64,000 nt of DNA from Ancylomarina sp. DW003 (GTDB lineage: Bacteria; Bacteroidota; Bacteroidia; Bacteroidales; Marinifilaceae), in assembly GCF_029029505.1 (NCBI RefSeq), contig NZ_JAKJSD010000009.1, positions 62,001 through 126,000 on the forward strand, in the 5' to 3' direction. The notes under the pieces were generated by a model, which saw nothing but the letters and a program-made list of their open reading frames with translations, had not been told where the DNA came from and did no database searches. The position numbers were made by a program, and so were the translations under genes. Positions 1-64,000 of this stretch are shown here, piece by piece. Within the stretch, counting starts at the first letter, position 1. Every line of letters begins with the position of its first letter.

Positions 1-31
1 TTCTACTTTTGATCTGATTAAAGAGAATAAT

Positions 32-1030
32 ATGATCTATGAGAATTTAGTAGATTTTTCAGTGCACCCTTCGGACCTAAAGCGTATAGAAGGTGGATGG
101 AAAGGTTTAAAAAAATATATAGAACAGTCTGATACTGATGGATTAGAACTATTGATAGGCTATGAAGCTGCATCGGAGGAAATACCTAAGGAACTTGTAA
201 AAAGTATTCATTTGCCTTTTTGGATAACCTGGCTTGATGTGTGGCGAAAAGGAGAGAGAGGACTAAAAACTTATTTTCCACCTATGTCAGATGAGTGTAT
301 TCAATTTTGTTGCGGAGGTTCCAATCAAATAGATATGATTGCCACGCAGAAGAAATTGTGGGAACTAGCAGCTACTTACAATCCTAAACAAGCAGTTATG
401 CATGCGGCTCATGTTGAGCTCGAACATGCCTTTACACGCAAATTTACCTATACAAACTCTGAGGTTTTGAATAGTTTTGCAGAGTTTCTAAATAGAACGG
501 CGCAGGAATTTTCGGATGGAGAACCACCTTGTGTTATTGGTGTTGAAAATCTATGGTGGCCAGGTTTGAATTTTTCAGATTCTGCACTGACGGATGATTT
601 TGCAGGATCGTTAAACTTTGATAGATGGAACTTGGTTTTAGATACAGGGCATTTAATGAATACCAACCCGAAACTTCGTTGTGAGGATGAGGCTGTGGAT
701 TTTGTCTTGGAAAAATTAAGCCAACTTTCAGGTGATGTTAGAAAACGAATTCAGTCTATGCATTTAAACCTGAGTTTGTCAGGAGAGTATCAGTTAGAAC
801 AAATGAGAAAAGGTTTGCCTTCTGGTTGGGAAAATTTTACTCATACTGAGAAGTATAATTTGGCAAGAAATCATGTTTTAAAAATTGATCAGCATCTGCC
901 ATTCCAGACAGAGCGAGTAAAAGAGATTGTTAAATTTGTTCAGCCTCACACTGTTGTTCATGAATTCATTACGCCGACAATGGCTGAATATGGTGATCAT
1001 TTGAAACAGCAAATGGAGTTATTGGTTTAA
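32..1030 (+). CDS. cbiR: CbiR-like cobamide-remodelling TIM-barrel hydrolase
   Basis: Sugar-isomerase/AP-endonuclease-2-like TIM barrel of 332 residues. Candidate metal ligands and barrel-strand motifs are visible in order: H60 (SIHLP), H124/H127 (MHAAH), E172 (IGVENLWW), D204/H207 (LDTGHL), H244 (MHLN) and E311 (VHEF). I read it as CbiR, which in Akkermansia hydrolyses the phosphoester of cobamides so that the lower ligand can be replaced; the VENLWWPGL segment is the strongest reminder of that family. The next gene encodes a Cys-rich small domain often found beside cobalamin genes, which supports a corrinoid role. The frame is open to the left window edge, so the start could lie further upstream; ATG at 32 is chosen because the first barrel strand begins just after it. 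The alternative is an unassigned sugar phosphate isomerase/epimerase. Confidence 0.6.
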   Translation: MIYENLVDFSVHPSDLKRIEGGWKGLKKYIEQSDTDGLELLIGYEAASEEIPKELVKSIHLPFWITWLDVWRKGERGLKTYFPPMSDECIQFCCGGSNQIDMIATQKKLWELAATYNPKQAVMHAAHVELEHAFTRKFTYTNSEVLNSFAEFLNRTAQEFSDGEPPCVIGVENLWWPGLNFSDSALTDDFAGSLNFDRWNLVLDTGHLMNTNPKLRCEDEAVDFVLEKLSQLSGDVRKRIQSMHLNLSLSGEYQLEQMRKGLPSGWENFTHTEKYNLARNHVLKIDQHLPFQTERVKEIVKFVQPHTVVHEFITPTMAEYGDHLKQQMELLV

Positions 1031-1068
1031 GAGAAGTTAAGTATTAAATAAAATAATAGAGTTTGATT

Positions 1069-1329
1069 ATGTCTGAAAATTATAAGTTTGTCCAAAATAG
1101 AAAATGTGAATACTTTCCTTGCCATAAGGTTGAAAATGAAGATGAATTTAATTGCTTGTTTTGCTTTTGCCCTCTTTATATGTTAAAAGAAGAGTGTGGT
1201 GGGAATTTTAAATATACCAATGGGTTTAAAGATTGCAGTGGATGCACAATAACTCATGCAAAGGATGGGCATGACCATGTTATGAGTAAGATGAAAATGG
1301 TGATGAAAATTGCTGGTAAGCAAGAGTAA
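1069..1329 (+). CDS. Cys-rich small domain protein (PF04071-like)
   Basis: An 86-residue protein with about nine cysteines, including CEYFPCHK, CLFCFCPLY and CSGCTITH. The spacing suggests metal or Fe-S binding, as in the Cys-rich small domain family that often sits next to, or is fused to, cobalamin biosynthesis proteins. No biochemical role is established that I know of. It begins 38 nt after the CbiR-like gene and is probably cotranscribed with it. ATG at 1069 is preferred over an in-frame TTG six bases earlier. A terminator follows at 1349-1382. Confidence 0.7.
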   Translation: MSENYKFVQNRKCEYFPCHKVENEDEFNCLFCFCPLYMLKEECGGNFKYTNGFKDCSGCTITHAKDGHDHVMSKMKMVMKIAGKQE

Positions 1330-1348
1330 GTATATAAAAAAAATAATA

Positions 1349-1382
1349 AAATCCTCATAAGTTTATATTTACGAGGATTTTT
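1349..1382. terminator. Terminator between the Cys-rich gene and the serpin
   Basis: AAATCCTC (1349-1356) pairs with GAGGATTT (1373-1380) and is followed by T residues. It lies between convergent genes and may serve both strands. Confidence 0.7.
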
Positions 1383-1401
1383 ATTCGGTAGAACTTATTG
1401 T

Positions 1402-2523
1402 TTATGGATTTTTGACATCTCCCATAAAAACAATAGAGTTGGTTTGTTTTTCTTTTATGACAAAGAAAAAAGGTTTATTAATATGAATAGTTCTAGGTTC
1501 TCCACCAACTGAAGTATTTACTATCTCAACTACTGTAGCGGCTGCTGCTTCAGTGCCTTTCTCATTTACTTCGATGAATGATTGGTGAATGACTTTTGAA
1601 ATTTGTAGCTGAACATCTTTACTTATTCCAGAGAGATTTGCAGCATTAGAAAAAGCATTCCCCATTCCCAAATCTGTGAGAATTGAATTTAGTTCTTCTT
1701 TATATCCAAATTTAAATTTTGGAAGATGTACATTCAATCCTAAAACTGAAAAAGAATCCATCCAATATTTCCAGTTGGAATCATTAAGTTCATCAATAAT
1801 ATCTCTTACTTTTTTGTTTTCGTTTGGTAAAAAAATAATCATGGCGTAATCTTTATCGCCATAAGGTAACTCGATAGCTGTAAAAAGATCATTATTAAAG
1901 TAGTTGATGTCCATTTCAGCCGTCATATAATCAACCTGAGAAACGCCTTCTTTTTCGTCAGTAAATTCTCCGGAATAACTATCCTTGGTATCAAATGAAT
2001 TTGTCCATATGCCTTTAAAATAAATGGCATTGATTAAGTACATGAAAGCATTATCTGGAATGCGACCTAAAATATTTTGAATTTTTCCTTCTGTATTTTG
2101 TTCTACCCAATTGTTAATGGCGTCAAGAGTTGCCGGGTTTGAGAAATCTTCTATTCTAAATTCAGCATTATAAAATTCGTTGATATTGGTTTTGAATTTC
2201 TCCTCAACATTTGTTCCCTGTTTACTCCATATCGAATTGGCTATATTCATTTGAACCTTTGAGTCAGTTTTCTTAAGGTAATTCTGAAGGTTTTGGTAAA
2301 TGATATTGATCTGATCTCGTGAGAGATCTTCAAGGTGAAGGGTGTTTTCAAATGCTGTCTTGGTTTCCCCCTCTGCACCATTGTATGTCATCGCTAAAGC
2401 AAGAGAAATACTAACAGGAGATATCATCATATTGTCTGATGAGTTATCCTGATATAGTTTTTTGAATAAATCGAAACCAAATTCATTATTGGATGCAATG
2501 GCAGATTTTGCTTCCATCTCCAT
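1402..2523 (-). CDS. Serpin family protease inhibitor (N-terminal leader out of frame)
   Basis: A 373-residue serpin covering the whole fold, from the helix A region (FGFDLFKKLY) to the C-terminal FVIKEKQTNSIVFMGDV strand. The reactive-loop hinge EKGTEAAAAT has small residues from P12 to P9, as in inhibitory serpins. With the usual 17-residue spacing, P1-P1' would be Thr-Ser. A lipoprotein signal peptide lies just upstream (2630-2534) in another reading frame; one extra C in the run at 2542-2545 would join the two into a normal exported serpin. The ATG at 2523 has no obvious ribosome binding site, so as sequenced the product would be cytosolic or not made. Either the gene is frameshifted or the sequence has an indel error. 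Confidence 0.85.
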   Translation of the reverse strand: MEMEAKSAIASNNEFGFDLFKKLYQDNSSDNMMISPVSISLALAMTYNGAEGETKTAFENTLHLEDLSRDQINIIYQNLQNYLKKTDSKVQMNIANSIWSKQGTNVEEKFKTNINEFYNAEFRIEDFSNPATLDAINNWVEQNTEGKIQNILGRIPDNAFMYLINAIYFKGIWTNSFDTKDSYSGEFTDEKEGVSQVDYMTAEMDINYFNNDLFTAIELPYGDKDYAMIIFLPNENKKVRDIIDELNDSNWKYWMDSFSVLGLNVHLPKFKFGYKEELNSILTDLGMGNAFSNAANLSGISKDVQLQISKVIHQSFIEVNEKGTEAAAATVVEIVNTSVGGEPRTIHINKPFFFVIKEKQTNSIVFMGDVKNP

Positions 2524-2533
2524 ATTTTCTGGG

Positions 2534-2630
2534 AAAGGAGTGGGGCTGTTTCATTTTTCCCTGAATCGAATAAATCACATGAGACAAAGAGTATTGATAA
2601 CATCATTGTAAATAGACAATTTTTTTTCAT
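2534..2630 (-). pseudogene. Detached lipoprotein signal peptide of the serpin gene
   Basis: Starting at the ATG at 2630, this frame reads a Lys-Lys start, a hydrophobic core (LFTMMLSILFVSC), a lipobox cysteine and a polar linker (DLFDSGKNETAP). It then runs out of frame with the serpin body and stops around 2427. The serpin frame itself has a TGA overlapping this linker, so the join must fall between that TGA and 2523. Inserting one base in the four-C run gives a continuous linker (ETAPTPFPENMEMEAK) into the serpin. I read it as the true 5' end of the serpin gene, split by a 1-bp deletion. Confidence 0.7.
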
Positions 2631-2973
2631 TTGTTTAGGTTTTAAAGTGATTAGGGTTTGATTCAATGATGGGAAATTTGTTAAAAGGTTGCTTTTTTTT
2701 CAATAAAATATTGACTCGTATGATTGTTCTTGCAGTTATCAAACATATGATCTGTGAGATCTTCATACTTACTACTGTCAAATGACACAATTCCCAAAAT
2801 AATAATGTCTATTGTTATCAAGTACATAATTAAAAAAGGAACAGATGAGGGGCGAGTTTAGACATGAAATTTAAATAGATTCTAAAATGATTTGTTAAGC
2901 AAATAGGAATAATTTTTCACAACTTTAGGGGTATGATTTAACCAACCTGAAATTATAATACCTATAGATTGAT
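2631..2973. other. Divergent intergenic region, no gene seen
   Basis: About 340 nt of AT-rich DNA between the divergent serpin and rubredoxin-like genes. It must hold both promoters. I see no convincing ORF or structured RNA. Confidence 0.5.
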
Positions 2974-3576
2974 ATGAAAAAGGAGAAACAAGAGGAAAAG
3001 CTTTATATATGCAAGCCATGTGGCTATGTAATGAAAGAAAGTGAGCTTGAAGATATATGCCCGGCATGCGGTTTACCCAAAAAGGTTTTTGAGCAGTACA
3101 AAGAAAGAATGTCTCCTGGTAGGAGTCGAATCTTGCATTTAGATTTACACCCAATTGCTGTTCATTTTCCACAGACTTTACTTGTATTCTTATTGCAAGC
3201 ATTGCTGATAAACCTCTTTTTTCCTAATTTTTTCCCAGAGGTTTTATTGGGTGCTGCTCGTTTTGCTGGTGCGATATTCCCATTTACCGTTGTTGCTGCG
3301 TTCATTAGTGGCTTGGTTGATGGTAAATTACGATTCAAATCAGTAACAACACCTATTTTGAAGAAAAAAATTATTTATAGTGTCATTATGACTATTGCGT
3401 CGGTATTTACGCCATTCTTAGTTTGGAACGATATCGATAGCCTAAATTCTAAATTGCTCTTAATTGTATGTGGTTCAATTGCTCTTTTTTGTGGTATTGT
3501 ACTTGGTCATGCTGGAAAAAGATTGATGAATATAGGAATGGGAGGAGCTGTTAAAATTTGGGGTAGAAAAATATAA
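2974..3576 (+). CDS. Rubredoxin-like zinc ribbon fused to DUF2231-like membrane domain
   Basis: The 200-residue protein opens with a rubredoxin-like knuckle pair (C13-x2-C16 and C29-x2-C32) that should bind Fe or Zn. About four membrane segments follow. The segment HLDLHPIAVHFP resembles the start of DUF2231 domains, where the histidines have been suggested to bind haem or metal. An electron-transfer role at the membrane is plausible but not shown. The ATG is the only good start and precedes a Lys-rich N-terminus. A long palindromic terminator follows at 3594-3633. Confidence 0.65.
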   Translation: MKKEKQEEKLYICKPCGYVMKESELEDICPACGLPKKVFEQYKERMSPGRSRILHLDLHPIAVHFPQTLLVFLLQALLINLFFPNFFPEVLLGAARFAGAIFPFTVVAAFISGLVDGKLRFKSVTTPILKKKIIYSVIMTIASVFTPFLVWNDIDSLNSKLLLIVCGSIALFCGIVLGHAGKRLMNIGMGGAVKIWGRKI

Positions 3577-3593
3577 CTTGATAAAAATGTAAA

Positions 3594-3633
3594 AAAACAC
3601 CCCATCAAAACCATGGTTTTGATGGGGTGTTTT
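3594..3633. terminator. Perfect 40-bp palindromic bidirectional terminator
   Basis: The sequence is an unbroken palindrome centred on CCATGG (3611-3616), with arms reading CACCCCATCAAAACC and its complement and A/T runs at both ends. It lies between convergent genes and can terminate both. Confidence 0.85.
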
Positions 3634-3672
3634 GTGTATTAAATTCTGAAACCACAAATCAGGAATCAAAAT

Positions 3673-4305
3673 TTATAAGGATTTGCACATCACTTTTTTA
3701 CCGTCACGATTACAAGTTTGGAAGCCCATTTTCTTTATATACTTTAGGTTATCTTCAATATCTGAATCACATACAATACATTTTACCTGATGTTGAGAAA
3801 GTAAATCGCTGAGTTTATTATAAAGGTAGTTGGCAACTTTAAAATCACGATATTGGGGTAGGGCATAGTCAATATCTATTTTAAACATATCATCCTTAAT
3901 TTCACCGATAAAAATGCCTGCAACCGACATGTCTCGCAATACGAAAACACTTAGTTTACCTTCGGCACTTTTAAAATCAGGAAAGAATTTTGCGATATCC
4001 TTTTTATATGATTCCAAGTAATAGTTTAAAATCCCGTCGTTGTCTTTCACTTCAATCACTTTAAAACTTTCCTTATGCTTATTCATTTTTACCAGGTAAT
4101 AAATATTGGTGCAAACAATTAGGAAGTTCATAAAGGCTACAGGGTACGAACCAATTAAAAAGCCATATAAAGAAAATAGCATAGCACCAAGCATGTTGTA
4201 CCATCGCAATTTTACAATTGAAGTCATGGATAAAGACACAAATACGATTATTGACGCTGCATAACCTAACCATTCCAAATAAGAAATGCCTAAAAATTCT
4301 AACAT
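3673..4305 (-). CDS. YgjV-like membrane protein fused to GNAT-like domain
   Basis: A 210-residue protein. Residues 1-75 form three or so membrane helices in the style of the YgjV/SWEET-like small membrane family (EWLGYAASIIVFVSLSM). Residues 85-210 look like a GNAT acyltransferase fold, with a beta strand then YRDFKVANYLYNKL and the terminal YIKKMGFQ motif typical of GNAT C-termini. The classical acetyl-CoA loop (R/Q-x-x-G-x-G/A) is not clear, so activity is uncertain. It is convergent with the rubredoxin-like gene. Substrate unknown. Confidence 0.6.
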   Translation of the reverse strand: MLEFLGISYLEWLGYAASIIVFVSLSMTSIVKLRWYNMLGAMLFSLYGFLIGSYPVAFMNFLIVCTNIYYLVKMNKHKESFKVIEVKDNDGILNYYLESYKKDIAKFFPDFKSAEGKLSVFVLRDMSVAGIFIGEIKDDMFKIDIDYALPQYRDFKVANYLYNKLSDLLSQHQVKCIVCDSDIEDNLKYIKKMGFQTCNRDGKKVMCKSL

Positions 4306-4416
4306 ACTAAATAAGTTTGTTTTGCTGAATTGAATTCAGCTGAGTTAATAAAAAATGGGATGGTTGAAATAGTAGGGTGCCCTTGGTAGGCGATGCTAAA
4401 TTAAATAAATTATCTT

Positions 4417-5073
4417 TTAATGCGAAAAGACGAAGGATAAAATGTTGGCTCCCATTCTAAGAGCTTTAATATGATTCTCTTCTGTGTCGCTATGAACAGA
4501 CGGATCCTCCCAACCATCTCCAAGATCACATTCGTATGAGTAAAAGCAAACCAGGCGTCCTTTATGAAAGATTCCGAACCCTTGTGGAGCCTTACCGTCG
4601 TGCTCGTGCACTTTGGGTAATCCCGTTTTAAAATCATATACTTGATGATAGATAGGGTGAGAGTATGGAAGTTCTACCAACTCCTCTTTGGGGAATACTT
4701 TTTTTATTTCTCGACGGAAATAAGCGTTTAATCCGTAATTATCATCCACATGCAAAAAGCCACCTGCTTCAAGGTAACGTCGAAGGTTTTGAACTTCCTG
4801 ATTATTAAAAACAATATTCCCATGTCCGGTAAGATGTATGAAAGGGTATGAAAAAAGCTCATTACTTCCAACTTCAACAGTTGCTGGTTCGGCTTGAATA
4901 TTGGCTATTTTATTTGTTTTACAGAATTCGATAAGATTAGGTAAGGATCCTGGATTCGCATACCAATCGCCACCACCATTGTATTTAAGCAAGGCTATAC
5001 GTACACTACTTTCTTGAGCGTATGCGTTTAAGCTTAGTATTAAAAAAACAATAATGGAAATAATTCTAAACAT
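4417..5073 (-). CDS. DUF4159 family exported protein
   Basis: About 218 residues, beginning with a cleavable signal peptide (FRIISIIVFLILSLNAYAQ). The mature part matches the DUF4159 pattern: RIALLKYNGGGDWYANP, a Rossmann/ThuA-like core with LTGHGN and LRRYLEAGGFLHVDDN, and a C-terminal ECDLGDGWED. The fold resembles glutamine-amidotransferase-like proteins. In Bacteroidota these genes often sit with MoxR/VWA-type gliding or stress genes, but here the neighbour is rsmE, 61 nt upstream on the same strand. An in-frame ATG at 5124 exists, but the signal peptide sets the start at 5073. Function unknown. Confidence 0.75.
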   Translation of the reverse strand: MFRIISIIVFLILSLNAYAQESSVRIALLKYNGGGDWYANPGSLPNLIEFCKTNKIANIQAEPATVEVGSNELFSYPFIHLTGHGNIVFNNQEVQNLRRYLEAGGFLHVDDNYGLNAYFRREIKKVFPKEELVELPYSHPIYHQVYDFKTGLPKVHEHDGKAPQGFGIFHKGRLVCFYSYECDLGDGWEDPSVHSDTEENHIKALRMGANILSFVFSH

Positions 5074-5134
5074 CTTAATTTTTCTGTTTGTAAGGAATCC
5101 TAATTCTAAAATCAGCAATCTCAAAATTCTTGAT

Positions 5135-5836
5135 TTATTGGTTGGCCAAACTTACAATATTACAAGCAACAACACCAGCAGTTTCTGCTCTCAATCGACT
5201 TGTTCCCAGGCTGATTTCTTTAAAACCATTAGCACGAGCTAACTCAACTTCTTGCAGACTAAAATCTCCTTCGGGACCGATAAGAATTAATGCATTTTGT
5301 TTGGCTTTACAAAGGTGTTTTAAATGTGTTTTTTTACCTTCATAACAATGAGCGATATATTTTTCTCCTTCAAATGGAGCAGATACAAGATCTTTAAATT
5401 TAGTTAACTCGTTTAATTTTGGATGGTAAGCTTTTAAGGATTGTTTTACCGCTGAAGTTATTACCTTAAATAAACGTTCAATTTTAACCACTTTTCGTTC
5501 TGAAAATTGGCATAAAAGAGGTGTGAATTCATCAATCCCTATTTCGGTACACTTCTCCATATACCATTCGGTTCTCTCTATATTCTTTGTAGGTGCTGCA
5601 GCTATGTGTAACTTATAATCAAGCTTTTCGAACTCTTCTTTAGTCTCTATACATTCTACCGTGCATCTTTTAGGATGTGCATCTATGATTTTAGCCGTAA
5701 AGAGGTTTCCTTTTCCATCAATTAGGTGAATCTGATCATTTTCTTTCAAGCGCAAAACACGAACACAATGCTTAGACTCAATTTCGTTTAATTGATAAAA
5801 TTTATCCTCTATATCGGGGGTGTAAAACAAGTTCAT
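5135..5836 (-). CDS. rsmE: 16S rRNA (uracil-1498-N3)-methyltransferase RsmE
   Basis: 233 residues with a PUA-like N-terminal domain (HCVRVLRLKENDQIHLIDG) and a C-terminal SPOUT methyltransferase knot. The knot carries the diagnostic ILIGPEGDFS and SRLRAETAG motifs that bind S-adenosylmethionine. The enzyme methylates N3 of U1498 in 16S rRNA. Length is normal for the family. Its start at 5836 follows an AT-rich spacer after the four-helix-bundle gene. Confidence 0.95.
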   Translation of the reverse strand: MNLFYTPDIEDKFYQLNEIESKHCVRVLRLKENDQIHLIDGKGNLFTAKIIDAHPKRCTVECIETKEEFEKLDYKLHIAAAPTKNIERTEWYMEKCTEIGIDEFTPLLCQFSERKVVKIERLFKVITSAVKQSLKAYHPKLNELTKFKDLVSAPFEGEKYIAHCYEGKKTHLKHLCKAKQNALILIGPEGDFSLQEVELARANGFKEISLGTSRLRAETAGVVACNIVSLANQ

Positions 5837-5903
5837 TCTAGAAATTATGATTTTCGATTTAGGATTTATGAATTTCGTAATTCAGAATACCTAAAACCTA
5901 TTT

Positions 5904-6263
5904 TTATTTGATTCGTTTTTTAATTGTTTTGACTGAGCTTACAAAGATAGCAGTTAACTCATTTGCTTCTCGTTTAAGAAGATCTATTTTGGGATCACTT
6001 TTTATAATATTGCTTTCTTCAATAAGCTCTAGCCAAAATAGAGTTTCGTCTGATTCTTCAATAACAGTACCCATTTTAGAAATAAAATCTCGATCACTTT
6101 TAGCTCTACATACAGCTCTATAATTTGCGGCAACAGACATGGCTGAACGTACAATTTGATTTGTGATTGTCCAACCGATTTGTTTATTGGGAAGAAATTC
6201 GGCTAGTTTGATAATTTCAATGGCGAATTTCTTTGTCCTATTTTGTAGATCTTTTGAATTCAT
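5904..6263 (-). CDS. Four-helix bundle protein (23S rRNA IVS protein family)
   Basis: 119 residues, all helical, with the signature of the S23/IVP family: LQNRTKKFAIEIIKLAEFLP, then QIVRSAMSVAANYRA and ESDETLFWLELI. Members were first noticed inside 23S rRNA intervening sequences, but most, like this one, are free-standing and of unknown function. Structures show a pentameric four-helix bundle. It lies between rsmE and the HD-PycTM gene on the same strand, flanked by short AT-rich spacers rich in AATCATAATTC-like words and an 18-bp palindrome at 6292-6309. Confidence 0.85.
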   Translation of the reverse strand: MNSKDLQNRTKKFAIEIIKLAEFLPNKQIGWTITNQIVRSAMSVAANYRAVCRAKSDRDFISKMGTVIEESDETLFWLELIEESNIIKSDPKIDLLKREANELTAIFVSSVKTIKKRIK

Positions 6264-6291
6264 TGTTCGTTCGATATAATAGAACTTTGAG

Positions 6292-6309
6292 TTATGATTT
6301 AAATCATAA
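6292..6309. repeat. 18-bp perfect palindrome
   Basis: TTATGATTT directly followed by its reverse complement AAATCATAA, 29 nt upstream of the four-helix-bundle start. It could be a dimeric regulator site or remnant spacer sequence. No partner site was found nearby. Confidence 0.4.
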
Positions 6310-6331
6310 TTCTTAAATCATCAATCTGAAA

Positions 6332-7525
6332 TTAGAAGAAAACGGGTTGATAGATGGCTGCAAAAATAAAACTAAGTACCGATATAATTAAACCAAACAT
6401 GAAAATAGTGTAGGATCTGCGAAGTAAATTGTATTTTTTCCCAAGAACCATTCCTAAATAGTATTGATCTTTGATTAAACTGTCATATAAATCATCGTAA
6501 TCAACCATTAGCCCTTTAAGAGCTTTTGAGTAATCTGTTACATCCATTTTATGAAAGTTACCAAAGAAAAGTAAGTTAACTTTCTTTTTTTCAACATCTT
6601 CTTCGGAAAATGTTCCGGAAGTAACATTGGGCCTTGTTGCTAACACAGAATAGGTAATTGTTATTAAACTGACTGTTAATAGAATTAAGCAAGGAATTAT
6701 AAAATGTGGAACTTCCATTATATTTTTAAAAATAAAGAAGATTGCTGAAATGATGATTGAGTTTACAGATATCATCAAATTCGCTTTCGAATCGGCTATA
6801 GAACTCAAGTTGATTTGATTACGAGAAGTGACTTTAAACATGGTTTCGATACCACGTTGAGGCATCTTTAATTTAAGATTCTGATTCTCGAGTTTTATCA
6901 GTTTGTCATTGAGCTTCTGAATTTCCTTAATTTGGTAAGAGTTTACTTTTTCAGTGACTTTTTGAATGTTAATTTCCTTCTTTTTTGCCAAAACCTTCTT
7001 CCCGTAATCAGTTCTGTACGAGTGTCTTTTTAGAAAATTTAAAGTCTCTTCCCAATAGGTTTTTGTTGAGAATTCATGATTGGTGAGTGCTGTTCTTTCC
7101 TCACGTAATTTATCAGAAGTTTTCATGAAATTCTTCGAAGCTAAATGCTGTAAATCAGCATCGCAAAGAACCATAGAAATATCACATTCACAGGTTGTAT
7201 ATGGAATTTTGGTGTTTTGGATTGCACAAATAACTTTTGCTATTTTTTCACTTGGGTAATTCTGTTCTCTTAGAAACTTATCCGCAATTTCTCCGCTGAT
7301 TTTTTCGTGTTTCATAAAACCTTCGAAATAGCCCGTATCATGAAACCATGCGGCCAAAATAACAACTTCCATATTTTCTTCAGAAAACTCCATGATAGCT
7401 GCAATCTTACTTGCATGCTTTACCACATTTTCGGTATGTGCTAAATTGTGATAAGTATATATGGGTTTATGATTCTTTTCAAAATAATCAGTAACGTAAG
7501 CTTTAGCTTGCTCTATAATAGACAT
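6332..7525 (-). CDS. HD phosphohydrolase fused to Pycsar-effector-like TM domain (PycTM)
   Basis: About 397 residues from the ATG at 7525. An in-frame ATG at 7621 exists, but its extra 32 residues look unrelated. Residues 20-190 form an HD domain with H26/H30, the H62-D63 pair (AAWFHDTGY) and a later Asp (LCDADLQHL). A coiled linker (about 185-215) leads to a DUF5706/PycTM domain: RNQINLSSIADSKANLMISVNS, two membrane helices at about 240-290 and a last one at 370-392. PycTM domains are membrane effectors of cyclic-pyrimidine (Pycsar) defence. Here the effector is fused to a predicted nucleotide-cleaving domain and no cyclase is adjacent. An antiphage or nucleotide-signalling role is an inference. 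Confidence 0.8.
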   Translation of the reverse strand: MSIIEQAKAYVTDYFEKNHKPIYTYHNLAHTENVVKHASKIAAIMEFSEENMEVVILAAWFHDTGYFEGFMKHEKISGEIADKFLREQNYPSEKIAKVICAIQNTKIPYTTCECDISMVLCDADLQHLASKNFMKTSDKLREERTALTNHEFSTKTYWEETLNFLKRHSYRTDYGKKVLAKKKEINIQKVTEKVNSYQIKEIQKLNDKLIKLENQNLKLKMPQRGIETMFKVTSRNQINLSSIADSKANLMISVNSIIISAIFFIFKNIMEVPHFIIPCLILLTVSLITITYSVLATRPNVTSGTFSEEDVEKKKVNLLFFGNFHKMDVTDYSKALKGLMVDYDDLYDSLIKDQYYLGMVLGKKYNLLRRSYTIFMFGLIISVLSFIFAAIYQPVFF

Positions 7526-7750
7526 AAATTTATGTTTTGAGATCAATGATATAGATGTGACTAAAGATAGTAATATTCTTGATTCATGAGTGAATGTCTT
7601 CTGTTTGTCTTTAGGGATCAATATTACAGAGAATCTGTAATTAAGAATAAAGGACTGTCGAAGCTGGATTAATGGGGTTTGTTTTCCTAAATATTATTGG
7701 GAAAATGCTATGGATTTGTTTATTTTTATCGGTAAATATAAAATCTAATT

Positions 7751-8686
7751 ATGCTCTGTTTAAAGAAAGTTAATCTATTGATGTTACTAGCCTTTAGTGT
7801 GGCTTTCGCAGCTTGTTCTAAGAATAAGAAAAAGAAACAAACTTGCTTTTTATCAGAGAATTATTCGCACTTTCCTTATACTATTAATAAACCGAGTGAC
7901 ACTTATGTATTGCCTAATAACTTACGTGAAATTTCAGGATTGAGTTTTTCTAATACTGATAATCTACTTTGTGTAAACGATGAGCAAGGCTATATATTTG
8001 AATACGATTTACAAAAAAGAAAAGTCAATCGTAAAATTAAATTTGCAAAGAAAGGCGATTATGAAGGCATTGAATTAGTAGGAGAGAAAGCCGTTGTTTT
8101 ACGTAGCGATGGAAAATTGTATTTTGTTGAAAGTTTAGTTGAGGCAGAAACTCAATCTAAAAAGAAAAAGACTGGCTTAAGTTTGAAAAATGATACTGAA
8201 GGATTAGCTTATGATGTTTCAACTCAAACATTACTCATTGCATGTAAGGGGTTATCTCATGTGCATCCGAAATATGCAGATAAAAGAGCTATTTACCGTT
8301 TTTCTCTTACCGATAGCATTCTAATTTCTGAGCCCAGCATATTAGTTGATCAGCGGGATCTTGAAAAAATATTAAAGCTGGATGCCTATACGAAGTTCTC
8401 GAATAAACTCTTAAACAGTATTAATCCGTCTAAGGGGAACTTAACGTTTCAGCCATCTGGTATTGCAATACATCCAATTAGTAAAAATATCTATATTCTT
8501 GGTTCTGTTGGTAAATTGTTATTGGTAACGAATTCTGAAGGAGAATTATTAGCTATAAACAGACTAAAGAGAAAGATATTTCCTCAGCCAGAAGGAATTT
8601 GTTTTTCCCCGGATGGAACACTCTATATATCAACAGAAGGGAAAGTGAGTCAAGGCAGAATTCATAGATTTGATTACAAGCCTTAA
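7751..8686 (+). CDS. SdiA-regulated domain lipoprotein (beta-propeller)
   Basis: 311 residues with a lipoprotein leader ending in AFAAC. The body is a propeller-like repeat protein of the SdiA-regulated/esterase-like type (LREISGLSFS, GDYEGIELVG, NDTEGLAYD, QPSGIAIHP, QPEGICFSPDGTLYIS), with the acidic residues after each strand that bind Ca2+ in this family. It is probably anchored in the outer membrane or periplasm. Enzymatic function is not established. It lies 35 nt upstream of the metallophosphatase-barrel gene in the same direction and may be cotranscribed. Confidence 0.75.
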   Translation: MLCLKKVNLLMLLAFSVAFAACSKNKKKKQTCFLSENYSHFPYTINKPSDTYVLPNNLREISGLSFSNTDNLLCVNDEQGYIFEYDLQKRKVNRKIKFAKKGDYEGIELVGEKAVVLRSDGKLYFVESLVEAETQSKKKKTGLSLKNDTEGLAYDVSTQTLLIACKGLSHVHPKYADKRAIYRFSLTDSILISEPSILVDQRDLEKILKLDAYTKFSNKLLNSINPSKGNLTFQPSGIAIHPISKNIYILGSVGKLLLVTNSEGELLAINRLKRKIFPQPEGICFSPDGTLYISTEGKVSQGRIHRFDYKP

Positions 8687-8721
8687 TAGGTTTCTCATAG
8701 TTTAAATTTCAAACATTTCAC

Positions 8722-11700
8722 ATGAATAAATATTTACTATATCTATTTTTTTTATCGATAAGTTGCAATGTGTTTGGTGGTTCAAATATTCAGTATTCTG
8801 ATAGTTTGAAGTTAAAACATAGCATCTATTTTATTGGTGATATGGGTGAGGCTCCATTGGTTGATTCAAATATAAAAATGCTTAAAAAGCAACTCGACTT
8901 TTCAAAAGAGAATGGAACATTGGTTGTTTTGGGAAATTCTATTTCTAAGGAATATTTGGATAAAGATCGGGAAGATGATGAATTTGTAAGTCATGATTTG
9001 AACAGGTTTTTGACTTTAGCCAAAGATTTTAGTGGTGAAGTTGTTTTTATTCCGGGTGATAGAGAATGGACGTTGGATCGTAAGAATGGTTGGGAATCTC
9101 TTCAGAGTTTTGAAAACTACGTGGAAGAATATATAGGAAAAGGAGATGTGTTTTTACCTTCAGGAGGTTGTCCTGGACCAATAGAGCTTGAACTAACCGA
9201 TGATATTGTACTCTTGATAGTTGATTCGCAATGGTGGTTACATTTGGGAGAAAAGCCAGAAGCAGAATGCGGTTTTGAGAATACTGCCGACTTCTTGATT
9301 CAATTGAGCGATGTCTTTAAGAGAAATGAGAATAAGAAGCTAGTTCTTGCGAGTCATCACCCTGTATATAGTGGAGGAAAACATGCAGGAAATTTTCCTT
9401 TCCCGGGCCCTGTAGAGTTGTACCGCAAATTTATTGGAACACCTCAAGATTTTGCATCCCCTTATTATAAACAGATGCGATATATGGCTAAGCAAATGAT
9501 TGGGAAGTCACCTCGGATGATTTCTGTTTCTGCACATGATAATAGTCTGCAGTTAAAAAAGATTGAGGATGTCTTTCAGGTTATTTCTGGTTCTGCCAGT
9601 AAAACAGAATATGTGAACAAGAAAAAAATGGACTTTGCCTTAAGTGAGATTGGTTTTTCAAAGTTGAATTTTTATCAGAACGGGAGTGTATATCTTGAGT
9701 TTTGGAGTGTTGGAGAGAATGGAGATAAAACAGCTCATTTGGCTTATCGGAAATTTCTGTACAATCATGTTAATGTTTCTGACAATGACATGTTAAAACA
9801 ATATGATGAAATTGATTTTTCAGATAGTACAATTACCATTGCAGCAAGTCAGCTTTATAAAACAGATAGTAAATTAAAGTTAAAGTTTTTTGGTACGAAT
9901 TATCGAAGGGAATGGGAAACGCCAATTCAGGTTCCTGTTTTTGATATTGGAAAAGAAAAGGGCGGATTGAAAATAATTAAACGAGGAGGAGGACAACAAA
10001 CTCGCTCCTTAAGATTGGAAGCTAAAGATGGAAAGCAATATGTGTTGCGATCAGTTGAGAAGTACACCGAAAAAGCTATCCCTGTAAGTCTGCAAAAAAC
10101 ATTTGCCGCACAGATAGTTCAGGATGGGATTTCTGATTCATACCCATATGCAGCATTAACCGTACCCAAAATGGCCCAAGCTGCAGGTATTTATCATACC
10201 AATCCTAAGATTGTGTATGTGCCTGATGACCCGCGTTTGGGAATTTATCAAGATAATTTTAAGAATGAACTTTTCTTGTTTGAAGAACGAGCATCAGGAG
10301 ATTGGTCAGATTCTGATTTGTTTGGTGGAACCAAGAAAATATTGAGTACTGATAAACTTTTGAAAAAAAGATATAGTAATAAACTTCAGATTGATGAAGA
10401 GGCTGTTTTACGAGCGCGATTGTTCGATATTTTCCTAAATGATTGGGATAGGCATGATGACCAGTGGCGTTGGGCAAGCTTTGAGAGAGAGGGTAAGATC
10501 ATTGCAAAACCAATACCTAGGGATAGAGATCAAGTATTTTTTTATAGCGATGGTGTAATTCCTAAGGTAATGCGTCGTAAATGGTTGATCCCAAAATTTC
10601 AAGTTTTCGATTCAATAACAGAAAATATTTCAGGATTGGGATTCAATTCACGTTATTTCGATCGTAGTTTTTTATCTTCTAAAACTAGAGAGGATTGGAT
10701 AAAAATGGCTGAAGAATTAAAGTCTCAGCTTAAGGATGATGTTCTTGAAGCTGCAATTGCCGATCTTCCCAATGAAGTGTTACCTATCTCTGGTGATATC
10801 TTAATCTCTAAGCTGAAAGCCAGAAGAGATATTCTTCCGCAAATGGCTGATGAGTTTTATTCATTCTTAGCTAAAGAAGTTGATGTCGTTGGGACGGATG
10901 ATAATGAGTCGTTTCAGGCCAATTGGAATAAAGATGGTAGCTTAACGGTTTTAGTGCATAACTTGAAAAAGCATGAACAAAATACCGCTGTTTTTGAACG
11001 AACGTTTTATCCTAATGAGACAAATGAAGTTCGACTATTTGGTTTAAAAGGGAAAGATAAGTTTCACATAAAAGGTGAATCAAGTCATAAGACTATAAAG
11101 CTGAAGCTTGTTGGGGGAAAAGGGAAAGATAAATTTGACTTGACGAATACCCGAAAAAAATTACTCACTATTTACGATAAACCAAAAACAAAAATTGTTG
11201 GTGATGGATCTTATAAGAATAGAAAAGCAAAGCGCTCAGATGTAAATATTTATAATAGAAAAGCTTTTAAGTATGATCTTCTTAGCCCAATTATAAGTGC
11301 GAATTTCGTTAGTCACGATGGCTTGGTTATGGGAGCAGGGTTTAACTATAGAACACAGGCTTTTAAAAAAGAACCTTTTGGATCTAATCATAAATTTATT
11401 GCAAATTATGCTTTTCAATACCCATCCTTACAAATAAAATATGTGGGTGAAATAAATTCTGTATTCAGAAATTTTGATTTGGTAGGAACAGTAGATTATA
11501 ATTCACCAAATTTCCAAGGCTATTACTATGGTATGGGAAATGAAAGTGAAAATATTCAATCGGATGATAATCGATACAACAGTCTTCGTTTTGAGAAATT
11601 GATAATTAACCCACAGTTGCGATTAAAAATTAATTCAAAGCATCAAATAATTACGGGCCTGTTTTTTGAGCAATCCAGGCTGCAAGAGACTGATAATCGG

Positions 11701-12327
11701 TTTGTGACAGATTTTTCGAACCCAGTTAACGATTTAGATCCGGAAAAGGATTTTTCAACAAGGAAATATTTAGGAATAAATATTAATTATATTTGGGATT
11801 CGAGAAATTCAAAAGTTCTTCCTTCGAGAGGTATTTACTGGCAATCGGCTTATCAGGCATTCAAGGGTTTAGAACAATATGATCACGATTTTTATCGTTA
11901 TTCTACCGATATGAGGATGTATTTGAATTTTAACCGAACAACGAGGACAGTCATTGCTTTGAGAGTTGGAGGTGCTTATAATACGAAAGGATATTCATTG
12001 TTTCAGTCCAATAAATTAGGATTGAAAAATAATTTACGAGGTTTTCCTTTAGATCGATTTGCAGGAGATGGTGTTTTTTATCAAAATACTGATGTCAGAT
12101 TTCGATTGTCACAGTTTAGATCATATTTGCTAGCAGGTGAATTTGGTTTATTAGCATTTAATGATGTTGGTCGTGTTTGGATTTCTGGAGAACGTTCAGA
12201 GACTTTGCATCATGGATATGGTGGAGGTTTATGGCTTTCACCTTTTAAACTTATGGTAGTAACAGCTAACTATAGTTGTTCAAAGGAAGATAAAATCTTC
12301 TCATTGGAGTTTAAATATATGTTTTAG
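8722..12327 (+). CDS. Metallophosphatase-like domain fused to Omp85/BamA-type barrel
   Basis: 1201 residues. A signal peptide (to about residue 20) precedes a calcineurin-like phosphoesterase domain (30-320), a central region (about 400-800), and a C-terminal Omp85/surface-antigen beta-barrel (about 830-1201) ending in aromatic F. The phosphoesterase motifs are eroded. GDMGE is kept, but the second motif reads LGNSISK where GDN is expected, the third reads PGDREW where GNHDW is expected, and the last reads SAHDNS where GHxH is expected; HHP remains. Catalysis is therefore doubtful. Bacteroidota have intact homologues of this fusion. It probably sits in the outer membrane with the phosphatase-like part periplasmic or exposed. 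Confidence 0.8.
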   Translation: MNKYLLYLFFLSISCNVFGGSNIQYSDSLKLKHSIYFIGDMGEAPLVDSNIKMLKKQLDFSKENGTLVVLGNSISKEYLDKDREDDEFVSHDLNRFLTLAKDFSGEVVFIPGDREWTLDRKNGWESLQSFENYVEEYIGKGDVFLPSGGCPGPIELELTDDIVLLIVDSQWWLHLGEKPEAECGFENTADFLIQLSDVFKRNENKKLVLASHHPVYSGGKHAGNFPFPGPVELYRKFIGTPQDFASPYYKQMRYMAKQMIGKSPRMISVSAHDNSLQLKKIEDVFQVISGSASKTEYVNKKKMDFALSEIGFSKLNFYQNGSVYLEFWSVGENGDKTAHLAYRKFLYNHVNVSDNDMLKQYDEIDFSDSTITIAASQLYKTDSKLKLKFFGTNYRREWETPIQVPVFDIGKEKGGLKIIKRGGGQQTRSLRLEAKDGKQYVLRSVEKYTEKAIPVSLQKTFAAQIVQDGISDSYPYAALTVPKMAQAAGIYHTNPKIVYVPDDPRLGIYQDNFKNELFLFEERASGDWSDSDLFGGTKKILSTDKLLKKRYSNKLQIDEEAVLRARLFDIFLNDWDRHDDQWRWASFEREGKIIAKPIPRDRDQVFFYSDGVIPKVMRRKWLIPKFQVFDSITENISGLGFNSRYFDRSFLSSKTREDWIKMAEELKSQLKDDVLEAAIADLPNEVLPISGDILISKLKARRDILPQMADEFYSFLAKEVDVVGTDDNESFQANWNKDGSLTVLVHNLKKHEQNTAVFERTFYPNETNEVRLFGLKGKDKFHIKGESSHKTIKLKLVGGKGKDKFDLTNTRKKLLTIYDKPKTKIVGDGSYKNRKAKRSDVNIYNRKAFKYDLLSPIISANFVSHDGLVMGAGFNYRTQAFKKEPFGSNHKFIANYAFQYPSLQIKYVGEINSVFRNFDLVGTVDYNSPNFQGYYYGMGNESENIQSDDNRYNSLRFEKLIINPQLRLKINSKHQIITGLFFEQSRLQETDNRFVTDFSNPVNDLDPEKDFSTRKYLGININYIWDSRNSKVLPSRGIYWQSAYQAFKGLEQYDHDFYRYSTDMRMYLNFNRTTRTVIALRVGGAYNTKGYSLFQSNKLGLKNNLRGFPLDRFAGDGVFYQNTDVRFRLSQFRSYLLAGEFGLLAFNDVGRVWISGERSETLHHGYGGGLWLSPFKLMVVTANYSCSKEDKIFSLEFKYMF

Positions 12328-12376
12328 TGATAGAAATTGGTTTTGTTTATGTTGTCGAGAAGAATTTAATCTAAAG

Positions 12377-12757
12377 ATGGTAGAGAAAGATAAGTTAAGC
12401 TATAAAATCCTTCTGGTAGAGGATGATTTTGTCAATGGAAAGATTGTGAAAACATTACTGGAAAAGGCAGCATATCAAGTCGAGTGGGTTAAGAATGGAA
12501 AGGAAGCTTTGGATGTTTTAATACCCAACTCAACAGCATATTCTCTGGTCTTAATGGATATTCAGATGCCAATAATAAATGGCTATGAAGTGAGTATAAA
12601 TCTGAGAGAGATTGGTGTCAATATTCCAATTATTTGCATGACTGCTAATGCTTATTGTGATGAAAAGACCAAATCAAAAGAAGCAGGAATGAATGATTAT
12701 ATCTCGAAACCTGTAACTAAAACAGCACTCTTCGAAATAATCGAAAAATATTTATAG
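12377..12757 (+). CDS. Stand-alone response regulator receiver (CheY-like)
   Basis: 126 residues, a single receiver domain with the acidic pair near the N-terminus (LLVEDDFVNG), the phosphoacceptor Asp in LVLMDIQMP, the T/S position in CMTANAY and the conserved Lys in YISKPV. The NGKIVKTLLEK segment after the acidic pair resembles receivers detached from hybrid histidine kinases. There is no output domain and no adjacent kinase, so it acts on a remote partner. It starts 49 nt after the barrel gene. Confidence 0.85.
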   Translation: MVEKDKLSYKILLVEDDFVNGKIVKTLLEKAAYQVEWVKNGKEALDVLIPNSTAYSLVLMDIQMPIINGYEVSINLREIGVNIPIICMTANAYCDEKTKSKEAGMNDYISKPVTKTALFEIIEKYL

Positions 12758-12807
12758 ATAAAAACAAGAACATTTAATTTACGTTCTGAAAATTTAAATT
12801 ACTGCGG

Positions 12808-15156
12808 ATGAAAGTTTGTATAGCCGAGAAACCAAGTGTTGCACGTGAAATTGCAATGATTTTAGGGGCTAAAAGTCAGAAAAATGGATACTATGAAGGA
12901 AATGGTTATCAGATTTCTTGGACATTTGGGCACCTGTGTACACTTAAAGAACCTGGTGAATACAATCTTAATTGGAAATATTGGCATTTAAATGATTTAC
13001 CAATGATTCCGGGACGTTTTGCTATTAAAGTAATTGATGATACCGGTGTTCAAAAGCAGTTCGATGTTCTGGAGAAATTGATCGAAGGGGCTGAAGAAGT
13101 CATAAACTGTGGTGATGCTGGTCAGGAAGGAGAAGTGATCCAGCGTTGGGTACTTCATAAAGCAAAATGTAATGTACCAATTAAGCGTTTATGGATTTCA
13201 TCTCTTACCGAAGAGGCAATACGTGAAGGATTCGAAAATTTAAGAGAAGGTAAAGAATTTGATCGTTTATATGCAGCTGGTTCATCGAGAGCAATTGGAG
13301 ATTGGCTTTTAGGGATGAATGCAACTCGATTATTTACCCTTAAGTATGGTAGTGGTAAGAATGTTCTTTCAATAGGGCGTGTGCAAACTCCTACTTTAGC
13401 TTTGATTGTAAATCGACAGAAAGAAATCGATAATTTTGTTCCTCAGAATTATTGGGAACTTAAAACAGTATATCGTGATGTTACTTTTTCAGCAACGCGA
13501 GGGCGATTTGATAAGAAAGAGGAAGGTGTTGAGTTTCTTAGTAAGATAAAAACAGAACCTTTTGAAGTTGTTTCTTTTGAAAGAAAAGCAGGGAAAGAAT
13601 TACCACCACAGCTTTATGACTTAACGTCTTTACAAGTTGATTGTAACAGAAAACTGAATTTGTCCGCAGAAGAAACTTTACGTATTATTCAGAGTTTGTA
13701 TGAGAAAAAATTAACGACTTACCCAAGGGTTGATACCACATATCTTACTGATGATATTTATAAGAAGATTCCGGAAATTCTAAAGAAATTGACCCCATAT
13801 AAGGAGTTTACTGAATCTTTATTGGGCGAAAAATTACGTAAATCTAAAAAGGTTTTTGATAATAAAAAGGTTACCGATCACCATGCTATTATTCCTACAG
13901 GAGTTCAACCAGGAGGATTACGATACGAGGAGAAACAAGTTTACGATTTGGTAACGCGTCGTTTTATAGCTGTGTTTTATCCTGACTGTAAAGTTAGTCA
14001 CACAACAGTTTTAGGGCAGGTTACAAATATTGATTTTAAGGCAACAGGAAAACAAATTGTAGAGCCAGGTTGGCGCGTGCTTTTCTCGAAGGATAGTAAT
14101 GTAGGAGAAGGGACAATTTTACCTGTTTTTGAAAAAGGAGAGAGTGGAGCACATGTACCTGATTTAGCCGAGAAGCAAACACAACCACCTAAATATTATT
14201 CAGAAGCGACATTGCTGCGTGCTATGGAAACAGCTGGTAAGCAGGTTGATGATGATGAGTTGAGAGAGCTGATGAAAGAAAATGGTATTGGACGTCCATC
14301 AACGCGTGCAAATATCATTGAAACACTTTTCCGACGTAAATACATCAAGAAAGAGAAGAAACGACTTGTTGCAACAGTTGCGGGTATTCAGTTAATCGAT
14401 ACCATTCAGAATGAACTTTTAAAATCAGCTGAATTGACAGGTATGTGGGAGAAGAAACTGAGAGATATTGAGCAAGGAGAATATGAAGTAGATCAATTTA
14501 TGCTTGAATTGAAGCAAATGGTTTTTAATATTGTGAAAGATGTAAAATCCAGAACTCAGATCAAGAAAATTGAAGCTGTAGAAGAAGAGAAAAATAAGCC
14601 GAAGAAAAAGAAAGTTGCTAAGACTAAAGAACTAGCTTGCCCGAAGTGTAAAGAAGGTGCAATATTAAAAGGGAAGAGTTCGTGGGGGTGTAGCAACTGG
14701 AAGAATGGTTGTGATATAAGATTACCATTTGGATTTTTGAATAAGAAGTTAACTGACAAGCAGGTTGAGGCTTTAATATTGAAACAAAAAACGCCAAAAA
14801 TTAAAGGTTTTGAAATTGATGGTAAAAAACAAAATGGAGTTGTTGTTCTCGATCCATCATTTGAATTGAGCTTTATAGCTGAAGAAGCTGAAGTTTGGAG
14901 TTGCCCTTTGTGTAAGGATGGTAAAATGGTAAAAGGGAAAGCAGCTTATGGGTGTTCGAATTATAAACAAGGTTGTCGCTTTATAGTTCCTTTCGAATTT
15001 TATGGAAAGACATTGACCGAATCACAAATAAAATCGCTTATTGTTGATAGAAAAACAAAATTGATAAAAGGGTTTATTAATCCTAAAACCCAAGAAAAAG
15101 GTGATGCAAAATTAATTCTAGATAATATGGGTAAAATTGTTTTCGGGAAGCAATAA
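12808..15156 (+). CDS. topB: DNA topoisomerase III
   Basis: 782-residue type IA topoisomerase. The TOPRIM domain starts at the N-terminus (CIAEKPSVAREIA) with GDAGQEGE as its acidic motif, a form common in Bacteroidota. The active-site Tyr lies in LTTYPRVDTTYL, and NGIGRPSTRANIIETL is also conserved. Two C-terminal zinc ribbons are present (CPKCKEG with GCSNWKNGC, and CPLCKDG with GCSNYKQGC). It relaxes and decatenates single-stranded regions of DNA during replication and recombination. Length and order are typical. Confidence 0.95.
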   Translation: MKVCIAEKPSVAREIAMILGAKSQKNGYYEGNGYQISWTFGHLCTLKEPGEYNLNWKYWHLNDLPMIPGRFAIKVIDDTGVQKQFDVLEKLIEGAEEVINCGDAGQEGEVIQRWVLHKAKCNVPIKRLWISSLTEEAIREGFENLREGKEFDRLYAAGSSRAIGDWLLGMNATRLFTLKYGSGKNVLSIGRVQTPTLALIVNRQKEIDNFVPQNYWELKTVYRDVTFSATRGRFDKKEEGVEFLSKIKTEPFEVVSFERKAGKELPPQLYDLTSLQVDCNRKLNLSAEETLRIIQSLYEKKLTTYPRVDTTYLTDDIYKKIPEILKKLTPYKEFTESLLGEKLRKSKKVFDNKKVTDHHAIIPTGVQPGGLRYEEKQVYDLVTRRFIAVFYPDCKVSHTTVLGQVTNIDFKATGKQIVEPGWRVLFSKDSNVGEGTILPVFEKGESGAHVPDLAEKQTQPPKYYSEATLLRAMETAGKQVDDDELRELMKENGIGRPSTRANIIETLFRRKYIKKEKKRLVATVAGIQLIDTIQNELLKSAELTGMWEKKLRDIEQGEYEVDQFMLELKQMVFNIVKDVKSRTQIKKIEAVEEEKNKPKKKKVAKTKELACPKCKEGAILKGKSSWGCSNWKNGCDIRLPFGFLNKKLTDKQVEALILKQKTPKIKGFEIDGKKQNGVVVLDPSFELSFIAEEAEVWSCPLCKDGKMVKGKAAYGCSNYKQGCRFIVPFEFYGKTLTESQIKSLIVDRKTKLIKGFINPKTQEKGDAKLILDNMGKIVFGKQ

Positions 15157-15170
15157 TGAAATTATGAATA

Positions 15171-15193
15171 AAGCTCAGTGTTATGCTGAGCTT
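15171..15193. terminator. Bidirectional terminator between topB and sixA
   Basis: AAGCTCAG (15171-15178) and CTGAGCTT (15186-15193) form a hairpin with a 7-nt loop between convergent genes. It overlaps the sixA stop codon. Confidence 0.7.
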
Positions 15194-15692
15194 ACTCTTT
15201 TAGCATTTTTGGACTTGTATAATGAGCTAGTTTTCCTGAACGTGCATCGATGTCTGTCCAGTTCTCCACGTCAAACTCTATTCCAATTGCTGTACCTGTA
15301 GGTACATGTAAGTAACCTTCGTCCAGAAGTTTACTTGCCCATGAAGCAATGTCTGGATTGTGACCAAATACCCAAACTTTACTTTGATCTTTAGCCTTAG
15401 TTTGTAACATTTCTAAAAATTCCTGTGTACTAAATCCATCATAAAGTTGATCTATTTGCAGGATGCTGTCGAGCTGAATGTTGAATTGATGTGCAAAAAG
15501 TCTAGCAGTGGCAATAGCTCTGTTTGCAGGACTTGAAATAATTAATTCTGTTTCGATACCTTTCTGGAATAAATGAGAAGAAACTAGTTTTGAATCGTTA
15601 ATTCCTCTATTGGTAAGATTGCGCTCAAAATCACTGATATCGTAACGAATAACTTCCGTTTTTGAGTGTCGAGATAAGATCAGTTGTTTCAT
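15192..15692 (-). CDS. sixA: SixA-like phosphohistidine phosphatase
   Basis: 166-residue histidine phosphatase with the catalytic RHS motif at residues 7-9 (LILSRHSKTE), SSPANRAIATA and the second His in VWVFGHNPDI. SixA removes phosphate from phosphohistidine in phosphotransfer proteins. It lies 35 nt downstream of ppk1 on the same strand, an arrangement common in Bacteroidota, so polyphosphate or phosphate metabolism may be its context here. Confidence 0.85.
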   Translation of the reverse strand: MKQLILSRHSKTEVIRYDISDFERNLTNRGINDSKLVSSHLFQKGIETELIISSPANRAIATARLFAHQFNIQLDSILQIDQLYDGFSTQEFLEMLQTKAKDQSKVWVFGHNPDIASWASKLLDEGYLHVPTGTAIGIEFDVENWTDIDARSGKLAHYTSPKMLKE

Positions 15693-15727
15693 TTCTTAGT
15701 GTTTAAAATGATAAAGTAAATCAGAAT

Positions 15728-17809
15728 TTAATTCTTGTTTTGTTTTGCAAGTTCTAACTCCTCCAAGTATTTAAAAATTTCTTTTTGAGCTCTAACTTTA
15801 ATCTCATTATTTCCATTGTCGATTTTAATGTTATCTAAACGTTCATTTATTAATCGAGCATTGGTATTGTCGTTTAATTGAATGTTCAGAATATCAATAA
15901 GTTCCTGTTTTAATTCAGGTTTTTCAATTGGAAAGGCACATTCAATTCTACGATGTAAGTTTCTCGACATCCAATCGGCAGACGATAAGTAAACTTCTTC
16001 GTTGCCATTGTTGTGAAAATAGAAAACGCGAGCATGTTCAAGAAATTGATCGACGATTCGAACAATTCGAATATTTTTAGAGTAAGACTTGTTTGGAATT
16101 AGACAACAAATGCCTCTAATAATCAGATCAATTTTGACACCTTTACTACTAGCTTCGTACAGTTTTTTTATCATTTGGCGCTCTTGCAAGCCATTCATTT
16201 TCAGAATTAGGTATCCTTTACCTCCTTGTTCAACATGTTTTATCTCACGATCAATTTTGTCCAGAAACTTATCGCGCATATTAAATTGCCCAATAAGTAA
16301 TTTGTTAAACTCACACTCTGTCTTCTGATTTTCAAGGTAATTGAATAAGAGTTTTAGTTCAGATATAGTTGTTGTATCAGATGTGAAAAGACCATGATCA
16401 GCATAAATACGAGCCGTTTTTTCATTAAAATTTCCTGTACTTAAGTAGGCGTAGTCCTCTTTATCTTCTTTTCTGATGACTAAAGCAATTTTTGCATGAA
16501 CTTTTAGCCCTGGCAAACTGTAAATGATTTTAACACCAGCCTTCGTCATTGTTCTTGCCGAATTCATATTAGCTTCTTCGTCGAATCTTGCTTTTAATTC
16601 AACAAGAACAGTTACTTTTTTTCCATTCAGGGCTGCATTAATTAATGCATTTACAACAGCAGAATTCTCAGCAACTCGATATTGTGTGGCCTTAATTTCT
16701 TCTACCTTAGGATCAAGAGCAGCTTCATTCAAAAAGCGAATGACATACTCGTAACTTTGGTAGGGGTAATGCAATAAAATATCCTTTTTTCTAATGGCTT
16801 TAAATATAGATTTGCTTTGTCCCAGTTCCTTAGCCTTTAGTGCATGAAAACTAGGATCCTCAAGTTCTGGCCCTGCGGGATTAGGGAATTTAAAGAAATC
16901 TTTAAAATTGTGATAACGCGCACCTTGCACCAATTCATTGTTTGTAAGATTAAATGCCAACTTCAATAAGTTTAAAAAATCACGAGGGATCTTTTCGTCA
17001 TACAGAAATCTAGACGGTTCTCCAGTTTCGCGTTTTTTCAAGTTGCGTTCTATCATGTTCATGATATTTCCAGAATATTCTTCTTCTATTAGAATATCAG
17101 CATCACGACTCATTTTAAAACTGTATGTGGAATTTATTTTGAATCCCGGAAATACCACCTTCATATGTAATTTTACGATATCATCGAGAAACATGATGTG
17201 ATGTTTGTCATTAATGGCTGGTAGTTCTACGAAACGATTAAAACGATTGTTGGGTATTCTTACGATTGCATATTTCGCACGTCTTGGTTTATCAGGATTA
17301 TCTTTTTTCCCTCGTTTTTTATAAAGTTTTACCGCTAAATAAATGGCATTGTTTTTTAGAAAAGGTTGAATTTGTTTTTTTAGAAGCAACATAGGCTGCA
17401 TATGCGGCAATAGATTGTCTAGAAAAAATTCTTTGGTGAATTCATAGTGTTCATCACATAGTTTCTCACCCTGCATCAATACAATATTGTTCTCAAGCAA
17501 TTCGGGTACAATTTCATTCGTGAAAATCTGCCCGAATTCAAGTTGTTGTTTATTTACTTGTTGCTTTATTTTTTTTAGCATGTGATCAGGATTTTCTCTC
17601 AATTGCAGTTTGTCTTCTATTGGCAATTCGGTAAATCTCTGATAGGAAGCAACTCTAATTCTATAGAATTCATCAAGATTTGAAGAGTAAATAGCAAGAA
17701 ACTTGATTCGCTCGTAGAGAGGTAGATCTTTGTTCTTAGCTTCTTCCAGAACTCTATTGTTGAATGATAACCAACTTAAATCTCGATTGAAAAACTGATA
17801 TTTTGACAT
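15728..17809 (-). CDS. ppk1: Polyphosphate kinase 1
   Basis: 693 residues, full length for PPK1. The N-terminal domain begins FFNRDLSWLSFNNRVLEEA. The phospholipase-D-like C-terminal domains carry the autophosphorylated His in GLKVHAKIALV, STGNFNEKTARIYADHGL, and the second catalytic His in FLEHARVFYFHN. It makes polyphosphate from ATP reversibly at the membrane. The downstream gene is sixA. Confidence 0.95.
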   Translation of the reverse strand: MSKYQFFNRDLSWLSFNNRVLEEAKNKDLPLYERIKFLAIYSSNLDEFYRIRVASYQRFTELPIEDKLQLRENPDHMLKKIKQQVNKQQLEFGQIFTNEIVPELLENNIVLMQGEKLCDEHYEFTKEFFLDNLLPHMQPMLLLKKQIQPFLKNNAIYLAVKLYKKRGKKDNPDKPRRAKYAIVRIPNNRFNRFVELPAINDKHHIMFLDDIVKLHMKVVFPGFKINSTYSFKMSRDADILIEEEYSGNIMNMIERNLKKRETGEPSRFLYDEKIPRDFLNLLKLAFNLTNNELVQGARYHNFKDFFKFPNPAGPELEDPSFHALKAKELGQSKSIFKAIRKKDILLHYPYQSYEYVIRFLNEAALDPKVEEIKATQYRVAENSAVVNALINAALNGKKVTVLVELKARFDEEANMNSARTMTKAGVKIIYSLPGLKVHAKIALVIRKEDKEDYAYLSTGNFNEKTARIYADHGLFTSDTTTISELKLLFNYLENQKTECEFNKLLIGQFNMRDKFLDKIDREIKHVEQGGKGYLILKMNGLQERQMIKKLYEASSKGVKIDLIIRGICCLIPNKSYSKNIRIVRIVDQFLEHARVFYFHNNGNEEVYLSSADWMSRNLHRRIECAFPIEKPELKQELIDILNIQLNDNTNARLINERLDNIKIDNGNNEIKVRAQKEIFKYLEELELAKQNKN

Positions 17810-17916
17810 ATATTTAATTGCTTCAAATTGTATTCTAACAAAATTATAAAAATTTAGTCAGGCTTTACTCCTTGATCAATCTAAATAAGTATGAGTTTTT
17901 TTTGAATAGAGTGAAT

Positions 17917-20900
17917 TTATTCGACTTTTTTTCCGATTTCGTGCAGCTTTTTAAATCGTGTTACTTTTGACATAGGAGCAAGCAAATAAAGATAATTTTG
18001 TCTACTCTTTGGATCTCTCCAACGTCTTTCATCTTCTTTCACTTCTTCCATGGCAATATTAATTTCATGCACGGATGATCTCATAAACATGACCTGATTT
18101 TGATATTCGAAGTAGAACCAATTTCCGTCTTCAAGCTCTAAATAAAGGTACATTCTACTACCTCGTCTTCTTTTTCGAATTTCAAGCTTACCTTGGATAA
18201 AACAATTGTGTGTTGTGTTGAGAATGCTACCTATTTCAAGTTCTCCGTACGAGTAATATGCCTTATTTTTAGCATCCCATTTTAACTTAATTTTGTTGAA
18301 GAATAGAGTTTGTTTAATGGTGTCGGGTAAGGATTTATATGTGCTTTTTTCTTTAATTTCTTTGACCATTTTAGCTCTATCTTTATCTAAGAGAACTAAA
18401 GGAAAAGTTCGTAAAAAATGTTCGTTGTTTAAATTACTTGGCCTTTGAACTGAATTTGAAAATTGTTTATTCATTATTTTCAACAACTGTTCTGAGAAGA
18501 AGAAATCAAAGCCTAAACATGTTGTAATATCGATTGTTTCTTTATCAGCATTGTAATTTACCGTACCGGAAGCTGTGGTTTTTACATGCCCAAGTTTTAC
18601 TCCTAAGTTTATTAAACCTTCTCCATTTAGGTTACAGTTGTTCATATTGTATGAAAGTATGTTTCCTGGTAATTCTGGGTTTTTCAACTTCTCTTCTCGA
18701 CCAATTTGGTAGAGATTTTTACTCTTGTTGTAGCTTAAATAACCATCTATTTTAAGTAATGGATTATCGGTGTAGAATTTTCGTGTTGATAAGAAAGCCG
18801 GATAGATGTGAATAGAGTCATTTGTAAGATAGAATGAATTAAATAATTTCACATTCTCTTTATCACGACCGATTGTGTCAATAGGAATTAATATGTCTTC
18901 AGGATTAATAGGGGAGTTGAATGTTAGCCACCTGCTTTTGATATTTTCACATTTGTTATGGATTTGTGTCTCACCATTAAAACGTAAGTGTTTCTCTCTT
19001 GCAGCAAGATGTGTGTGTCCTCTAAAATCGAAATCTGGACTTAAGGTGAATGACATAGCATCTGGCAAAGCTCCCGAAGCAATCGTCTGTCCGGTTGAAT
19101 CAACACTTATTTCTTTAAAATAGATTTCTTGTTCTTCTTCAAGCTCATCAATGTAGGTGTAGAACCCCGATCCCGTATAATCTCTTTTTCCCTTCACTTC
19201 TACAAGAGCATCTGTAATTACATGGAAATGGTTTAGTGTGTCCGCAAGGATCTTGCAATTGCTTAAAGGAGCTAAATATCCGTCATTTTTAATGTTTATA
19301 TTTCCATGAAGAGGTAAGATGCTGGCATCCGCAATTTTTAGCTTCTCAACAAATTTGGCAGCAATGGTATAATTAGTTGTATCGTAAACAGCATATGGTG
19401 TTTTAAAGCTCAGAGAGTCTTGGTCGAAGTGGGTTGATATGAATGTATTATACGATTCTTTTGGGAGACTCTCGATTTTACCTGTTTCCCATAGATTGTT
19501 CAAGTTAGCAAGCTCTTCGGTACCAAATTCAATTTGGTCATTATTCATATTCCACTTAAAGCTATTTAGCTGACAGATGTAATTATTTTCGGGGAAAGAA
19601 CTGTAGTTTCCACTAATTGTACTGATAAAATCTGCTCGTTGAACACTTAAGTCGATAAGTGCATTACACCAATCAGCTTTGAAAGAATAACCTGCCTCGT
19701 TATTGCTTAGAAGTTTAAATTTACAGGTGTCAGCAGATATATTTCTACCTTCATAATGGAAGTGATTTGATGTGAAAGAGCCATGTGCATAAATCATCTC
19801 TCCAGAACCCGTCATCTGATCATTGGTGATATTTACAATACCCGATAACGAAGCATGATCTTCGTACATGCTTAAAGGAGAAGCTTTACCTTGACTTTGA
19901 ATCTTAAATTGATCTTTGTTCATTTGCCATTCAACATAGATGTTTTTACCACTTATGTCGGGATGAGAATAGGGATCGGTTTGTGCCATAAGTGTATATG
20001 ATTCGGCTTGTCCTTTTGCTCTATCTGGTAAAAAAATGAAATGATCAGATACAATTTTTGTTTTCTTTTCGGTAAAGGTACCTTTTCCCCAAAGTCCTCC
20101 GTTATTAAGGAATAGAGAATCTGTAAATAGGGCTTTATTGTAAACCTCTACGCCACCTTCTTTTATGGCATGAGCAAATCCAATAGAATTGTCATCATTT
20201 ACGATAAGGATTTCTCTAAATTTTGGTACAATACTACCAGATTGAAATTCACCGAGAAATTGGATATCTTGATCAGATAGTTTTTTTAGATTTTCAATTG
20301 TAAAGGGATCTACTTTAATGTAGAAGCTATCTTGTTTATATACACCGTTTTGGATGTGAGGTTTTTCGTAGTACACGTACGATGAATCATATGAATTGAA
20401 GATAGGGTATTGTTCTAAATGCTCGTTACCTGATTTGTTCGAAGGATCATCAATTTGGAGAGTTGCAGTAGTATTTTGAACAATATTTTCTAGGAAAATA
20501 GCATTTCTCTTGGCAAATTTACCTTTGTCTTCCTGTGGGATAAAAGTTATTAATGAATCTATCATCCCCATATCAACTTTAAAGTTATCGTAGGAAAAAT
20601 TGAAGTTCTTACCATACATATTTAAAGGTCCAGCCTTAACTAAACCACTAAATTCGAAATCCCGATTTTGTTTTACTAATAGCTTTCCAGCCTTTGGAAC
20701 AAATGTTACATTTTGTGAGTTACTAACTGACACTTGATTTACACCATTTATTTGTAGATGAAAGTTTTTTAGGTTTAGAGTTGCATCATCCTGGAGCTTT
20801 TCAGTATTCGATGTGAAGCGAATAACATCATAATCTTGTTTTCCCATAGCAGCTGAAATATAATTAACACTTCGCTCTGCCACTGTAATTTCATCGGTTG

Positions 20901-22401
20901 AAGTGTTATAGCTAACAAAACCTTGAAATGATAATCCTATAACCTGTTGTCGGGCCTGGCTAACAGGTTTTTTAATAAAATTGGCATACTCCTGAGCCGT
21001 AAATGTATTGGAGTAAAAATATTTTGCACAGGCATTTAATTGGACAAGCGGATGCTTGTGATCCATGCCTTGTAGTCTGAGATAATGGTTGTTCGTAAAA
21101 TAATTAATTGATTCAAACTTTGCTAAACGGTGCGACGCTCCTTTCATTTTTTGAAAATGAATGATGTTTTCATCCATTTTCCAATGTAGAATACCAAAAT
21201 CCATTAGAATGTTGTGATAATTATTGAAATAAGGCGCTCGAGACATACCTGTTCCATCTCTTGTTAAAACGAGTTTCTTTTCTTTCGTTAGAAACTTCAA
21301 ATGAAGATTGGGATGATATATTTTAAAAGTATCCAGATGAAGTATTACTTCGGCATCTTTCCCAATAATTTTATTGTCTGAAAAACTAAAATACTCCGAA
21401 GAGGCTTCAATAAATAGAGTGTCGTTTCTTGTTAATTGAATTGATGCTGGATGTTGAGACGTACCTTTTCCAATAAATTTTGCACCTTGAATTGCAATAC
21501 CACCTCTGTAACTTATATTTGGGAATAGGCTGTCTATATTAATATTTTGCTCGAAAGATTTGAAGCGAGGATAGGATGCAGAAGCTGGATTTTTAACGAT
21601 ATTGATTTTTTCGATTAATGAACCTAATACAGGAGTAGAGAATAGTTCTGTGTTCATATACGAAACAGAATCAATCGTTATTTTGGGTTTCGTAATATCC
21701 AGGTGGTAATTATTAAACTCAGCATATTCTTCACTTTGTGATCTACCAGCCCTGGTCCAGGCTATTTTACCTTTTTTACCTTTCCATTTTTTTTCGAAAG
21801 GATAGTAGGCACCATTTGTTTGATATATATTACAACTATCTTTTTGTGAATGACAAACAAGTTCGGTTTTATTAAAAACGATTTTCAATGTATCCTCAAA
21901 TAAGTAATGAAAATCCATCGATTTGGTTTTCCATTTTGTTGAGAATGATTTGTATAACAAACTATCCTTAAGTAAATGATTTGTTTGTTTTAAGAAGTTG
22001 TTGATATTCTTAAGTTTGACTTTAGGTTTGCTCAACTCCTTGAATAATCCTTTTTCCCAATTAGCATAATCTTGTTCACTTAACCCTTTTTCGTGGAGAA
22101 GTATTAAACTGGTAAAATAATCATAAAAGTCAGGAACAATACGAGCTCTTTTTTTTCTAAATCGTTTACAAATGGAAAGAATTGAATCTCGTTTTGTACT
22201 CGATGTTTGAGCTTGAGCCCAAAATGCCTTAAATTTCTCCTTAAATGCCGTTTTCTCTTTTTTGTTTAATGAGGGATGATCCAAGAGTACATCTATCTCA
22301 CTTATTGTAACTATGGAATCTTGAATAGTCACATTGGCTTTTGTGGAACTACTTGCTAAGAAAAATCCTAATATAATAAGTGAGTATAGGTACTTTGACA
22401 T
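17917..22401 (-). CDS. Very large exported protein of unknown function
   Basis: 1494 residues with a signal peptide (YLYSLIILGFFLASSSTKA). There is no domain I can name. An N-terminal helical part (about 25-150) is followed by long beta-rich stretches of alternating polar and hydrophobic residues with no Cys cluster. The repeated pattern of short strands (for example HLRLQGMD, LHLKFLTKEKKLVL, GYLSYNKSKNLYQIG) suggests a periplasmic beta-helix or beta-solenoid such as AsmA/LptD-like proteins, but I cannot prove it. The C-terminus is basic. It lies between prmA and ppk1. Sequences like this appear to be conserved single-copy genes in marine Bacteroidota. Confidence 0.7.
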   Translation of the reverse strand: MSKYLYSLIILGFFLASSSTKANVTIQDSIVTISEIDVLLDHPSLNKKEKTAFKEKFKAFWAQAQTSSTKRDSILSICKRFRKKRARIVPDFYDYFTSLILLHEKGLSEQDYANWEKGLFKELSKPKVKLKNINNFLKQTNHLLKDSLLYKSFSTKWKTKSMDFHYLFEDTLKIVFNKTELVCHSQKDSCNIYQTNGAYYPFEKKWKGKKGKIAWTRAGRSQSEEYAEFNNYHLDITKPKITIDSVSYMNTELFSTPVLGSLIEKINIVKNPASASYPRFKSFEQNINIDSLFPNISYRGGIAIQGAKFIGKGTSQHPASIQLTRNDTLFIEASSEYFSFSDNKIIGKDAEVILHLDTFKIYHPNLHLKFLTKEKKLVLTRDGTGMSRAPYFNNYHNILMDFGILHWKMDENIIHFQKMKGASHRLAKFESINYFTNNHYLRLQGMDHKHPLVQLNACAKYFYSNTFTAQEYANFIKKPVSQARQQVIGLSFQGFVSYNTSTDEITVAERSVNYISAAMGKQDYDVIRFTSNTEKLQDDATLNLKNFHLQINGVNQVSVSNSQNVTFVPKAGKLLVKQNRDFEFSGLVKAGPLNMYGKNFNFSYDNFKVDMGMIDSLITFIPQEDKGKFAKRNAIFLENIVQNTTATLQIDDPSNKSGNEHLEQYPIFNSYDSSYVYYEKPHIQNGVYKQDSFYIKVDPFTIENLKKLSDQDIQFLGEFQSGSIVPKFREILIVNDDNSIGFAHAIKEGGVEVYNKALFTDSLFLNNGGLWGKGTFTEKKTKIVSDHFIFLPDRAKGQAESYTLMAQTDPYSHPDISGKNIYVEWQMNKDQFKIQSQGKASPLSMYEDHASLSGIVNITNDQMTGSGEMIYAHGSFTSNHFHYEGRNISADTCKFKLLSNNEAGYSFKADWCNALIDLSVQRADFISTISGNYSSFPENNYICQLNSFKWNMNNDQIEFGTEELANLNNLWETGKIESLPKESYNTFISTHFDQDSLSFKTPYAVYDTTNYTIAAKFVEKLKIADASILPLHGNINIKNDGYLAPLSNCKILADTLNHFHVITDALVEVKGKRDYTGSGFYTYIDELEEEQEIYFKEISVDSTGQTIASGALPDAMSFTLSPDFDFRGHTHLAAREKHLRFNGETQIHNKCENIKSRWLTFNSPINPEDILIPIDTIGRDKENVKLFNSFYLTNDSIHIYPAFLSTRKFYTDNPLLKIDGYLSYNKSKNLYQIGREEKLKNPELPGNILSYNMNNCNLNGEGLINLGVKLGHVKTTASGTVNYNADKETIDITTCLGFDFFFSEQLLKIMNKQFSNSVQRPSNLNNEHFLRTFPLVLLDKDRAKMVKEIKEKSTYKSLPDTIKQTLFFNKIKLKWDAKNKAYYSYGELEIGSILNTTHNCFIQGKLEIRKRRRGSRMYLYLELEDGNWFYFEYQNQVMFMRSSVHEINIAMEEVKEDERRWRDPKSRQNYLYLLAPMSKVTRFKKLHEIGKKVE

Positions 22402-22448
22402 GTTAGACTATTTTTGATTTTAAAAATTGTTAATCAATATCGACTCAC

Positions 22449-23291
22449 TTAATTTTTTACAAATCTTACAGCTACCCAATTTTTGTCAACTTTATGGTCT
22501 ATGTAGTTCATGTTGTTTTTTTCAGCTTCATCAAGAATGTATTTTAGATCTTCTGTGTAGAATCCACTCATGATTAAGCTACCATTTTTCGGTAGGCAAT
22601 CTACATATGACCTCATGTCGTTAAGAAGAATATTACGATTAATATTAGCTAAAACGACATCATATTCTTTGCCTTTAAGCAGGCTGGCATCACCTAGGAA
22701 TACTGAAACATTGTCAGCCTTATTGTTTTTAATATTCTCCAATGAATTTTTATATGGCCACTCGTCTATATCAATAGCATCTACCATTTTAGCTCCACGC
22801 ATTGAGGCTAGTATAGCCAGTAAACTCGTACCACATCCCATATCTAGAACTCGTTTCCCTTTAATATCACTATCTAAAACACTTTGAACCATTAGTGATG
22901 TTGTAGAATGGTGACCTGTGCCAAAAGACATTTTAGGATCGATAACAATATCATACGGTACTTTGGGCGTGTCGGTATGGAAAGATGCACGAATAACAAC
23001 TTGATCAGAAATGATTACGGGTTGAAAGTTTGATTCCCAAACGGTATTCCAATCTTGAGATATGACAGTTTTGTGTGAGTAGTTTAGTGTAAAGTTAGTT
23101 TCTGGTAGATAATCAAGGTTTATAGCCTTTACTATATTAATGTCAAAAAGATCTTCAGTAATATAAGCGTCTATTGAATCTTCATTTTCAGTAAAACTAT
23201 CGTACCCCAATTCTCCAAGTTCAGAAATTAGTATTTGAGCTACGGCTTCGTTAAAAGGGGTGATTTCACATTTAAGTTCTATATAATCCAT
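22449..23291 (-). CDS. prmA: Ribosomal protein L11 methyltransferase
   Basis: 280 residues. The N-terminal substrate-recognition part precedes a class I methyltransferase domain with DPKMSFGTGHHSTT, the SAM-binding VLDMGCGTSLLAILA and DVVLANINRNIL. PrmA trimethylates lysines of ribosomal protein L11. Length is typical. It begins divergently from iorA across a gap of about 590 nt. Confidence 0.93.
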   Translation of the reverse strand: MDYIELKCEITPFNEAVAQILISELGELGYDSFTENEDSIDAYITEDLFDINIVKAINLDYLPETNFTLNYSHKTVISQDWNTVWESNFQPVIISDQVVIRASFHTDTPKVPYDIVIDPKMSFGTGHHSTTSLMVQSVLDSDIKGKRVLDMGCGTSLLAILASMRGAKMVDAIDIDEWPYKNSLENIKNNKADNVSVFLGDASLLKGKEYDVVLANINRNILLNDMRSYVDCLPKNGSLIMSGFYTEDLKYILDEAEKNNMNYIDHKVDKNWVAVRFVKN

Positions 23292-23879
23292 TGCAGGGCT
23301 TGTTAAGTCTCGTTTAGTTGAAAGGTTTCTTTATTGTTTTTATGTTCCAATTTACAAAAATAATCTTCTTGATTTAAAAGACTCTATTTATTTAAGAATA
23401 AAGCTTAATCTTAGTGTTTTTGCGAATAATAGCCTTGTTGAAATAGTTTTGTAATCAGCTAATTTATAGTGTGATGTGTTTTTCGCAACCGTTTTCGTTA
23501 TTTGAAATAATTCTAAACTTCTTGTTTTTACTTTTAATTTTATTGACTTTAAATCAAATATTGGTAATATTGCTAACAATTATTAGGAATAACACTTGTA
23601 TTTAATTACAATTTTTAAGTAAACAAATGGATTTTCTTGCAATTAAGTTTTATGTGATGGCTTACCTTGTATGCTACCTTGAAATCTTCGGAGGACTTTA
23701 ATCCACTTCCTATTCTCGATCCTTGCGATCTATTCTAGAATCTCTTTTTCTAGACCTATCCTATCTATTTATTGAATATTTGTAATTGATGTATTTGTGC
23801 ATCAATGATTATATAATAAGGCACTTATTTATAAGTTGCCGTATCCTATAGATTAATCAAAATCGTTAAATAAAATTAC
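23292..23879. other. Long intergenic region upstream of iorA
   Basis: 588 nt with no supportable gene. It contains two TCTAGA hexamers flanking an ATCTCTTTT spacer (23734-23754) and a GATC-CTTGC-GATC element just before it. These could be hairpins in the iorA leader, but I recognise no riboswitch class. A 63-codon minus-strand frame here has no family features. Confidence 0.4.
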
Positions 23880-25502
23880 ATGCAAAAGTCACTATTATTA
23901 GGTGTCGAAGCTATTGCTCAAGGAGCAATTGACGCTGGAATGTCAGGTGTTTACGCTTATCCAGGAACACCTTCTACAGAAATTACAGAGTACATTCAGC
24001 ATTCAAAACTTGCCGCAGAACGTAAGATTCACAGTGAGTGGTCTGCGAATGAAAAAACGGCTATGGAAACTGCCTTAGGTATGTCATATGCTGGAAAAAG
24101 ATCTATGGTTTGTATGAAGCACGTAGGTTTGAATGTAGCAGCTGACTGTTTTATGAACGCGGCTATTACAGGATCTAATGGTGGTATGTTAGTTACCATT
24201 GCTGATGATCCATCTATGCACTCTTCTCAAAATGAGCAGGATTCACGTGTGTATGCCAAATTTGCTATGATTCCAATCTTGGAGCCATCAAATCAGCAGG
24301 AAGCATATGAAATGACTCGTTTTGGATTTGAATTATCTGAAGCTTGCGGTACACCAGTAATGATTCGTATCACAACTCGTTTGGCTCACTCTCGTGCCGG
24401 TGTAACTCCAGCATCTGATATTGTTGCAGAAAACGAATTGTGTTTACCAGAGGATAAACAAAGATTTGTTCTATTACCAAGTATTGCACGTAAGAGATAT
24501 AAGGTTCTTTTAGGTAATCAAGCTAATTTTGATGCTGCTTCAGAAGATTCACCATATAATCAGTATTTTGAAGGAAAAGATAAATCCCTAGGAATTGTAG
24601 CTTGTGGTATTGCTTATAATTATCTAATGGAAAATTACCCTAATGGTGATTGCCCTTTCCCGGTATTAAAATTGAGTCAATACCCATTACCACGCACCAA
24701 AGTAACGAAGCTTGTTGAGGAATGTGATAAAGTTCTGGTTTTAGAGGATGGTTATCCAGTAGTTGAGGAGATGTTAAAAGGCTTCTTAGAAAATGATAAG
24801 GTAATTGGTCGTCTTGATGGTACACTATCTCGTGATGGGGAGTTGAACCCTGATATGGTAGGAGCTGCATTAGGTTTTGAAGTTGTTGAAGGTATGCCGG
24901 TTCCGGAAATGGTAGCAGCACGTCCACCAGCATTGTGTGTTGGTTGTCATCATCATGATGTATACAAGGCGCTGAATGAAGTAATCGCTGAATATGGTGA
25001 AGGTCGTGTTTTCTCTGATATCGGATGTTACACATTAGGTGCTTTACCTCCATACCGTGCTATTAATGCAGTGGTTGATATGGGTGCTTCAATCACTATG
25101 GCTAAAGGTGCTGCTGATGCAGGTCTTATTCCTTCAGTAGCAATGATTGGTGACTCTACGTTTACTCACTCGGGTATGACTGGTTTATTGGATGCAATCA
25201 ACGAGAATTCTCCAATTACTGTTATTATTTCTGATAATGAGTCTATCTCAATGACAGGTGGACAAAAATCTTCTGCTAAAGGTAAATTAGAAGATATATG
25301 TGCTGGTTTAGGTGTTCATCCTGATCATATTCATGTTTACACTTCTTTACCTAAGAAGCATGATGATGTAAAGGATATTATTCGTAAGGAATTAGATTAC
25401 CAAGGTGTATCAGTAATTATTCCACGTCGTATTTGCGTTCAGAAAAATGTTCGTGACCAGAAGATCAAAAAAGCATTGAAAAAAGCAGCTGCAAAAGCTT
25501 AA
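23880..25502 (+). CDS. iorA: Indolepyruvate ferredoxin oxidoreductase, alpha subunit
   Basis: 540 residues. The pyrimidine-domain half starts LLGVEAIAQGAIDAG; the TPP-binding half has CVGCHHHDVYKAL, FSDIGCYTLG and the metal/TPP motif GDSTFTHSGMTGLLDAINEN. With IorB it oxidatively decarboxylates aryl-pyruvates from aromatic amino acids to acyl-CoA, reducing ferredoxin. Typical archaeal IorA is longer because of a C-terminal two-[4Fe-4S] ferredoxin domain; this one ends RICVQKNVRDQKIKKALKKA without it, so electrons must leave by another carrier. It precedes iorB by 172 nt. Confidence 0.9.
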   Translation: MQKSLLLGVEAIAQGAIDAGMSGVYAYPGTPSTEITEYIQHSKLAAERKIHSEWSANEKTAMETALGMSYAGKRSMVCMKHVGLNVAADCFMNAAITGSNGGMLVTIADDPSMHSSQNEQDSRVYAKFAMIPILEPSNQQEAYEMTRFGFELSEACGTPVMIRITTRLAHSRAGVTPASDIVAENELCLPEDKQRFVLLPSIARKRYKVLLGNQANFDAASEDSPYNQYFEGKDKSLGIVACGIAYNYLMENYPNGDCPFPVLKLSQYPLPRTKVTKLVEECDKVLVLEDGYPVVEEMLKGFLENDKVIGRLDGTLSRDGELNPDMVGAALGFEVVEGMPVPEMVAARPPALCVGCHHHDVYKALNEVIAEYGEGRVFSDIGCYTLGALPPYRAINAVVDMGASITMAKGAADAGLIPSVAMIGDSTFTHSGMTGLLDAINENSPITVIISDNESISMTGGQKSSAKGKLEDICAGLGVHPDHIHVYTSLPKKHDDVKDIIRKELDYQGVSVIIPRRICVQKNVRDQKIKKALKKAAAKA

Positions 25503-25542
25503 TTTAATCTTTGCCCAAATAAATCATTAATTCAATAAATCG

Positions 25543-25564
25543 GGAAGTAGTTTCGATTACTTCC
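25543..25564 (+). other. Intercistronic hairpin between iorA and iorB
   Basis: GGAAGTA (25543-25549) pairs with TACTTCC (25558-25564). There is no T-run after it, so it is more likely an mRNA-processing or stability element, or a weak terminator, than a full terminator. Confidence 0.4.
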
Positions 25565-25674
25565 TGAGAATAAAATAGCATACATATGAAACGAGCCAGT
25601 AAAGAACTTTTCAAGCATAGAAAAGGATTTATATTGGCGACTTCCATCTGACCAAATTTTAAAATTATAAACAG

Positions 25675-26259
25675 ATGAAAACAGATATGGTTATTGCAGG
25701 TGTAGGCGGACAGGGAATTCTTTCCATTGCTGCTGCCTTAGGATCTGCTGCTTTAGATAACAATTTACACATGAAACAAGCTGAAACTCACGGTATGAGT
25801 CAGCGTGGTGGTGATGTTCAGTCATTCATGAGAATTTCTGATAAACCTATTTATTCAGATTTAATTCCTAAAGGTGGCGCTGATATTATTTTGTCAGTGG
25901 AGCCAATGGAGGCATTGCGCTATTTGCCATTCCTTAAAAAAGGTGGTTATGTGGTAGCAAATTCATCTCCTTTCATCAACATTCCTAATTATCCAAATGA
26001 AGAAGAGTTGGTAAAGACGATTGAGGCTCTTCCAAACTATGTATTGATTGATGCTGATGAGATTGCAAAAGAAGTAACAGGTTCTACAAGAGCTTTCAAC
26101 TTCGTCATGTTAGGTGCAGCTTCTCCATTTATTGATGTGCCTTTTGAGTATTTAGAAGAAGGTATTCGTAAGATTTTTGGTAGAAAAGGTGAGGATGTTG
26201 TTAAAATGAACATCGATGCTCTTCATGCGGGGCGTAAATTCTCACAGGACAATAAATAA
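25675..26259 (+). CDS. iorB: Indolepyruvate oxidoreductase, beta subunit
   Basis: 194-residue gamma-domain-type subunit with the N-terminal GVGGQGILSIAAALG nucleotide-type loop and the conserved AETHGMSQRGGDVQSFMRIS. It pairs with IorA to complete the 2-oxoacid:ferredoxin oxidoreductase. Length is normal. It has the same direction as iorA and is followed by a terminator. Confidence 0.92.
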   Translation: MKTDMVIAGVGGQGILSIAAALGSAALDNNLHMKQAETHGMSQRGGDVQSFMRISDKPIYSDLIPKGGADIILSVEPMEALRYLPFLKKGGYVVANSSPFINIPNYPNEEELVKTIEALPNYVLIDADEIAKEVTGSTRAFNFVMLGAASPFIDVPFEYLEEGIRKIFGRKGEDVVKMNIDALHAGRKFSQDNK

Positions 26260-26301
26260 GCTATTAAAACGAACAATTTACCGATTGTCGTGAAAATATA
26301 G

Positions 26302-26332
26302 AAGCCTCAGTGTTTATCGCTGAGGCTTTTGT
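26302..26332 (+). terminator. Terminator after iorB
   Basis: AAGCCTCAG (26302-26310) pairs with CTGAGGCTT (26320-26328), followed by a T tract. Confidence 0.85.
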
Positions 26333-26349
26333 TTACCTGTAAATGTAGG

Positions 26350-26772
26350 TTATGCTTTATTATCTAGTATTTCGCTTATAGTTCTTAGGCAAGTAGCAAT
26401 TTCCCTTTTGAATGGATGATTGGGCATAATACCACTTTCAGCATCAAGCCCATTTAGAATTCCCATCCATATAGCACTTATTCCGAAGCCTGTAATCACA
26501 TCTTTTTTATAGCTCTTGACAAATATTTCTCTAAAATGTTCAGTGAAATTATTGAAAAGATTGGCAAGCTTAAAAGAATATGAAGCATCACTACTGTTTT
26601 TGTTTTCCAGATGAAAGTTAACAGATAATACAAAGTTTGTAACGAGTTTCTCAACTTCAAAATAAATTTGTTCTTTCTGTTCAAGATTAAGTACCATATC
26701 ATTTAAACCTTGCTTTATCAATAGATTTATGTCCTGAGAGTTTAAATTGTCCTTAAGTAGTATTGGATTCAT
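26350..26772 (-). CDS. Hypothetical helical protein
   Basis: 140 residues, predicted helical and soluble. There are no cysteine motifs, signal peptide or membrane segments. Recognisable stretches such as NLFNNFTEHFREIF and GFGISAIWMGILNGL do not match a family I can name. It is transcribed towards iorB and ends 18 nt from that gene's terminator. A real gene is likely because the frame is intact, starts with ATG and shows no strong opposing ORF. Confidence 0.6.
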   Translation of the reverse strand: MNPILLKDNLNSQDINLLIKQGLNDMVLNLEQKEQIYFEVEKLVTNFVLSVNFHLENKNSSDASYSFKLANLFNNFTEHFREIFVKSYKKDVITGFGISAIWMGILNGLDAESGIMPNHPFKREIATCLRTISEILDNKA

Positions 26773-26876
26773 TGCAATTGTTCTTTTTTAGATAGTGAAG
26801 CTAAATTACATTATTCTTCTTAATGGATCGATCTTATTTAGAATTAATTTAAGTTTGTTGAATTGAACGCAAAAAA

Positions 26877-26896
26877 AACGCCTCGATTGAGGCGTT
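26877..26896 (-). terminator. Terminator of the WecA-type gene
   Basis: AACGCCTC-GATT-GAGGCGTT hairpin. On the minus strand it is followed by a run of about eight T residues, placing it 20 nt after the transferase stop. Confidence 0.85.
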
Positions 26897-26916
26897 ATAA
26901 ATATTTTAAGCTGTAC

Positions 26917-27999
26917 TTAAGCAGTTTGAAGTTCTTTAGCTTTCTTTCTATGAAGAAGATGAGAAGGTAGCCACGAGAAGAATGCTCCCATTATAGCAAC
27001 AATAACCAGTAGGCTTGGGTTTCCAATATTTCTCAATGTAAATACAACAGCTATAAAGAAAATATTCACAGCCATAATTCGGATAGAAGCGTGTACATGT
27101 TTAAAACCAAGACTTACCATACGATGGTGAACGTGGTTTTTATCAGGCTCAAAAGGTGATCTTTTATTTTTGATTCGAATAAACATGACTCTCAAAGTAT
27201 CAAATAACGGTACTGCAAGAATACCTATTGAAACAGCAGGGGCTGATTTGATAGCATATTTGAAATCAGGGTAAATGTTTAGTTCGTTGAAGTGAATCAT
27301 TAAAATTGAGATTAGAAGTCCCAAAATAAGAGATCCTGTATCACCCATGAATATCTTATTGTGTTTGCCAAATACGTTAAAACGGAAGAAAGCGATTAAG
27401 GCACCTAATAAACTACCAGCCAAAACAACATATTCGTAGTGTCCTGTAATATAGAACCAAATACCGAATGTAAGCGTACAGATTCCACTAATTCCAGAAG
27501 CTAGTCCGTCAATTCCGTCAATTAAGTTGAAGCCATTGGTAACAACTATAATCACAAATATTGTGAAGAGTATGCTGACGAAGTAGTTCAGTTCATGAAT
27601 GCCTAGTATGCCATGAAAATTTGTGAATCTAATATCACCAAGTATAATAACAATTAGTGCAGCAAATATTTGCCCTAAAAGTTTCTTCTTAGGTGAAATA
27701 ACCATGATGTCATCCTTAACACCTAATCCAAATACAATAAGGGTTGCTGCAATAATATATTTCAACTCATGTATTAAAAAGCCATTGCTGAATATCAATA
27801 TTGCTAAAGAAAAGCCAATAAAAATAGCAATCCCACCCAAAGAAGGTACAATATTGGTATGTGAAGAGCGGTGATTGGGCTCGTCATATAGTTTTTTCTC
27901 TTTTGCAAGATGTATTACCGATGGAATAATCTTGTAACATACTATTAGAGAGAAAAGAAAACTAGCAACAATGTAGAAATGGTGTGTGAACGGATACAT
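26917..27999 (-). CDS. WecA/TagO-like polyprenyl-phosphate glycosyl-1-phosphate transferase
   Basis: About 360 residues with ten or so membrane helices of the MraY/WecA family. Catalytic features: GLGVKDDIMVISPKKK (DDxx(D/N)-like), FNLIDGIDGLASG, GDTGSLILGLL, and the cytosolic His loop DKNHVHHRMVSLGF. It transfers a HexNAc-1-phosphate from UDP-sugar to undecaprenyl phosphate, the first step of O-antigen or capsule synthesis. No other polysaccharide genes adjoin it. ATG at 27999 is preferred to the frame start at 28032, because the first membrane helix follows it. Confidence 0.88.
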   Translation of the reverse strand: MYPFTHHFYIVASFLFSLIVCYKIIPSVIHLAKEKKLYDEPNHRSSHTNIVPSLGGIAIFIGFSLAILIFSNGFLIHELKYIIAATLIVFGLGVKDDIMVISPKKKLLGQIFAALIVIILGDIRFTNFHGILGIHELNYFVSILFTIFVIIVVTNGFNLIDGIDGLASGISGICTLTFGIWFYITGHYEYVVLAGSLLGALIAFFRFNVFGKHNKIFMGDTGSLILGLLISILMIHFNELNIYPDFKYAIKSAPAVSIGILAVPLFDTLRVMFIRIKNKRSPFEPDKNHVHHRMVSLGFKHVHASIRIMAVNIFFIAVVFTLRNIGNPSLLVIVAIMGAFFSWLPSHLLHRKKAKELQTA

Positions 28000-28664
28000 A
28001 AGTTTAGTTTCGATTTTCAAAATACAACACAAATGTATGAATTATATGTCAGAACTCAAGTTGTCAAATCTGTCAAGTTTGTTTAATAGTATGAAAAAGA
28101 TGAACTAATGATTGAAATCTTAGTTTTATTTATTATAAAAGTGTTGTATTTCAGGTTTATTCCACTTTTATCATGAAATGCATCGATTTAAGGATATTCA
28201 GTTTGAAATTTAAGACGAAGGAACTCATAGGTATATGCATGTTATCTCTTATTATATTTTCTAACTCTTATATGTATGTATCATAATAAATCTGAATAGA
28301 GATGAACTTGTGTCGGAGTTTATTTAATAGACTGAAAAGTGTTACTTAGATGTGTGATAGTAATTATTTACTGTAATATTTTGCGAATACAAAATTCGGA
28401 TAAATATTATTTTAAGTGATTGTGAAAGTTCTTAGACGTTAGTGTGATTTTGTGCTGAATTAAAAATTCTATTATTGTTTAGTTATCAGGGGTGTACTTG
28501 TTTGATTGAAAAAGAAATGATAATGTATGGCTTTTTCAGTTTGCGTTGCTAATATTATTAAGTTAATAGGTTGGAGACAATGATGAGATTATTTAACTTG
28601 TGAATCTAGATTTTAAATGTAGGGATGAGTCTAAATATTGACTGTAAGAAAAAAGAGTTGGATA
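28000..28664. other. Long AT-rich intergenic region, nothing recognised
   Basis: About 660 nt between two minus-strand genes with no supportable ORF, tRNA or structured RNA by eye. It includes the WecA-type gene promoter region and, at its left end in transcriptional terms, the terminator of the SUI1 gene at 28649-28683. Confidence 0.4.
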
Positions 28665-28683
28665 TTAACCTCCAACTCTTTTT
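28649..28683 (-). terminator. Terminator at the end of the SUI1-like gene
   Basis: AAAAGAGTTGGA and TCCAACTCTTTT pair across an 8-nt loop with T-rich flanks on both strands. The stem overlaps the stop codon region of the minus-strand gene. Confidence 0.8.
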
Positions 28684-29003
28684 GTCTTATAATTCTCTTT
28701 ATTTAGAATTTCAATGATTTTGTCGCGATGATCACCTTGAATAAGAATTTCACTTTCTTTTACTGATCCTCCAACACCACATTTTGATTTGAGAAGTTTA
28801 CCTAAATCTTTTAAATCATCATCACTTCCTATAAAACCAGCAACAAGAGTAACAGCTTTTCCTTTTCGCTGTTTTTTATCAATCATTACTTTTAAGGTTT
28901 GCTGCTGAGGTGGAAGTGTCTCCATCACTTCATCCTCGTCATATTCGTAGTTGTAATCAGGATTGGTTGAATACACAATATTTTTTTTATTCTTTTTTGC
29001 CAT
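28665..29003 (-). CDS. SUI1/YciH-family translation initiation factor
   Basis: 112 residues. A basic and acidic N-terminal tail precedes the SUI1/eIF1 fold: [38 protein letters not shown] and [16 protein letters not shown]. These are the usual YciH signatures (K-G-K-x-V-T, C-G-x-G-G, Q-G-D). Bacterial members are thought to affect translation start-site fidelity. It lies 39 nt downstream of the DksA/TraR-like gene on the same strand. Confidence 0.9.
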
Positions 29004-29042
29004 GCTTTATCTATTTATATACTGCAAATATAGCGACTAATT

Positions 29043-29378
29043 TTAGCGACTTGCACATGTTACGCATTTTTTACTTTCGGGCATTAACATGATTCTGCCC
29101 AGAGGAATTTCTCTGCCACACTTTATACATAAACCAAATTCGGGGTCATTCAAATGATTATAGGTGTATTCCAGAGCCTTCAATTGAGTCTTTTTTTGTC
29201 GAAGGGCAGCTTCGTTTATACTTTTATTATTAATGGCATCCATACGACTAACTCTACCGATAGCACAATCCGGAGAAATAGGTTTAGTAAGATCAGTAAG
29301 TTTATTGATATCGTCTTTTAATTTGATAATTTTTTCTTCAATCTGTTGTTTAATCTCTAGCTTATTGATTTTACTCAT
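29043..29378 (-). CDS. DksA/TraR-type C4 zinc-finger protein
   Basis: 111 residues with an N-terminal coiled coil (residues 1-75) containing the acidic and polar tip region, then a C4 zinc finger (CIKCGREIPLGR and KKCVTC). Such proteins enter the RNA polymerase secondary channel and modulate transcription with ppGpp. The short coiled coil and missing DxxDxA tip make it TraR/YbiI-like rather than a full DksA. It is followed by the SUI1 gene. Confidence 0.85.
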   Translation of the reverse strand: MSKINKLEIKQQIEEKIIKLKDDINKLTDLTKPISPDCAIGRVSRMDAINNKSINEAALRQKKTQLKALEYTYNHLNDPEFGLCIKCGREIPLGRIMLMPESKKCVTCASR

Positions 29379-29659
29379 GACCTATATCGTATTGATGCTT
29401 CGTTTTTTGACTTGATATTTAATTTGCTTTAAATGTTATAAAAATTAAAGAAATTAATCTCTATTGTGACTTAATTTAGATTCAAACTAAAATGTTTTAA
29501 GACATTAAAAAAATACCTGGAAAATGAATGTTGATTAATACTTACTCTTTACATTTGAGAACTGAATTGATGTTGATATTGCTGAGCTAAAATGACTGTT
29601 GTTCAGTTTTTTAATGTAAGTTTGGGTTTAAGAATTTATTTATTTTATCATAGAAAGTG

Positions 29660-30478
29660 ATGAACAAGATAGTTGAAAAAGAACATTTTTCAGAGAAAAT
29701 CGTAAAAATCGTTGTTGAAGCGCCTTTGATCGCAAAATCTCGCAAGCCGGGAAACTTTGTTATTTTACGTGTTGGTGAAAAAGGAGAACGTATTCCTTTG
29801 ACCATTGCAGGAGCTAATGTAGAAAAAGGAACAATCGACCTGGTAGTACAAAAAATGGGTGTTTCTTCTACAAAAGTATGTGATCTTGAAGTTGGTGAAT
29901 ATATTACCGACTTAGTAGGACCACTTGGTAAGCCAACTGAAATTCACAATTTAGGTACTATACTTTGTTGTGGTGGTGGTGTAGGAAATGCACCTTTATT
30001 ACCAATTGTTGAAGCTTATAAAAAAGCGGGAAACAAGGTAATTACCATTTTGGCTGCTCGTAATAAGGATTTAATCATTCTTGAAGATGAAATGCGCAAG
30101 CATTCAGACGAGTTGATTGTAATGACAGACGATGGTTCCTATGGTAAAAAAGGTTTAATAACTGAAGGAATGGAAGAGGTTATTAAAAGAGAGAAGATTG
30201 ATGAGTGTGTGACTATTGGTCCTGCAATCATGATGAAATTCTGTTCTTTATTAACTAAGAAGTATGAAATACCTACTGTTGCTAGTTTGAATAGTATCAT
30301 GGTAGACGGTACAGGAATGTGCGGTGCTTGTCGTGTTACTGTTGGAGGTAAAACCAAATTTACTTGTGTTGATGGTCCTGAATTCGATGCACATCAAATT
30401 GATTTTGAAGAGATGATGTCAAGACTTGGTGGTTATAAGCAGGAAGAAGTTGATAAGTATGATCAATTTCAGAAATAG
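29660..30478 (+). CDS. NfnA-like ferredoxin-NADP+ reductase subunit (FAD/2Fe-2S)
   Basis: 272 residues of the sulfide dehydrogenase/dihydroorotate dehydrogenase electron-transfer type. FAD-binding RVGEKGERIPLTIAG is followed by an NAD-binding CCGGGVGNAPLLPI and a C-terminal [2Fe-2S] motif (GTGMCGACRVTVGG with a later Cys). With the next gene it makes an NfnAB-type complex that couples NADH, NADPH and ferredoxin, often by electron bifurcation. ATG at 29660 is favoured over the adjacent GTG at 29657. The NfnB gene follows after 41 nt. Confidence 0.85.
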   Translation: MNKIVEKEHFSEKIVKIVVEAPLIAKSRKPGNFVILRVGEKGERIPLTIAGANVEKGTIDLVVQKMGVSSTKVCDLEVGEYITDLVGPLGKPTEIHNLGTILCCGGGVGNAPLLPIVEAYKKAGNKVITILAARNKDLIILEDEMRKHSDELIVMTDDGSYGKKGLITEGMEEVIKREKIDECVTIGPAIMMKFCSLLTKKYEIPTVASLNSIMVDGTGMCGACRVTVGGKTKFTCVDGPEFDAHQIDFEEMMSRLGGYKQEEVDKYDQFQK

Positions 30479-30519
30479 AGAATTCAATCTAAGAATAGCA
30501 ACACAAAAATACCAGGACA

Positions 30520-32010
30520 ATGGAAAGGTCTGAAGAATATATTAAGAACGAAAGAAAACAAGACTGGAGAGTAGCCCTTCAGAAAAAAACAAAAGCTAAA
30601 GATCGTATGTCGATTGAGAGAGCACTTATGGCTGAAACAGAGCCTGAAGTTCGTATCAAATCGCAACGTATCGAAGTAAACACAGGTTTAACCATGGAGC
30701 AGGCAGTTACTGAAGCTAGCCGTTGCATGGACTGTGTTAACCCAACTTGTATGGAAGGATGCCCTGTAAGCATTAACATTCCTAAGTTTATTAAGCATAT
30801 TGAGTGTGGTGAAACTCTTGAAGCTGCCTCAGTATTGAAAGAAACATCTGCTTTGCCAGCTGTTTGTGGTCGTGTTTGTCCACAGGAATTGCAGTGTGAG
30901 CAAAAGTGTTTCTATGTTGAGAAATTAAACCAACCTGCTGTTGCAATTGGTTACCTTGAGCGTTTTGCTGCCGATTTCGAAAGAGAATCAGGGCACGTAG
31001 CTACTCCGGAAATGGTTGCTTCAAATGGTATTAAGGTTGCTGTAATTGGTTCAGGTCCTTCAGGATTATCATTTGCTGGCGATATGGCTAAATTAGGCTA
31101 TGACGTTACAGTATTCGAGGCACTTCACGAAATTGGTGGTGTGTTGAAATATGGTATCCCTGAATTCCGTTTACCAAACGCAGTAGTTGATGTAGAAATT
31201 GAAAGTTTACGCCGTATGGGAGTGAAGTTTATCACGAACTATATTGTAGGTCAAACGGCTAGTCTTGATGATTTGAAAGCTGACGGATACAAAGCATTTT
31301 ACGTAGGATCAGGAGCTGGTTTACCACGTTTCATGAATATTCCTGGTGAGAATGCAAATGGTATCTTATCATCTAACGAGTATTTAACTCGTGTAAACTT
31401 AATGGGTGCTGATAGCGAAGAATCTGATACTCCTGTATTAAGAGGTAAGAATGTTGTAGTTGTTGGTGGTGGTAACACGGCTATGGACTCAGTTCGTACT
31501 GCTAAACGTTTAGGTGCTGAGCGTGCAATGATCGTTTACCGTCGTTCGGAAGAAGAAATGCCAGCACGTGTTGAAGAGGTTCACCATGCTAAGCAAGAAG
31601 GTGTTGAATTTTTGACATTGACGAATCCAATTGAGTATATTGCTGACGAAAATGGTCGTGTAGCTCAAATGAAGGTTCAGAAGATGGAATTAGGTGAGCC
31701 GGACTCATCAGGACGAAGAAGACCAGTTCCAGTTGAAGGATCTGAGTATATTCTAGACTGTGAAGTTGTGGTAGTGGCTGTAGGTGTATCACCAAACCCA
31801 TTAATCCCTAATTCGGTTGAAGGTCTTGATGTCTCTAAGTGGGGAACTATTGAGGTTGTAAAAGATAAGATGCAGTCATCTATTCCGGAAATGTTTGCTG
31901 GAGGTGATATTGTTCGTGGTGGTGCAACTGTAATTCTTGCAATGGGTGATGGTAGAAAAGCTGCTAAGAATATGGATATCTTCTTGACTGAGAAATATCT
32001 GTCGAACTAA
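30520..32010 (+). CDS. gltA: NfnB-like / glutamate synthase small-subunit-type NADPH oxidoreductase
   Basis: 496 residues. An N-terminal [4Fe-4S] region (CMDCVNPTCMEGC, CGRVCPQELQCEQKC) precedes an FAD-binding GSGPSGLSFAGDMA and an NADPH-binding VVGGGNTAMDSVRTA, ending in MFAGGDIVRGGATVI. The name gltA refers to the archaeal/clostridial homotetrameric glutamate synthase and is used loosely. Next to an NfnA-like partner, a bifurcating ferredoxin:NADP+ oxidoreductase is the better reading. It supports anaerobic redox balance and could take electrons from the IorAB ferredoxin. Confidence 0.85.
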   Translation: MERSEEYIKNERKQDWRVALQKKTKAKDRMSIERALMAETEPEVRIKSQRIEVNTGLTMEQAVTEASRCMDCVNPTCMEGCPVSINIPKFIKHIECGETLEAASVLKETSALPAVCGRVCPQELQCEQKCFYVEKLNQPAVAIGYLERFAADFERESGHVATPEMVASNGIKVAVIGSGPSGLSFAGDMAKLGYDVTVFEALHEIGGVLKYGIPEFRLPNAVVDVEIESLRRMGVKFITNYIVGQTASLDDLKADGYKAFYVGSGAGLPRFMNIPGENANGILSSNEYLTRVNLMGADSEESDTPVLRGKNVVVVGGGNTAMDSVRTAKRLGAERAMIVYRRSEEEMPARVEEVHHAKQEGVEFLTLTNPIEYIADENGRVAQMKVQKMELGEPDSSGRRRPVPVEGSEYILDCEVVVVAVGVSPNPLIPNSVEGLDVSKWGTIEVVKDKMQSSIPEMFAGGDIVRGGATVILAMGDGRKAAKNMDIFLTEKYLSN

Positions 32011-32078
32011 TTGGAATAAAAAGTGTAAGTTTAATACGTACACTTAATATTATAATACTGATTTTAAAAATTCTTAAT

Positions 32079-32537
32079 ATGAAAGAGTTCAAATCAATAA
32101 ATGACATCCTTGATTTTGCCATTAACGAAGAAGCTATGGCGGCTGAATTTTATACTGCACTTGCAGCTAAAATGAAGCACAAGCAAATTAAAGAAACGTT
32201 TGAGCAATACGCAATTGAAGAATTAGGACACCGTGCTAAGCTTGAAGCTATCAAGAATGGTAAAGGGCAGGATTTTTCTGATGCAAAAGTTGCTGACATG
32301 AAAATTGCAGACTACTTAGTTGAAGTTGATGAGGATAAAACTAATATGACTTATCAGGAGGCATTAACCATTGCTATGAAAAAAGAAAAATCTGCTTTCA
32401 GGTTATATAGCGATTTGGCTGCTGCCACTACCGATGAAGTTGCGAAGAAGTTATTCTTAAACTTAGCTCAAGAAGAGGCTAAGCATAAGTTAAGATTCGA
32501 AGTAGAATACGACGAAAATATCTTAACAGAGAACTAG
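32079..32537 (+). CDS. Ferritin-like / rubrerythrin-type diiron protein
   Basis: 152 residues, a four-helix ferritin-like domain. The diiron ligands are visible as NEEAMAAEFY, IEELGHRAK, MKKEKSAFRLY and QEEAKHKLRFE. The C-terminal rubredoxin domain of classical rubrerythrin is absent. It probably detoxifies peroxide or oxygen using electrons from another donor. It follows the nfnAB pair by 68 nt, fitting a redox operon, and a strong terminator comes after it. Confidence 0.85.
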   Translation: MKEFKSINDILDFAINEEAMAAEFYTALAAKMKHKQIKETFEQYAIEELGHRAKLEAIKNGKGQDFSDAKVADMKIADYLVEVDEDKTNMTYQEALTIAMKKEKSAFRLYSDLAAATTDEVAKKLFLNLAQEEAKHKLRFEVEYDENILTEN

Positions 32538-32554
32538 AATTCTCTTGTTTACAG

Positions 32555-32583
32555 AAAAGCCCCGATTTTGTCGGGGCTTTTTT
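32555..32583 (+). terminator. Terminator after ferritin-like gene
   Basis: AAAAGCCCCGA pairs with TCGGGGCTTTT around a 6-nt loop and ends in a T run. Confidence 0.9.
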
Positions 32584-32619
32584 AGTTAGTTGTCTCGTCC
32601 TTATTGAGCTGGAAGTTGG

Positions 32620-32982
32620 TTAGGCCTCAAGCTCATTATTGATGCTATCCGATAAACGCATAGATAATTGAATGTAACGCTTTTTAAAATTATCGTCATT
32701 TAAATAGAGTGCAATTTTTTCCTGCCAGTCTTTTGCTTGATGCGAAAGCTCCATAATACGATGTTTGTTGGCCATATTGTTTTTGTCAGATTTTTCCTTC
32801 TCAACCACATCGATGTATTGGTTAACCCAATTTTCATAATTGCTTAAAAATATTGATCGTTCTATATCTTTGCCCGATTGCATATTTGCAACCGATGCCA
32901 TAGTTTCGTTATCTAAAAGTGCCGTTGCACCAACTGTTACTCCTAGTTTCTGTATAAATTTTCTTCTATTGTCTTTCTTCAT
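32620..32982 (-). CDS. Small exported protein with Tat-like leader
   Basis: 120 residues. The N-terminus (KKDNRRKFIQKLGVTVGA) resembles a twin-arginine leader (RRxFIQK). The mature part is helical and charged with no metal-binding motif I can see. Many Bacteroidota oxidoreductases carry similar leaders, but this protein is too short to be one. It may be a folded partner or an orphan exported protein. Function unknown. Confidence 0.55.
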   Translation of the reverse strand: MKKDNRRKFIQKLGVTVGATALLDNETMASVANMQSGKDIERSIFLSNYENWVNQYIDVVEKEKSDKNNMANKHRIMELSHQAKDWQEKIALYLNDDNFKKRYIQLSMRLSDSINNELEA

Positions 32983-33164
32983 AAATTATATAATAAGAAT
33001 TCAAGATCCGAATATACTTAAAAGAAATTGCTTTTGAAAATGAAAAATCAGAATCGACCTTGATAAGGCAATGGTTTTGTTATTTATTTGGGTGGAATAC
33101 GCTTGAGGATAAAACTTTTAAATATTTTTATGGAATCATAGTATAAAATCAAATCGTTTTTAAG

Positions 33165-33743
33165 ATGGAGAAACATACACCAACTCGTAATGAAGCATTC
33201 GAACTTGTAAAGCAATATATTAAAACTGATAGTTTAGTGAAACATGCATTGGCAGTAGAAGCTGTTATGCGATACTATGCAAAACTTAATGGAGAGGATG
33301 AGGAGAAGTGGGGTGTAATAGGTTTGGTGCACGATATGGATTGGGAAGTAGCACCGGAAAAACACACCATTAAAACCCGAGAGATATTGGAAGCAGCTAA
33401 TTGGCCAGAAGATTATATTCGTGCTGTTGAATCTCATGCTTTTGGATCGTGTACTGAAGTTGAGCCTATTTCGCTTCTGGAGAAGACGCTTTATACCATA
33501 GATGAACTTACGGGATTAATTACAGCAACTGCTCTTGTTCGTCCTTCTAAATCGATTATGGATGTGAAAGTTAAATCTGTAAAACGAACTTGGAAGACTA
33601 AAAATTTTGCAGCGGGTTGTCATCGTGAAACAATTGCAAAAGGAGCTGAGATGCTTGGTATTGAACGGGGTGTGTTAATCGAAGGTGTACTAACTGCCAT
33701 GCAAGGAATTGCTGATGAATTAGGATTGAAAGGCGTTGATTAA
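33165..33743 (+). CDS. HD-domain hydrolase
   Basis: 192 residues with an HD domain: H at LVKHALAVEAVM, the HD pair in VIGLVHDMDWE, then AVESHAFG, and an Asp in TIDELTGLITA. It resembles small HDIG proteins of the YedJ/HDOD kind that act on nucleotides or phosphorylated metabolites; the substrate is unknown. It stands alone. The next gene is 244 nt downstream. Confidence 0.8.
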   Translation: MEKHTPTRNEAFELVKQYIKTDSLVKHALAVEAVMRYYAKLNGEDEEKWGVIGLVHDMDWEVAPEKHTIKTREILEAANWPEDYIRAVESHAFGSCTEVEPISLLEKTLYTIDELTGLITATALVRPSKSIMDVKVKSVKRTWKTKNFAAGCHRETIAKGAEMLGIERGVLIEGVLTAMQGIADELGLKGVD

Positions 33744-33987
33744 TGATGATTTTCTAATTATGAATTATGATTTGATGTGTAATGTAGTTTGATTTTTGAA
33801 GTTGATAAAGTACAATTTGTTTTTGAACCTGAATCTAAATTTCGTCTGTTCTTTGTTTATTCATCACTCACAACTCTTAATTTCTGCATTAAATACTGAG
33901 TCCTGTCATATTTCAGTATGTGATAAAGCCTTATCTTTATCATCTAAACTAACAAAAACGCTCCTTTGAGCAATAAACCTAATAATC

Positions 33988-36045
33988 ATGAAAAAACTAT
34001 TTCTGTTTGTATGCACAGCTCTGTTCATTGCAGCATGTCAACCAAACGAAACAACTACAAAGACAACTTGTGTTGAGAAATCGAATATTGAGAAAACGAC
34101 TGTAGATGCTACTGTCAAAGCTTTAAAAGCTAAATTTCCTGAGGCTGATGGAAGCCTATTGGAAAGGGGAGTGAAGCACGTTGCTAATCTTTGGATTGCT
34201 GATGATGGTAATGCTGAGGCTTTTAAAACTTTCTGTGAAGTAAATTACATTGCAGGCGAAGAAGAACGAGAGTTGGTTTTTAATAAAATATCTCGCAATA
34301 TCGAAATCATTACGGGGCATTTTAATAAAATTACACTTGATTTATTAGAGCCTGTTCATTTGAATACATTCGAACAGCATACTATTGATAACCAGTTTGG
34401 TGCTTACAGTGTTGGTGCACATTGGCAAGATGATTTCTATAAGAATAAAATAGCTTTCATTATTGCTTTAAATTTTCCTCCTTTTAGTTTAGAAGAGAAA
34501 GAAAAATTGGCAGGCGAATGGACACGTCAGGAATGGGCATACGCTCGTTTAGGTGATTACTTTACAGCTAGAGTTCCTGCAGAATTGTTGCAGAATGCGA
34601 ATAAGGCAGCAGCAGGATCTGATGTTTATATTATGGACTACAATATTTATGTGGGGCATTTGACAGATGAAGCTGGTAAGCGTTTCTTCCCAGAAGATAA
34701 GGTGCTTCTTTCGCACTGGAATCTACGTGATGAGATTAAAGCAAACTATGCAAATTCAAAAGACGGACTAGAGAAGCAGAAGATTATTTATCAGGTAATG
34801 CAGCGCATTATTTCTCAGGAAATTCCTGAAAAAGTAATCAATAGCGGAGACTTTGAATGGGATCCATATGCAAACGTGGTTTATAAGAATGGTAAAACGA
34901 TTGAAGCGACTCCGGAGCCAAATGAGAGATATCAGCAGATTTTAAATAATTTTCACGCAAATAAGGCGATTGACCCTTATTATCCAGGTGAGAGTACTTT
35001 CATCGAAAGACAATATGCTGGAGCTAAAGAGATTTCTCATGAGAATACTGAGAAAATCTTTACTGATTTCTTAAGATCTGAAGAAACGAAGCAAGTTGGT
35101 GAGTTAATTAAGAAGAGATTAGGTCGTGATCTTGAACCTTTCGATATTTGGTACGATGGGTTTAAAGCACGTAGCGGTATGGATGAATCTAAGCTTGATG
35201 CTCAGACTAGAAAACTATATCCTAATGCGGCTGCCCTTGAAGCAGATCTTTCTAACTTATTGGTGAAGCTTGGTTACGATAAAGCCAGAGCTAAATTCCT
35301 TGCCGACCATATTGCTGTTGATCCGGCAAGAGGATCAGGACACGCTTGGGGTGGTGCTAAAAAAGGACAGAAGGCTCACCTTCGTACTCGTATTAGCGAA
35401 AAAGGGATGGATTATAAAGGTTATAATATTGCGATTCACGAGTTTGGACACAATGTTGAGCAAACCATTTCTTTGTATGATGTTGATAATTTCACGATGA
35501 ATGGTGTGCCAAATACAGCATTTACTGAGGCATTAGCTTTCATCTTTCAGAAGAGAGATATGGTTCTTTTAGAGAGAAATGTTGAATCGGCAGAGAAGGA
35601 TGCTTTAAAGAAGTTAGACTTATTCTGGAGTGCATACGAGATTATGGGAGTATCAGTTCTTGACATCCGTGTTTGGAAGTGGTTATATGCAAATCCTGAG
35701 GCAAATGCAGCTCAATTGCGTGATGCAACGATGCAAATTGCTAAGGAGGTTTGGAATGAGTTTTATGCGCCTGTTTATGGAATGAAAGATCAGACAATTC
35801 TTGCTGTGTATTCACACATGCTAAATAGTCCTTTATACTTATCGAACTATGCTTTTGGTAATGTGATTGAATTCCAGTTAGAGGAGCAACTTAAGGGTAA
35901 GAGTTTCCCGAATGAGGTTGATAGAATTTTTAAGCAAGGTCGTTTAACTCCTAACCAGTGGATGGTTGAAGCAACTGGTAGTAAATTATCAACTCAGCCT
36001 ATGATTGAGGCGGCTAGAGAGTCTGTTAAGAGTCTTCAGAACTAA
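33988..36045 (+). CDS. Zinc metallopeptidase lipoprotein (gluzincin-type)
   Basis: 685 residues with a lipoprotein leader (FVCTALFIAAC). The catalytic motif is H484-E-F-G-H488 with a likely third ligand E514 in FTEALAF, 26 residues downstream. This is the HExxH plus distal Glu layout of gluzincins. It lacks the HExxxH of dipeptidyl peptidase III, which I considered first. The long N-terminal helical part suggests a clam-shaped peptidase acting on short peptides outside the cytoplasm. Family assignment is open. It is followed by a terminator at 36067. Confidence 0.7.
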   Translation: MKKLFLFVCTALFIAACQPNETTTKTTCVEKSNIEKTTVDATVKALKAKFPEADGSLLERGVKHVANLWIADDGNAEAFKTFCEVNYIAGEEERELVFNKISRNIEIITGHFNKITLDLLEPVHLNTFEQHTIDNQFGAYSVGAHWQDDFYKNKIAFIIALNFPPFSLEEKEKLAGEWTRQEWAYARLGDYFTARVPAELLQNANKAAAGSDVYIMDYNIYVGHLTDEAGKRFFPEDKVLLSHWNLRDEIKANYANSKDGLEKQKIIYQVMQRIISQEIPEKVINSGDFEWDPYANVVYKNGKTIEATPEPNERYQQILNNFHANKAIDPYYPGESTFIERQYAGAKEISHENTEKIFTDFLRSEETKQVGELIKKRLGRDLEPFDIWYDGFKARSGMDESKLDAQTRKLYPNAAALEADLSNLLVKLGYDKARAKFLADHIAVDPARGSGHAWGGAKKGQKAHLRTRISEKGMDYKGYNIAIHEFGHNVEQTISLYDVDNFTMNGVPNTAFTEALAFIFQKRDMVLLERNVESAEKDALKKLDLFWSAYEIMGVSVLDIRVWKWLYANPEANAAQLRDATMQIAKEVWNEFYAPVYGMKDQTILAVYSHMLNSPLYLSNYAFGNVIEFQLEEQLKGKSFPNEVDRIFKQGRLTPNQWMVEATGSKLSTQPMIEAARESVKSLQN

Positions 36046-36066
36046 TATTAGATATTACATTTTTGA

Positions 36067-36096
36067 AAAGGCACTCCATTTGGGATGCCTTTTTTT
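36067..36096 (+). terminator. Terminator after the metallopeptidase
   Basis: AAAGGCA and TGCCTTT arms with an imperfect centre and a following T run. Confidence 0.8.
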
Positions 36097-36221
36097 GTGA
36101 CTCTGTCCCGTCCTGAAATAAATTGACACAAAATTGATTTGATTATTAACAGCTTGAAATAGGCTGTTCATCACATATTTCCCTTGTTAAGATTGTTTTT
36201 AAATAAAAGATCATATATTTA

Positions 36222-36236
36222 TAGACGACTGGTCTA
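36222..36236. promoter_or_regulatory. TetR operator upstream of the nemR-like gene
   Basis: TAGACGACTGGTCTA is an inverted repeat (TAGAC/GTCTA, 5-nt centre) ending five bases before the regulator's start. A near-identical copy precedes the next gene. A TATATTTAT element just upstream could be the -7 box, so binding would block transcription. Confidence 0.75.
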
Positions 36237-36241
36237 ATAGG

Positions 36242-36823
36242 ATGCAAGGAATGTCAGAAACAAAAGATAGAATATTAAAAGTTGGTATCGATATCTTATC
36301 GAAGAAAGGTTACAATAATGTGGGCCTTAAAGAGATATTGGCGCTTGCTAACGTGCCTAAGGGGTCTTTTTATCATTACTTTAAGAGTAAGGAAGATTTT
36401 GGTATTCAAGTAATCAGCAAGTATTCTTCTGTGGGACTTTGCTTTTTTAAGCAGTATCTTGAAGATGAATCACTATCTCCCAAATCTCGAATTATCAGTT
36501 TTTACAAAGCTATGATTGAGCACTATCAACAGAAAAACTGTTCTGAGGGATGTTTAATAGGGAATGCGAGCAACGAGTTAAGTGACTTGACTCAGAATTT
36601 TAGTAAGGCTATTTCTCAGGAATTTATGCTTTGGCAAAATCATTTGGAAAAATGTATTGTGGCAGCTCAAGAAAGTGGTGAAATCAGTTCCGATTCCGAT
36701 TCTCGCATGTTTGCATCTTTTATACTAAATAGTTGGGAAGGTGCTTTGCTACGTATGAAATGTCAGAAAAACGTTTCGCCTTTGAACGATTTCATAGAAG
36801 GTTTGATGATGATTTTAAAGTGA
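36242..36823 (+). CDS. nemR: NemR-like TetR family repressor
   Basis: 193 residues. The HTH is at about residues 10-55 (KEILALANVPKGSFYHYFKSKEDFG), close to E. coli NemR in PKGSFYHYF. A Cys in CSEGCLIGNAS aligns by eye with the redox-sensing Cys106 region of NemR (SGCL). This suggests sensing of electrophiles such as quinones, aldehydes or reactive chlorine. The gene lies just before an old-yellow-enzyme gene, as nemRA does, and both have the same palindromic operator. The start could also be the ATG at 36251. Confidence 0.8.
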   Translation: MQGMSETKDRILKVGIDILSKKGYNNVGLKEILALANVPKGSFYHYFKSKEDFGIQVISKYSSVGLCFFKQYLEDESLSPKSRIISFYKAMIEHYQQKNCSEGCLIGNASNELSDLTQNFSKAISQEFMLWQNHLEKCIVAAQESGEISSDSDSRMFASFILNSWEGALLRMKCQKNVSPLNDFIEGLMMILK

Positions 36824-36842
36824 AAAAAATTTACCCAATTAC

Positions 36843-36857
36843 TAGACGATTGGTCTA
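36843..36857. promoter_or_regulatory. TetR operator upstream of the nemA-like gene
   Basis: TAGACGATTGGTCTA differs from the first operator at one base. It lies 20 nt after the repressor stop and about 36 nt before the reductase start, so the reductase probably has its own repressible promoter. Confidence 0.75.
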
Positions 36858-36892
36858 ATGAAGCTGTTTACTATTAACTAAAAATAAATAAG

Positions 36893-37966
36893 ATGAGTTT
36901 ATTCGAAAGTTTCAAATTAGGTTCAACCACTGAATTAAAGAACCGATTTGTAATGGCGCCACTAACACGCTGTAGAGCCATAAACAATATTCCCAACGAG
37001 CTGATGGCTGAGTATTATCAGCAGCGAGCTGGTGCCGGATTGATTATTAGCGAAGGTACATCGCCATCGCCCAATGGTCTTGGTTACCCTCGAATTCCTG
37101 GTGCCTATTCTGATGCGCAGATTGAAGGATGGAAAAAGATTGCCGATGCTGTTCATGCTAAGGATGGGAAAATTTTTGTACAACTGATGCACTGTGGTAG
37201 AATTACATCTAAGCTGAATATGCCCGAAGATAGTCAAACACTGGCTCCATCGAGTATAATAGCAGCAGGCGAGATGTTTACCGAAACAGGTATGTTTCCT
37301 CACGAAATGCCCAAGGCAATGAATCTGGAAGAAATTGAATCGACTCAAAATGAATTTGTGAACTCGGCCAAGCGATTGGTAAATGAAGCGGGAATTGATG
37401 GTATCGAATTGCATTCAGCCAATGGTTACCTGTTGAATCAATTTCTCAATCCAAAATCGAACCAGCGAGACGACCAATATGGTGGATCAGTTGAGAATAG
37501 AACTCGATTTGTGTTGGAAACGGCTCAGAAGGTTGTCGAAGCCATTGGAGCAGATAAAGTAGGCATACGTTTTTCTCCTTACGGAGAATTTAACGATATG
37601 TTACCTGATTATGAAGATTTGGAGCAAACCTTTATATACTTATCTAAGAAGTTGGCAAAGATGAATTTGGCTTATATTCATATTGTAGATCAGAGAATTG
37701 CTTTTGGTGCACCAGCTTTCACAACGGATATAAAGAATAGTATCAAAATCAATTTTAAGGGAACTGTTATAACAGGTGGGGATGTCGATTCTGAAGAGAA
37801 AGCTCAGGCCATATTGTCAAGTGGTTTAGATTTGGTTTATGTGGGACGTTCATTCATTTCAAACCCGAATTTTGTGGAGAAAATTCAGAATAAGGAAAAC
37901 TTGATGGCACCCGATATGGAAACATTCTATACTTCAGGGGATAAGGGGTATACCGATTACGTTTAA
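36893..37966 (+). CDS. nemA: NemA-like alkene reductase (old yellow enzyme)
   Basis: 357-residue FMN TIM barrel: KNRFVMAPLTRCRA at the N-terminus, FVQLMHCGRI, the active-site region GIELHSANGYLLNQFLNP with SNQRDDQYGGS, and GGDVDSEEKA then VYVGRSFISNP at the phosphate site. The usual His-His/His-Asn pair for carbonyl binding is present as HSAN. It reduces activated C=C bonds of electrophiles with NAD(P)H. The TetR gene and operators upstream indicate induction by such electrophiles. Confidence 0.9.
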   Translation: MSLFESFKLGSTTELKNRFVMAPLTRCRAINNIPNELMAEYYQQRAGAGLIISEGTSPSPNGLGYPRIPGAYSDAQIEGWKKIADAVHAKDGKIFVQLMHCGRITSKLNMPEDSQTLAPSSIIAAGEMFTETGMFPHEMPKAMNLEEIESTQNEFVNSAKRLVNEAGIDGIELHSANGYLLNQFLNPKSNQRDDQYGGSVENRTRFVLETAQKVVEAIGADKVGIRFSPYGEFNDMLPDYEDLEQTFIYLSKKLAKMNLAYIHIVDQRIAFGAPAFTTDIKNSIKINFKGTVITGGDVDSEEKAQAILSSGLDLVYVGRSFISNPNFVEKIQNKENLMAPDMETFYTSGDKGYTDYV

Positions 37967-37989
37967 AAGAAATTAAAATGGATATTAGA

Positions 37990-38026
37990 ATAGCGATTTA
38001 AATTCAAATTAAAGTCGCTATTTTTT
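37990..38026 (+). terminator. Terminator after nemA
   Basis: TAGCGA (37991-37996) with AATT arms pairs with TCGCTA (38015-38020), followed by six T residues. Confidence 0.8.
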
Positions 38027-38166
38027 GTTTGTGATATTACGTTTTACAAATATAATTTGGAATCATAATTAATATCATAGTTATCAAATTATGATGAAGA
38101 TGATTTGTTGAATATTGTTTAAATTCAAGCTTTGAAACAAGAGATGATTTAAATAATATCGGTTTT

Positions 38167-39648
38167 ATGACAAGAGAAGAACGAATGAAATTTTGTAGTG
38201 TTTGTGATCATTCCAAATTCGATACGAAGAAAGGTATCGTTTGTGGTTTAACAAATGCCAAGGCTGATTTCGAAGAAGAATGTCCCGATTTTACAGGGAA
38301 TAATAAGGAGGTGTACGTTTATAAAGCACCAGAGGAGGAAAGAGGTTTTGTAGAAAAAAAGTTCGTAGAATTCATTTCGATATTAAAGCCTAAGCAGGGC
38401 TTTTTTATGAGTCCCATTATCATCATTTTTTGTCTTTTGGTATTCGCATCAATGCTAATGTCGGATGTACATATTATTGATCCGACAATGGAGGATTTGG
38501 TGGCTTGGGGAGCGAACTTTACCACCTTAACTTTTCAAGGTCAATATTGGCGATTGTTAAGTAGCTGTTTTCTTCACATAGGTATTATTCATCTTTTATT
38601 CAATATGTATGCTTTGTTGTATATTGGAATGTTGTTGGAACCCGTTATTGGAAAATGGAAGTTAGGATTTGCTTTTCTTCTAACAGGAATAGGTGGAAGT
38701 CTTATGAGCCTGGCATGGCACGATATGATTGTAAGTGCCGGAGCATCGGGAGCAATCTTTGGTTTGTATGGGGTGTATATTGCGCTACTCACCACCAGTT
38801 TAATTGACAAGGAAAGTAAGAAGGGGATTTTAAGCAGTATCCTAATATTTATTGCTTATAATTTACTTTTTGGTTTAAGAGGAGGCGTTGATAATGCAGC
38901 TCATATTGGTGGTTTACTTTCAGGTCTTCTTTTGGGTTTTTCTTATTACCCAGTATTATCGAATCCACAAGCTAAAGTAAAAGGCCTATTGGTGCCATCT
39001 ATATTGATGATTTTTATAGTCACCTGTGGATTTGTTATAATATCAACACCAAAAAAATCAGTTGTTTACGAAATGCGATTAGCTGAGTTTATTGAGCTGG
39101 AACAGAAAGCTTTGAGTGTTTACCCACAGTATGTTACCGAAGCTAATTTAGATGCTATAAATGAAGATGGAATACCTAATTGGGAAAAATGTAAAGACAT
39201 TATTCTAAATCTTGACGAGCTACCAGGTTTCTCAGAAGAGATTTATCAAAGGAATGCTTTACTAAGAAGATATTGCAATTATCGGATAGCATCTTATAAG
39301 TTGATAATTAAAGCATCTACCGATAGACGTCGAATAATTTTTCAGAAAATAGAAGCTTATAATAAAACATTGGAATTTATTATACGAAAGTTGAAAGGGG
39401 AGGTGATTGCAGATAATCTGTTGAGATATAAAGAACCTGACGAACCCAAATTTGTAATTCGAGATTCTTATCCAATTCATAGTACACTGAAGACACCTTT
39501 GTATATTGTCGACGGAAAGTTTACCGAAGATATTTCGAGTATTAATCCTGCAAACATTAAGAATGTAAATGTGATGAAAGGAGCAGCAGCAAAGGCTGTT
39601 TATGGAATAAAAGGTGCAAATGGGGTTGTAATAGTGACAACGAAATAG
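38167..39648 (+). CDS. Rhomboid protease with zinc-binding N-terminus and SusC-plug-like tail
   Basis: 493 residues. A Cys cluster at the N-terminus (CSVCDHSKF, VCGL, EECPDF) precedes a six-helix rhomboid core (about 80-310) with catalytic Ser in SAGASGAIFGLYGVY and His in NAAHIGGLLSG. A soluble region (about 310-440) follows. The last 50 residues (PLYIVDGKFTED, then NVNVMKGAAAKAVYGIKG and ANGVVIVTTK) copy the TonB-receptor plug motif of SusC proteins. Rhomboids cut membrane proteins. The plug-like tail could be a docking module for the TonB system or a domain borrowed from one. The last 81 bp recur at 47977-48057. Confidence 0.8.
   Translation: MTREERMKFCSVCDHSKFDTKKGIVCGLTNAKADFEEECPDFTGNNKEVYVYKAPEEERGFVEKKFVEFISILKPKQGFFMSPIIIIFCLLVFASMLMSDVHIIDPTMEDLVAWGANFTTLTFQGQYWRLLSSCFLHIGIIHLLFNMYALLYIGMLLEPVIGKWKLGFAFLLTGIGGSLMSLAWHDMIVSAGASGAIFGLYGVYIALLTTSLIDKESKKGILSSILIFIAYNLLFGLRGGVDNAAHIGGLLSGLLLGFSYYPVLSNPQAKVKGLLVPSILMIFIVTCGFVIISTPKKSVVYEMRLAEFIELEQKALSVYPQYVTEANLDAINEDGIPNWEKCKDIILNLDELPGFSEEIYQRNALLRRYCNYRIASYKLIIKASTDRRRIIFQKIEAYNKTLEFIIRKLKGEVIADNLLRYKEPDEPKFVIRDSYPIHSTLKTPLYIVDGKFTEDISSINPANIKNVNVMKGAAAKAVYGIKGANGVVIVTTK
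39568..39648 (+). repeat. Direct repeat copy A (rhomboid 3' end)
   Basis: The 81-bp end of the rhomboid gene, 27 codons including stop. It matches 47977-48057 at 68 of 81 positions by hand alignment, with most differences at third codon positions. The two copies bracket about 8.3 kb. Confidence 0.8.
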
Positions 39649-39856
39649 TTCGAATATTGATAATAAGTTTTTGTTGGAAAGTTATGGTCAGGCTTGCTTT
39701 TCTGGGTTATAAAAATTATTTGATATTCAGGGTTTAGTGTTGTTTGCGTTGTGTGATTTGAATCTGGTATTTAACATTATATTTTAACGAATATGACACA
39801 CCTTAAGCAAATGGTAATAAAATTGTAAATTTCGTCAATAATAGCTTAGAATAGAT

Positions 39857-40864
39857 ATGCTTTCGATTAAATTAGACATGACAAAAAATATAATTCTCCA
39901 TACAGTTGGCTGGATTCTATTGTTTTTATTACCTCCATTTCTTTTTGATAATTTTGAACGTATTAGTACCGTAGCTCCAGAACATTATTATTTATCATGC
40001 TTGTTGCTTATACCCATTTATTATATCAGTCGTATTTACCTTTTGCAGAAGAAGAGTATTATCTATATCATTGTCGTCATTGTATGTTTTATCGTGTATC
40101 TATATTTACCAGAGCTAATTTTTAAGATGTTACCGCAAAATGATTCCCTGTTAGACTTTATTGGCAGTAGTGGTCGTCATCGGCTTAATAGAATGAGACA
40201 GGGCTTGTCGATATTGTTTTTTGTGGTATTGGCAATAAACATTCTCGAAATTGCTTTTCAGCTTCGTAAGTCCAGCCAAAAGATAAGTATTGAAAAAAAC
40301 AAGGCAGAATTAGCACTCTTAAAGTCACAAATAGATCCTCACTTTCTTTTCAACAGTCTTAATTCGATTTATTACGAAGCCATTGAGAAAACAGACTTGG
40401 CACCCAAAGCAATTATGTCACTTTCAAACTTGATGCGCTATGTTCTGACTGATGCAAAATCGGAATATGTTAGTTTGGATCAGGAAATTAGTTATATAGA
40501 TGGTTATCTTGAACTGCAGAAACTACGACTGCCCTATAAAACCCATCTGAATTTCGATCTCTTGATAGAAAATCGAAAGGTGATGATTGCGCCTTTATTA
40601 TTAATCCCATTTATTGAAAATGCCTTTAAATATGGCGTAAGTTCCAGTTCCGATACTGAAATAAGTATAAAATTAAGGGTGGAAAAGAATTATCTGAGTT
40701 TTCAGGTTGAGAATAGCATTTTTATGAATAAGGGAGCAGATGGCACTCAGAGTGGATTAGACAATGTTAAGAAAAGACTTGCCTTGATTTATCCCGGCAA
40801 GCATGATCTAAGAATTAATCATGAAACAAATACCTATCAGGTTGATTTGTCTATAACTTTGTAA
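39857..40864 (+). CDS. LytS/YehU-type sensor histidine kinase
   Basis: 335 residues. Four membrane helices fill about 1-145, then a short coiled segment, then the His_kinase domain with the H-box SQIDPHFLFNSLNSIYYE and a GHKL N-box (IPFIENAFKYGV). The kinase pairs with the LytTR regulator that starts 2 nt after it. The start could also be the ATG at 39878. The sensor part has no ligand domain I recognise. It may control the DUF6515-kamA-NRPS genes downstream. Confidence 0.88.
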   Translation: MLSIKLDMTKNIILHTVGWILLFLLPPFLFDNFERISTVAPEHYYLSCLLLIPIYYISRIYLLQKKSIIYIIVVIVCFIVYLYLPELIFKMLPQNDSLLDFIGSSGRHRLNRMRQGLSILFFVVLAINILEIAFQLRKSSQKISIEKNKAELALLKSQIDPHFLFNSLNSIYYEAIEKTDLAPKAIMSLSNLMRYVLTDAKSEYVSLDQEISYIDGYLELQKLRLPYKTHLNFDLLIENRKVMIAPLLLIPFIENAFKYGVSSSSDTEISIKLRVEKNYLSFQVENSIFMNKGADGTQSGLDNVKKRLALIYPGKHDLRINHETNTYQVDLSITL

Positions 40865-40866
40865 GT

Positions 40867-41580
40867 ATGGTTTATAACCCACACATATCGTGCATCGCAA
40901 TTGACGATGAACCACGGGCTTTACGCTTAATTGAATCGTATTGCGATCGCATACCTTCAGTAAGCTTGCTTGAAAGCTTTAATAATCCCATTGAGGCATA
41001 TGACTATCTAAAAAACAATCTACCGGATATCATTTTTATTGATATCAATATGCCTGAGTTTTCGGGTATACAACTGATTAAGAATCTTGAGAAGAAGCCC
41101 CTGGTTATATTCACAACGGCTTACAGTAAATATGCTGTTGAAAGTTACAGTTTGGAAGCTATTGATTACCTTCTTAAGCCCTATGATTTTGAGCGGTTTA
41201 ATCAGGCAGTTCAAAAAGCCAAAAAGCACTTGGACATGTTGGGCAGCAAAACGATGTCTAAGATTTCAGAAGGAGATTCGATTACAGTGAAGGTTGATTA
41301 CAAAAGCCTTAAGATTAAATTGCAGGACATCACTCATATCGAGGCGATGGATAATTATGTGAAGATATTTACCGAAAGTAAATGCCATATTGTTTTACGG
41401 AGTCTAAAATCCATGCTCGAAGAACTGCCTGATGATCAATTTATTCAAGTGCATAAATCCTATGTGGTATCCTTAGGAAAGATTGATTATTTCATGAATA
41501 ATAGGATTAGCATAGGTCATTTTGAAATCCCTGTTGGACGTGTCTATTTAAATAAATTTAGAGATCTTTTACAGGGCTAA
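40867..41580 (+). CDS. LytTR-family response regulator
   Basis: 237 residues. Receiver domain 1-120 (AIDDEPRALRLIESYC, phospho-Asp in IIFIDINMPEFSG, KP in YLLKPYDF) and LytTR DNA-binding domain about 135-237 (SITVKVDYKSLKIKLQDITHIEA, FIQVHKSYVVSL). It starts immediately after the kinase gene and is translationally coupled. LytTR regulators bind pairs of short direct repeats; I did not identify such a pair in the 203 nt downstream with confidence. Confidence 0.93.
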   Translation: MVYNPHISCIAIDDEPRALRLIESYCDRIPSVSLLESFNNPIEAYDYLKNNLPDIIFIDINMPEFSGIQLIKNLEKKPLVIFTTAYSKYAVESYSLEAIDYLLKPYDFERFNQAVQKAKKHLDMLGSKTMSKISEGDSITVKVDYKSLKIKLQDITHIEAMDNYVKIFTESKCHIVLRSLKSMLEELPDDQFIQVHKSYVVSLGKIDYFMNNRISIGHFEIPVGRVYLNKFRDLLQG

Positions 41581-41789
41581 ACCTTAACTTTCTATTCAGT
41601 TTTGATCTCTACTGGCTATTCTCCCGATAGCTTGGGAGGACTTGCTGGTGTCTTTTAATTTAAGATTTCTCTATTAATTTCCGCCCTTCTTTGTCGTTCG
41701 CCAATTGATATATGTCGTTCACCAATGTTTGTGTACTAAAGGCTCGTTTATTGAGTCCAAGAGTCATATAAATTTTAAACAGAATGATT

Positions 41790-42356
41790 ATGACTAAGTT
41801 CTTTAAATTGCTTACAGTGCTGATACTACTTTCATGCAGCTTAAGCATCCAAGCTCAAAAAGCCAAGAGACACAACAAAAAACAGACTAAAGTAGCAGTG
41901 ATATCTACCAAAAGGCAACACTATAAAACATTGCCAAAATGGGGTGTAAAGGTTACTCATAAACCCTCTAATGCAAGCCTTATTAAGTATAGGGGCGTCA
42001 CCTATCATTTAAAAAATGGAATTTACTATACGTATATGGCTGGAAAATACAATATGTCGAAAGCTCCAGTGGGGCTGAGAGTCAAACTTATCCCTGCCAT
42101 GCATACGCGTATTATGCACAATGGGCATACTTACTACTATTATTACGGTACTTATTACACCTATATTCCCAATGCGAACAATTATGAAGTCATTACTCCT
42201 CCACTTGGTGCAATGGTTGATGTCTTGCCAAATGGCTACAATAAGATCGTCATTGAAGGCATAACCTATTGGTCTGATGGAAAAACCTATTACAAGGCTG
42301 TAGGTATCGAGAATGGTGATGTCATTTATGAAGTTGTTGGAAATACACAATTATAA
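41790..42356 (+). CDS. DUF6515-like exported protein, Tyr-rich repeats
   Basis: 188 residues with a signal peptide (FKLLTVLILLSCSLSIQAQ). The mature part has three repeats of the type P-x-G-x-x-V-x-x-x-P...G-x-x-Y-Y with YYTYMAGKY, YYYYYGTYYTYI and YWSDGKTYYKAV. This matches the DUF6515 pattern and may be cell-surface SH3-like units. It ends 14 nt before kamA in the same direction, so it may be the first gene of the biosynthetic operon or its envelope partner. ATG at 41790 is chosen over 41784 by signal peptide quality. Confidence 0.65.
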   Translation: MTKFFKLLTVLILLSCSLSIQAQKAKRHNKKQTKVAVISTKRQHYKTLPKWGVKVTHKPSNASLIKYRGVTYHLKNGIYYTYMAGKYNMSKAPVGLRVKLIPAMHTRIMHNGHTYYYYYGTYYTYIPNANNYEVITPPLGAMVDVLPNGYNKIVIEGITYWSDGKTYYKAVGIENGDVIYEVVGNTQL

Positions 42357-42369
42357 ACAAGAATAAATA

Positions 42370-43371
42370 ATGAAGATAGCACAGCTTGAGATGAATGGTC
42401 CAACAACAGAATTAGAAGAACTAAAATTAGTTAGTTCAAAATATCCTGTGAGAATAACAAAGTACTACAAAAGCCTTATTAAGGAAAAAAACGATGCAAT
42501 ATGGAAACAATCTATGCCCTCTTTAAAAGAATTAGAGGATTCTGGTTTAACTGATCCTTTAAGTGAAGAGCACGATAGTCCTGTTAAATGTATTGTGCAC
42601 CGTTATCCTGATAGAGTTTTGTTTTACTCCACTTCTGAATGTGCTATGTTCTGCCGTTTCTGTACCCGAAAACGAAAAGTAGGAAAAACAAATACTGTTT
42701 CAGAAAAAGATTGGAATGAAGGTTTTGAATATATAAAAAAACATCCTGATATAAGAGATGTGATTGTTTCAGGAGGCGATCCCTTAACCTTATCTGATGA
42801 AAGATTGGACTTTGTTCTTTCAAATTTGAGAAAGATAAAACATGTGCAGATTATTCGAATTGGTACTAGAATGCTGGTTGTGAACCCAGATCGAATTACA
42901 GATAAGTTGTGTTCAATTCTAAAACAGCACCACCCTCTTTATATCAATACGCATTTTAATCATCCAGATGAAATTACATATGAATCATCCGAAGCTTGTA
43001 ATAAATTAGCCAATGCTGGTATTCCACTCGGGAATCAGAGCGTTTTACTCAAGGGTGTTAACGATGATATTGAAACCATGAAGTTGTTGATGCAAAAACT
43101 ACTTGTGATAAGAGTAAAACCATATTACATCTATATGATGGATTTAGTACAAGGAGCTAGTCACTTTAGAACTTCAGTTCAGGCCGGATTGGATATAATT
43201 GAAGGATTAAGGGGGCATACATCTGGAATGGCCATTCCTCAGCTGGTAATAGATGCTCCACATGGAGGAGGAAAAATCCCTATTATGCCTGACACAATCT
43301 CTTCAAGGGAAAAAGGAGAAGTGATTTTGATAAATTTTGAAAATAAACATTTTAGCTATCCTTTGGAATAG
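42370..43371 (+). CDS. kamA: Lysine 2,3-aminomutase-like radical SAM enzyme
   Basis: 333 residues, shorter than Clostridium KamA (416). The radical SAM cluster is C91-x3-C95-x2-C98 (CAMFCRFC). The PLP Lys is K302 in DAPHGGGKIP. By hand alignment, D258 in MMDLVQG and D295 in VIDAPHGG correspond to D293 and D330 of the clostridial enzyme, which bind the lysine epsilon-amine; they sit 37 residues apart in both, and K302 follows D295 by the same 7 residues. Glutamate 2,3-aminomutase has other residues there. It should make L-beta-lysine. No beta-lysine acetyltransferase adjoins; a PPTase and NRPS do. The next gene starts 3 nt after the stop. Confidence 0.85.
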   Translation: MKIAQLEMNGPTTELEELKLVSSKYPVRITKYYKSLIKEKNDAIWKQSMPSLKELEDSGLTDPLSEEHDSPVKCIVHRYPDRVLFYSTSECAMFCRFCTRKRKVGKTNTVSEKDWNEGFEYIKKHPDIRDVIVSGGDPLTLSDERLDFVLSNLRKIKHVQIIRIGTRMLVVNPDRITDKLCSILKQHHPLYINTHFNHPDEITYESSEACNKLANAGIPLGNQSVLLKGVNDDIETMKLLMQKLLVIRVKPYYIYMMDLVQGASHFRTSVQAGLDIIEGLRGHTSGMAIPQLVIDAPHGGGKIPIMPDTISSREKGEVILINFENKHFSYPLE

Positions 43372-43374
43372 GCT

Positions 43375-44097
43375 ATGAAGATTTATATAGCAGAAATAAC
43401 GCCAAAATTACTTCGATTTATATACCAAGATTTGGATATTCTATCACCTGTTGAAAAAAAAGAAATTGCATTAATCGGAAATAATCAGGTCAAAATGAAT
43501 GTTCTTTCATCAAAAGTATTAAAAAGATATCTACTCTCAGAGTATTGTAATTTTGAAATACGACCTGCATCCTGGAAGTTTGATAAAACCACTGAAAACA
43601 AGCCGTATACAATTAATTCCATTTGTGAATCCAAACTTTTTTTTAATGTTTCGCATTGCGAAGATATTTTTGCGATAGCGATTTCCTCTAAAAATGAAGT
43701 TGGATTGGATATCGAATCATATGACTTTAAAATTGATGACCATCTTGCACAAACTGTATTTACTAATAGCGAAATAGTAAAATTACAGGGAGCCGATACT
43801 CTGTCAAAACAGAATCATTATTTGCGTTTGTGGACTATAAAGGAGGCCTATGCCAAATACTTGGGATTGGGAATTGGTATCGATTTTAAAGGAATCGATG
43901 TTATTGGTCGATCTGAGTCATGCTATGCAGCTATCTGCAATAAACACGTTCAACCCAATCTTATTTACAATGAAACAATCTATTTCTCTGGCAAAAGCTA
44001 TGCCTTGTCAGTAACTCATAAAGGGATAAACCCAAATCAAACCCCACAGATCTTTGAGTTTGACAGTTGCAACTTAATGAAGCTTCTGTCCAAATAA
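43375..44097 (+). CDS. Sfp-type 4'-phosphopantetheinyl transferase
   Basis: 240 residues. The Sfp signature is visible: FNVSHCEDIFAIAIS, VGLDIESYD (Mg-binding Asp and Glu) and RLWTIKEAYAKYLGLG. It should load phosphopantetheine onto Ser535 of the neighbouring carrier domain. It starts 3 nt after kamA and ends 17 nt before the synthetase ATG, so the three genes form one operon. Confidence 0.93.
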   Translation: MKIYIAEITPKLLRFIYQDLDILSPVEKKEIALIGNNQVKMNVLSSKVLKRYLLSEYCNFEIRPASWKFDKTTENKPYTINSICESKLFFNVSHCEDIFAIAISSKNEVGLDIESYDFKIDDHLAQTVFTNSEIVKLQGADTLSKQNHYLRLWTIKEAYAKYLGLGIGIDFKGIDVIGRSESCYAAICNKHVQPNLIYNETIYFSGKSYALSVTHKGINPNQTPQIFEFDSCNLMKLLSK

Positions 44098-44114
44098 TTA
44101 CTAAAAAACAAAAC

Positions 44115-47100
44115 ATGCTTTTACATCAAATATTCGAAGAACAAGCCCGTTTAACTCCAAATGCCCTGGCTGTAAAGAGTGGGAGTTGTGAATTTACATA
44201 TCAAAATATCGAAGATAGTGCGAATAAAGTCGCTCACTATCTCATTGCCAAGGGGGTTAAACCAGGAGATTTGGTTGCGATCTATTTTAAACGCTCCGAA
44301 TTGCCCATTGTCGCGATGTTAGGAATTCTAAAGGCAGGTGCAGCTTATGTGCCAATAGATAGGAGCTTTCCTGTGGATAGAATAAGGCATATTGTTAAGG
44401 ATGCCGAAATTAAAATCATACTAAGCGAGACGGGTTTGTTCTCAGAACTTGACGTCGACGCTTGCTTGCTTGACATCAATTCTCCTGAATTAAATGACCT
44501 GTCTTTGGAAAGAGGGGGCGAAAACCAAGTTCAGATTAAGAATGATGATTTGGCTTATATCATTTATACATCCGGATCAACCGGTCGTCCCAAGGGTGTC
44601 ATGGCACAACACTACAATGTTGTCCATTTCGTCAATTCTTTTAAGCAAGTCTGCAGGCTCAATTCCAAAGATCGTATTTACAATGGTTTTGCATACAGTT
44701 TTGATGGCTCGGTTGAGGAAATTTGGATGGCTTTTTCATGTGGGGCATCACTTATTGTTGCAAATGATGAGGTAACCAAACTGGCAAGTGAGGCCATTAA
44801 ATTAATAAACAGTGAAAAGGTCACTTTTCTGTCAACTGTGCCCACCTTTCTAAGTATGATAGAGAAAGAGCTTTATTCGGTGAAATTAATAATCCTGAGT
44901 GGCGAAGTTTGCCCCCCTGAACTGGTTAATAAATGGTCAAAAAATGGGGCGCGAATGTTAAATGTTTATGGACCAACGGAAACCACTGTCAATACAACAT
45001 ATTGGGAGTGCAAGGCAGGAGCGAAGGTGACCATTGGAAAGCCCATACCGAATTATGATATCTACATTTTGGATGAAAACCAAAAGCCTGTATCAGATGG
45101 TGATAAGGGGGAACTTTATATCGGGGGAAAGGGGCTTGCAAAAGGGTATTTAAATCAGGAAGAACTGACTAGGAATACCTTTGTTGACGGAATAATAAAA
45201 AATGAAAAGCTATATAAAACAGGTGATTTGGTCAGTCTGGATGCGAATAGGGAAATTCTTTTTCACGGACGTATTGACTCACAGGTCAAGGTGAGGGGAT
45301 ACCGTATAGAGCTCTCGGAAATAGAATCTATTTTGCGAGAGTTTCCCAATGTTTCAAGCTCGGTAGTTAGTGTTACTGAGAAAAATATGATCAAGGAACT
45401 GGTAGCCTATATTGTTTTAAAAGACAGTTCAAAGCCTGTTGTTTTCGACGATATATTAAGTATGATGGAACAGCATCTTCCTGCCTATATGATTCCAACT
45501 TATCTGGAAGTTGTAGATCGTCTCCCGCTATTAACGAGTGGCAAGGTGGACAAGAAAAAATTGCCTGTAGCCATGACGCCACTGATTAAGATGGACAGGG
45601 AGATAATCCCTCCTTCAAATGAGACTGAAAAGATACTGGTTGAAGCCTGGAAAGAGGTTTTTGGAATGGATACGATTTCAATTAGAGATAATTTCTTTAA
45701 CGATTTGGGAGGGCATTCCCTTCTTGCTGCAAAAGTAGCCTCAGTACTCCGGCTAAAATACAATATCGAAATAGCAATCCGGGATTTATATGTTTTTCCG
45801 ACCATAGAAAAACTATCCGATACGGCCTACTCGAAGATGAATGCTTGCGAAACATCTGTTGAAGACGAGTCTGTGGACCTGCCTCCCAAAAGTAAAATTG
45901 CGACATTGATTAAAGCCATGCAGGCACTCTCGATGTACCTGATTTACGGTCTAGGTGTTTTACCAATGGTTGCATTAATCCTTTATTATCTGAAATACAC
46001 CGAAAATGAGCTTTCCATCAACAAACTGATCTTTGGCAGTGCAGGAATTATGATGCTGATGTATCCCATTGTTCTCTTATTGGGAGTTGCTCTTAAATGG
46101 TTGATCATAGGTCGAATAAAACCGGGGGTTTATCCTGTTAATGGATTCTATTATTACAGGTGGTGGCTTACCGATCGAATACAGGCATTCACTGGTTCGC
46201 AATTGCTTGCAGGAAGTCCATTGATGTCCCTTTATTATCGTTTAATGGGTTCAAATATAGGTCGTCATTGTACTATTGATACTCACTTATGCTCAAGTTG
46301 GGACAATATTAGCATTGGTAACAATACATCTATCGGAAATGAGACTCAGCTATTGGGAACCTCAATTGAGAATGGGTATTTAAGAATCGGAAAAATTGAG
46401 ATTGGAGATAATTGCTTTGTTGGCATTCACTCCTATATTGGCTTGAATACCCAGATGGTAAACAACTCGAGGCTTGGAGACATTTCAGCCCTGCAAGACA
46501 ATGAACAGGTTAAAGCAGATGAATCACGGCAGGGGTCACCATCGGTAATAACGCAAGTTAATGTACCAAAGGGTAAATCATACAAGTCGAAACCCATCTT
46601 TTGGGGTACAATGCACCTGTTTGCCATCTTCGCACTCTTCGCATTTCTTATGATTGCAGGTATGCCTTCAATCGTAACAATCAAGTTTGGTCTGGATTCC
46701 CCAAGCCTGTTAATCAAGATCGCCAGTATTCTTGTATCGGGTCCCTTGGCAGTGCTGTCTTTCTGTATTGCAGCAGTCCTAGTCAAAAAGATTGTTTTCA
46801 ATAAAATTACCCCGGGAACGTATAAGACAGAGAGTTTGTTCTTTTTGCGCAAGTGGTTTGTCGATAGTATTATCAGACTAAGTGTGATGTTGGTGAAACC
46901 AGTATACACCACGATATTTTTTCCTCATTGGTTAAGAATGCTGGGGGCTAAAGTTGGAAAGAATGCAGAAATATCAACCGTGTCACAATTCTCTCCTGAA
47001 CTCATGATTATAGGCGATGAGAGTTTCTTCGCCGATGGATCAATTATAGGCGGGAGACATTTTTACAATGGCTATATGGAAGTTTCCATTACAGAAATTG

Positions 47101-47978
47101 GCAATCGAAGTTTTGTGGGTAACAGTGCCATTCTTCCTGTGGGAACAAGTATTGGAGACAACTGTTTGATAGGGGTATTGTCCGTTCCTCCTGTTATAAG
47201 CGGGAAAATTGAAGACCGTACTGATTGGTTGGGATCTCCATCCTTCAATCTTCCCAGAAGGCAAATTGTTAAAGGCTTTGATGATAAGGTTATTTTTAAA
47301 CCGACTTTAAAATTATACATACAAAGGTATTTGATTGATTTTCTACGAATCCTTATCCCATCCACAATTGAGATATTGGGTGTATTATTCACATTTTATA
47401 CCGCTTATTTTCTTTATGAAACACAGGGTATTTATAGCATGCTTGGCTTATTGCCCTTAATTGCCCTCATGGTTGGAATTGCAAGCACACTCATTGTTGT
47501 TTTTGTTAAGTGGCTGCTAATGGGACGAATAAGAGCGACCGTAAAACCACTGTGGTCAACATTTGTTTGGTTTAACGAAGCTGTAAACGGAGCTTACGAA
47601 AGTATAACGGCACAAATGCTTTCCCCTTTTATTGGAACACCATTTTTTGCCCCTTTTTTGCGTTTACTAGGGTGTAAGATTGGTAAAAATGTGCATATGG
47701 GTACAAGCCTGTTTTCAGAGTTTGATTTAGTTGAAATAGAGGACAATGTTAGTCTTAATGCAGGCGTTGTCATTCAAAATCATTTGTTCGAAGACAGAAT
47801 AATGAAAGCTTCATCGCTGCGGATAAAAGAAGATTGCAATATTGGAAACATGTCCATCGTTTTATATGATTCCATCATTGACAGTAATACATCAGTCGCA
47901 CCATTGTCATTGGTGATGAAGGGGGAGAAACTGCCTTCAAATTCGAAATGGATAGGTATCCCTTGTCAGGTTGTTTAA
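44115..47978 (+). CDS. Single-module A-T NRPS with Pls-like membrane/LbH C-terminus
   Basis: 1287 residues. The A domain (about 1-490) has core motifs YIIYTSGSTGRPKGVM, YGPTETTVN, YKTGDL, GRIDSQVKVRGYRIELSE and SGKVDKKKLP. Its code by alignment to GrsA is D197 G198 E201 S240 I260 S262 V284 V292 N293 K477, resembling lysine codes such as DAESIGSVCK. The carrier Ser is S535 (DLGGHSLL). From about 600 come three units, each a pair of membrane helices (605-665, 833-890, 1080-1135) and a left-handed beta-helix region (715-795, 945-1030, 1190-1270). This is the terminal-domain layout (TIGR02353-like) of epsilon-poly-lysine synthetase. There is no condensation or thioesterase domain. Predicted product: oligo- or poly-(beta-)lysine. 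An in-frame TTG at 44067 overlaps the PPTase and is not favoured. Confidence 0.88.
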   Translation: MLLHQIFEEQARLTPNALAVKSGSCEFTYQNIEDSANKVAHYLIAKGVKPGDLVAIYFKRSELPIVAMLGILKAGAAYVPIDRSFPVDRIRHIVKDAEIKIILSETGLFSELDVDACLLDINSPELNDLSLERGGENQVQIKNDDLAYIIYTSGSTGRPKGVMAQHYNVVHFVNSFKQVCRLNSKDRIYNGFAYSFDGSVEEIWMAFSCGASLIVANDEVTKLASEAIKLINSEKVTFLSTVPTFLSMIEKELYSVKLIILSGEVCPPELVNKWSKNGARMLNVYGPTETTVNTTYWECKAGAKVTIGKPIPNYDIYILDENQKPVSDGDKGELYIGGKGLAKGYLNQEELTRNTFVDGIIKNEKLYKTGDLVSLDANREILFHGRIDSQVKVRGYRIELSEIESILREFPNVSSSVVSVTEKNMIKELVAYIVLKDSSKPVVFDDILSMMEQHLPAYMIPTYLEVVDRLPLLTSGKVDKKKLPVAMTPLIKMDREIIPPSNETEKILVEAWKEVFGMDTISIRDNFFNDLGGHSLLAAKVASVLRLKYNIEIAIRDLYVFPTIEKLSDTAYSKMNACETSVEDESVDLPPKSKIATLIKAMQALSMYLIYGLGVLPMVALILYYLKYTENELSINKLIFGSAGIMMLMYPIVLLLGVALKWLIIGRIKPGVYPVNGFYYYRWWLTDRIQAFTGSQLLAGSPLMSLYYRLMGSNIGRHCTIDTHLCSSWDNISIGNNTSIGNETQLLGTSIENGYLRIGKIEIGDNCFVGIHSYIGLNTQMVNNSRLGDISALQDNEQVKADESRQGSPSVITQVNVPKGKSYKSKPIFWGTMHLFAIFALFAFLMIAGMPSIVTIKFGLDSPSLLIKIASILVSGPLAVLSFCIAAVLVKKIVFNKITPGTYKTESLFFLRKWFVDSIIRLSVMLVKPVYTTIFFPHWLRMLGAKVGKNAEISTVSQFSPELMIIGDESFFADGSIIGGRHFYNGYMEVSITEIGNRSFVGNSAILPVGTSIGDNCLIGVLSVPPVISGKIEDRTDWLGSPSFNLPRRQIVKGFDDKVIFKPTLKLYIQRYLIDFLRILIPSTIEILGVLFTFYTAYFLYETQGIYSMLGLLPLIALMVGIASTLIVVFVKWLLMGRIRATVKPLWSTFVWFNEAVNGAYESITAQMLSPFIGTPFFAPFLRLLGCKIGKNVHMGTSLFSEFDLVEIEDNVSLNAGVVIQNHLFEDRIMKASSLRIKEDCNIGNMSIVLYDSIIDSNTSVAPLSLVMKGEKLPSNSKWIGIPCQVV

Positions 47979-48057
47979 TGTGATGAAGGGAGCAGCAGGA
48001 AAGGCTGTTTATGGAGCCAAGGGAGCAAATGGCGTAGTGATAGTAACAACTAAATAA
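47977..48057 (+). pseudogene. Fragment of a second rhomboid/plug tail (direct repeat copy B)
   Basis: Overlapping the NRPS stop by two bases, this 27-codon stretch reads NVMKGAAGKAVYGAKG then ANGVVIVTTK and stop, the same tail as the rhomboid gene at 39568-39648. It matches 68 of 81 nt, with mostly synonymous changes, so it was once a coding 3' end. No upstream part of that gene survives. It marks the right edge of the 39.6-48.0 kb segment. Confidence 0.75.
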
Positions 48058-48069
48058 GACCAATAATAT

Positions 48070-48294
48070 ATGGATCATTTAATAACACTGGCAGAATTTG
48101 CTACTTCAATTGAAATCAAGTACAATCTGTTAAAAGATTTGCTTGATTAGGCAGGAATAAAATATGTAGTTGTAAATGAAAATGCCAGAGATGTCGAACC
48201 ATTTGCTATTACGTCATCTAATATTGCCATAGAGATTAAGATATTGGAATCGGATGCCGAGCAAGCTTTAAAGCTTCTTGAATCGATTTTATAA
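48070..48294 (+). pseudogene. DUF2007-like gene with in-frame stop
   Basis: A 74-codon frame begins at ATG 48070 and ends at TAA 48292-48294, interrupted by TAG at 48148-48150. The translation on each side (IEIKYNLLKDLLD, then AGIKYVVVNENARDVEP and NIAIEIKILESDAEQALKLL) fits the DUF2007 family of small putative signal-transducing proteins. The stop sits where such proteins have Glu, one base from GAG, so a point mutation explains it. It follows the rhomboid-tail fragment by 12 nt. Confidence 0.7.
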
Positions 48295-48307
48295 TTACAA
48301 AAAAATA

Positions 48308-48335
48308 CCCCCTATTATTGAAGTTAAATAGGGGG
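48308..48335. terminator. Terminator between the DUF2007 pseudogene and degQ
   Basis: CCCCCTATT (48308-48316) pairs with AATAGGGGG (48327-48335), located between convergent genes and 22 nt from the degQ stop. Confidence 0.75.
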
Positions 48336-48356
48336 CTTTATTAATCATGGCAATGA

Positions 48357-49871
48357 TTAATCGAGACCAAAAGCGTAATAATAATTTCCAGGGTAGTTTT
48401 CATAAATACCAGAAAGCATGATACCATCTTCTTTTTGGTTAATGTATTTTTTGAAATCCTCAATGCCACCAACTTTTTTATTATCTACACGAGTGATAAT
48501 AAAGCCTTCTTTCATGTTGGTTTGTCGTTTGATAATACCTGAATGAATTTGACTGACACGTATACCTGTTGTGATATTTAATTTATCGAGCTCTTTATTG
48601 TCAAGTTGTTCAAGTTCTAAGCCCAGTCGACTTAAAATCTGATTCTTACCTTGTTTGTTAAGACTGGTTTTGCCTTTTTCATTTCTTAGGGTAATGGTAA
48701 AGTTTTTGCTTTTACCAAATCGATCAATTTCCAAGTTCATTTTATCACCAGGACGATGTCTGGCAACAAGCTCCATAAGCTCGGCGGTTGATTTTGTTCT
48801 AATATCATTTACTTTTATTATAACGTCACCTTCTTTGATACCAACATCGGCAGCTGCACTATTTTGTGGCAGGCTATCGATGTATACGCCTTCGGTTACT
48901 TTTAGTTCTTTTTCTTTTGCAAAATTGCCATCAATATTTCGAATGAGAATACCAAGATAGCCTCGTTGCACAAAACCAAATTCCATAAGGTCAGCTATAA
49001 CTTTGTTAACTATATTAGAAGGGACCGCAAATCCATAGCCCGAATAAGCTCCTGTAGGACTTGCAATCGCAGTGTTGATTCCGACCAACCCACCTTTTAA
49101 ATCGACCAAAGCACCGCCACTATTTCCTGGATTAATCGCAGCATCGGTCTGAATAAAGGATTCAATAGCACTTCGGTTTTGCAGAATATTAATGTTTCTG
49201 CTTTTTGCGCTTACAATTCCTGCTGTCACGGTTGAGTTCAGGTTAAACGGATTACCCACTGCAAGTACCCATTCACCCACTTCGATTTTATCGGAATCGA
49301 CAAATGGAATGTAAGTCAGGTTCTTTTCTTTAATTTGTAATAAGGCCAAATCGGTTGTAGGATCGGTTCCAACAACTTTGGCTTTATAAATCCGATTATC
49401 ATGTAAACTGATTTCTACATCATCGGCACCATCTATAACATGGTTGTTGGTTACGATATAACCATCTGGATTAATAATAACACCTGAGCCTGTTCCTATT
49501 CTGGCCTGCGGTCCTCTTTTCTTAGGATTTTGAGGCTGAATACGTGAGTGCGGACCGAAGAACTCTCTAAGAAAATCATCTTGGAAAAAGTCTCTGAAAG
49601 GCGATGGAGTCTGTTCAAATTTTTGAGATCTTCTAACTTGTGTCGATTTAATATGAACAACAGCATCCATTACTTTTTTGGAAACATCGGTGAATTGTAG
49701 GGGGGTGGTTTCACCATTTTTGGTGACCGAATAACTTGTTCCATGTACAGGAGTTTTGGTAATGTGTTCGATTTGGATTGATTTGTCTTGTTCAACCAAT
49801 AACAAAAAGCCTCCTAAAGTTACAACGCTTCCAATAATTGCGGATAAAAGTAGTAAGCTGAATTTTTTCAT
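48357..49871 (-). CDS. degQ: HtrA/DegQ-family periplasmic serine protease
   Basis: 504 residues. A signal anchor (FSLLLLSAIIGSVVTLGGFLL) leads into a trypsin-like domain with catalytic His in YIVTNNHVIDGADD, Asp in PTTDLALLQ and Ser in AAINPGNSGGALVDL. PDZ1 is at about 300-385 (GYLGILIRNI) and PDZ2 at about 410-500 (SRLGLELEQL, GFIITRVDNKKVGG). It degrades or refolds misfolded envelope proteins. Length and order are normal. Confidence 0.95.
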   Translation of the reverse strand: MKKFSLLLLSAIIGSVVTLGGFLLLVEQDKSIQIEHITKTPVHGTSYSVTKNGETTPLQFTDVSKKVMDAVVHIKSTQVRRSQKFEQTPSPFRDFFQDDFLREFFGPHSRIQPQNPKKRGPQARIGTGSGVIINPDGYIVTNNHVIDGADDVEISLHDNRIYKAKVVGTDPTTDLALLQIKEKNLTYIPFVDSDKIEVGEWVLAVGNPFNLNSTVTAGIVSAKSRNINILQNRSAIESFIQTDAAINPGNSGGALVDLKGGLVGINTAIASPTGAYSGYGFAVPSNIVNKVIADLMEFGFVQRGYLGILIRNIDGNFAKEKELKVTEGVYIDSLPQNSAAADVGIKEGDVIIKVNDIRTKSTAELMELVARHRPGDKMNLEIDRFGKSKNFTITLRNEKGKTSLNKQGKNQILSRLGLELEQLDNKELDKLNITTGIRVSQIHSGIIKRQTNMKEGFIITRVDNKKVGGIEDFKKYINQKEDGIMLSGIYENYPGNYYYAFGLD

Positions 49872-49977
49872 TTTAGTTTACTTTTTAATGATTTATAAGA
49901 ATATATTTTGATTTTTTATACTTCGGTATTATAGGCGTTTAAGTGTAGTAATTGTATTGAAACTGGATAAATAATTT

Positions 49978-50004
49978 GAGGGGCAGGCATATAGTCCGCC
50001 CCTC
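49978..50004 (-). terminator. Terminator after hsp20
   Basis: GAGGGGC (49978-49984) and GCCCCTC (49998-50004) form a strong stem just past the hsp20 stop. Confidence 0.75.
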
Positions 50005-50009
50005 ACTTT

Positions 50010-50453
50010 TTATTTAATTGAAATGATGCGTGACGATTTAACTTGTGTTTTTGCTTTTTTGGGAAGTTTAATATGTAGGATACCTTCCTCGTATTTTGCA
50101 GAAATATGATCACCATCAATCAGATCTACCGGAAGTTGGAATGATCTGTGAAAGGACTGGTATGAAAATTCTTTACGCGAATATTTCCCATCATTACTTT
50201 CTGTTTCTTTTTTTATTTCAGAAGAAATATTGAGTTGGTTATTGTCCAGACTAATATTGAAGTCCTTTTTATTCATACCTGGAGCAGCAACTTCAATTGA
50301 GTATTCTTGATTGTCTTCGCGAACATTAACTGCTGGAAGCGTTGTGTTAGTGACCGAGAAGTTTGAATTGTTCCAATCCATCCAATCTCTGGAGAAGAAA
50401 TTGTCAAATAAGGATGGAATTAAATTACCTGAGTTTCTTTTTACTAGTGTCAT
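50010..50453 (-). CDS. Hsp20 / alpha-crystallin small heat shock protein
   Basis: 147 residues. The N-terminus contains FDNFFSRDWMDW. The alpha-crystallin domain (about 38-147) has LPAVNVREDNQEYSIEVAAPGM and ends in YEEGILHIKLPKK with a C-terminal I-x-I-like RIISIK. It acts as an ATP-independent holdase for unfolding proteins. It is next to degQ on the same strand, so both may respond to envelope or heat stress. Upstream lies a cluster of ATGTCA-type words. Confidence 0.92.
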   Translation of the reverse strand: MTLVKRNSGNLIPSLFDNFFSRDWMDWNNSNFSVTNTTLPAVNVREDNQEYSIEVAAPGMNKKDFNISLDNNQLNISSEIKKETESNDGKYSRKEFSYQSFHRSFQLPVDLIDGDHISAKYEEGILHIKLPKKAKTQVKSSRIISIK

Positions 50454-50953
50454 GATATGTCCTCCTTAATTAAATTATAGAGATTATTAATTAATAATCA
50501 ATTCGATTTAAAAATATTGGAATCGCGATTCGTTAATATTCGATCAAATCCAATGCCAAAAAAAGATAATTGATATGTTAGTTGTTTTTAAATGTGTTGA
50601 TTGTTAGTATTTTGGTGTGATTTGCTTGAGGTGGTGTTATATCGAATTGTAGTGTGAAAAAATGTCATTATGAATTCGATTTTTAAGTTTCAAATGTCAA
50701 AATGTCGGATTTAATTTAATTGAAAAGTAAAAATGACATTTAGTAAGGTTGAGGTATATTTGTTTTTTAGAATCATAAATAAGGAGGTATAGATTGTGGA
50801 AGCTGTTTCATCTAGTTTGATTTTCATTAATTATTTCAAATGCAAAGGTTTTCGTTGGTATCCCTTTAAAATCAGGCAGTCTGTAATGATTCAGATTAAA
50901 AGGATTTGACTATCTTTAATTTCCGTAAGGTAATTCTCACTAATAAAAAGCGA
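50454..50953. other. Divergent intergenic region with ATGTCA words
   Basis: Five hundred nt between hsp20 and the next gene, AT-rich and without a gene. AAATGTCATT (50660-50669) and AATGACATTT (50732-50741) are exact inverted copies; AAATGTCA recurs at about 50692 and AATGTC near 50701. It may be a binding cluster for a stress regulator. No known class of riboswitch is seen. Confidence 0.4.
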
Positions 50954-52417
50954 ATGATAGAAGAAATTGTAACGGTTCACGATAAATTTTCGGTGGAGAT
51001 TAAAATGGGCTACGAGGCTCGTAAAGATCGTAAGGTGAATGAATTTTCAGTAAAGACTTGGTTGTTTATTCCAAGCAAACTGGATATCAATTCATCTACC
51101 TATAAGAAAGAGGACTTTTATAATGATTTTAATTCCAATATTCGCCTGATAACACCGCCATATTCTCTTAGGGAAATTGCTCAAACTGAGAGTGCTGTTT
51201 TCTCCTATTTGAAAGAAGCTTTTCAGAAGGTAGCCAATTACCCAAATTCGAAGAATGAGGCCAATTACGAGTATCATATTCGAATGTTTCATTCCATTTT
51301 GAAATCGGCATTGCGTCGAGAGATTCAGCATATGCTGAAAAATGGGATGGATGACGATAGGCGTTTCCTGATTGAGAAGTATCTTGAAGATATTAGGACG
51401 ATTGCCGAGCAGTATCGCAATTTGCGTCGCATTGTTAGCGTGTCTACCATACAAAAGGAAATGTTCGATTACTATTTGTTTGGCGATGAGTTTATGTCCA
51501 ATCAATTTGAGCAGCACTCGTATTACTTACATCGTGGCTTGAAGAAAATGTATCCCGATGATTTAGCTAGCAGTAAGGAAGATATTCTAAACCTGATTAG
51601 AGATGAGATTGCATACAAGCGGTCGAAAGGTTATTTGGTTGTTGAGAAAGATTCGCAAGATAGAAACCGCTGGTTGGTTCATCGCCGGAGTGTGTTTAAT
51701 AAATATTTCGAAGGGCAACTTTTATTGAACTCTCGAAAGAAAAAGGAGGGACTTTTTGTGATGCAATTACTTTATAGTATTGCTGCAGGAATGGCTATGA
51801 TTATTGGTGCTGGATTGACTTTCTTCTTTCAAAAGAGCCTGGGTGGTTTCACAATTCCCTTATACGTTGCTCTGGTGATTATTTATATGCTAAAAGATAG
51901 AATCAAAGATTTGAGTCGTCTCTACTTGGTAGGAAAAATTAACAAACGCTTTTTCGATCACAAAACGGTGATTCGAGTAAAAGGGGATGAGAAAATAGGA
52001 TGGTGTAAGGAGAGTTTTGATTTCGTAAAGGAAGACTCAGTTCCTTTGCGTGTGATGAAACATCGTAACCGTTCTCGAATTATCGATATTGAGAGCAGGG
52101 GCGTAGGTGAGAAGATTGTCTTCTATCGTAAATTGCTTCGCTTGGATCAGAAAGCACTGGATAATTCCTATGGTAATTATAACATTACAGGTGTTGCGGA
52201 TATTATCCGTTTCAACGTGTCTCGCTTTATCCAAAAAATGGATAACCCTGAGATTCCTCTTTATTATTTGGACGATGATGAGTTTGAAAAACTATCAGGA
52301 GAAAAGGTTTATTTTATAAACATGGTTCTTCGTTTTAAACTCGATGATGAAACAAGCTATCGTCGTTATCGTATTATCTTTAACCGAAGAGGAATTAAGA
52401 AGGTGGAGAAGGTATAA
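50954..52417 (+). CDS. Conserved membrane protein of unknown function
   Basis: 487 residues. The frame opens with TTG at 50906, but ATG at 50954 is the credible start. The N-terminal 260 residues are soluble and charged (RLITPPYSLREIAQTE, helical). Two membrane helices lie at about 275-325 (LLYSIAAGMAMIIGAGLTFFF, then LYVALVIIYML). The C-terminal 160 residues return to a soluble mixed fold (RFKLDDETSYRRYRIIFNRRG). I recognise no family. The layout suggests a large cytosolic protein tethered by a hairpin of helices. Confidence 0.7.
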   Translation: MIEEIVTVHDKFSVEIKMGYEARKDRKVNEFSVKTWLFIPSKLDINSSTYKKEDFYNDFNSNIRLITPPYSLREIAQTESAVFSYLKEAFQKVANYPNSKNEANYEYHIRMFHSILKSALRREIQHMLKNGMDDDRRFLIEKYLEDIRTIAEQYRNLRRIVSVSTIQKEMFDYYLFGDEFMSNQFEQHSYYLHRGLKKMYPDDLASSKEDILNLIRDEIAYKRSKGYLVVEKDSQDRNRWLVHRRSVFNKYFEGQLLLNSRKKKEGLFVMQLLYSIAAGMAMIIGAGLTFFFQKSLGGFTIPLYVALVIIYMLKDRIKDLSRLYLVGKINKRFFDHKTVIRVKGDEKIGWCKESFDFVKEDSVPLRVMKHRNRSRIIDIESRGVGEKIVFYRKLLRLDQKALDNSYGNYNITGVADIIRFNVSRFIQKMDNPEIPLYYLDDDEFEKLSGEKVYFINMVLRFKLDDETSYRRYRIIFNRRGIKKVEKV

Positions 52418-52456
52418 AATAGAGTTCTCCAACTAGATTTAGAATAATATTTGAAA

Positions 52457-52490
52457 GCGATTTTCATCAATGTGGAATCGTTTTTTTTTT
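52457..52490 (+). terminator. Terminator after the membrane protein
   Basis: CGATTTTCA arm pairs with TGTGGAATCG imperfectly and is followed by a run of ten T residues. Confidence 0.7.
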
Positions 52491-52647
52491 GATAAATTTC
52501 GGATTGCCTTGGAACATGATTTAGCAATAATTATAATAAAAATCAACACTTGTAAGATTCAGATTCATAGTCTGATGTCGTTTTGTTTTTAATTTACTTG
52601 AATTTTGTTTGGAATTCATCTAGATTATTAACTAGATTTACACTCGT

Positions 52648-52880
52648 ATTATGGTTCTTGTTTATCTCGTCTGAGAGAACAGGATGAAAAGGGAATCCGG
52701 TTAGAATCCGGAGCTGTCCCCGCAGCTGTAAGCCTTGTGAATTTTAAGCCCTCTTTATGATCACTTTTCACATTTTGTGGATGGGAAGATCGCTTAAAAT
52801 AAGGTGAGCCAGAAGACCTGCCATGGTAATTTGTATTTCGTAGCTTTCGGGTGAAAGGCGAAGAAGGAGCAGTGTCCCTT
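52648..52880 (+). ncRNA. Cobalamin riboswitch 1
   Basis: Conserved AdoCbl-riboswitch elements appear in order: GGGAATCCGGTTAGAATCC, then GAGCTGTCCCCGCAGCTGT, and the B12 box AGCCAGAAGACCTGCC at 52807-52822. The 3' part includes CTTTCGGGTGAAAGGCGAAG. The boundaries are approximate. It is followed not by a full gene but by a 40-codon frame and then a second riboswitch. It probably adds a second B12-sensing step to the downstream operon. Confidence 0.9.
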
Positions 52881-52928
52881 TCTTTAAAATTCCCAATGCT
52901 ACCATTAATTCATTAAAACTAAAAAGTG

Positions 52929-53051
52929 ATGAACATTGATGGAGCTGGACAATTATTTAAGGTCCAGAATAAACTTAATCAAATGCCGGCTTATTTCCTG
53001 CATCGTATTTCTATGTCTTATCTACAGGTTTACTTTCCTCCTGGAAACTAA
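52929..53051 (+). other. Small ORF between the two riboswitches (uncertain)
   Basis: ATG at 52929 opens a 40-residue frame (ends TFPPGN-like: YLQVYFPPGN) with no hydrophobic leader and no family resemblance. A stem (CTGGAC at 52945 with GTCCAG at 52962) falls inside it. It may be a leader peptide, an expression platform, or the remains of a lost B12-regulated gene. Confidence 0.25.
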
Positions 53052-53247
53052 TTACTGTCATTTTATATTTTCTCTACTCATAAGTTTATGACATCGTGTT
53101 CAATGAAACATGCGAAGATTGTCAATTCTTAATCGGCAAGCTTAAATTGTCTTGCTTGTAAGTGCTTGACTTAATCTTGTTTTAAAGAATCTGTGTTTAG
53201 ATGAATGAACTTGATTGAGATACGAGAAATATATCATGTTTGTTAAA

Positions 53248-53470
53248 ATATTGGTGTTTGTTTCAAACAATCGTTTGAGCGAATGAAAAGGGAATTCGGT
53301 GTGAATCCGAAACAGTACCCGCTGCTGTATTTCTCGTATATATTCAAATCTACCTCCGCCACTGTTATATTTCTAAGCTGAGTTTAGAAAACTGATGGGA
53401 AGGCCTTTGAAAATGAGATGAGTCAGAAGACCTGCCAAAATATAATCGTTGAATTTTCGGGTTGTAAAAT
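53248..53470 (+). ncRNA. Cobalamin riboswitch 2
   Basis: GGGAATTCGGTGTGAATCC, then CAGTACCCGCTGCTGT, and the B12 box AGTCAGAAGACCTGCC at 53421-53436. It ends about 37 nt before the start of the BtuG-like gene, so it likely controls the whole B12 uptake operon by blocking translation or transcription when cobalamin is plentiful. Confidence 0.92.
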
Positions 53471-53506
53471 TCAATTTTCTATTTATTTTTTATACATAAA
53501 ATTGTT

Positions 53507-54826
53507 ATGATTTTAAGAAAAATGGCATGGGCTCTTGTATTAGCCTATTCGTTGTTAATGGTATCATGTTCAGATGATGACAGTATTAAAGCACCTTCTG
53601 AAATTACCACAGCTTTTGAAAACAATAAGTTGGAATTACCTATAGGGGAAATTGTAAAATTATCCCCAAGCTTTGAGGCTGAAGGTGAACCAGAATATTT
53701 ATGGGAACTGGATGGGAAAACTGTTTCAACAGAAGCAGCCTATGATTTTGAATCTTCACAAACAGGTCAATTTAAGTTAACTTTTGAGGTAAGCAATAAA
53801 AGCGGCGCTCAACGTGTCGATTATGCTGTTCGTGTTTACGGTCCTTATTCAAGTGGTGTTTTTATTGTGAATGAAGGTTGGTTTGGACATGAACCCGGAA
53901 ATGTAAATTTCTGGGATCGTCAATCCGATGATATTCAACACAAGGTTTACGAGAAGGAAAACCCTGATAAGCAGTTAGGGGTAACGACACAATATGCGTG
54001 CATAAATGATTCGAAGTTATTCTTGGTTTCAAAGGATCCTGACAATTTGGTTGTTGTGAATTCTGAAACGCTTAAGGAATTAGGTCGAGTATCTCTGGAA
54101 AAAGGTAATAGCCAGGCAAGAGGCTTTGCATATCACGACGCAACGTCTGGTTTCTTAAGTAGCTCAGACGGAATTTATGAAGTAGATCTATCGCAATACG
54201 CATTAGGTAATAAAATTGATGGTGTATCTGGCGAAGTTGGGAACCTGACGGTACTTAATGGTAAACTGTTTGCACTTAAAGCGAAAGAGTTAATTGTAAT
54301 TGATATTGCTAGTTCGAAGATTGAAAAAGTCTTCACTTTGGCTAATAATGCTGGTGGACTGGTTAAGGATAAGGATGATAATATTTGGGTTGCTGCCAGA
54401 ACTCAATTGTTAAAAGTTAAATCAACAGATTTATCTTCAGAACTGCTTGACCTTAACAATGGCATCGACATTAACTCTAGTTATGGTTGGGCTTGGAACT
54501 CGGGAAGCTTGACTTACAGTAAAACCAATAACACGCTATACTTTATGCAAAAAGGAGGATGGAGTGGTATCCGTCAGGTATCATCTTATAATATCGATAC
54601 TAAAGCAGCTAAAGAAGTGTGTACTATTGATTCTGATTATATGATTTATGGTGCCGGAACTTATGTCGATCCTGTATCAAATAAACTATATGTAACAGCT
54701 ATTAAAGGTTACGGACAAGCTGCAAATTTCAATCGCCTTTATGTATATGATCTGGATGGAACTCAAGAAAAAGTGCTTGACTATGAGCACTTCTATTTTG
54801 CTGCACTTTGTGTCGTTAATGAATAA
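53507..54826 (+). CDS. BtuG-like surface propeller lipoprotein with PKD-like domain
   Basis: 439 residues. The lipoprotein Cys is C21 (LLMVSCSDDD). A PKD/Ig-like domain spans about 35-110 and a DUF5074/YncE-type beta-propeller fills the rest (GVFIVNEGWFGHEPGNVNFW, then regularly spaced blades). In Bacteroides, BtuG propellers bind cobalamin very tightly at the cell surface and hand it to BtuB. The riboswitch upstream and btuB in the same operon support this. An added PKD domain is unlike the classical BtuG. Confidence 0.8.
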   Translation: MILRKMAWALVLAYSLLMVSCSDDDSIKAPSEITTAFENNKLELPIGEIVKLSPSFEAEGEPEYLWELDGKTVSTEAAYDFESSQTGQFKLTFEVSNKSGAQRVDYAVRVYGPYSSGVFIVNEGWFGHEPGNVNFWDRQSDDIQHKVYEKENPDKQLGVTTQYACINDSKLFLVSKDPDNLVVVNSETLKELGRVSLEKGNSQARGFAYHDATSGFLSSSDGIYEVDLSQYALGNKIDGVSGEVGNLTVLNGKLFALKAKELIVIDIASSKIEKVFTLANNAGGLVKDKDDNIWVAARTQLLKVKSTDLSSELLDLNNGIDINSSYGWAWNSGSLTYSKTNNTLYFMQKGGWSGIRQVSSYNIDTKAAKEVCTIDSDYMIYGAGTYVDPVSNKLYVTAIKGYGQAANFNRLYVYDLDGTQEKVLDYEHFYFAALCVVNE

Positions 54827-54932
54827 TTGTAACCTCAATTGAAAATGAAGCAACTGTCTGGAAAGGAAGGTTTTTGTTCTATGTAATCATCCTTTTTGGA
54901 CAGTTTATTTAAAGACTCAAAAATTCAATACA

Positions 54933-56057
54933 ATGAAACTTAAATATTATTTTTTACTAAGCTGTTCCATCTTGTTTTTTCTTACATCGTGTAGCGATGA
55001 TGAGGATGCAGTATTGCCTGTTTTAAACTCATCAGGTTTGGAAAAAAACGAGTTGGAGTTGAAACTTGGAGAAAGTTTAAGTATTTCTCCCAAAATAAAT
55101 ACTGACGACCTGGATTATCAATGGTTAGTAAATGATAAAGCTGTTTCTAATGAAGCAACTTATACCTTTAATCCTGATGCTGTTGGAACTTACACAATTA
55201 AGTTTAACGCAAGTAATTCAAGTGGTTCGGTTGATTGCCAGTATCAAATTGTTGTTATTAAGGTTAGAACAAAAACGGATGAGTCATCTGCCTATTTAAC
55301 AAGCTTATTTGAATACAAGCCAGCACCAGGTCAGTTTGTAAACGAAGGATACGGTTTGATGAAAGATGCCGAAGCCATTCTTGGGAAACCCAAATATGGC
55401 TTAGTAAGCCTAGGTGGATTTGGAGGTTATATTTCGCTCGGGTTTGATCATACGCTTATAGATGAAGAAGGTGATGATTTTATTGTTTACGGCAATGCTT
55501 TTAAGGGTAGTTCTGAGGCTGGAATCGTAATGGTCAGTTTCGATTATAACGGAAATGGTAAAGCTGACGACGCGTGGTTTGAACTAGCAGGTAGCGAGTA
55601 TAATAAAGATGAGGTGATTCATAATTACGAGATTACTTATACCAATCCCAAAACCTATGCAGATGTACCTTGGACAGATAATCAGGGCAATACAGGCTTC
55701 GTGAAAATCAACGATTGGCATGAGCACAATTATTATCCTGAATTTATCGACGAGCAAGACGAAATCACTTTTACAGGAACTTTATTGCCAAACAATAAGG
55801 GAACTAATGATATGGGCTGGATCGTTTACAACGAATTCGAAAAAGGTTATGTGGATAATTACAGTGAGGAGTACGCTGAACTTAAAGGTAATAAGTTTGA
55901 TATTTCATGGGCTGTAAATAACAAGGGTGAAAAAGTAAAATTACCGGGTGTTGACTTTATTAAAGTTTATACGGCTGTTAATATCGATGGTGGCATATTA
56001 GGTGAAGCCTCTACCGAAATAATGGGAGCGGCAGATATAAGTCTACTGGAAGAGTAA
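54933..56057 (+). CDS. Surface lipoprotein of the B12 operon (PKD-like plus unnamed domain)
   Basis: 374 residues with lipoprotein Cys C20 (FLTSC). A PKD-like domain at about 35-115 resembles that of the preceding gene (LELKLGESLSISPK). The rest has GYGLMKDAEAILG, SLGGFGGYISLGFDH and a Ca-binding-like FDYNGNGKADD. Homologous proteins occur in Bacteroides cobalamin loci. It may be a second corrinoid-binding surface protein, but ligand binding has not been shown that I know of. It lies between the BtuG-like gene and btuB. Confidence 0.7.
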   Translation: MKLKYYFLLSCSILFFLTSCSDDEDAVLPVLNSSGLEKNELELKLGESLSISPKINTDDLDYQWLVNDKAVSNEATYTFNPDAVGTYTIKFNASNSSGSVDCQYQIVVIKVRTKTDESSAYLTSLFEYKPAPGQFVNEGYGLMKDAEAILGKPKYGLVSLGGFGGYISLGFDHTLIDEEGDDFIVYGNAFKGSSEAGIVMVSFDYNGNGKADDAWFELAGSEYNKDEVIHNYEITYTNPKTYADVPWTDNQGNTGFVKINDWHEHNYYPEFIDEQDEITFTGTLLPNNKGTNDMGWIVYNEFEKGYVDNYSEEYAELKGNKFDISWAVNNKGEKVKLPGVDFIKVYTAVNIDGGILGEASTEIMGAADISLLEE

Positions 56058-56201
56058 AATATCAGATAACATATTAGTTAGTAATGAGTGTTGTTATTGC
56101 CAAATTTCATTTATAGGTGTGTTAAATGGAGTTTGGCAATTTCTACTTTCCTAATTCGACTTGTCCCTATTAATTATATTAACGTATTCATATTTATTGG
56201 A

Positions 56202-58250
56202 ATGCATAAAATACTAAAGATAAAATTGATCTTTCTTTTTACGATATGTTCCTTGTTCGTAAAGGCTTCTATTCCTGATTCTATCTTATTGAAGGAAGTT
56301 AAGATTGTAGAGAAGTTAATTGTAAAGAAAAAACGTGCGGGCTTAAAGTTTCAAAAGATAGATACACTTGTTTTATCAAACTTATCGCATCGATCTCTTT
56401 CAGAGGTGTTATCAGAGAATACCCCTATCTTTATAAAAACCTATGGTAGAGGTTCTATGGCCACAGCATCGTTTCGGGGTACAGCACCTTCGCATACTAA
56501 GGTCTTGTGGAATAATATGGAGATTAATTCACCTATGCTGGGAATGGTTGATTTTTCCCTGATTCCCACTTGGTTTATGGACGATGTGAATTTATCTTAT
56601 GGAGCGGCTTCGGTAAAGAAAAGTGCCGGTGCACTAGGGGGAAGTGTAGAGATGACTAATAAGGCCGATTGGAGAAAAGGTTTTTCTCTTCATACCTTGT
56701 CATCGGCAGGAAGTTATAAAACTTACGACCAATTTATTTCCTTGAATTATAGTAATCGGAAGTTTTCATCTAAGACCAAAGCTTTTTACTCTGTATCTGA
56801 CAATGACTTTAAATTCTTTAATAAAGATATTCCTGCTAGTGTCGATTTGAAAACAGGAGAAATATCGCATGAAACTCAAAAGCAGAAGAATGCGGATTAC
56901 AAAAAATATGGCTTTTTGCAAGAACTCTATTATAAGCTATCCTTAAAAGACATGGTATCCTTTAAAATTTGGAACCAATATTCCGATAGAAGTTTACCTC
57001 AGTTGAGTACTAACGAATCGAATGATAAAGATAGCGATGGCAAACTTATTCTAAATAATATAAACAACCAGCTTGACCGTAGTACAAGAATATCATCTTC
57101 ATGGAAACACTATTTTAACAAATCTAATTTGAAGGTAGATTTTGGTTATATCAATACCAATTTGGATTATTATTTGGATGTAAAACAGAATAGGGGGGAG
57201 AAGAAAGTAAGCAATCGGGTTATCGATTCAGAAAGTAAGATTGATACCTATATGGCAAAGGCGGAATTGACTGGAAATATTAAGGAACGAACAAGATATA
57301 GTTTAAGTGGGGAATTTTCAGCTAATCGGGTAGACACTAAGGAGAGTGTGAAAAAAACAGGTTATAAAGAGAATCGCAACAAAGAATCTTTTGTTTTATT
57401 TATGCAACACCAATGGACCAGGAACATCAGTCAGAATATAACATTGCGTCAACCTTTCGTAGACGAGAAAGCTGATCCTTTGATTTATGTGAGTGCACTT
57501 GAATACACTGCAGGAGAAAAGAAGCAGTTTAAGTTAGGTGCCAACTTCACGCGTAATTATAACAGACCTACACTTAATGATTTATATTTTCAGCCTGGGG
57601 GAAATCCGGACTTGAAACCTGAGGATGGTTTTACTTATGAAGGGAATATTGGCTATACCGTTTCGGGCAAGAATTACGATTTGGATTTATCCACCTCTGC
57701 CTATAAATCAGATATTGACAACTGGATTATATGGTTGCCGAATGATAGAGGTTTTTGGGAACCTTTTAATTTAAAGAACGTAAAAGTTACGGGCTTAGAA
57801 TTTAAGGCAAAACTGAAGGGAAAACTATTTAATGATTTACAATATAGATTGAGTGGGAATTATGCCTACACAAAATCAATAAACCATGGCGATGGTGTCA
57901 CATTGGGCGACCAATCAAAAGGTAAACAGTTACCTTTTATTCCAAAGCATTCATCCAATCTATTGCTTAATATAGAATACAAAGACTGGTTTATAAATCA
58001 CAACTTCACTTATTATAGCGAGAGGTTCACAACCTCATCTAACGATAGAAAAAAAGAGCAAGCGGGGAGAGATTTATACCCATACTACATGAATAATATT
58101 TCTTTTGGACATAGGTTTTTGTTGAAGAAAAAATGCTTAGCTGAGATTAAATTCAGAATAGACAACCTGTTCGATGAAGATTACCGGTCAATCCTCCAAA
58201 GACCGATGCCAAGACAAAACTACACGCTCTTATTAGATCTCAAATTTTAA
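56202..58250 (+). CDS. btuB: TonB-dependent cobalamin receptor
   Basis: About 682 residues. The frame is open from a GTG at 56088, but the signal peptide (KIKLIFLFTICSLFVKA) sets the start at 56202. A plug domain (SEVLSENTPIFIKTYGRGSMATASFRG and SAGALGGSVEM) precedes a 22-strand barrel ending in LLLDLKF. The plug begins near LKEVKIVEK, a TonB-box-like site. It imports cobalamin or other corrinoids with energy from TonB. The riboswitch and propeller genes around it fix the substrate class. Confidence 0.9.
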   Translation: MHKILKIKLIFLFTICSLFVKASIPDSILLKEVKIVEKLIVKKKRAGLKFQKIDTLVLSNLSHRSLSEVLSENTPIFIKTYGRGSMATASFRGTAPSHTKVLWNNMEINSPMLGMVDFSLIPTWFMDDVNLSYGAASVKKSAGALGGSVEMTNKADWRKGFSLHTLSSAGSYKTYDQFISLNYSNRKFSSKTKAFYSVSDNDFKFFNKDIPASVDLKTGEISHETQKQKNADYKKYGFLQELYYKLSLKDMVSFKIWNQYSDRSLPQLSTNESNDKDSDGKLILNNINNQLDRSTRISSSWKHYFNKSNLKVDFGYINTNLDYYLDVKQNRGEKKVSNRVIDSESKIDTYMAKAELTGNIKERTRYSLSGEFSANRVDTKESVKKTGYKENRNKESFVLFMQHQWTRNISQNITLRQPFVDEKADPLIYVSALEYTAGEKKQFKLGANFTRNYNRPTLNDLYFQPGGNPDLKPEDGFTYEGNIGYTVSGKNYDLDLSTSAYKSDIDNWIIWLPNDRGFWEPFNLKNVKVTGLEFKAKLKGKLFNDLQYRLSGNYAYTKSINHGDGVTLGDQSKGKQLPFIPKHSSNLLLNIEYKDWFINHNFTYYSERFTTSSNDRKKEQAGRDLYPYYMNNISFGHRFLLKKKCLAEIKFRIDNLFDEDYRSILQRPMPRQNYTLLLDLKF

Positions 58251-58253
58251 ATC

Positions 58254-59363
58254 ATGAAACATCAAAATATTGTTTTATTAATTATTGTATTTCTGTCTTG
58301 TTGTTCGTGTATGGATGATGAAGCCTATATGAATGAGCAGAAATTGAACAAAACTGTTTCTGATATTATAAATGAAGATTACGTCTTGATTTCTAACGAG
58401 GGAAACTTTATGTATGGTAATGCATCAATTAGCTATTACAACAAAACGACTCATGAACTGATAAATGATGTGTTTTCGAAACAGAATATTATGCCCATTG
58501 GCGATGTTGTGCAATCTATTGTTTTACGAGATGGTTTGGCATACATTGTGGTTAATAATTCTGGGAAGATATTTGTGATTAATATGGGGAAGTTTCCTCA
58601 CTTGCCGGCCTTTGCCTATGTTGGGAAAGTAACGGGCTTGGTGTCGCCTCGTTACATTCATTTTATAAATAATAGTAAGGCTTACATTACCGATTTGTAT
58701 GCCAAATCCATCACAATATTTAATCCTGAGACATTAGACAAAACCGGATTTATATCTGTTGATAATAAGTCAAGCGAATTTTACCAGCATCCAACCGAGC
58801 AGATGGTTCAGTACGATAAGTATGTGTTTACCAACTGCTGGAGTTACGATAATAAACTTCTAGTGATTGATTCAGAAAAGGATATTGTGGTAGATTCCAT
58901 TAATGTAGGTTTGCAACCCACTTCATTGGTTTTAGATAAAAACAATAAGCTTTGGACCATAACCGATGGTGGCTATAAGGGTAGTCCATATGGTTTTGAG
59001 GCTCCTTCCTTGTGGAAAATTGATGCTAAAAGCCGAAAAGTAGAACAGGTTTTTCATTTTAAAGAAGGGGATAGAGGATCGGAAGTCAAACTTAATGGGG
59101 CAAAAGACAGTCTTTATTTTATAAATAAAGGTATTTGGCGCATGTCAATTACTGACGAAAATTTGCCCAGCAAGGCTTTTATATCAGGTGAAAACAAATT
59201 GTTTTATGGTTTGAATATTGACCCTGTTGACTCGGATATTTATGCTATTGATGCCATTGATTATGTGCAACCTGGCCTTGTATATCGAATTTCATCACAA
59301 GGTAAGCCAATTGATACAATGCGTGTGGGAATTATACCTGGTGAAGCAGTTTTTAGTCATTAA
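58254..59363 (+). CDS. Second BtuG-like propeller lipoprotein
   Basis: 369 residues, starting 3 nt after btuB. The leader ends in FLSCCSC. A DUF5074/YncE-type propeller follows (YVLISNEGNFMYGNASISYYN, then SPRYIHFINNSKAYITDLYA and GLQPTSLVLDKNNKLW). It lacks the PKD-like domain of the first copy. It is probably a corrinoid-binding surface protein for the same receptor. Two BtuG-like proteins in one operon could capture different cobamides. Confidence 0.8.
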   Translation: MKHQNIVLLIIVFLSCCSCMDDEAYMNEQKLNKTVSDIINEDYVLISNEGNFMYGNASISYYNKTTHELINDVFSKQNIMPIGDVVQSIVLRDGLAYIVVNNSGKIFVINMGKFPHLPAFAYVGKVTGLVSPRYIHFINNSKAYITDLYAKSITIFNPETLDKTGFISVDNKSSEFYQHPTEQMVQYDKYVFTNCWSYDNKLLVIDSEKDIVVDSINVGLQPTSLVLDKNNKLWTITDGGYKGSPYGFEAPSLWKIDAKSRKVEQVFHFKEGDRGSEVKLNGAKDSLYFINKGIWRMSITDENLPSKAFISGENKLFYGLNIDPVDSDIYAIDAIDYVQPGLVYRISSQGKPIDTMRVGIIPGEAVFSH

Positions 59364-59390
59364 CATACAAAGCCTATAAGAAATAATTCG

Positions 59391-59465
59391 GACGCAGATT
59401 TAAATGATTCATAGGGTGTTTTGTCCAAACTTTATAATTTTATGATCATTTTCTAAATCTGCGTC
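59391..59465. repeat. 12-bp inverted repeat with 51-nt loop
   Basis: GACGCAGATTTA (59391-59402) and TAAATCTGCGTC (59454-59465) are exact inverted copies, followed by GGTTTTT. It may act as the operon's terminator or be a relic of a small mobile repeat. Confidence 0.5.
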
Positions 59466-59534
59466 GGTTTTTCCTGAGGCTTTAAACACATAAAGGGGAG
59501 TGAAAGATAAATTATAACTAAAAATCGATTTCTT

Positions 59535-59885
59535 TTATTCTCCTTCTTTTTTCTCTTTCTTCTCTTCTTTTTTAAGCTCTTTAATCTTTTCGAAAGGGGT
59601 ATCATATGTTACTATTTTGTTGCCAGAATAATTCTTCGGATTTAAAGAGATTCCTGTTCTGATGACATTGAAAATTGTTTTTTCATTAAACTGAAGAATA
59701 ACCATTTCGTTATTTGTAAGGTCGATTACGGTTTGAGATGTATAAGTTTGTGTTCCTGACTGAGAGATAAACAAAGCATGTTCGGGAACATTTACATTGG
59801 GAGGTGGTTTTACCACAGATTGACTCATGGTCATACAACCCATGAATAGAAAACTCATTCCAATAATTAGAAGATGGTGTTTCAT
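59535..59885 (-). CDS. Small lipoprotein with Lys/Glu-rich tail
   Basis: 116 residues with lipobox GMSFLFMGC. The mature part is beta-rich (ALFISQSGTQTYTSQTVIDL, MVILQFNEKTIFNVI) and ends in a highly charged tail (ELKKEEKKEKKEGE). I know no family. It is convergent with the B12 operon and stands alone. Confidence 0.6.
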   Translation of the reverse strand: MKHHLLIIGMSFLFMGCMTMSQSVVKPPPNVNVPEHALFISQSGTQTYTSQTVIDLTNNEMVILQFNEKTIFNVIRTGISLNPKNYSGNKIVTYDTPFEKIKELKKEEKKEKKEGE

Positions 59886-60330
59886 GATGAGGAAATTTAA
59901 TTTAGGGATAAATGTATAAGCAGAGATCTTAGTCTGTCCGTATTTTGTTTATGTATTTTTAGTAATTAAGTTTCTGATTAGTAATTTTAAAATCGAAAAT
60001 CATATGTTTGATTTTACAAACTTTATTTTTTTATGATCAAAAATTATGCCAGTGGTATAATTATGAGTGATTTATGGGTAGGAATGTGAAGTGAAATAAG
60101 TTGGCTGTTTTTCTTTCTTTTGAGGATGTGCTACTATGAGAGTCGATAGCATTTTGGCAAATTTGAGTTAGGAAGCAAACTTGCTTAAAATAATTCAGCG
60201 CAAGTATCCTTTTTATTACATTATATGTTATGAATCAATTCCCGATCTCAGAATAAACTTTTATAATGCTTACCTTTCATCAGGATTTAAAAATCCTTTT
60301 AAATTCGACTAACATATAATTAGAATTAAA
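59886..60330. other. Intergenic region upstream of the hexosaminidase gene
   Basis: 445 nt, AT-rich and without a gene. AGGATTTAAAAATCCT (60282-60297) is a palindrome followed by TTT, 33 nt before the GH20 start; it could be an attenuator or a protein site. Confidence 0.35.
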
Positions 60331-61890
60331 ATGATGAAATCATTCAGTTTAGGCCCATTATTCTTAATCGTAGTGATGTTTGTTTCATGCAAAACACCAA
60401 CTCCTAAAGATCTTTCAAAAGAAAGCCTGATTCCAAAACCAACAAAGCTTGTTGCTACAGGTTCTTCCTTTGATTGGACCGCGAAAACAAAAATCTACCT
60501 GTCAGCAGAACAGGATGATGTGAAAGCAATTGCTGATTACTTGGTCGATTTTATTGCACCGGCGACAGGATTTAAAACAGAAGTGAAAGCTGTTAAAAAA
60601 CCAGCATCGAAAAGAGGAATAGCTTTGCTTTTAAATAAGGAATTAAAAGCATTGGGCGAGGAGGGGTATAATTTGAATATTACCGATAAACGTGTTGTTT
60701 TGGAAGCCTACCAATTGGCAGGTTTGTTTAGAGGTGTTCAAACTATCAGACAATTATTACCAGCTCGTATAGAATCGAAAGATTTGCAAATGGGATCATG
60801 GGAGATAGCTAGTGGAACAATTGAAGATGCACCAGACTATGGCTACAGAGGTGCCATGTTGGATGTGGTACGTCATTTCTTTGATGTGACCGATGTGAAA
60901 CGATTTATCGATTTAATTGCGGCCTATAAAATGAATGTTCTGCATTTGCACTTGACTGATGATCAGGGATGGCGAATTGAAATTAAATCGTGGCCCAATC
61001 TGACAAAGCATGGTGGTAGTACACAAGTAGATGGTGGTAAAGGTGGTTTTTATACTCAAGAAGAATATACTGAGCTTGTAAAGTATGCACAGGATAGGTT
61101 TATTACCATTATTCCTGAAATAGATATGCCAGGTCATACCAATGCGGCTTTGGCTTCGTATGCCGAATTGAATGCTGATGGTAAAGCAAGAGACTTATAT
61201 ACAGGAACCAATGTTGGTTTTAGTACGCTGGATGCCAACAAAGAGATCACTTATAAATTTATCGATGATGTGATTCGTGAATTGGTTGCTCTAACACCAG
61301 GTGAGTACATTCATATTGGTGGAGACGAATCGAATGCGACTAAGAAGAAAGATTACATCAAGTTTATAAACCGTGTGCAGGATATTGTGAATTCTCATGG
61401 AAAAAAGATGATGGGCTGGGCAGATATTTCAGCAGCAAACCTAAAGGAAAATACCATAGCCCAATTTTGGCACACAAGAACCAAGACCGCTACAGATGCT
61501 GTGAATCAGAATGTGAAAATATTGATGTCGCCGGCAAAAAGAGCCTATATGGATATGCAGTACGATTCCATTTGCCCACTGGGTTTACATTGGGCAGGTT
61601 ATCTTGAAGTAGATAAGGCTTACGACTGGAATTTGGAAACCAATGTAGAAGGTATCTCTCGTGAAAACATCATTGGTATAGAAGCACCACTGTGGTCGGA
61701 AACTGTTGAAACCATCGACGATATCGAATACCTTGTTTTTCCTCGACTATTGGGGTATGCCGAGCTGGGATGGTCTAAACATACTAATAAATCGTGGGAA
61801 GAGTATAAGCTTCGATTGGGGAAACAGAAGACACGATTTGAACATATGGGAATTAATTATTATCCGTCGGCTTTGGTGCCTTGGGAATAA
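60331..61890 (+). CDS. GH20 beta-N-acetylhexosaminidase lipoprotein
   Basis: 519 residues. The lipoprotein leader ends in VMFVSC. A GH20b domain (about 30-160) precedes the catalytic barrel with GAMLDVVRHFFDV, HLHLTDDQGWRIEI, PEIDMPGHTNAAL and the Asp-Glu catalytic pair in YIHIGGDESNA. It cleaves terminal GlcNAc/GalNAc from chitin oligosaccharides or glycans. It stands alone, with no SusCD pair beside it. Confidence 0.93.
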   Translation: MMKSFSLGPLFLIVVMFVSCKTPTPKDLSKESLIPKPTKLVATGSSFDWTAKTKIYLSAEQDDVKAIADYLVDFIAPATGFKTEVKAVKKPASKRGIALLLNKELKALGEEGYNLNITDKRVVLEAYQLAGLFRGVQTIRQLLPARIESKDLQMGSWEIASGTIEDAPDYGYRGAMLDVVRHFFDVTDVKRFIDLIAAYKMNVLHLHLTDDQGWRIEIKSWPNLTKHGGSTQVDGGKGGFYTQEEYTELVKYAQDRFITIIPEIDMPGHTNAALASYAELNADGKARDLYTGTNVGFSTLDANKEITYKFIDDVIRELVALTPGEYIHIGGDESNATKKKDYIKFINRVQDIVNSHGKKMMGWADISAANLKENTIAQFWHTRTKTATDAVNQNVKILMSPAKRAYMDMQYDSICPLGLHWAGYLEVDKAYDWNLETNVEGISRENIIGIEAPLWSETVETIDDIEYLVFPRLLGYAELGWSKHTNKSWEEYKLRLGKQKTRFEHMGINYYPSALVPWE

Positions 61891-62032
61891 TTAGTAATAA
61901 TCTATTTACTTATAAATACCTGTTGTGGGGAAGGTGGCTTAATAGTTTATAAAAAAAACAGCTCTCCCTTGAGCTTACTTGATACCCCTTCTCATGGCAG
62001 AGGGATACCTTCTTTTAAAGTAAAATGAATTT

Positions 62033-62548
62033 ATGATTTTCTACTCAGAACAAGAGTTTAAAGGTAAGCTTAAGACTGAAGTTGAGCATATTCTTGGTAA
62101 ATCGAAATTGATAAAAGAGCAGCTTAAATCAGGTTCGGTTGGCAGTGAATTATATCGTTTGATTGATTTGAAAATGAAATCAGAATTAAAATACCTGATG
62201 GACTTGAATACAAGATGCAACTTCGAAAAATATGAGAAAGGTTTGCTTTTAAGAATTAATCACAATCAGAAGTTGTATTTTCTTGCATTTAGCTATGATG
62301 ATATAAGTTCGATAAATGTGGTAAAAGGTGAAGAAATAACTTCTCCTTTATTATTTAGTCCCATGAAGTTCCTTTTATTTATAGGAATACACATAAGGTA
62401 TGCACGATATTTTAGAATTCATCTTTCTGAATATAGAATTGAACGAATGAATCTAACTATAAAGCTGGGAGAAAATCTTATTCAGTTAGATTCGAATGGT
62501 TATAATTACTACAGCGAATTAAACTATTTTAAGGAGATTATAAAATAG
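62033..62548 (+). CDS. Hypothetical protein
   Basis: 171 residues. The N-terminal half is helical and charged (TEVEHILGKSKLIKEQLKSG); the C-terminal half is mixed, with FLLFIGIHIRYARYFRIHL as the only hydrophobic stretch. There is no signal peptide and no motif I recognise. A frame of this length with ATG start and a terminator after it argues that it is real. Confidence 0.55.
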   Translation: MIFYSEQEFKGKLKTEVEHILGKSKLIKEQLKSGSVGSELYRLIDLKMKSELKYLMDLNTRCNFEKYEKGLLLRINHNQKLYFLAFSYDDISSINVVKGEEITSPLLFSPMKFLLFIGIHIRYARYFRIHLSEYRIERMNLTIKLGENLIQLDSNGYNYYSELNYFKEIIK

Positions 62549-62579
62549 AGTTTCAATGTGACTTGGGGTCAATAATAAA

Positions 62580-62601
62580 GGCTATCCGTAATTGGATAGC
62601 C
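62580..62601. terminator. Bidirectional terminator between 62.5 kb convergent genes
   Basis: GGCTATCC (62580-62587) and GGATAGCC (62594-62601) with a 6-nt loop and T/A-rich flanks, between convergent genes. Confidence 0.8.
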
Positions 62602-62625
62602 TTCATCATATATTTCTCTGACAAT

Positions 62626-63774
62626 TTAATATCTACTATAAAATCGTCTCAACTCATTGGTCAATTGTGTGTAAATTGGTTTGGTAAACTCCACAAACAA
62701 ATCCTGTCGTGCAGGAGGCTGAACTGGTTCGCTTTCGCAAATCTCCAATTCTTCATCAGTTAAAGCTCTTTCGTCGCCGTTAAAGTGCCCCCACTCGCTA
62801 AACCAGACAAATTCGCCAGCCATGCGCTTGCTATTGATAATTCGTCTGTTGTCAAACTCTTCAATTTCTAAGGAAAGTAAACCTTTGGAAATAACCTCAC
62901 GCTTGTGAATATGTAGTTTGGCTTTTACCTTATTAAAAACCTTAACCGTAGAGCCATCCTTAAGTTTGGTAGTACCCACTTCAACACTATCGGCACTAAT
63001 CACATTCTTTTCAATATCGGTATCGTGAGTCTCACCCACAACAAAATCTTCGAAACGCATAGCAATTACCTGATCGGGGTATTCCAGTTTCTCCATCTCA
63101 GCCTCTTTGGGTGTGTAGAAACGAACAAACTTACGCTTGATATTATTGGTAATAAATTGAGTAACCTGATCTTGAAAAAACTCAGCACTTAAGCTGTACC
63201 TTGCCGAATTAACCGGAATGTGTTCAATAATAACCTTAAGGGTTGCCATATCAAAGGCTTCATCCATTTTTAGGTTAACATCTTTATAATTGGCTACAAA
63301 CTGATTGGCCTTGACAAAATGATTGTAAGCAACCTTAGCAGCCGAACGTGTGTTTTTAGCCATTTCTCTCATACCAGCCGCGTAGCATTCGGGAGCAGCA
63401 AGCTGTCTGGCCTGATCTTCTTCGGTACGAAACGATTGTACATTAGAAAGTAAACGCAAAGCCGCCGGGCAACGATTAATCTCATCGTACATTCTATTCA
63501 GAATCTGATATTGTCCTATGGATTTTGTATTCTTCATAGGATCAGGAGAATTCAGAATTGAAACAATTTCTCTTTTCGACCATTGAACCGCTAGCGGATA
63601 GCTTTCCAATAGGGTTTGTTGAGCCTTGCTTTTGTCAGGATTTGATCTTAATCGATCAACTGATTTTAATACGGCCGAGTAATAGTTTCCTTTTTGTAGA
63701 GCTTTTTCTCCCGAACTACAGGCCGAAATCACAATGGATAATATTAGTAATGTAGAGTAAAATACTTGCTTCAT
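62626..63774 (-). CDS. Lipoprotein with N-terminal helical repeats
   Basis: 382 residues. The lipobox is SIVISAC (Cys 19). The N-terminal half has TPR-like helices (KALQKGNYYSAVLKSVDRLR). The C-terminal part is beta-rich (GSTVKVFNKVKAKLHIHKREV). Such proteins are common in Bacteroidota and function is unknown. The frame begins 227 nt from the window end, with no other gene before it. Confidence 0.7.
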   Translation of the reverse strand: MKQVFYSTLLILSIVISACSSGEKALQKGNYYSAVLKSVDRLRSNPDKSKAQQTLLESYPLAVQWSKREIVSILNSPDPMKNTKSIGQYQILNRMYDEINRCPAALRLLSNVQSFRTEEDQARQLAAPECYAAGMREMAKNTRSAAKVAYNHFVKANQFVANYKDVNLKMDEAFDMATLKVIIEHIPVNSARYSLSAEFFQDQVTQFITNNIKRKFVRFYTPKEAEMEKLEYPDQVIAMRFEDFVVGETHDTDIEKNVISADSVEVGTTKLKDGSTVKVFNKVKAKLHIHKREVISKGLLSLEIEEFDNRRIINSKRMAGEFVWFSEWGHFNGDERALTDEELEICESEPVQPPARQDLFVEFTKPIYTQLTNELRRFYSRY

Positions 63775-64000
63775 AAGTATAGGTTTAGATGTGTATGCAA
63801 ATTTAAATTTTTATATGAAATAAAGTCGCGAAGTAGGGGAGTTTTCTCTATTTTCCTTCTTGACTCCTTGTATGATAGCTGAAATACAAATACCGAACCA
63901 AAACTGAAAGTGACTTGGAGTTTCTTGTCTCTACCTTATTGTTTAGGGCGTTTAGTAAACTCGATAAGAAGTTGATCGTTTGTATATTGTGATTTCTAAA

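What the first reader, a model, noticed from the sequence alone, without database searches (positions are those of the whole stretch)
42370..47978. A kamA - PPTase - Pls-like synthetase operon predicted to make poly- or oligo-beta-lysine
Three tightly packed genes. (1) A compact lysine 2,3-aminomutase keeps the radical SAM cysteines C91, C95 and C98, the PLP Lys K302, and both aspartates that bind the lysine epsilon-amine (D258 and D295), 37 residues apart as in the clostridial enzyme. (2) An Sfp-type PPTase. (3) A single A-T module with no condensation or thioesterase domain, followed by three membrane-hairpin plus beta-helix units, the layout of epsilon-poly-lysine synthetase. The adenylation code read by hand (DGESISVVNK) shares E239, S278 and I299 with lysine codes. 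From memory, poly-beta-lysine-type polymers are described from Streptomyces. In a Bacteroidota genome such a pathway would be new, and the product would be a cationic antimicrobial or cell-surface polymer.
Basis: partly seen in the sequence, partly recalled or inferred. Interest (0 to 1): 0.92.

Follow-up and report, generated by a model that had tools for sequence, protein, structure and literature searches.

The report
Predicted poly-beta-lysine operon in a Bacteroidota
A small regulated gene cassette in a Bacteroidota bacterium is predicted to turn lysine into beta-lysine and string it into a positively charged, possibly antimicrobial polymer that has so far been reported from an actinomycete.

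Summary
Window 42370-47978 encodes a KamA-family lysine 2,3-aminomutase, a PPTase and a full-length Pls/PosA-family synthetase (TIGR02353, 588 bits). Its adenylation code, DGESISVVNK, is the one a 2023 paper prints for the epsilon-poly-beta-lysine synthetase of Streptoalloteichus hindustanus. The window protein lies in a clade with that enzyme and 13 other DGE-code proteins (support 84). A KamA gene lies within 1 kb of the synthetase at 11 of 17 DGE-code loci and at 0 of 25 loci with other codes. Apart from same-genus G795, the Bacteroidota homologues whose code I read are lysine-like or ornithine-like. G795 keeps the operon under purifying selection. In same-genus G793 the site is empty, so the gained or lost unit is histidine kinase, LytTR regulator, kamA, PPTase and pls, with a 21-bp-period direct repeat found once in each of the two carriers and in none of five other genomes. 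The genome also has a separate lysine-fermentation kamA. The chemistry is known; the host phylum and the regulated cassette appear new. No product has been shown.

The parts
39857..40864 (+). LytS-type histidine kinase (PF06580), first gene of the gained or lost unit
   Evidence: Pfam; 86% identical and syntenic in G795; absent between rhomboid and htrA in G793
40867..41580 (+). LytTR response regulator (PF00072 + PF04397), predicted regulator of the operon
   Evidence: 86% identical in G795; absent at the G793 site
41693..41726 (+). Two direct repeats GTCGTTCRCCAAT with 21-bp period, predicted LytTR operator
   Evidence: one exact copy in G000 and one in G795, none in five other genomes
41784..42356 (+). 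DUF6515 gene with a signal-peptide-like N-terminus (by eye), 13 bp upstream of kamA; not at the G795 locus, probably not part of the core pathway
42370..43371 (+). kamA: compact lysine 2,3-aminomutase, makes beta-lysine (predicted)
43375..44097 (+). Sfp-like 4'-phosphopantetheinyl transferase, activates the carrier domain (predicted)
44115..47978 (+). Pls/PosA-family synthetase, A-T plus membrane polymerisation domain, code DGESISVVNK; predicted epsilon-poly-beta-lysine synthetase

Best explanation
The locus is a probably horizontally acquired, regulated cassette for epsilon-linked poly- or oligo-beta-lysine. KamA (radical SAM, PLP) isomerises L-lysine to beta-lysine. The PPTase loads the carrier domain of the synthetase with phosphopantetheine. 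The adenylation domain activates beta-lysine and loads it on the carrier domain, and the membrane domain (a three-fold beta-helix on six helices) joins monomers iteratively and releases a cationic polymer. The adjacent histidine kinase and LytTR regulator control the operon through two direct repeats upstream of it. Shown by sequence: gene content, family membership, code, conserved active-site residues, synteny, empty site and repeat. Inferred: monomer, polymerisation, isopeptide linkage, regulation, direction of transfer. Chain length, export and biological role are not addressed by any data here.
For: TIGR02353 over cut-off across the whole model. The code DGESISVVNK is printed for the S. 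hindustanus epsilon-poly-beta-lysine synthetase (PMC10522769 section 11). S. hindustanus holds two TIGR02353 proteins at E 1e-30: one of the window's clade (code read here DGESVSVVNK) and one with a Dab-like code, DFECLSCVSK. The window protein groups with DGE-code proteins, apart from the other Bacteroidota homologues. KamA lies within 1 kb in 11 of 17 DGE-code loci against 0 of 25 others (Fisher p about 3e-6, rows not independent); these loci were fetched by the synthetase, not by KamA. All 11 linked KamAs keep both lysine-binding Asp, the PLP Lys and CxxxCxxC. A PPTase-kamA-pls cassette is also found in a Pirellulales bin (L064) and a proteobacterial bin (L087), and outside the genus their KamAs are the nearest to the window's (support 87/88). 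Intact in G795, dN/dS 0.09 for pls and 0.14 for kamA. No ablB match in the genome, and lysine catabolism has its own kamA.
Against: No biochemistry here. The primary paper on epsilon-poly-beta-lysine (ACS Chem Biol 2022) is not held; I rely on another paper's account of it. My reading of the S. hindustanus code differs from the printed one at position 5 (V against I). Six of 17 DGE-code loci have no kamA within their flanks. Two of these are cut contigs and one is an A-T protein without the membrane domain, but L060, L062 and L069 are fair counter-examples. S. hindustanus has its nearest KamA about 33 kb away on the same contig, and another on a different contig. The draft genome of L082 shows no KamA-family match at all (9 of the 10 genomes searched do). 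The window KamA passes neither the lysine nor the glutamate equivalog cut-off; it lacks the C-terminal part. The fork joining the window pair to the other DGE-code proteins has SH-aLRT 84 in a quick tree that flags odd amino-acid make-up in many rows, and the KamA grouping (87/88) is not a starred branch and comes with a long-branch warning. I did not search for an exporter.
Confidence: 0.85

Rival explanations
1. The synthetase makes ordinary epsilon-poly-L-alpha-lysine and the neighbouring kamA serves another purpose.
For: The enzyme family and a small residue at code position 2 suit a lysine-sized substrate; other Bacteroidota of the order carry lysine-like codes; three DGE-code loci with good flanks have no kamA nearby.
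Against: The code differs from the lysine-like DAESIGTVIK at positions 2, 6, 7 and 9 and matches the one printed for the beta-lysine enzyme; kamA is linked only to the DGE code class in the loci examined; no ablB match for an acetyl-beta-lysine osmolyte; the fermentation kamA is separate.
Confidence: 0.08
2. KamA is a glutamate or other aminomutase and the polymer is built from another beta-amino acid.
For: TIGR04368 (glutamate 2,3-aminomutase) also scores 421.6 bits.
Against: The lysine model scores higher, both side-chain-binding aspartates are kept here and in all 11 linked KamAs, and the A-domain keeps the Glu at code position 3 that binds the side-chain amine in PosA.
Confidence: 0.03
3. 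The cassette is decaying or silent.
For: Patchy presence: 2 of 5 genomes in the genus, and no full-length homologue at E 1e-60 in the other 51 of 56 family genomes; a DUF6515 gene sits between the repeat and kamA in this genome but not in G795.
Against: All three genes are open in both genomes, dN/dS 0.09-0.26, and the repeats match the same pattern exactly in both.
Confidence: 0.04

Closest known systems
Epsilon-poly-beta-lysine synthetase of Streptoalloteichus hindustanus (Yamanaka 2022, known here through PMC10522769; locus L060)
   Same: Domain layout, DGES[I/V]SVVNK code, same clade, 43% identity over the full length.
   Different: Bacteroidota host; kamA and PPTase in one operon (around L060 no kamA within about 8 kb; nearest about 33 kb away); LytTR two-component system beside it.
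Pirellulales PPTase-kamA-pls cassette (L064)
   Same: Same three gene families packed together, code DGESVSVVNK, Pls 47% and KamA 58% identical.
   Different: Gene order PPTase-kamA-pls; no homologue of the window HK or LytTR in this or the other loci at E 1e-10.
Epsilon-poly-L-lysine synthetase Pls (PDB 7wew A domain) and delta-poly-L-ornithine synthetase PosA (8g95)
   Same: A-T-membrane domain family TIGR02353.
   Different: Different codes; PosA is a single-gene operon in A. baumannii (PMC10522769, passages).
Lysine 2,3-aminomutase KamA/AblA (2a5h)
   Same: Radical SAM, PLP and substrate residues.
   Different: Lacks the C-terminal part of the clostridial enzyme; second copy in the genome, 49% identical to the fermentation KamA.
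Beta-lysine oligomer of streptothricins (stand-alone A domain; PMC10522769 and PMC9606270, passages)
   Same: Epsilon-linked L-beta-lysine chain.
   Different: Made by a stand-alone adenylation domain, attached to a nucleoside-like antibiotic (recall), not by a Pls-type membrane synthetase.

Membership tests
Pls/PosA family (TIGR02353) | A-T followed by the approx. 690-residue terminal domain over the curated cut-off | tested here: met
   588 bits against 423.1, model 1-694; six C-terminal hydrophobic stretches; model with three beta-helix units
Epsilon-poly-beta-lysine synthetase | Beta-lysine specificity code | tested here: met
   DGESISVVNK equals the code printed in PMC10522769; the S. hindustanus locus L060 itself reads DGESVSVVNK
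Epsilon-poly-beta-lysine synthetase | Phylogenetic placement with the characterised enzyme | tested here: met
   15-row DGE-code clade at SH-aLRT 84; 16 rows with L073 (code DAESVGTVVK) at 100; quick tree with composition warnings
Epsilon-poly-beta-lysine synthetase | Activation of beta-lysine and polymer formation | not testable with these tools
   Needs enzyme assay and mass spectrometry
Lysine 2,3-aminomutase (TIGR03820 equivalog) | Curated cut-off 525.4 bits | tested here: not met
   453.7 bits; profile matched to position 353 of 417. It looks like a lysine aminomutase by residues, but is not an equivalog by score
Lysine 2,3-aminomutase (TIGR03820 equivalog) | CxxxCxxC, PLP Lys and the two lysine-binding Asp | tested here: met
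   the roles of the residues are recalled
LytTR-regulated operon | Pair of direct repeats of about two-turn period upstream of the operon | tested here: met
   21-bp period at 41693-41726; expected spacing from passages of PMC11347149 and PMC6193735
LytTR-regulated operon | Binding of the regulator to the repeat | not testable with these tools
   Needs a gel-shift assay

The most novel reading that the evidence does not exclude
A mobile, self-contained cassette (sensor kinase, LytTR regulator, aminomutase, PPTase, synthetase, own operator) makes epsilon-poly-beta-lysine on demand in a Bacteroidota that also ferments lysine through beta-lysine. The same kamA-pls partnership, with about three KamA lineages, occurs in Planctomycetota, Acidobacteriota, Pseudomonadota and Actinomycetota records, so beta-lysine polymers would be a widespread bacterial product and not an actinomycete speciality.
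Probability: 0.7. Interest if true: 0.6.

Novelty: new member of a known kind. Interest (0 to 1): 0.55.

Why it matters
If true, it extends a recently found cationic polymer from an actinomycete to a Bacteroidota and, by genome context, to several other phyla. It also gives a simple genomic signature (DGE code plus kamA) for finding producers. Epsilon-linked lysine polymers are used or studied as preservatives and cell-penetrating carriers (start of the abstract of PMC8117764 in the listing; start of the abstract of PMC9606270 in the listing and passages), and the adjacent sensor-operator pair offers a handle on when a bacterium would make one.

Tried and rejected
Considered and rejected: (a) EF-P beta-lysylation enzyme EpmB: it scores far lower (252.8 bits), and the gene sits in an operon with a synthetase. 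(b) Osmolyte N-acetyl-beta-lysine: no ablB match at E 0.001 in the genome. (c) Lysine fermentation: a separate kamA-kamB-kamC-kamD-kamE cluster lies on contig C7. (d) DUF6515 as a pathway gene: no match at the G795 locus and no homologue at E 10 in the ORFs of the other loci tested. (e) An operon promoter by sigma-70 consensus: the scan found no more than chance (36 against a mean of 34.4 in shuffles).

Led nowhere: hmmscan of ORFs beside the S. hindustanus, Bdellovibrionales and Enhygromyxa synthetases gave no partner gene; several of these stop-to-stop frames in GC-rich DNA are probably not genes. Paper searches for Bacteroidota polylysine synthetases or NAPAA clusters listed nothing on the point among the rows shown (15 of 1,619; 15 of 53), and a word search of the main text of PMC10522769 found no 'Bacteroid'. 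This library lacks most subscription papers and I could not see supplements, so 'not in print' is weak. A search of plasmid records with the synthetase listed homologues of at most 36.4% identity in the 15 rows shown; their codes were not read.

Rows dropped: L043, L044, L088 and L089 (no A-domain ORF at E 1e-30) do not enter the code table, so of the 12 order genomes over the cut-off 11 codes were read; L070 and L074 are duplicates of L033 and L034; a partial second ORF in L067 was dropped. Several of the 25 'other' loci have a short flank on one or both sides (L034, L037, L038, L068, L072, L083), so 0 of 25 is partly limited by contig ends. The six DGE-code loci without kamA are L058 (upstream cut at 1.3 kb), L060, L062, L069, L081 (A-T protein only) and L082 (cut). 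L092 and L096, fetched later, have other codes and no kamA hit and are not in the 25. The ten class-survey loci had only about 1.5 kb of flank. The structure alignment used the window and 24 of the 32 loci.

Full report
What is there. Gene spacings are 3 bp (kamA to PPTase) and 17 bp (PPTase to the likely ATG of the synthetase at 44115). KamA aligns over 305 residues with Clostridium lysine 2,3-aminomutase (2a5h, E 1.5e-104). It keeps the radical SAM cysteines, the PLP lysine and both aspartates that hold the lysine side chain; these roles are recalled. It ends short of the C-terminal part of the profile, which probably explains why it falls below the NCBIfam lysine cut-off (453.7 of 525.4 bits). 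It still scores higher with the lysine model than with the glutamate, arginine or EF-P models.

The synthetase. It is a full-length member of the Pls/PosA family. The C-terminal 687 residues were modelled from a 25-row alignment with mean pLDDT 91.8 and pTM 0.90; the secondary structure shows three repeats of a helical hairpin followed by a beta-helix-like run of short strands. Foldseek against the PDB gives weak matches only (best E 5.6e-4, TM-score by query length at most 0.18 in the 50 rows shown). They are mostly hexapeptide beta-helix acyltransferases such as LpxD and maltose O-acetyltransferase, besides gamma-carbonic-anhydrase-like chains. That agrees with the PosA model described in PMC10522769 section 13.

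The monomer. Reading the ten code positions by alignment gives DGESISVVNK. PMC10522769 (section 11 read whole; section 10; section 13; other passages) states that the synthetase with code DGESISVVNK from Streptoalloteichus hindustanus makes epsilon-poly-beta-lysine, and that the discovery was aided by a lysine 2,3-aminomutase gene adjacent to a Pls homologue. It also names Methylomarinum as having the code; its A domain gave very little soluble protein. The S. hindustanus genome reached through L060 holds two TIGR02353 proteins at E 1e-30. One reads DGESVSVVNK (L060). The other reads DFECLSCVSK (L092), with the Phe that the paper assigns to diaminobutyrate/diaminopropionate enzymes; this suits the poly-D-Dab synthetase known from this species (PMC8225329, passages). 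So the printed and the read code differ at one conservative position.

Family-wide test. From 48 loci (12 and 4 from Bacteroidota surveys, 32 from genome contigs), 42 distinct A-domain proteins could be read. A KamA homologue (phmmer E 1e-5) lies within 1 kb in 11 of 17 with a DGE code and in 0 of 25 with other codes (Fisher p about 3e-6, with the caveat that rows are related and some flanks are short). The linked KamAs fall into about three groups, 25-58% identical to the window's, on either strand relative to pls, and all 11 keep the lysine-binding aspartates. Besides L064 and L087, L061 has a weak PPTase hit overlapping its kamA. Against this: in S. hindustanus no kamA lies within about 8 kb of L060. 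One lies about 33 kb away on the same contig; another, of the group linked to pls in related actinomycetes, lies on a different contig. The two Bdellovibrionales genomes have KamA genes, but on other contigs. The draft genome of L082 has none found.

Origin. In the tree of 41 proteins the window and its same-genus relative G795 group with DGE-code proteins from Actinomycetota, Planctomycetota, Acidobacteriota, Bdellovibrionota, Myxococcota and Pseudomonadota records (fork 84; with L073, which has a lysine-like code, 100). The other Bacteroidota homologues lie elsewhere. Those whose code I read are DAES.GTV.K (lysine-like) or DMEHNGS..K (ornithine-like). Full-length matches are rare: over the family cut-off in 12 of 393 genomes of the order and 6 of 395 of the phylum sample; full-length at E 1e-100 in 11 of 395 of the class sample; and full-length in 2 of 56 in the family, both in the window's genus. 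All four counts include this genome and the samples overlap. Among the codes read, only this genome and G795 carry the DGE code; G300 of the order sample has no readable A domain. That it is a Bacteroidota rests on kinship: G064, of the same order, holds a contig of the same length as the one titled 'Bacteroidota bacterium' (565,374 bases).

The unit. In G795 the order is rhomboid, HK, LytTR, kamA, PPTase, pls, htrA, hsp20, with pls the most conserved of the nine proteins matched (91%) and no DUF6515 match. In G793, which has no match to the synthetase, rhomboid and htrA are convergent neighbours with about 100 bp between them. Hence the gained or lost unit is about 39.6-48.4 kb of the window: HK-LytTR-(DUF6515)-kamA-PPTase-pls. 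The other two genomes of the genus do not show the clean site: G792 keeps htrA and hsp20 but not the rhomboid gene beside them, and in G794 only the 503-aa gene was matched in the stretch fetched. dN/dS between this genome and G795 is 0.09 (pls), 0.14 (kamA) and 0.26 (PPTase) (script set to YN00 with NG86 as fallback), so all three are under purifying selection.

Regulation. Between LytTR and the operon lies GTCGTTCRCCAAT twice with a 21-bp period (41693-41726). With up to 3 mismatches the pair occurs once in this genome and once in G795, both exact, and not in three other genomes of the genus, one of the family and one of the order. It is not met in 100 shuffles of the window. LytTR regulators bind 9-bp direct repeats 10-13 bp apart, which gives a similar period (PMC11347149, passages; PMC6193735, passages). 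The fit in period, position and co-occurrence makes this the likely operator of the adjacent regulator; binding is not shown.

Metabolic setting. The genome holds a second, canonical KamA over the lysine cut-off (631.8 bits) at the head of a kamB-kamC-kamD-kamE, CoA-transferase subunit, thiolase, acyl-CoA dehydrogenase and Etf cluster, so it probably ferments lysine. The window KamA is 49% identical to that one and 58% to the Pls-linked Pirellulales KamA. It looks like a dedicated partner, not a recent local duplicate.

Verdict. The chemistry is known since 2022 by report; the host phylum, the regulated cassette and the cross-phylum kamA-pls linkage are what is added. The product, its length, its export and its role remain to be shown.

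Noticed in passing
G000 contig C7, about 78-89.5 kb (L057): Complete-looking lysine fermentation cluster kamA-kamB-kamC-kamD-kamE with a CoA-transferase subunit, thiolase, acyl-CoA dehydrogenase and Etf.
   Followed up: yes
window 52417-60299: Second apparent insertion: DUF5074, PKD_3 and TonB-receptor genes; the homology with G792, G793 and G795 jumps over this stretch.
   Followed up: partly
window 38167-39648: Rhomboid protease-like protein whose C-terminus matches a TonB plug domain just over the cut-off, an odd fusion.
   Followed up: no
window 41784-42356: DUF6515 gene placed between the predicted operator and kamA in this genome but not in G795.
   Followed up: partly
L033, L041, L044, L054: Other Bacteroidota Pls-type genes have a PPTase next door without a kamA hit.
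   Followed up: no
L081: S. hindustanus carries a separate A-T protein with the same DGESVSVVNK code but no Pls C-terminal domain hit.
   Followed up: no
genome of L080 (Citricoccus sp. CH26A, G791): Five TIGR02353 matches over the cut-off in one genome.
   Followed up: no
L084 (Pirellulales): Variant code DGEDLTVVNK next to a canonical full-length KamA (700.9 bits), 9 bp apart as stop-to-stop ORFs.
   Followed up: no
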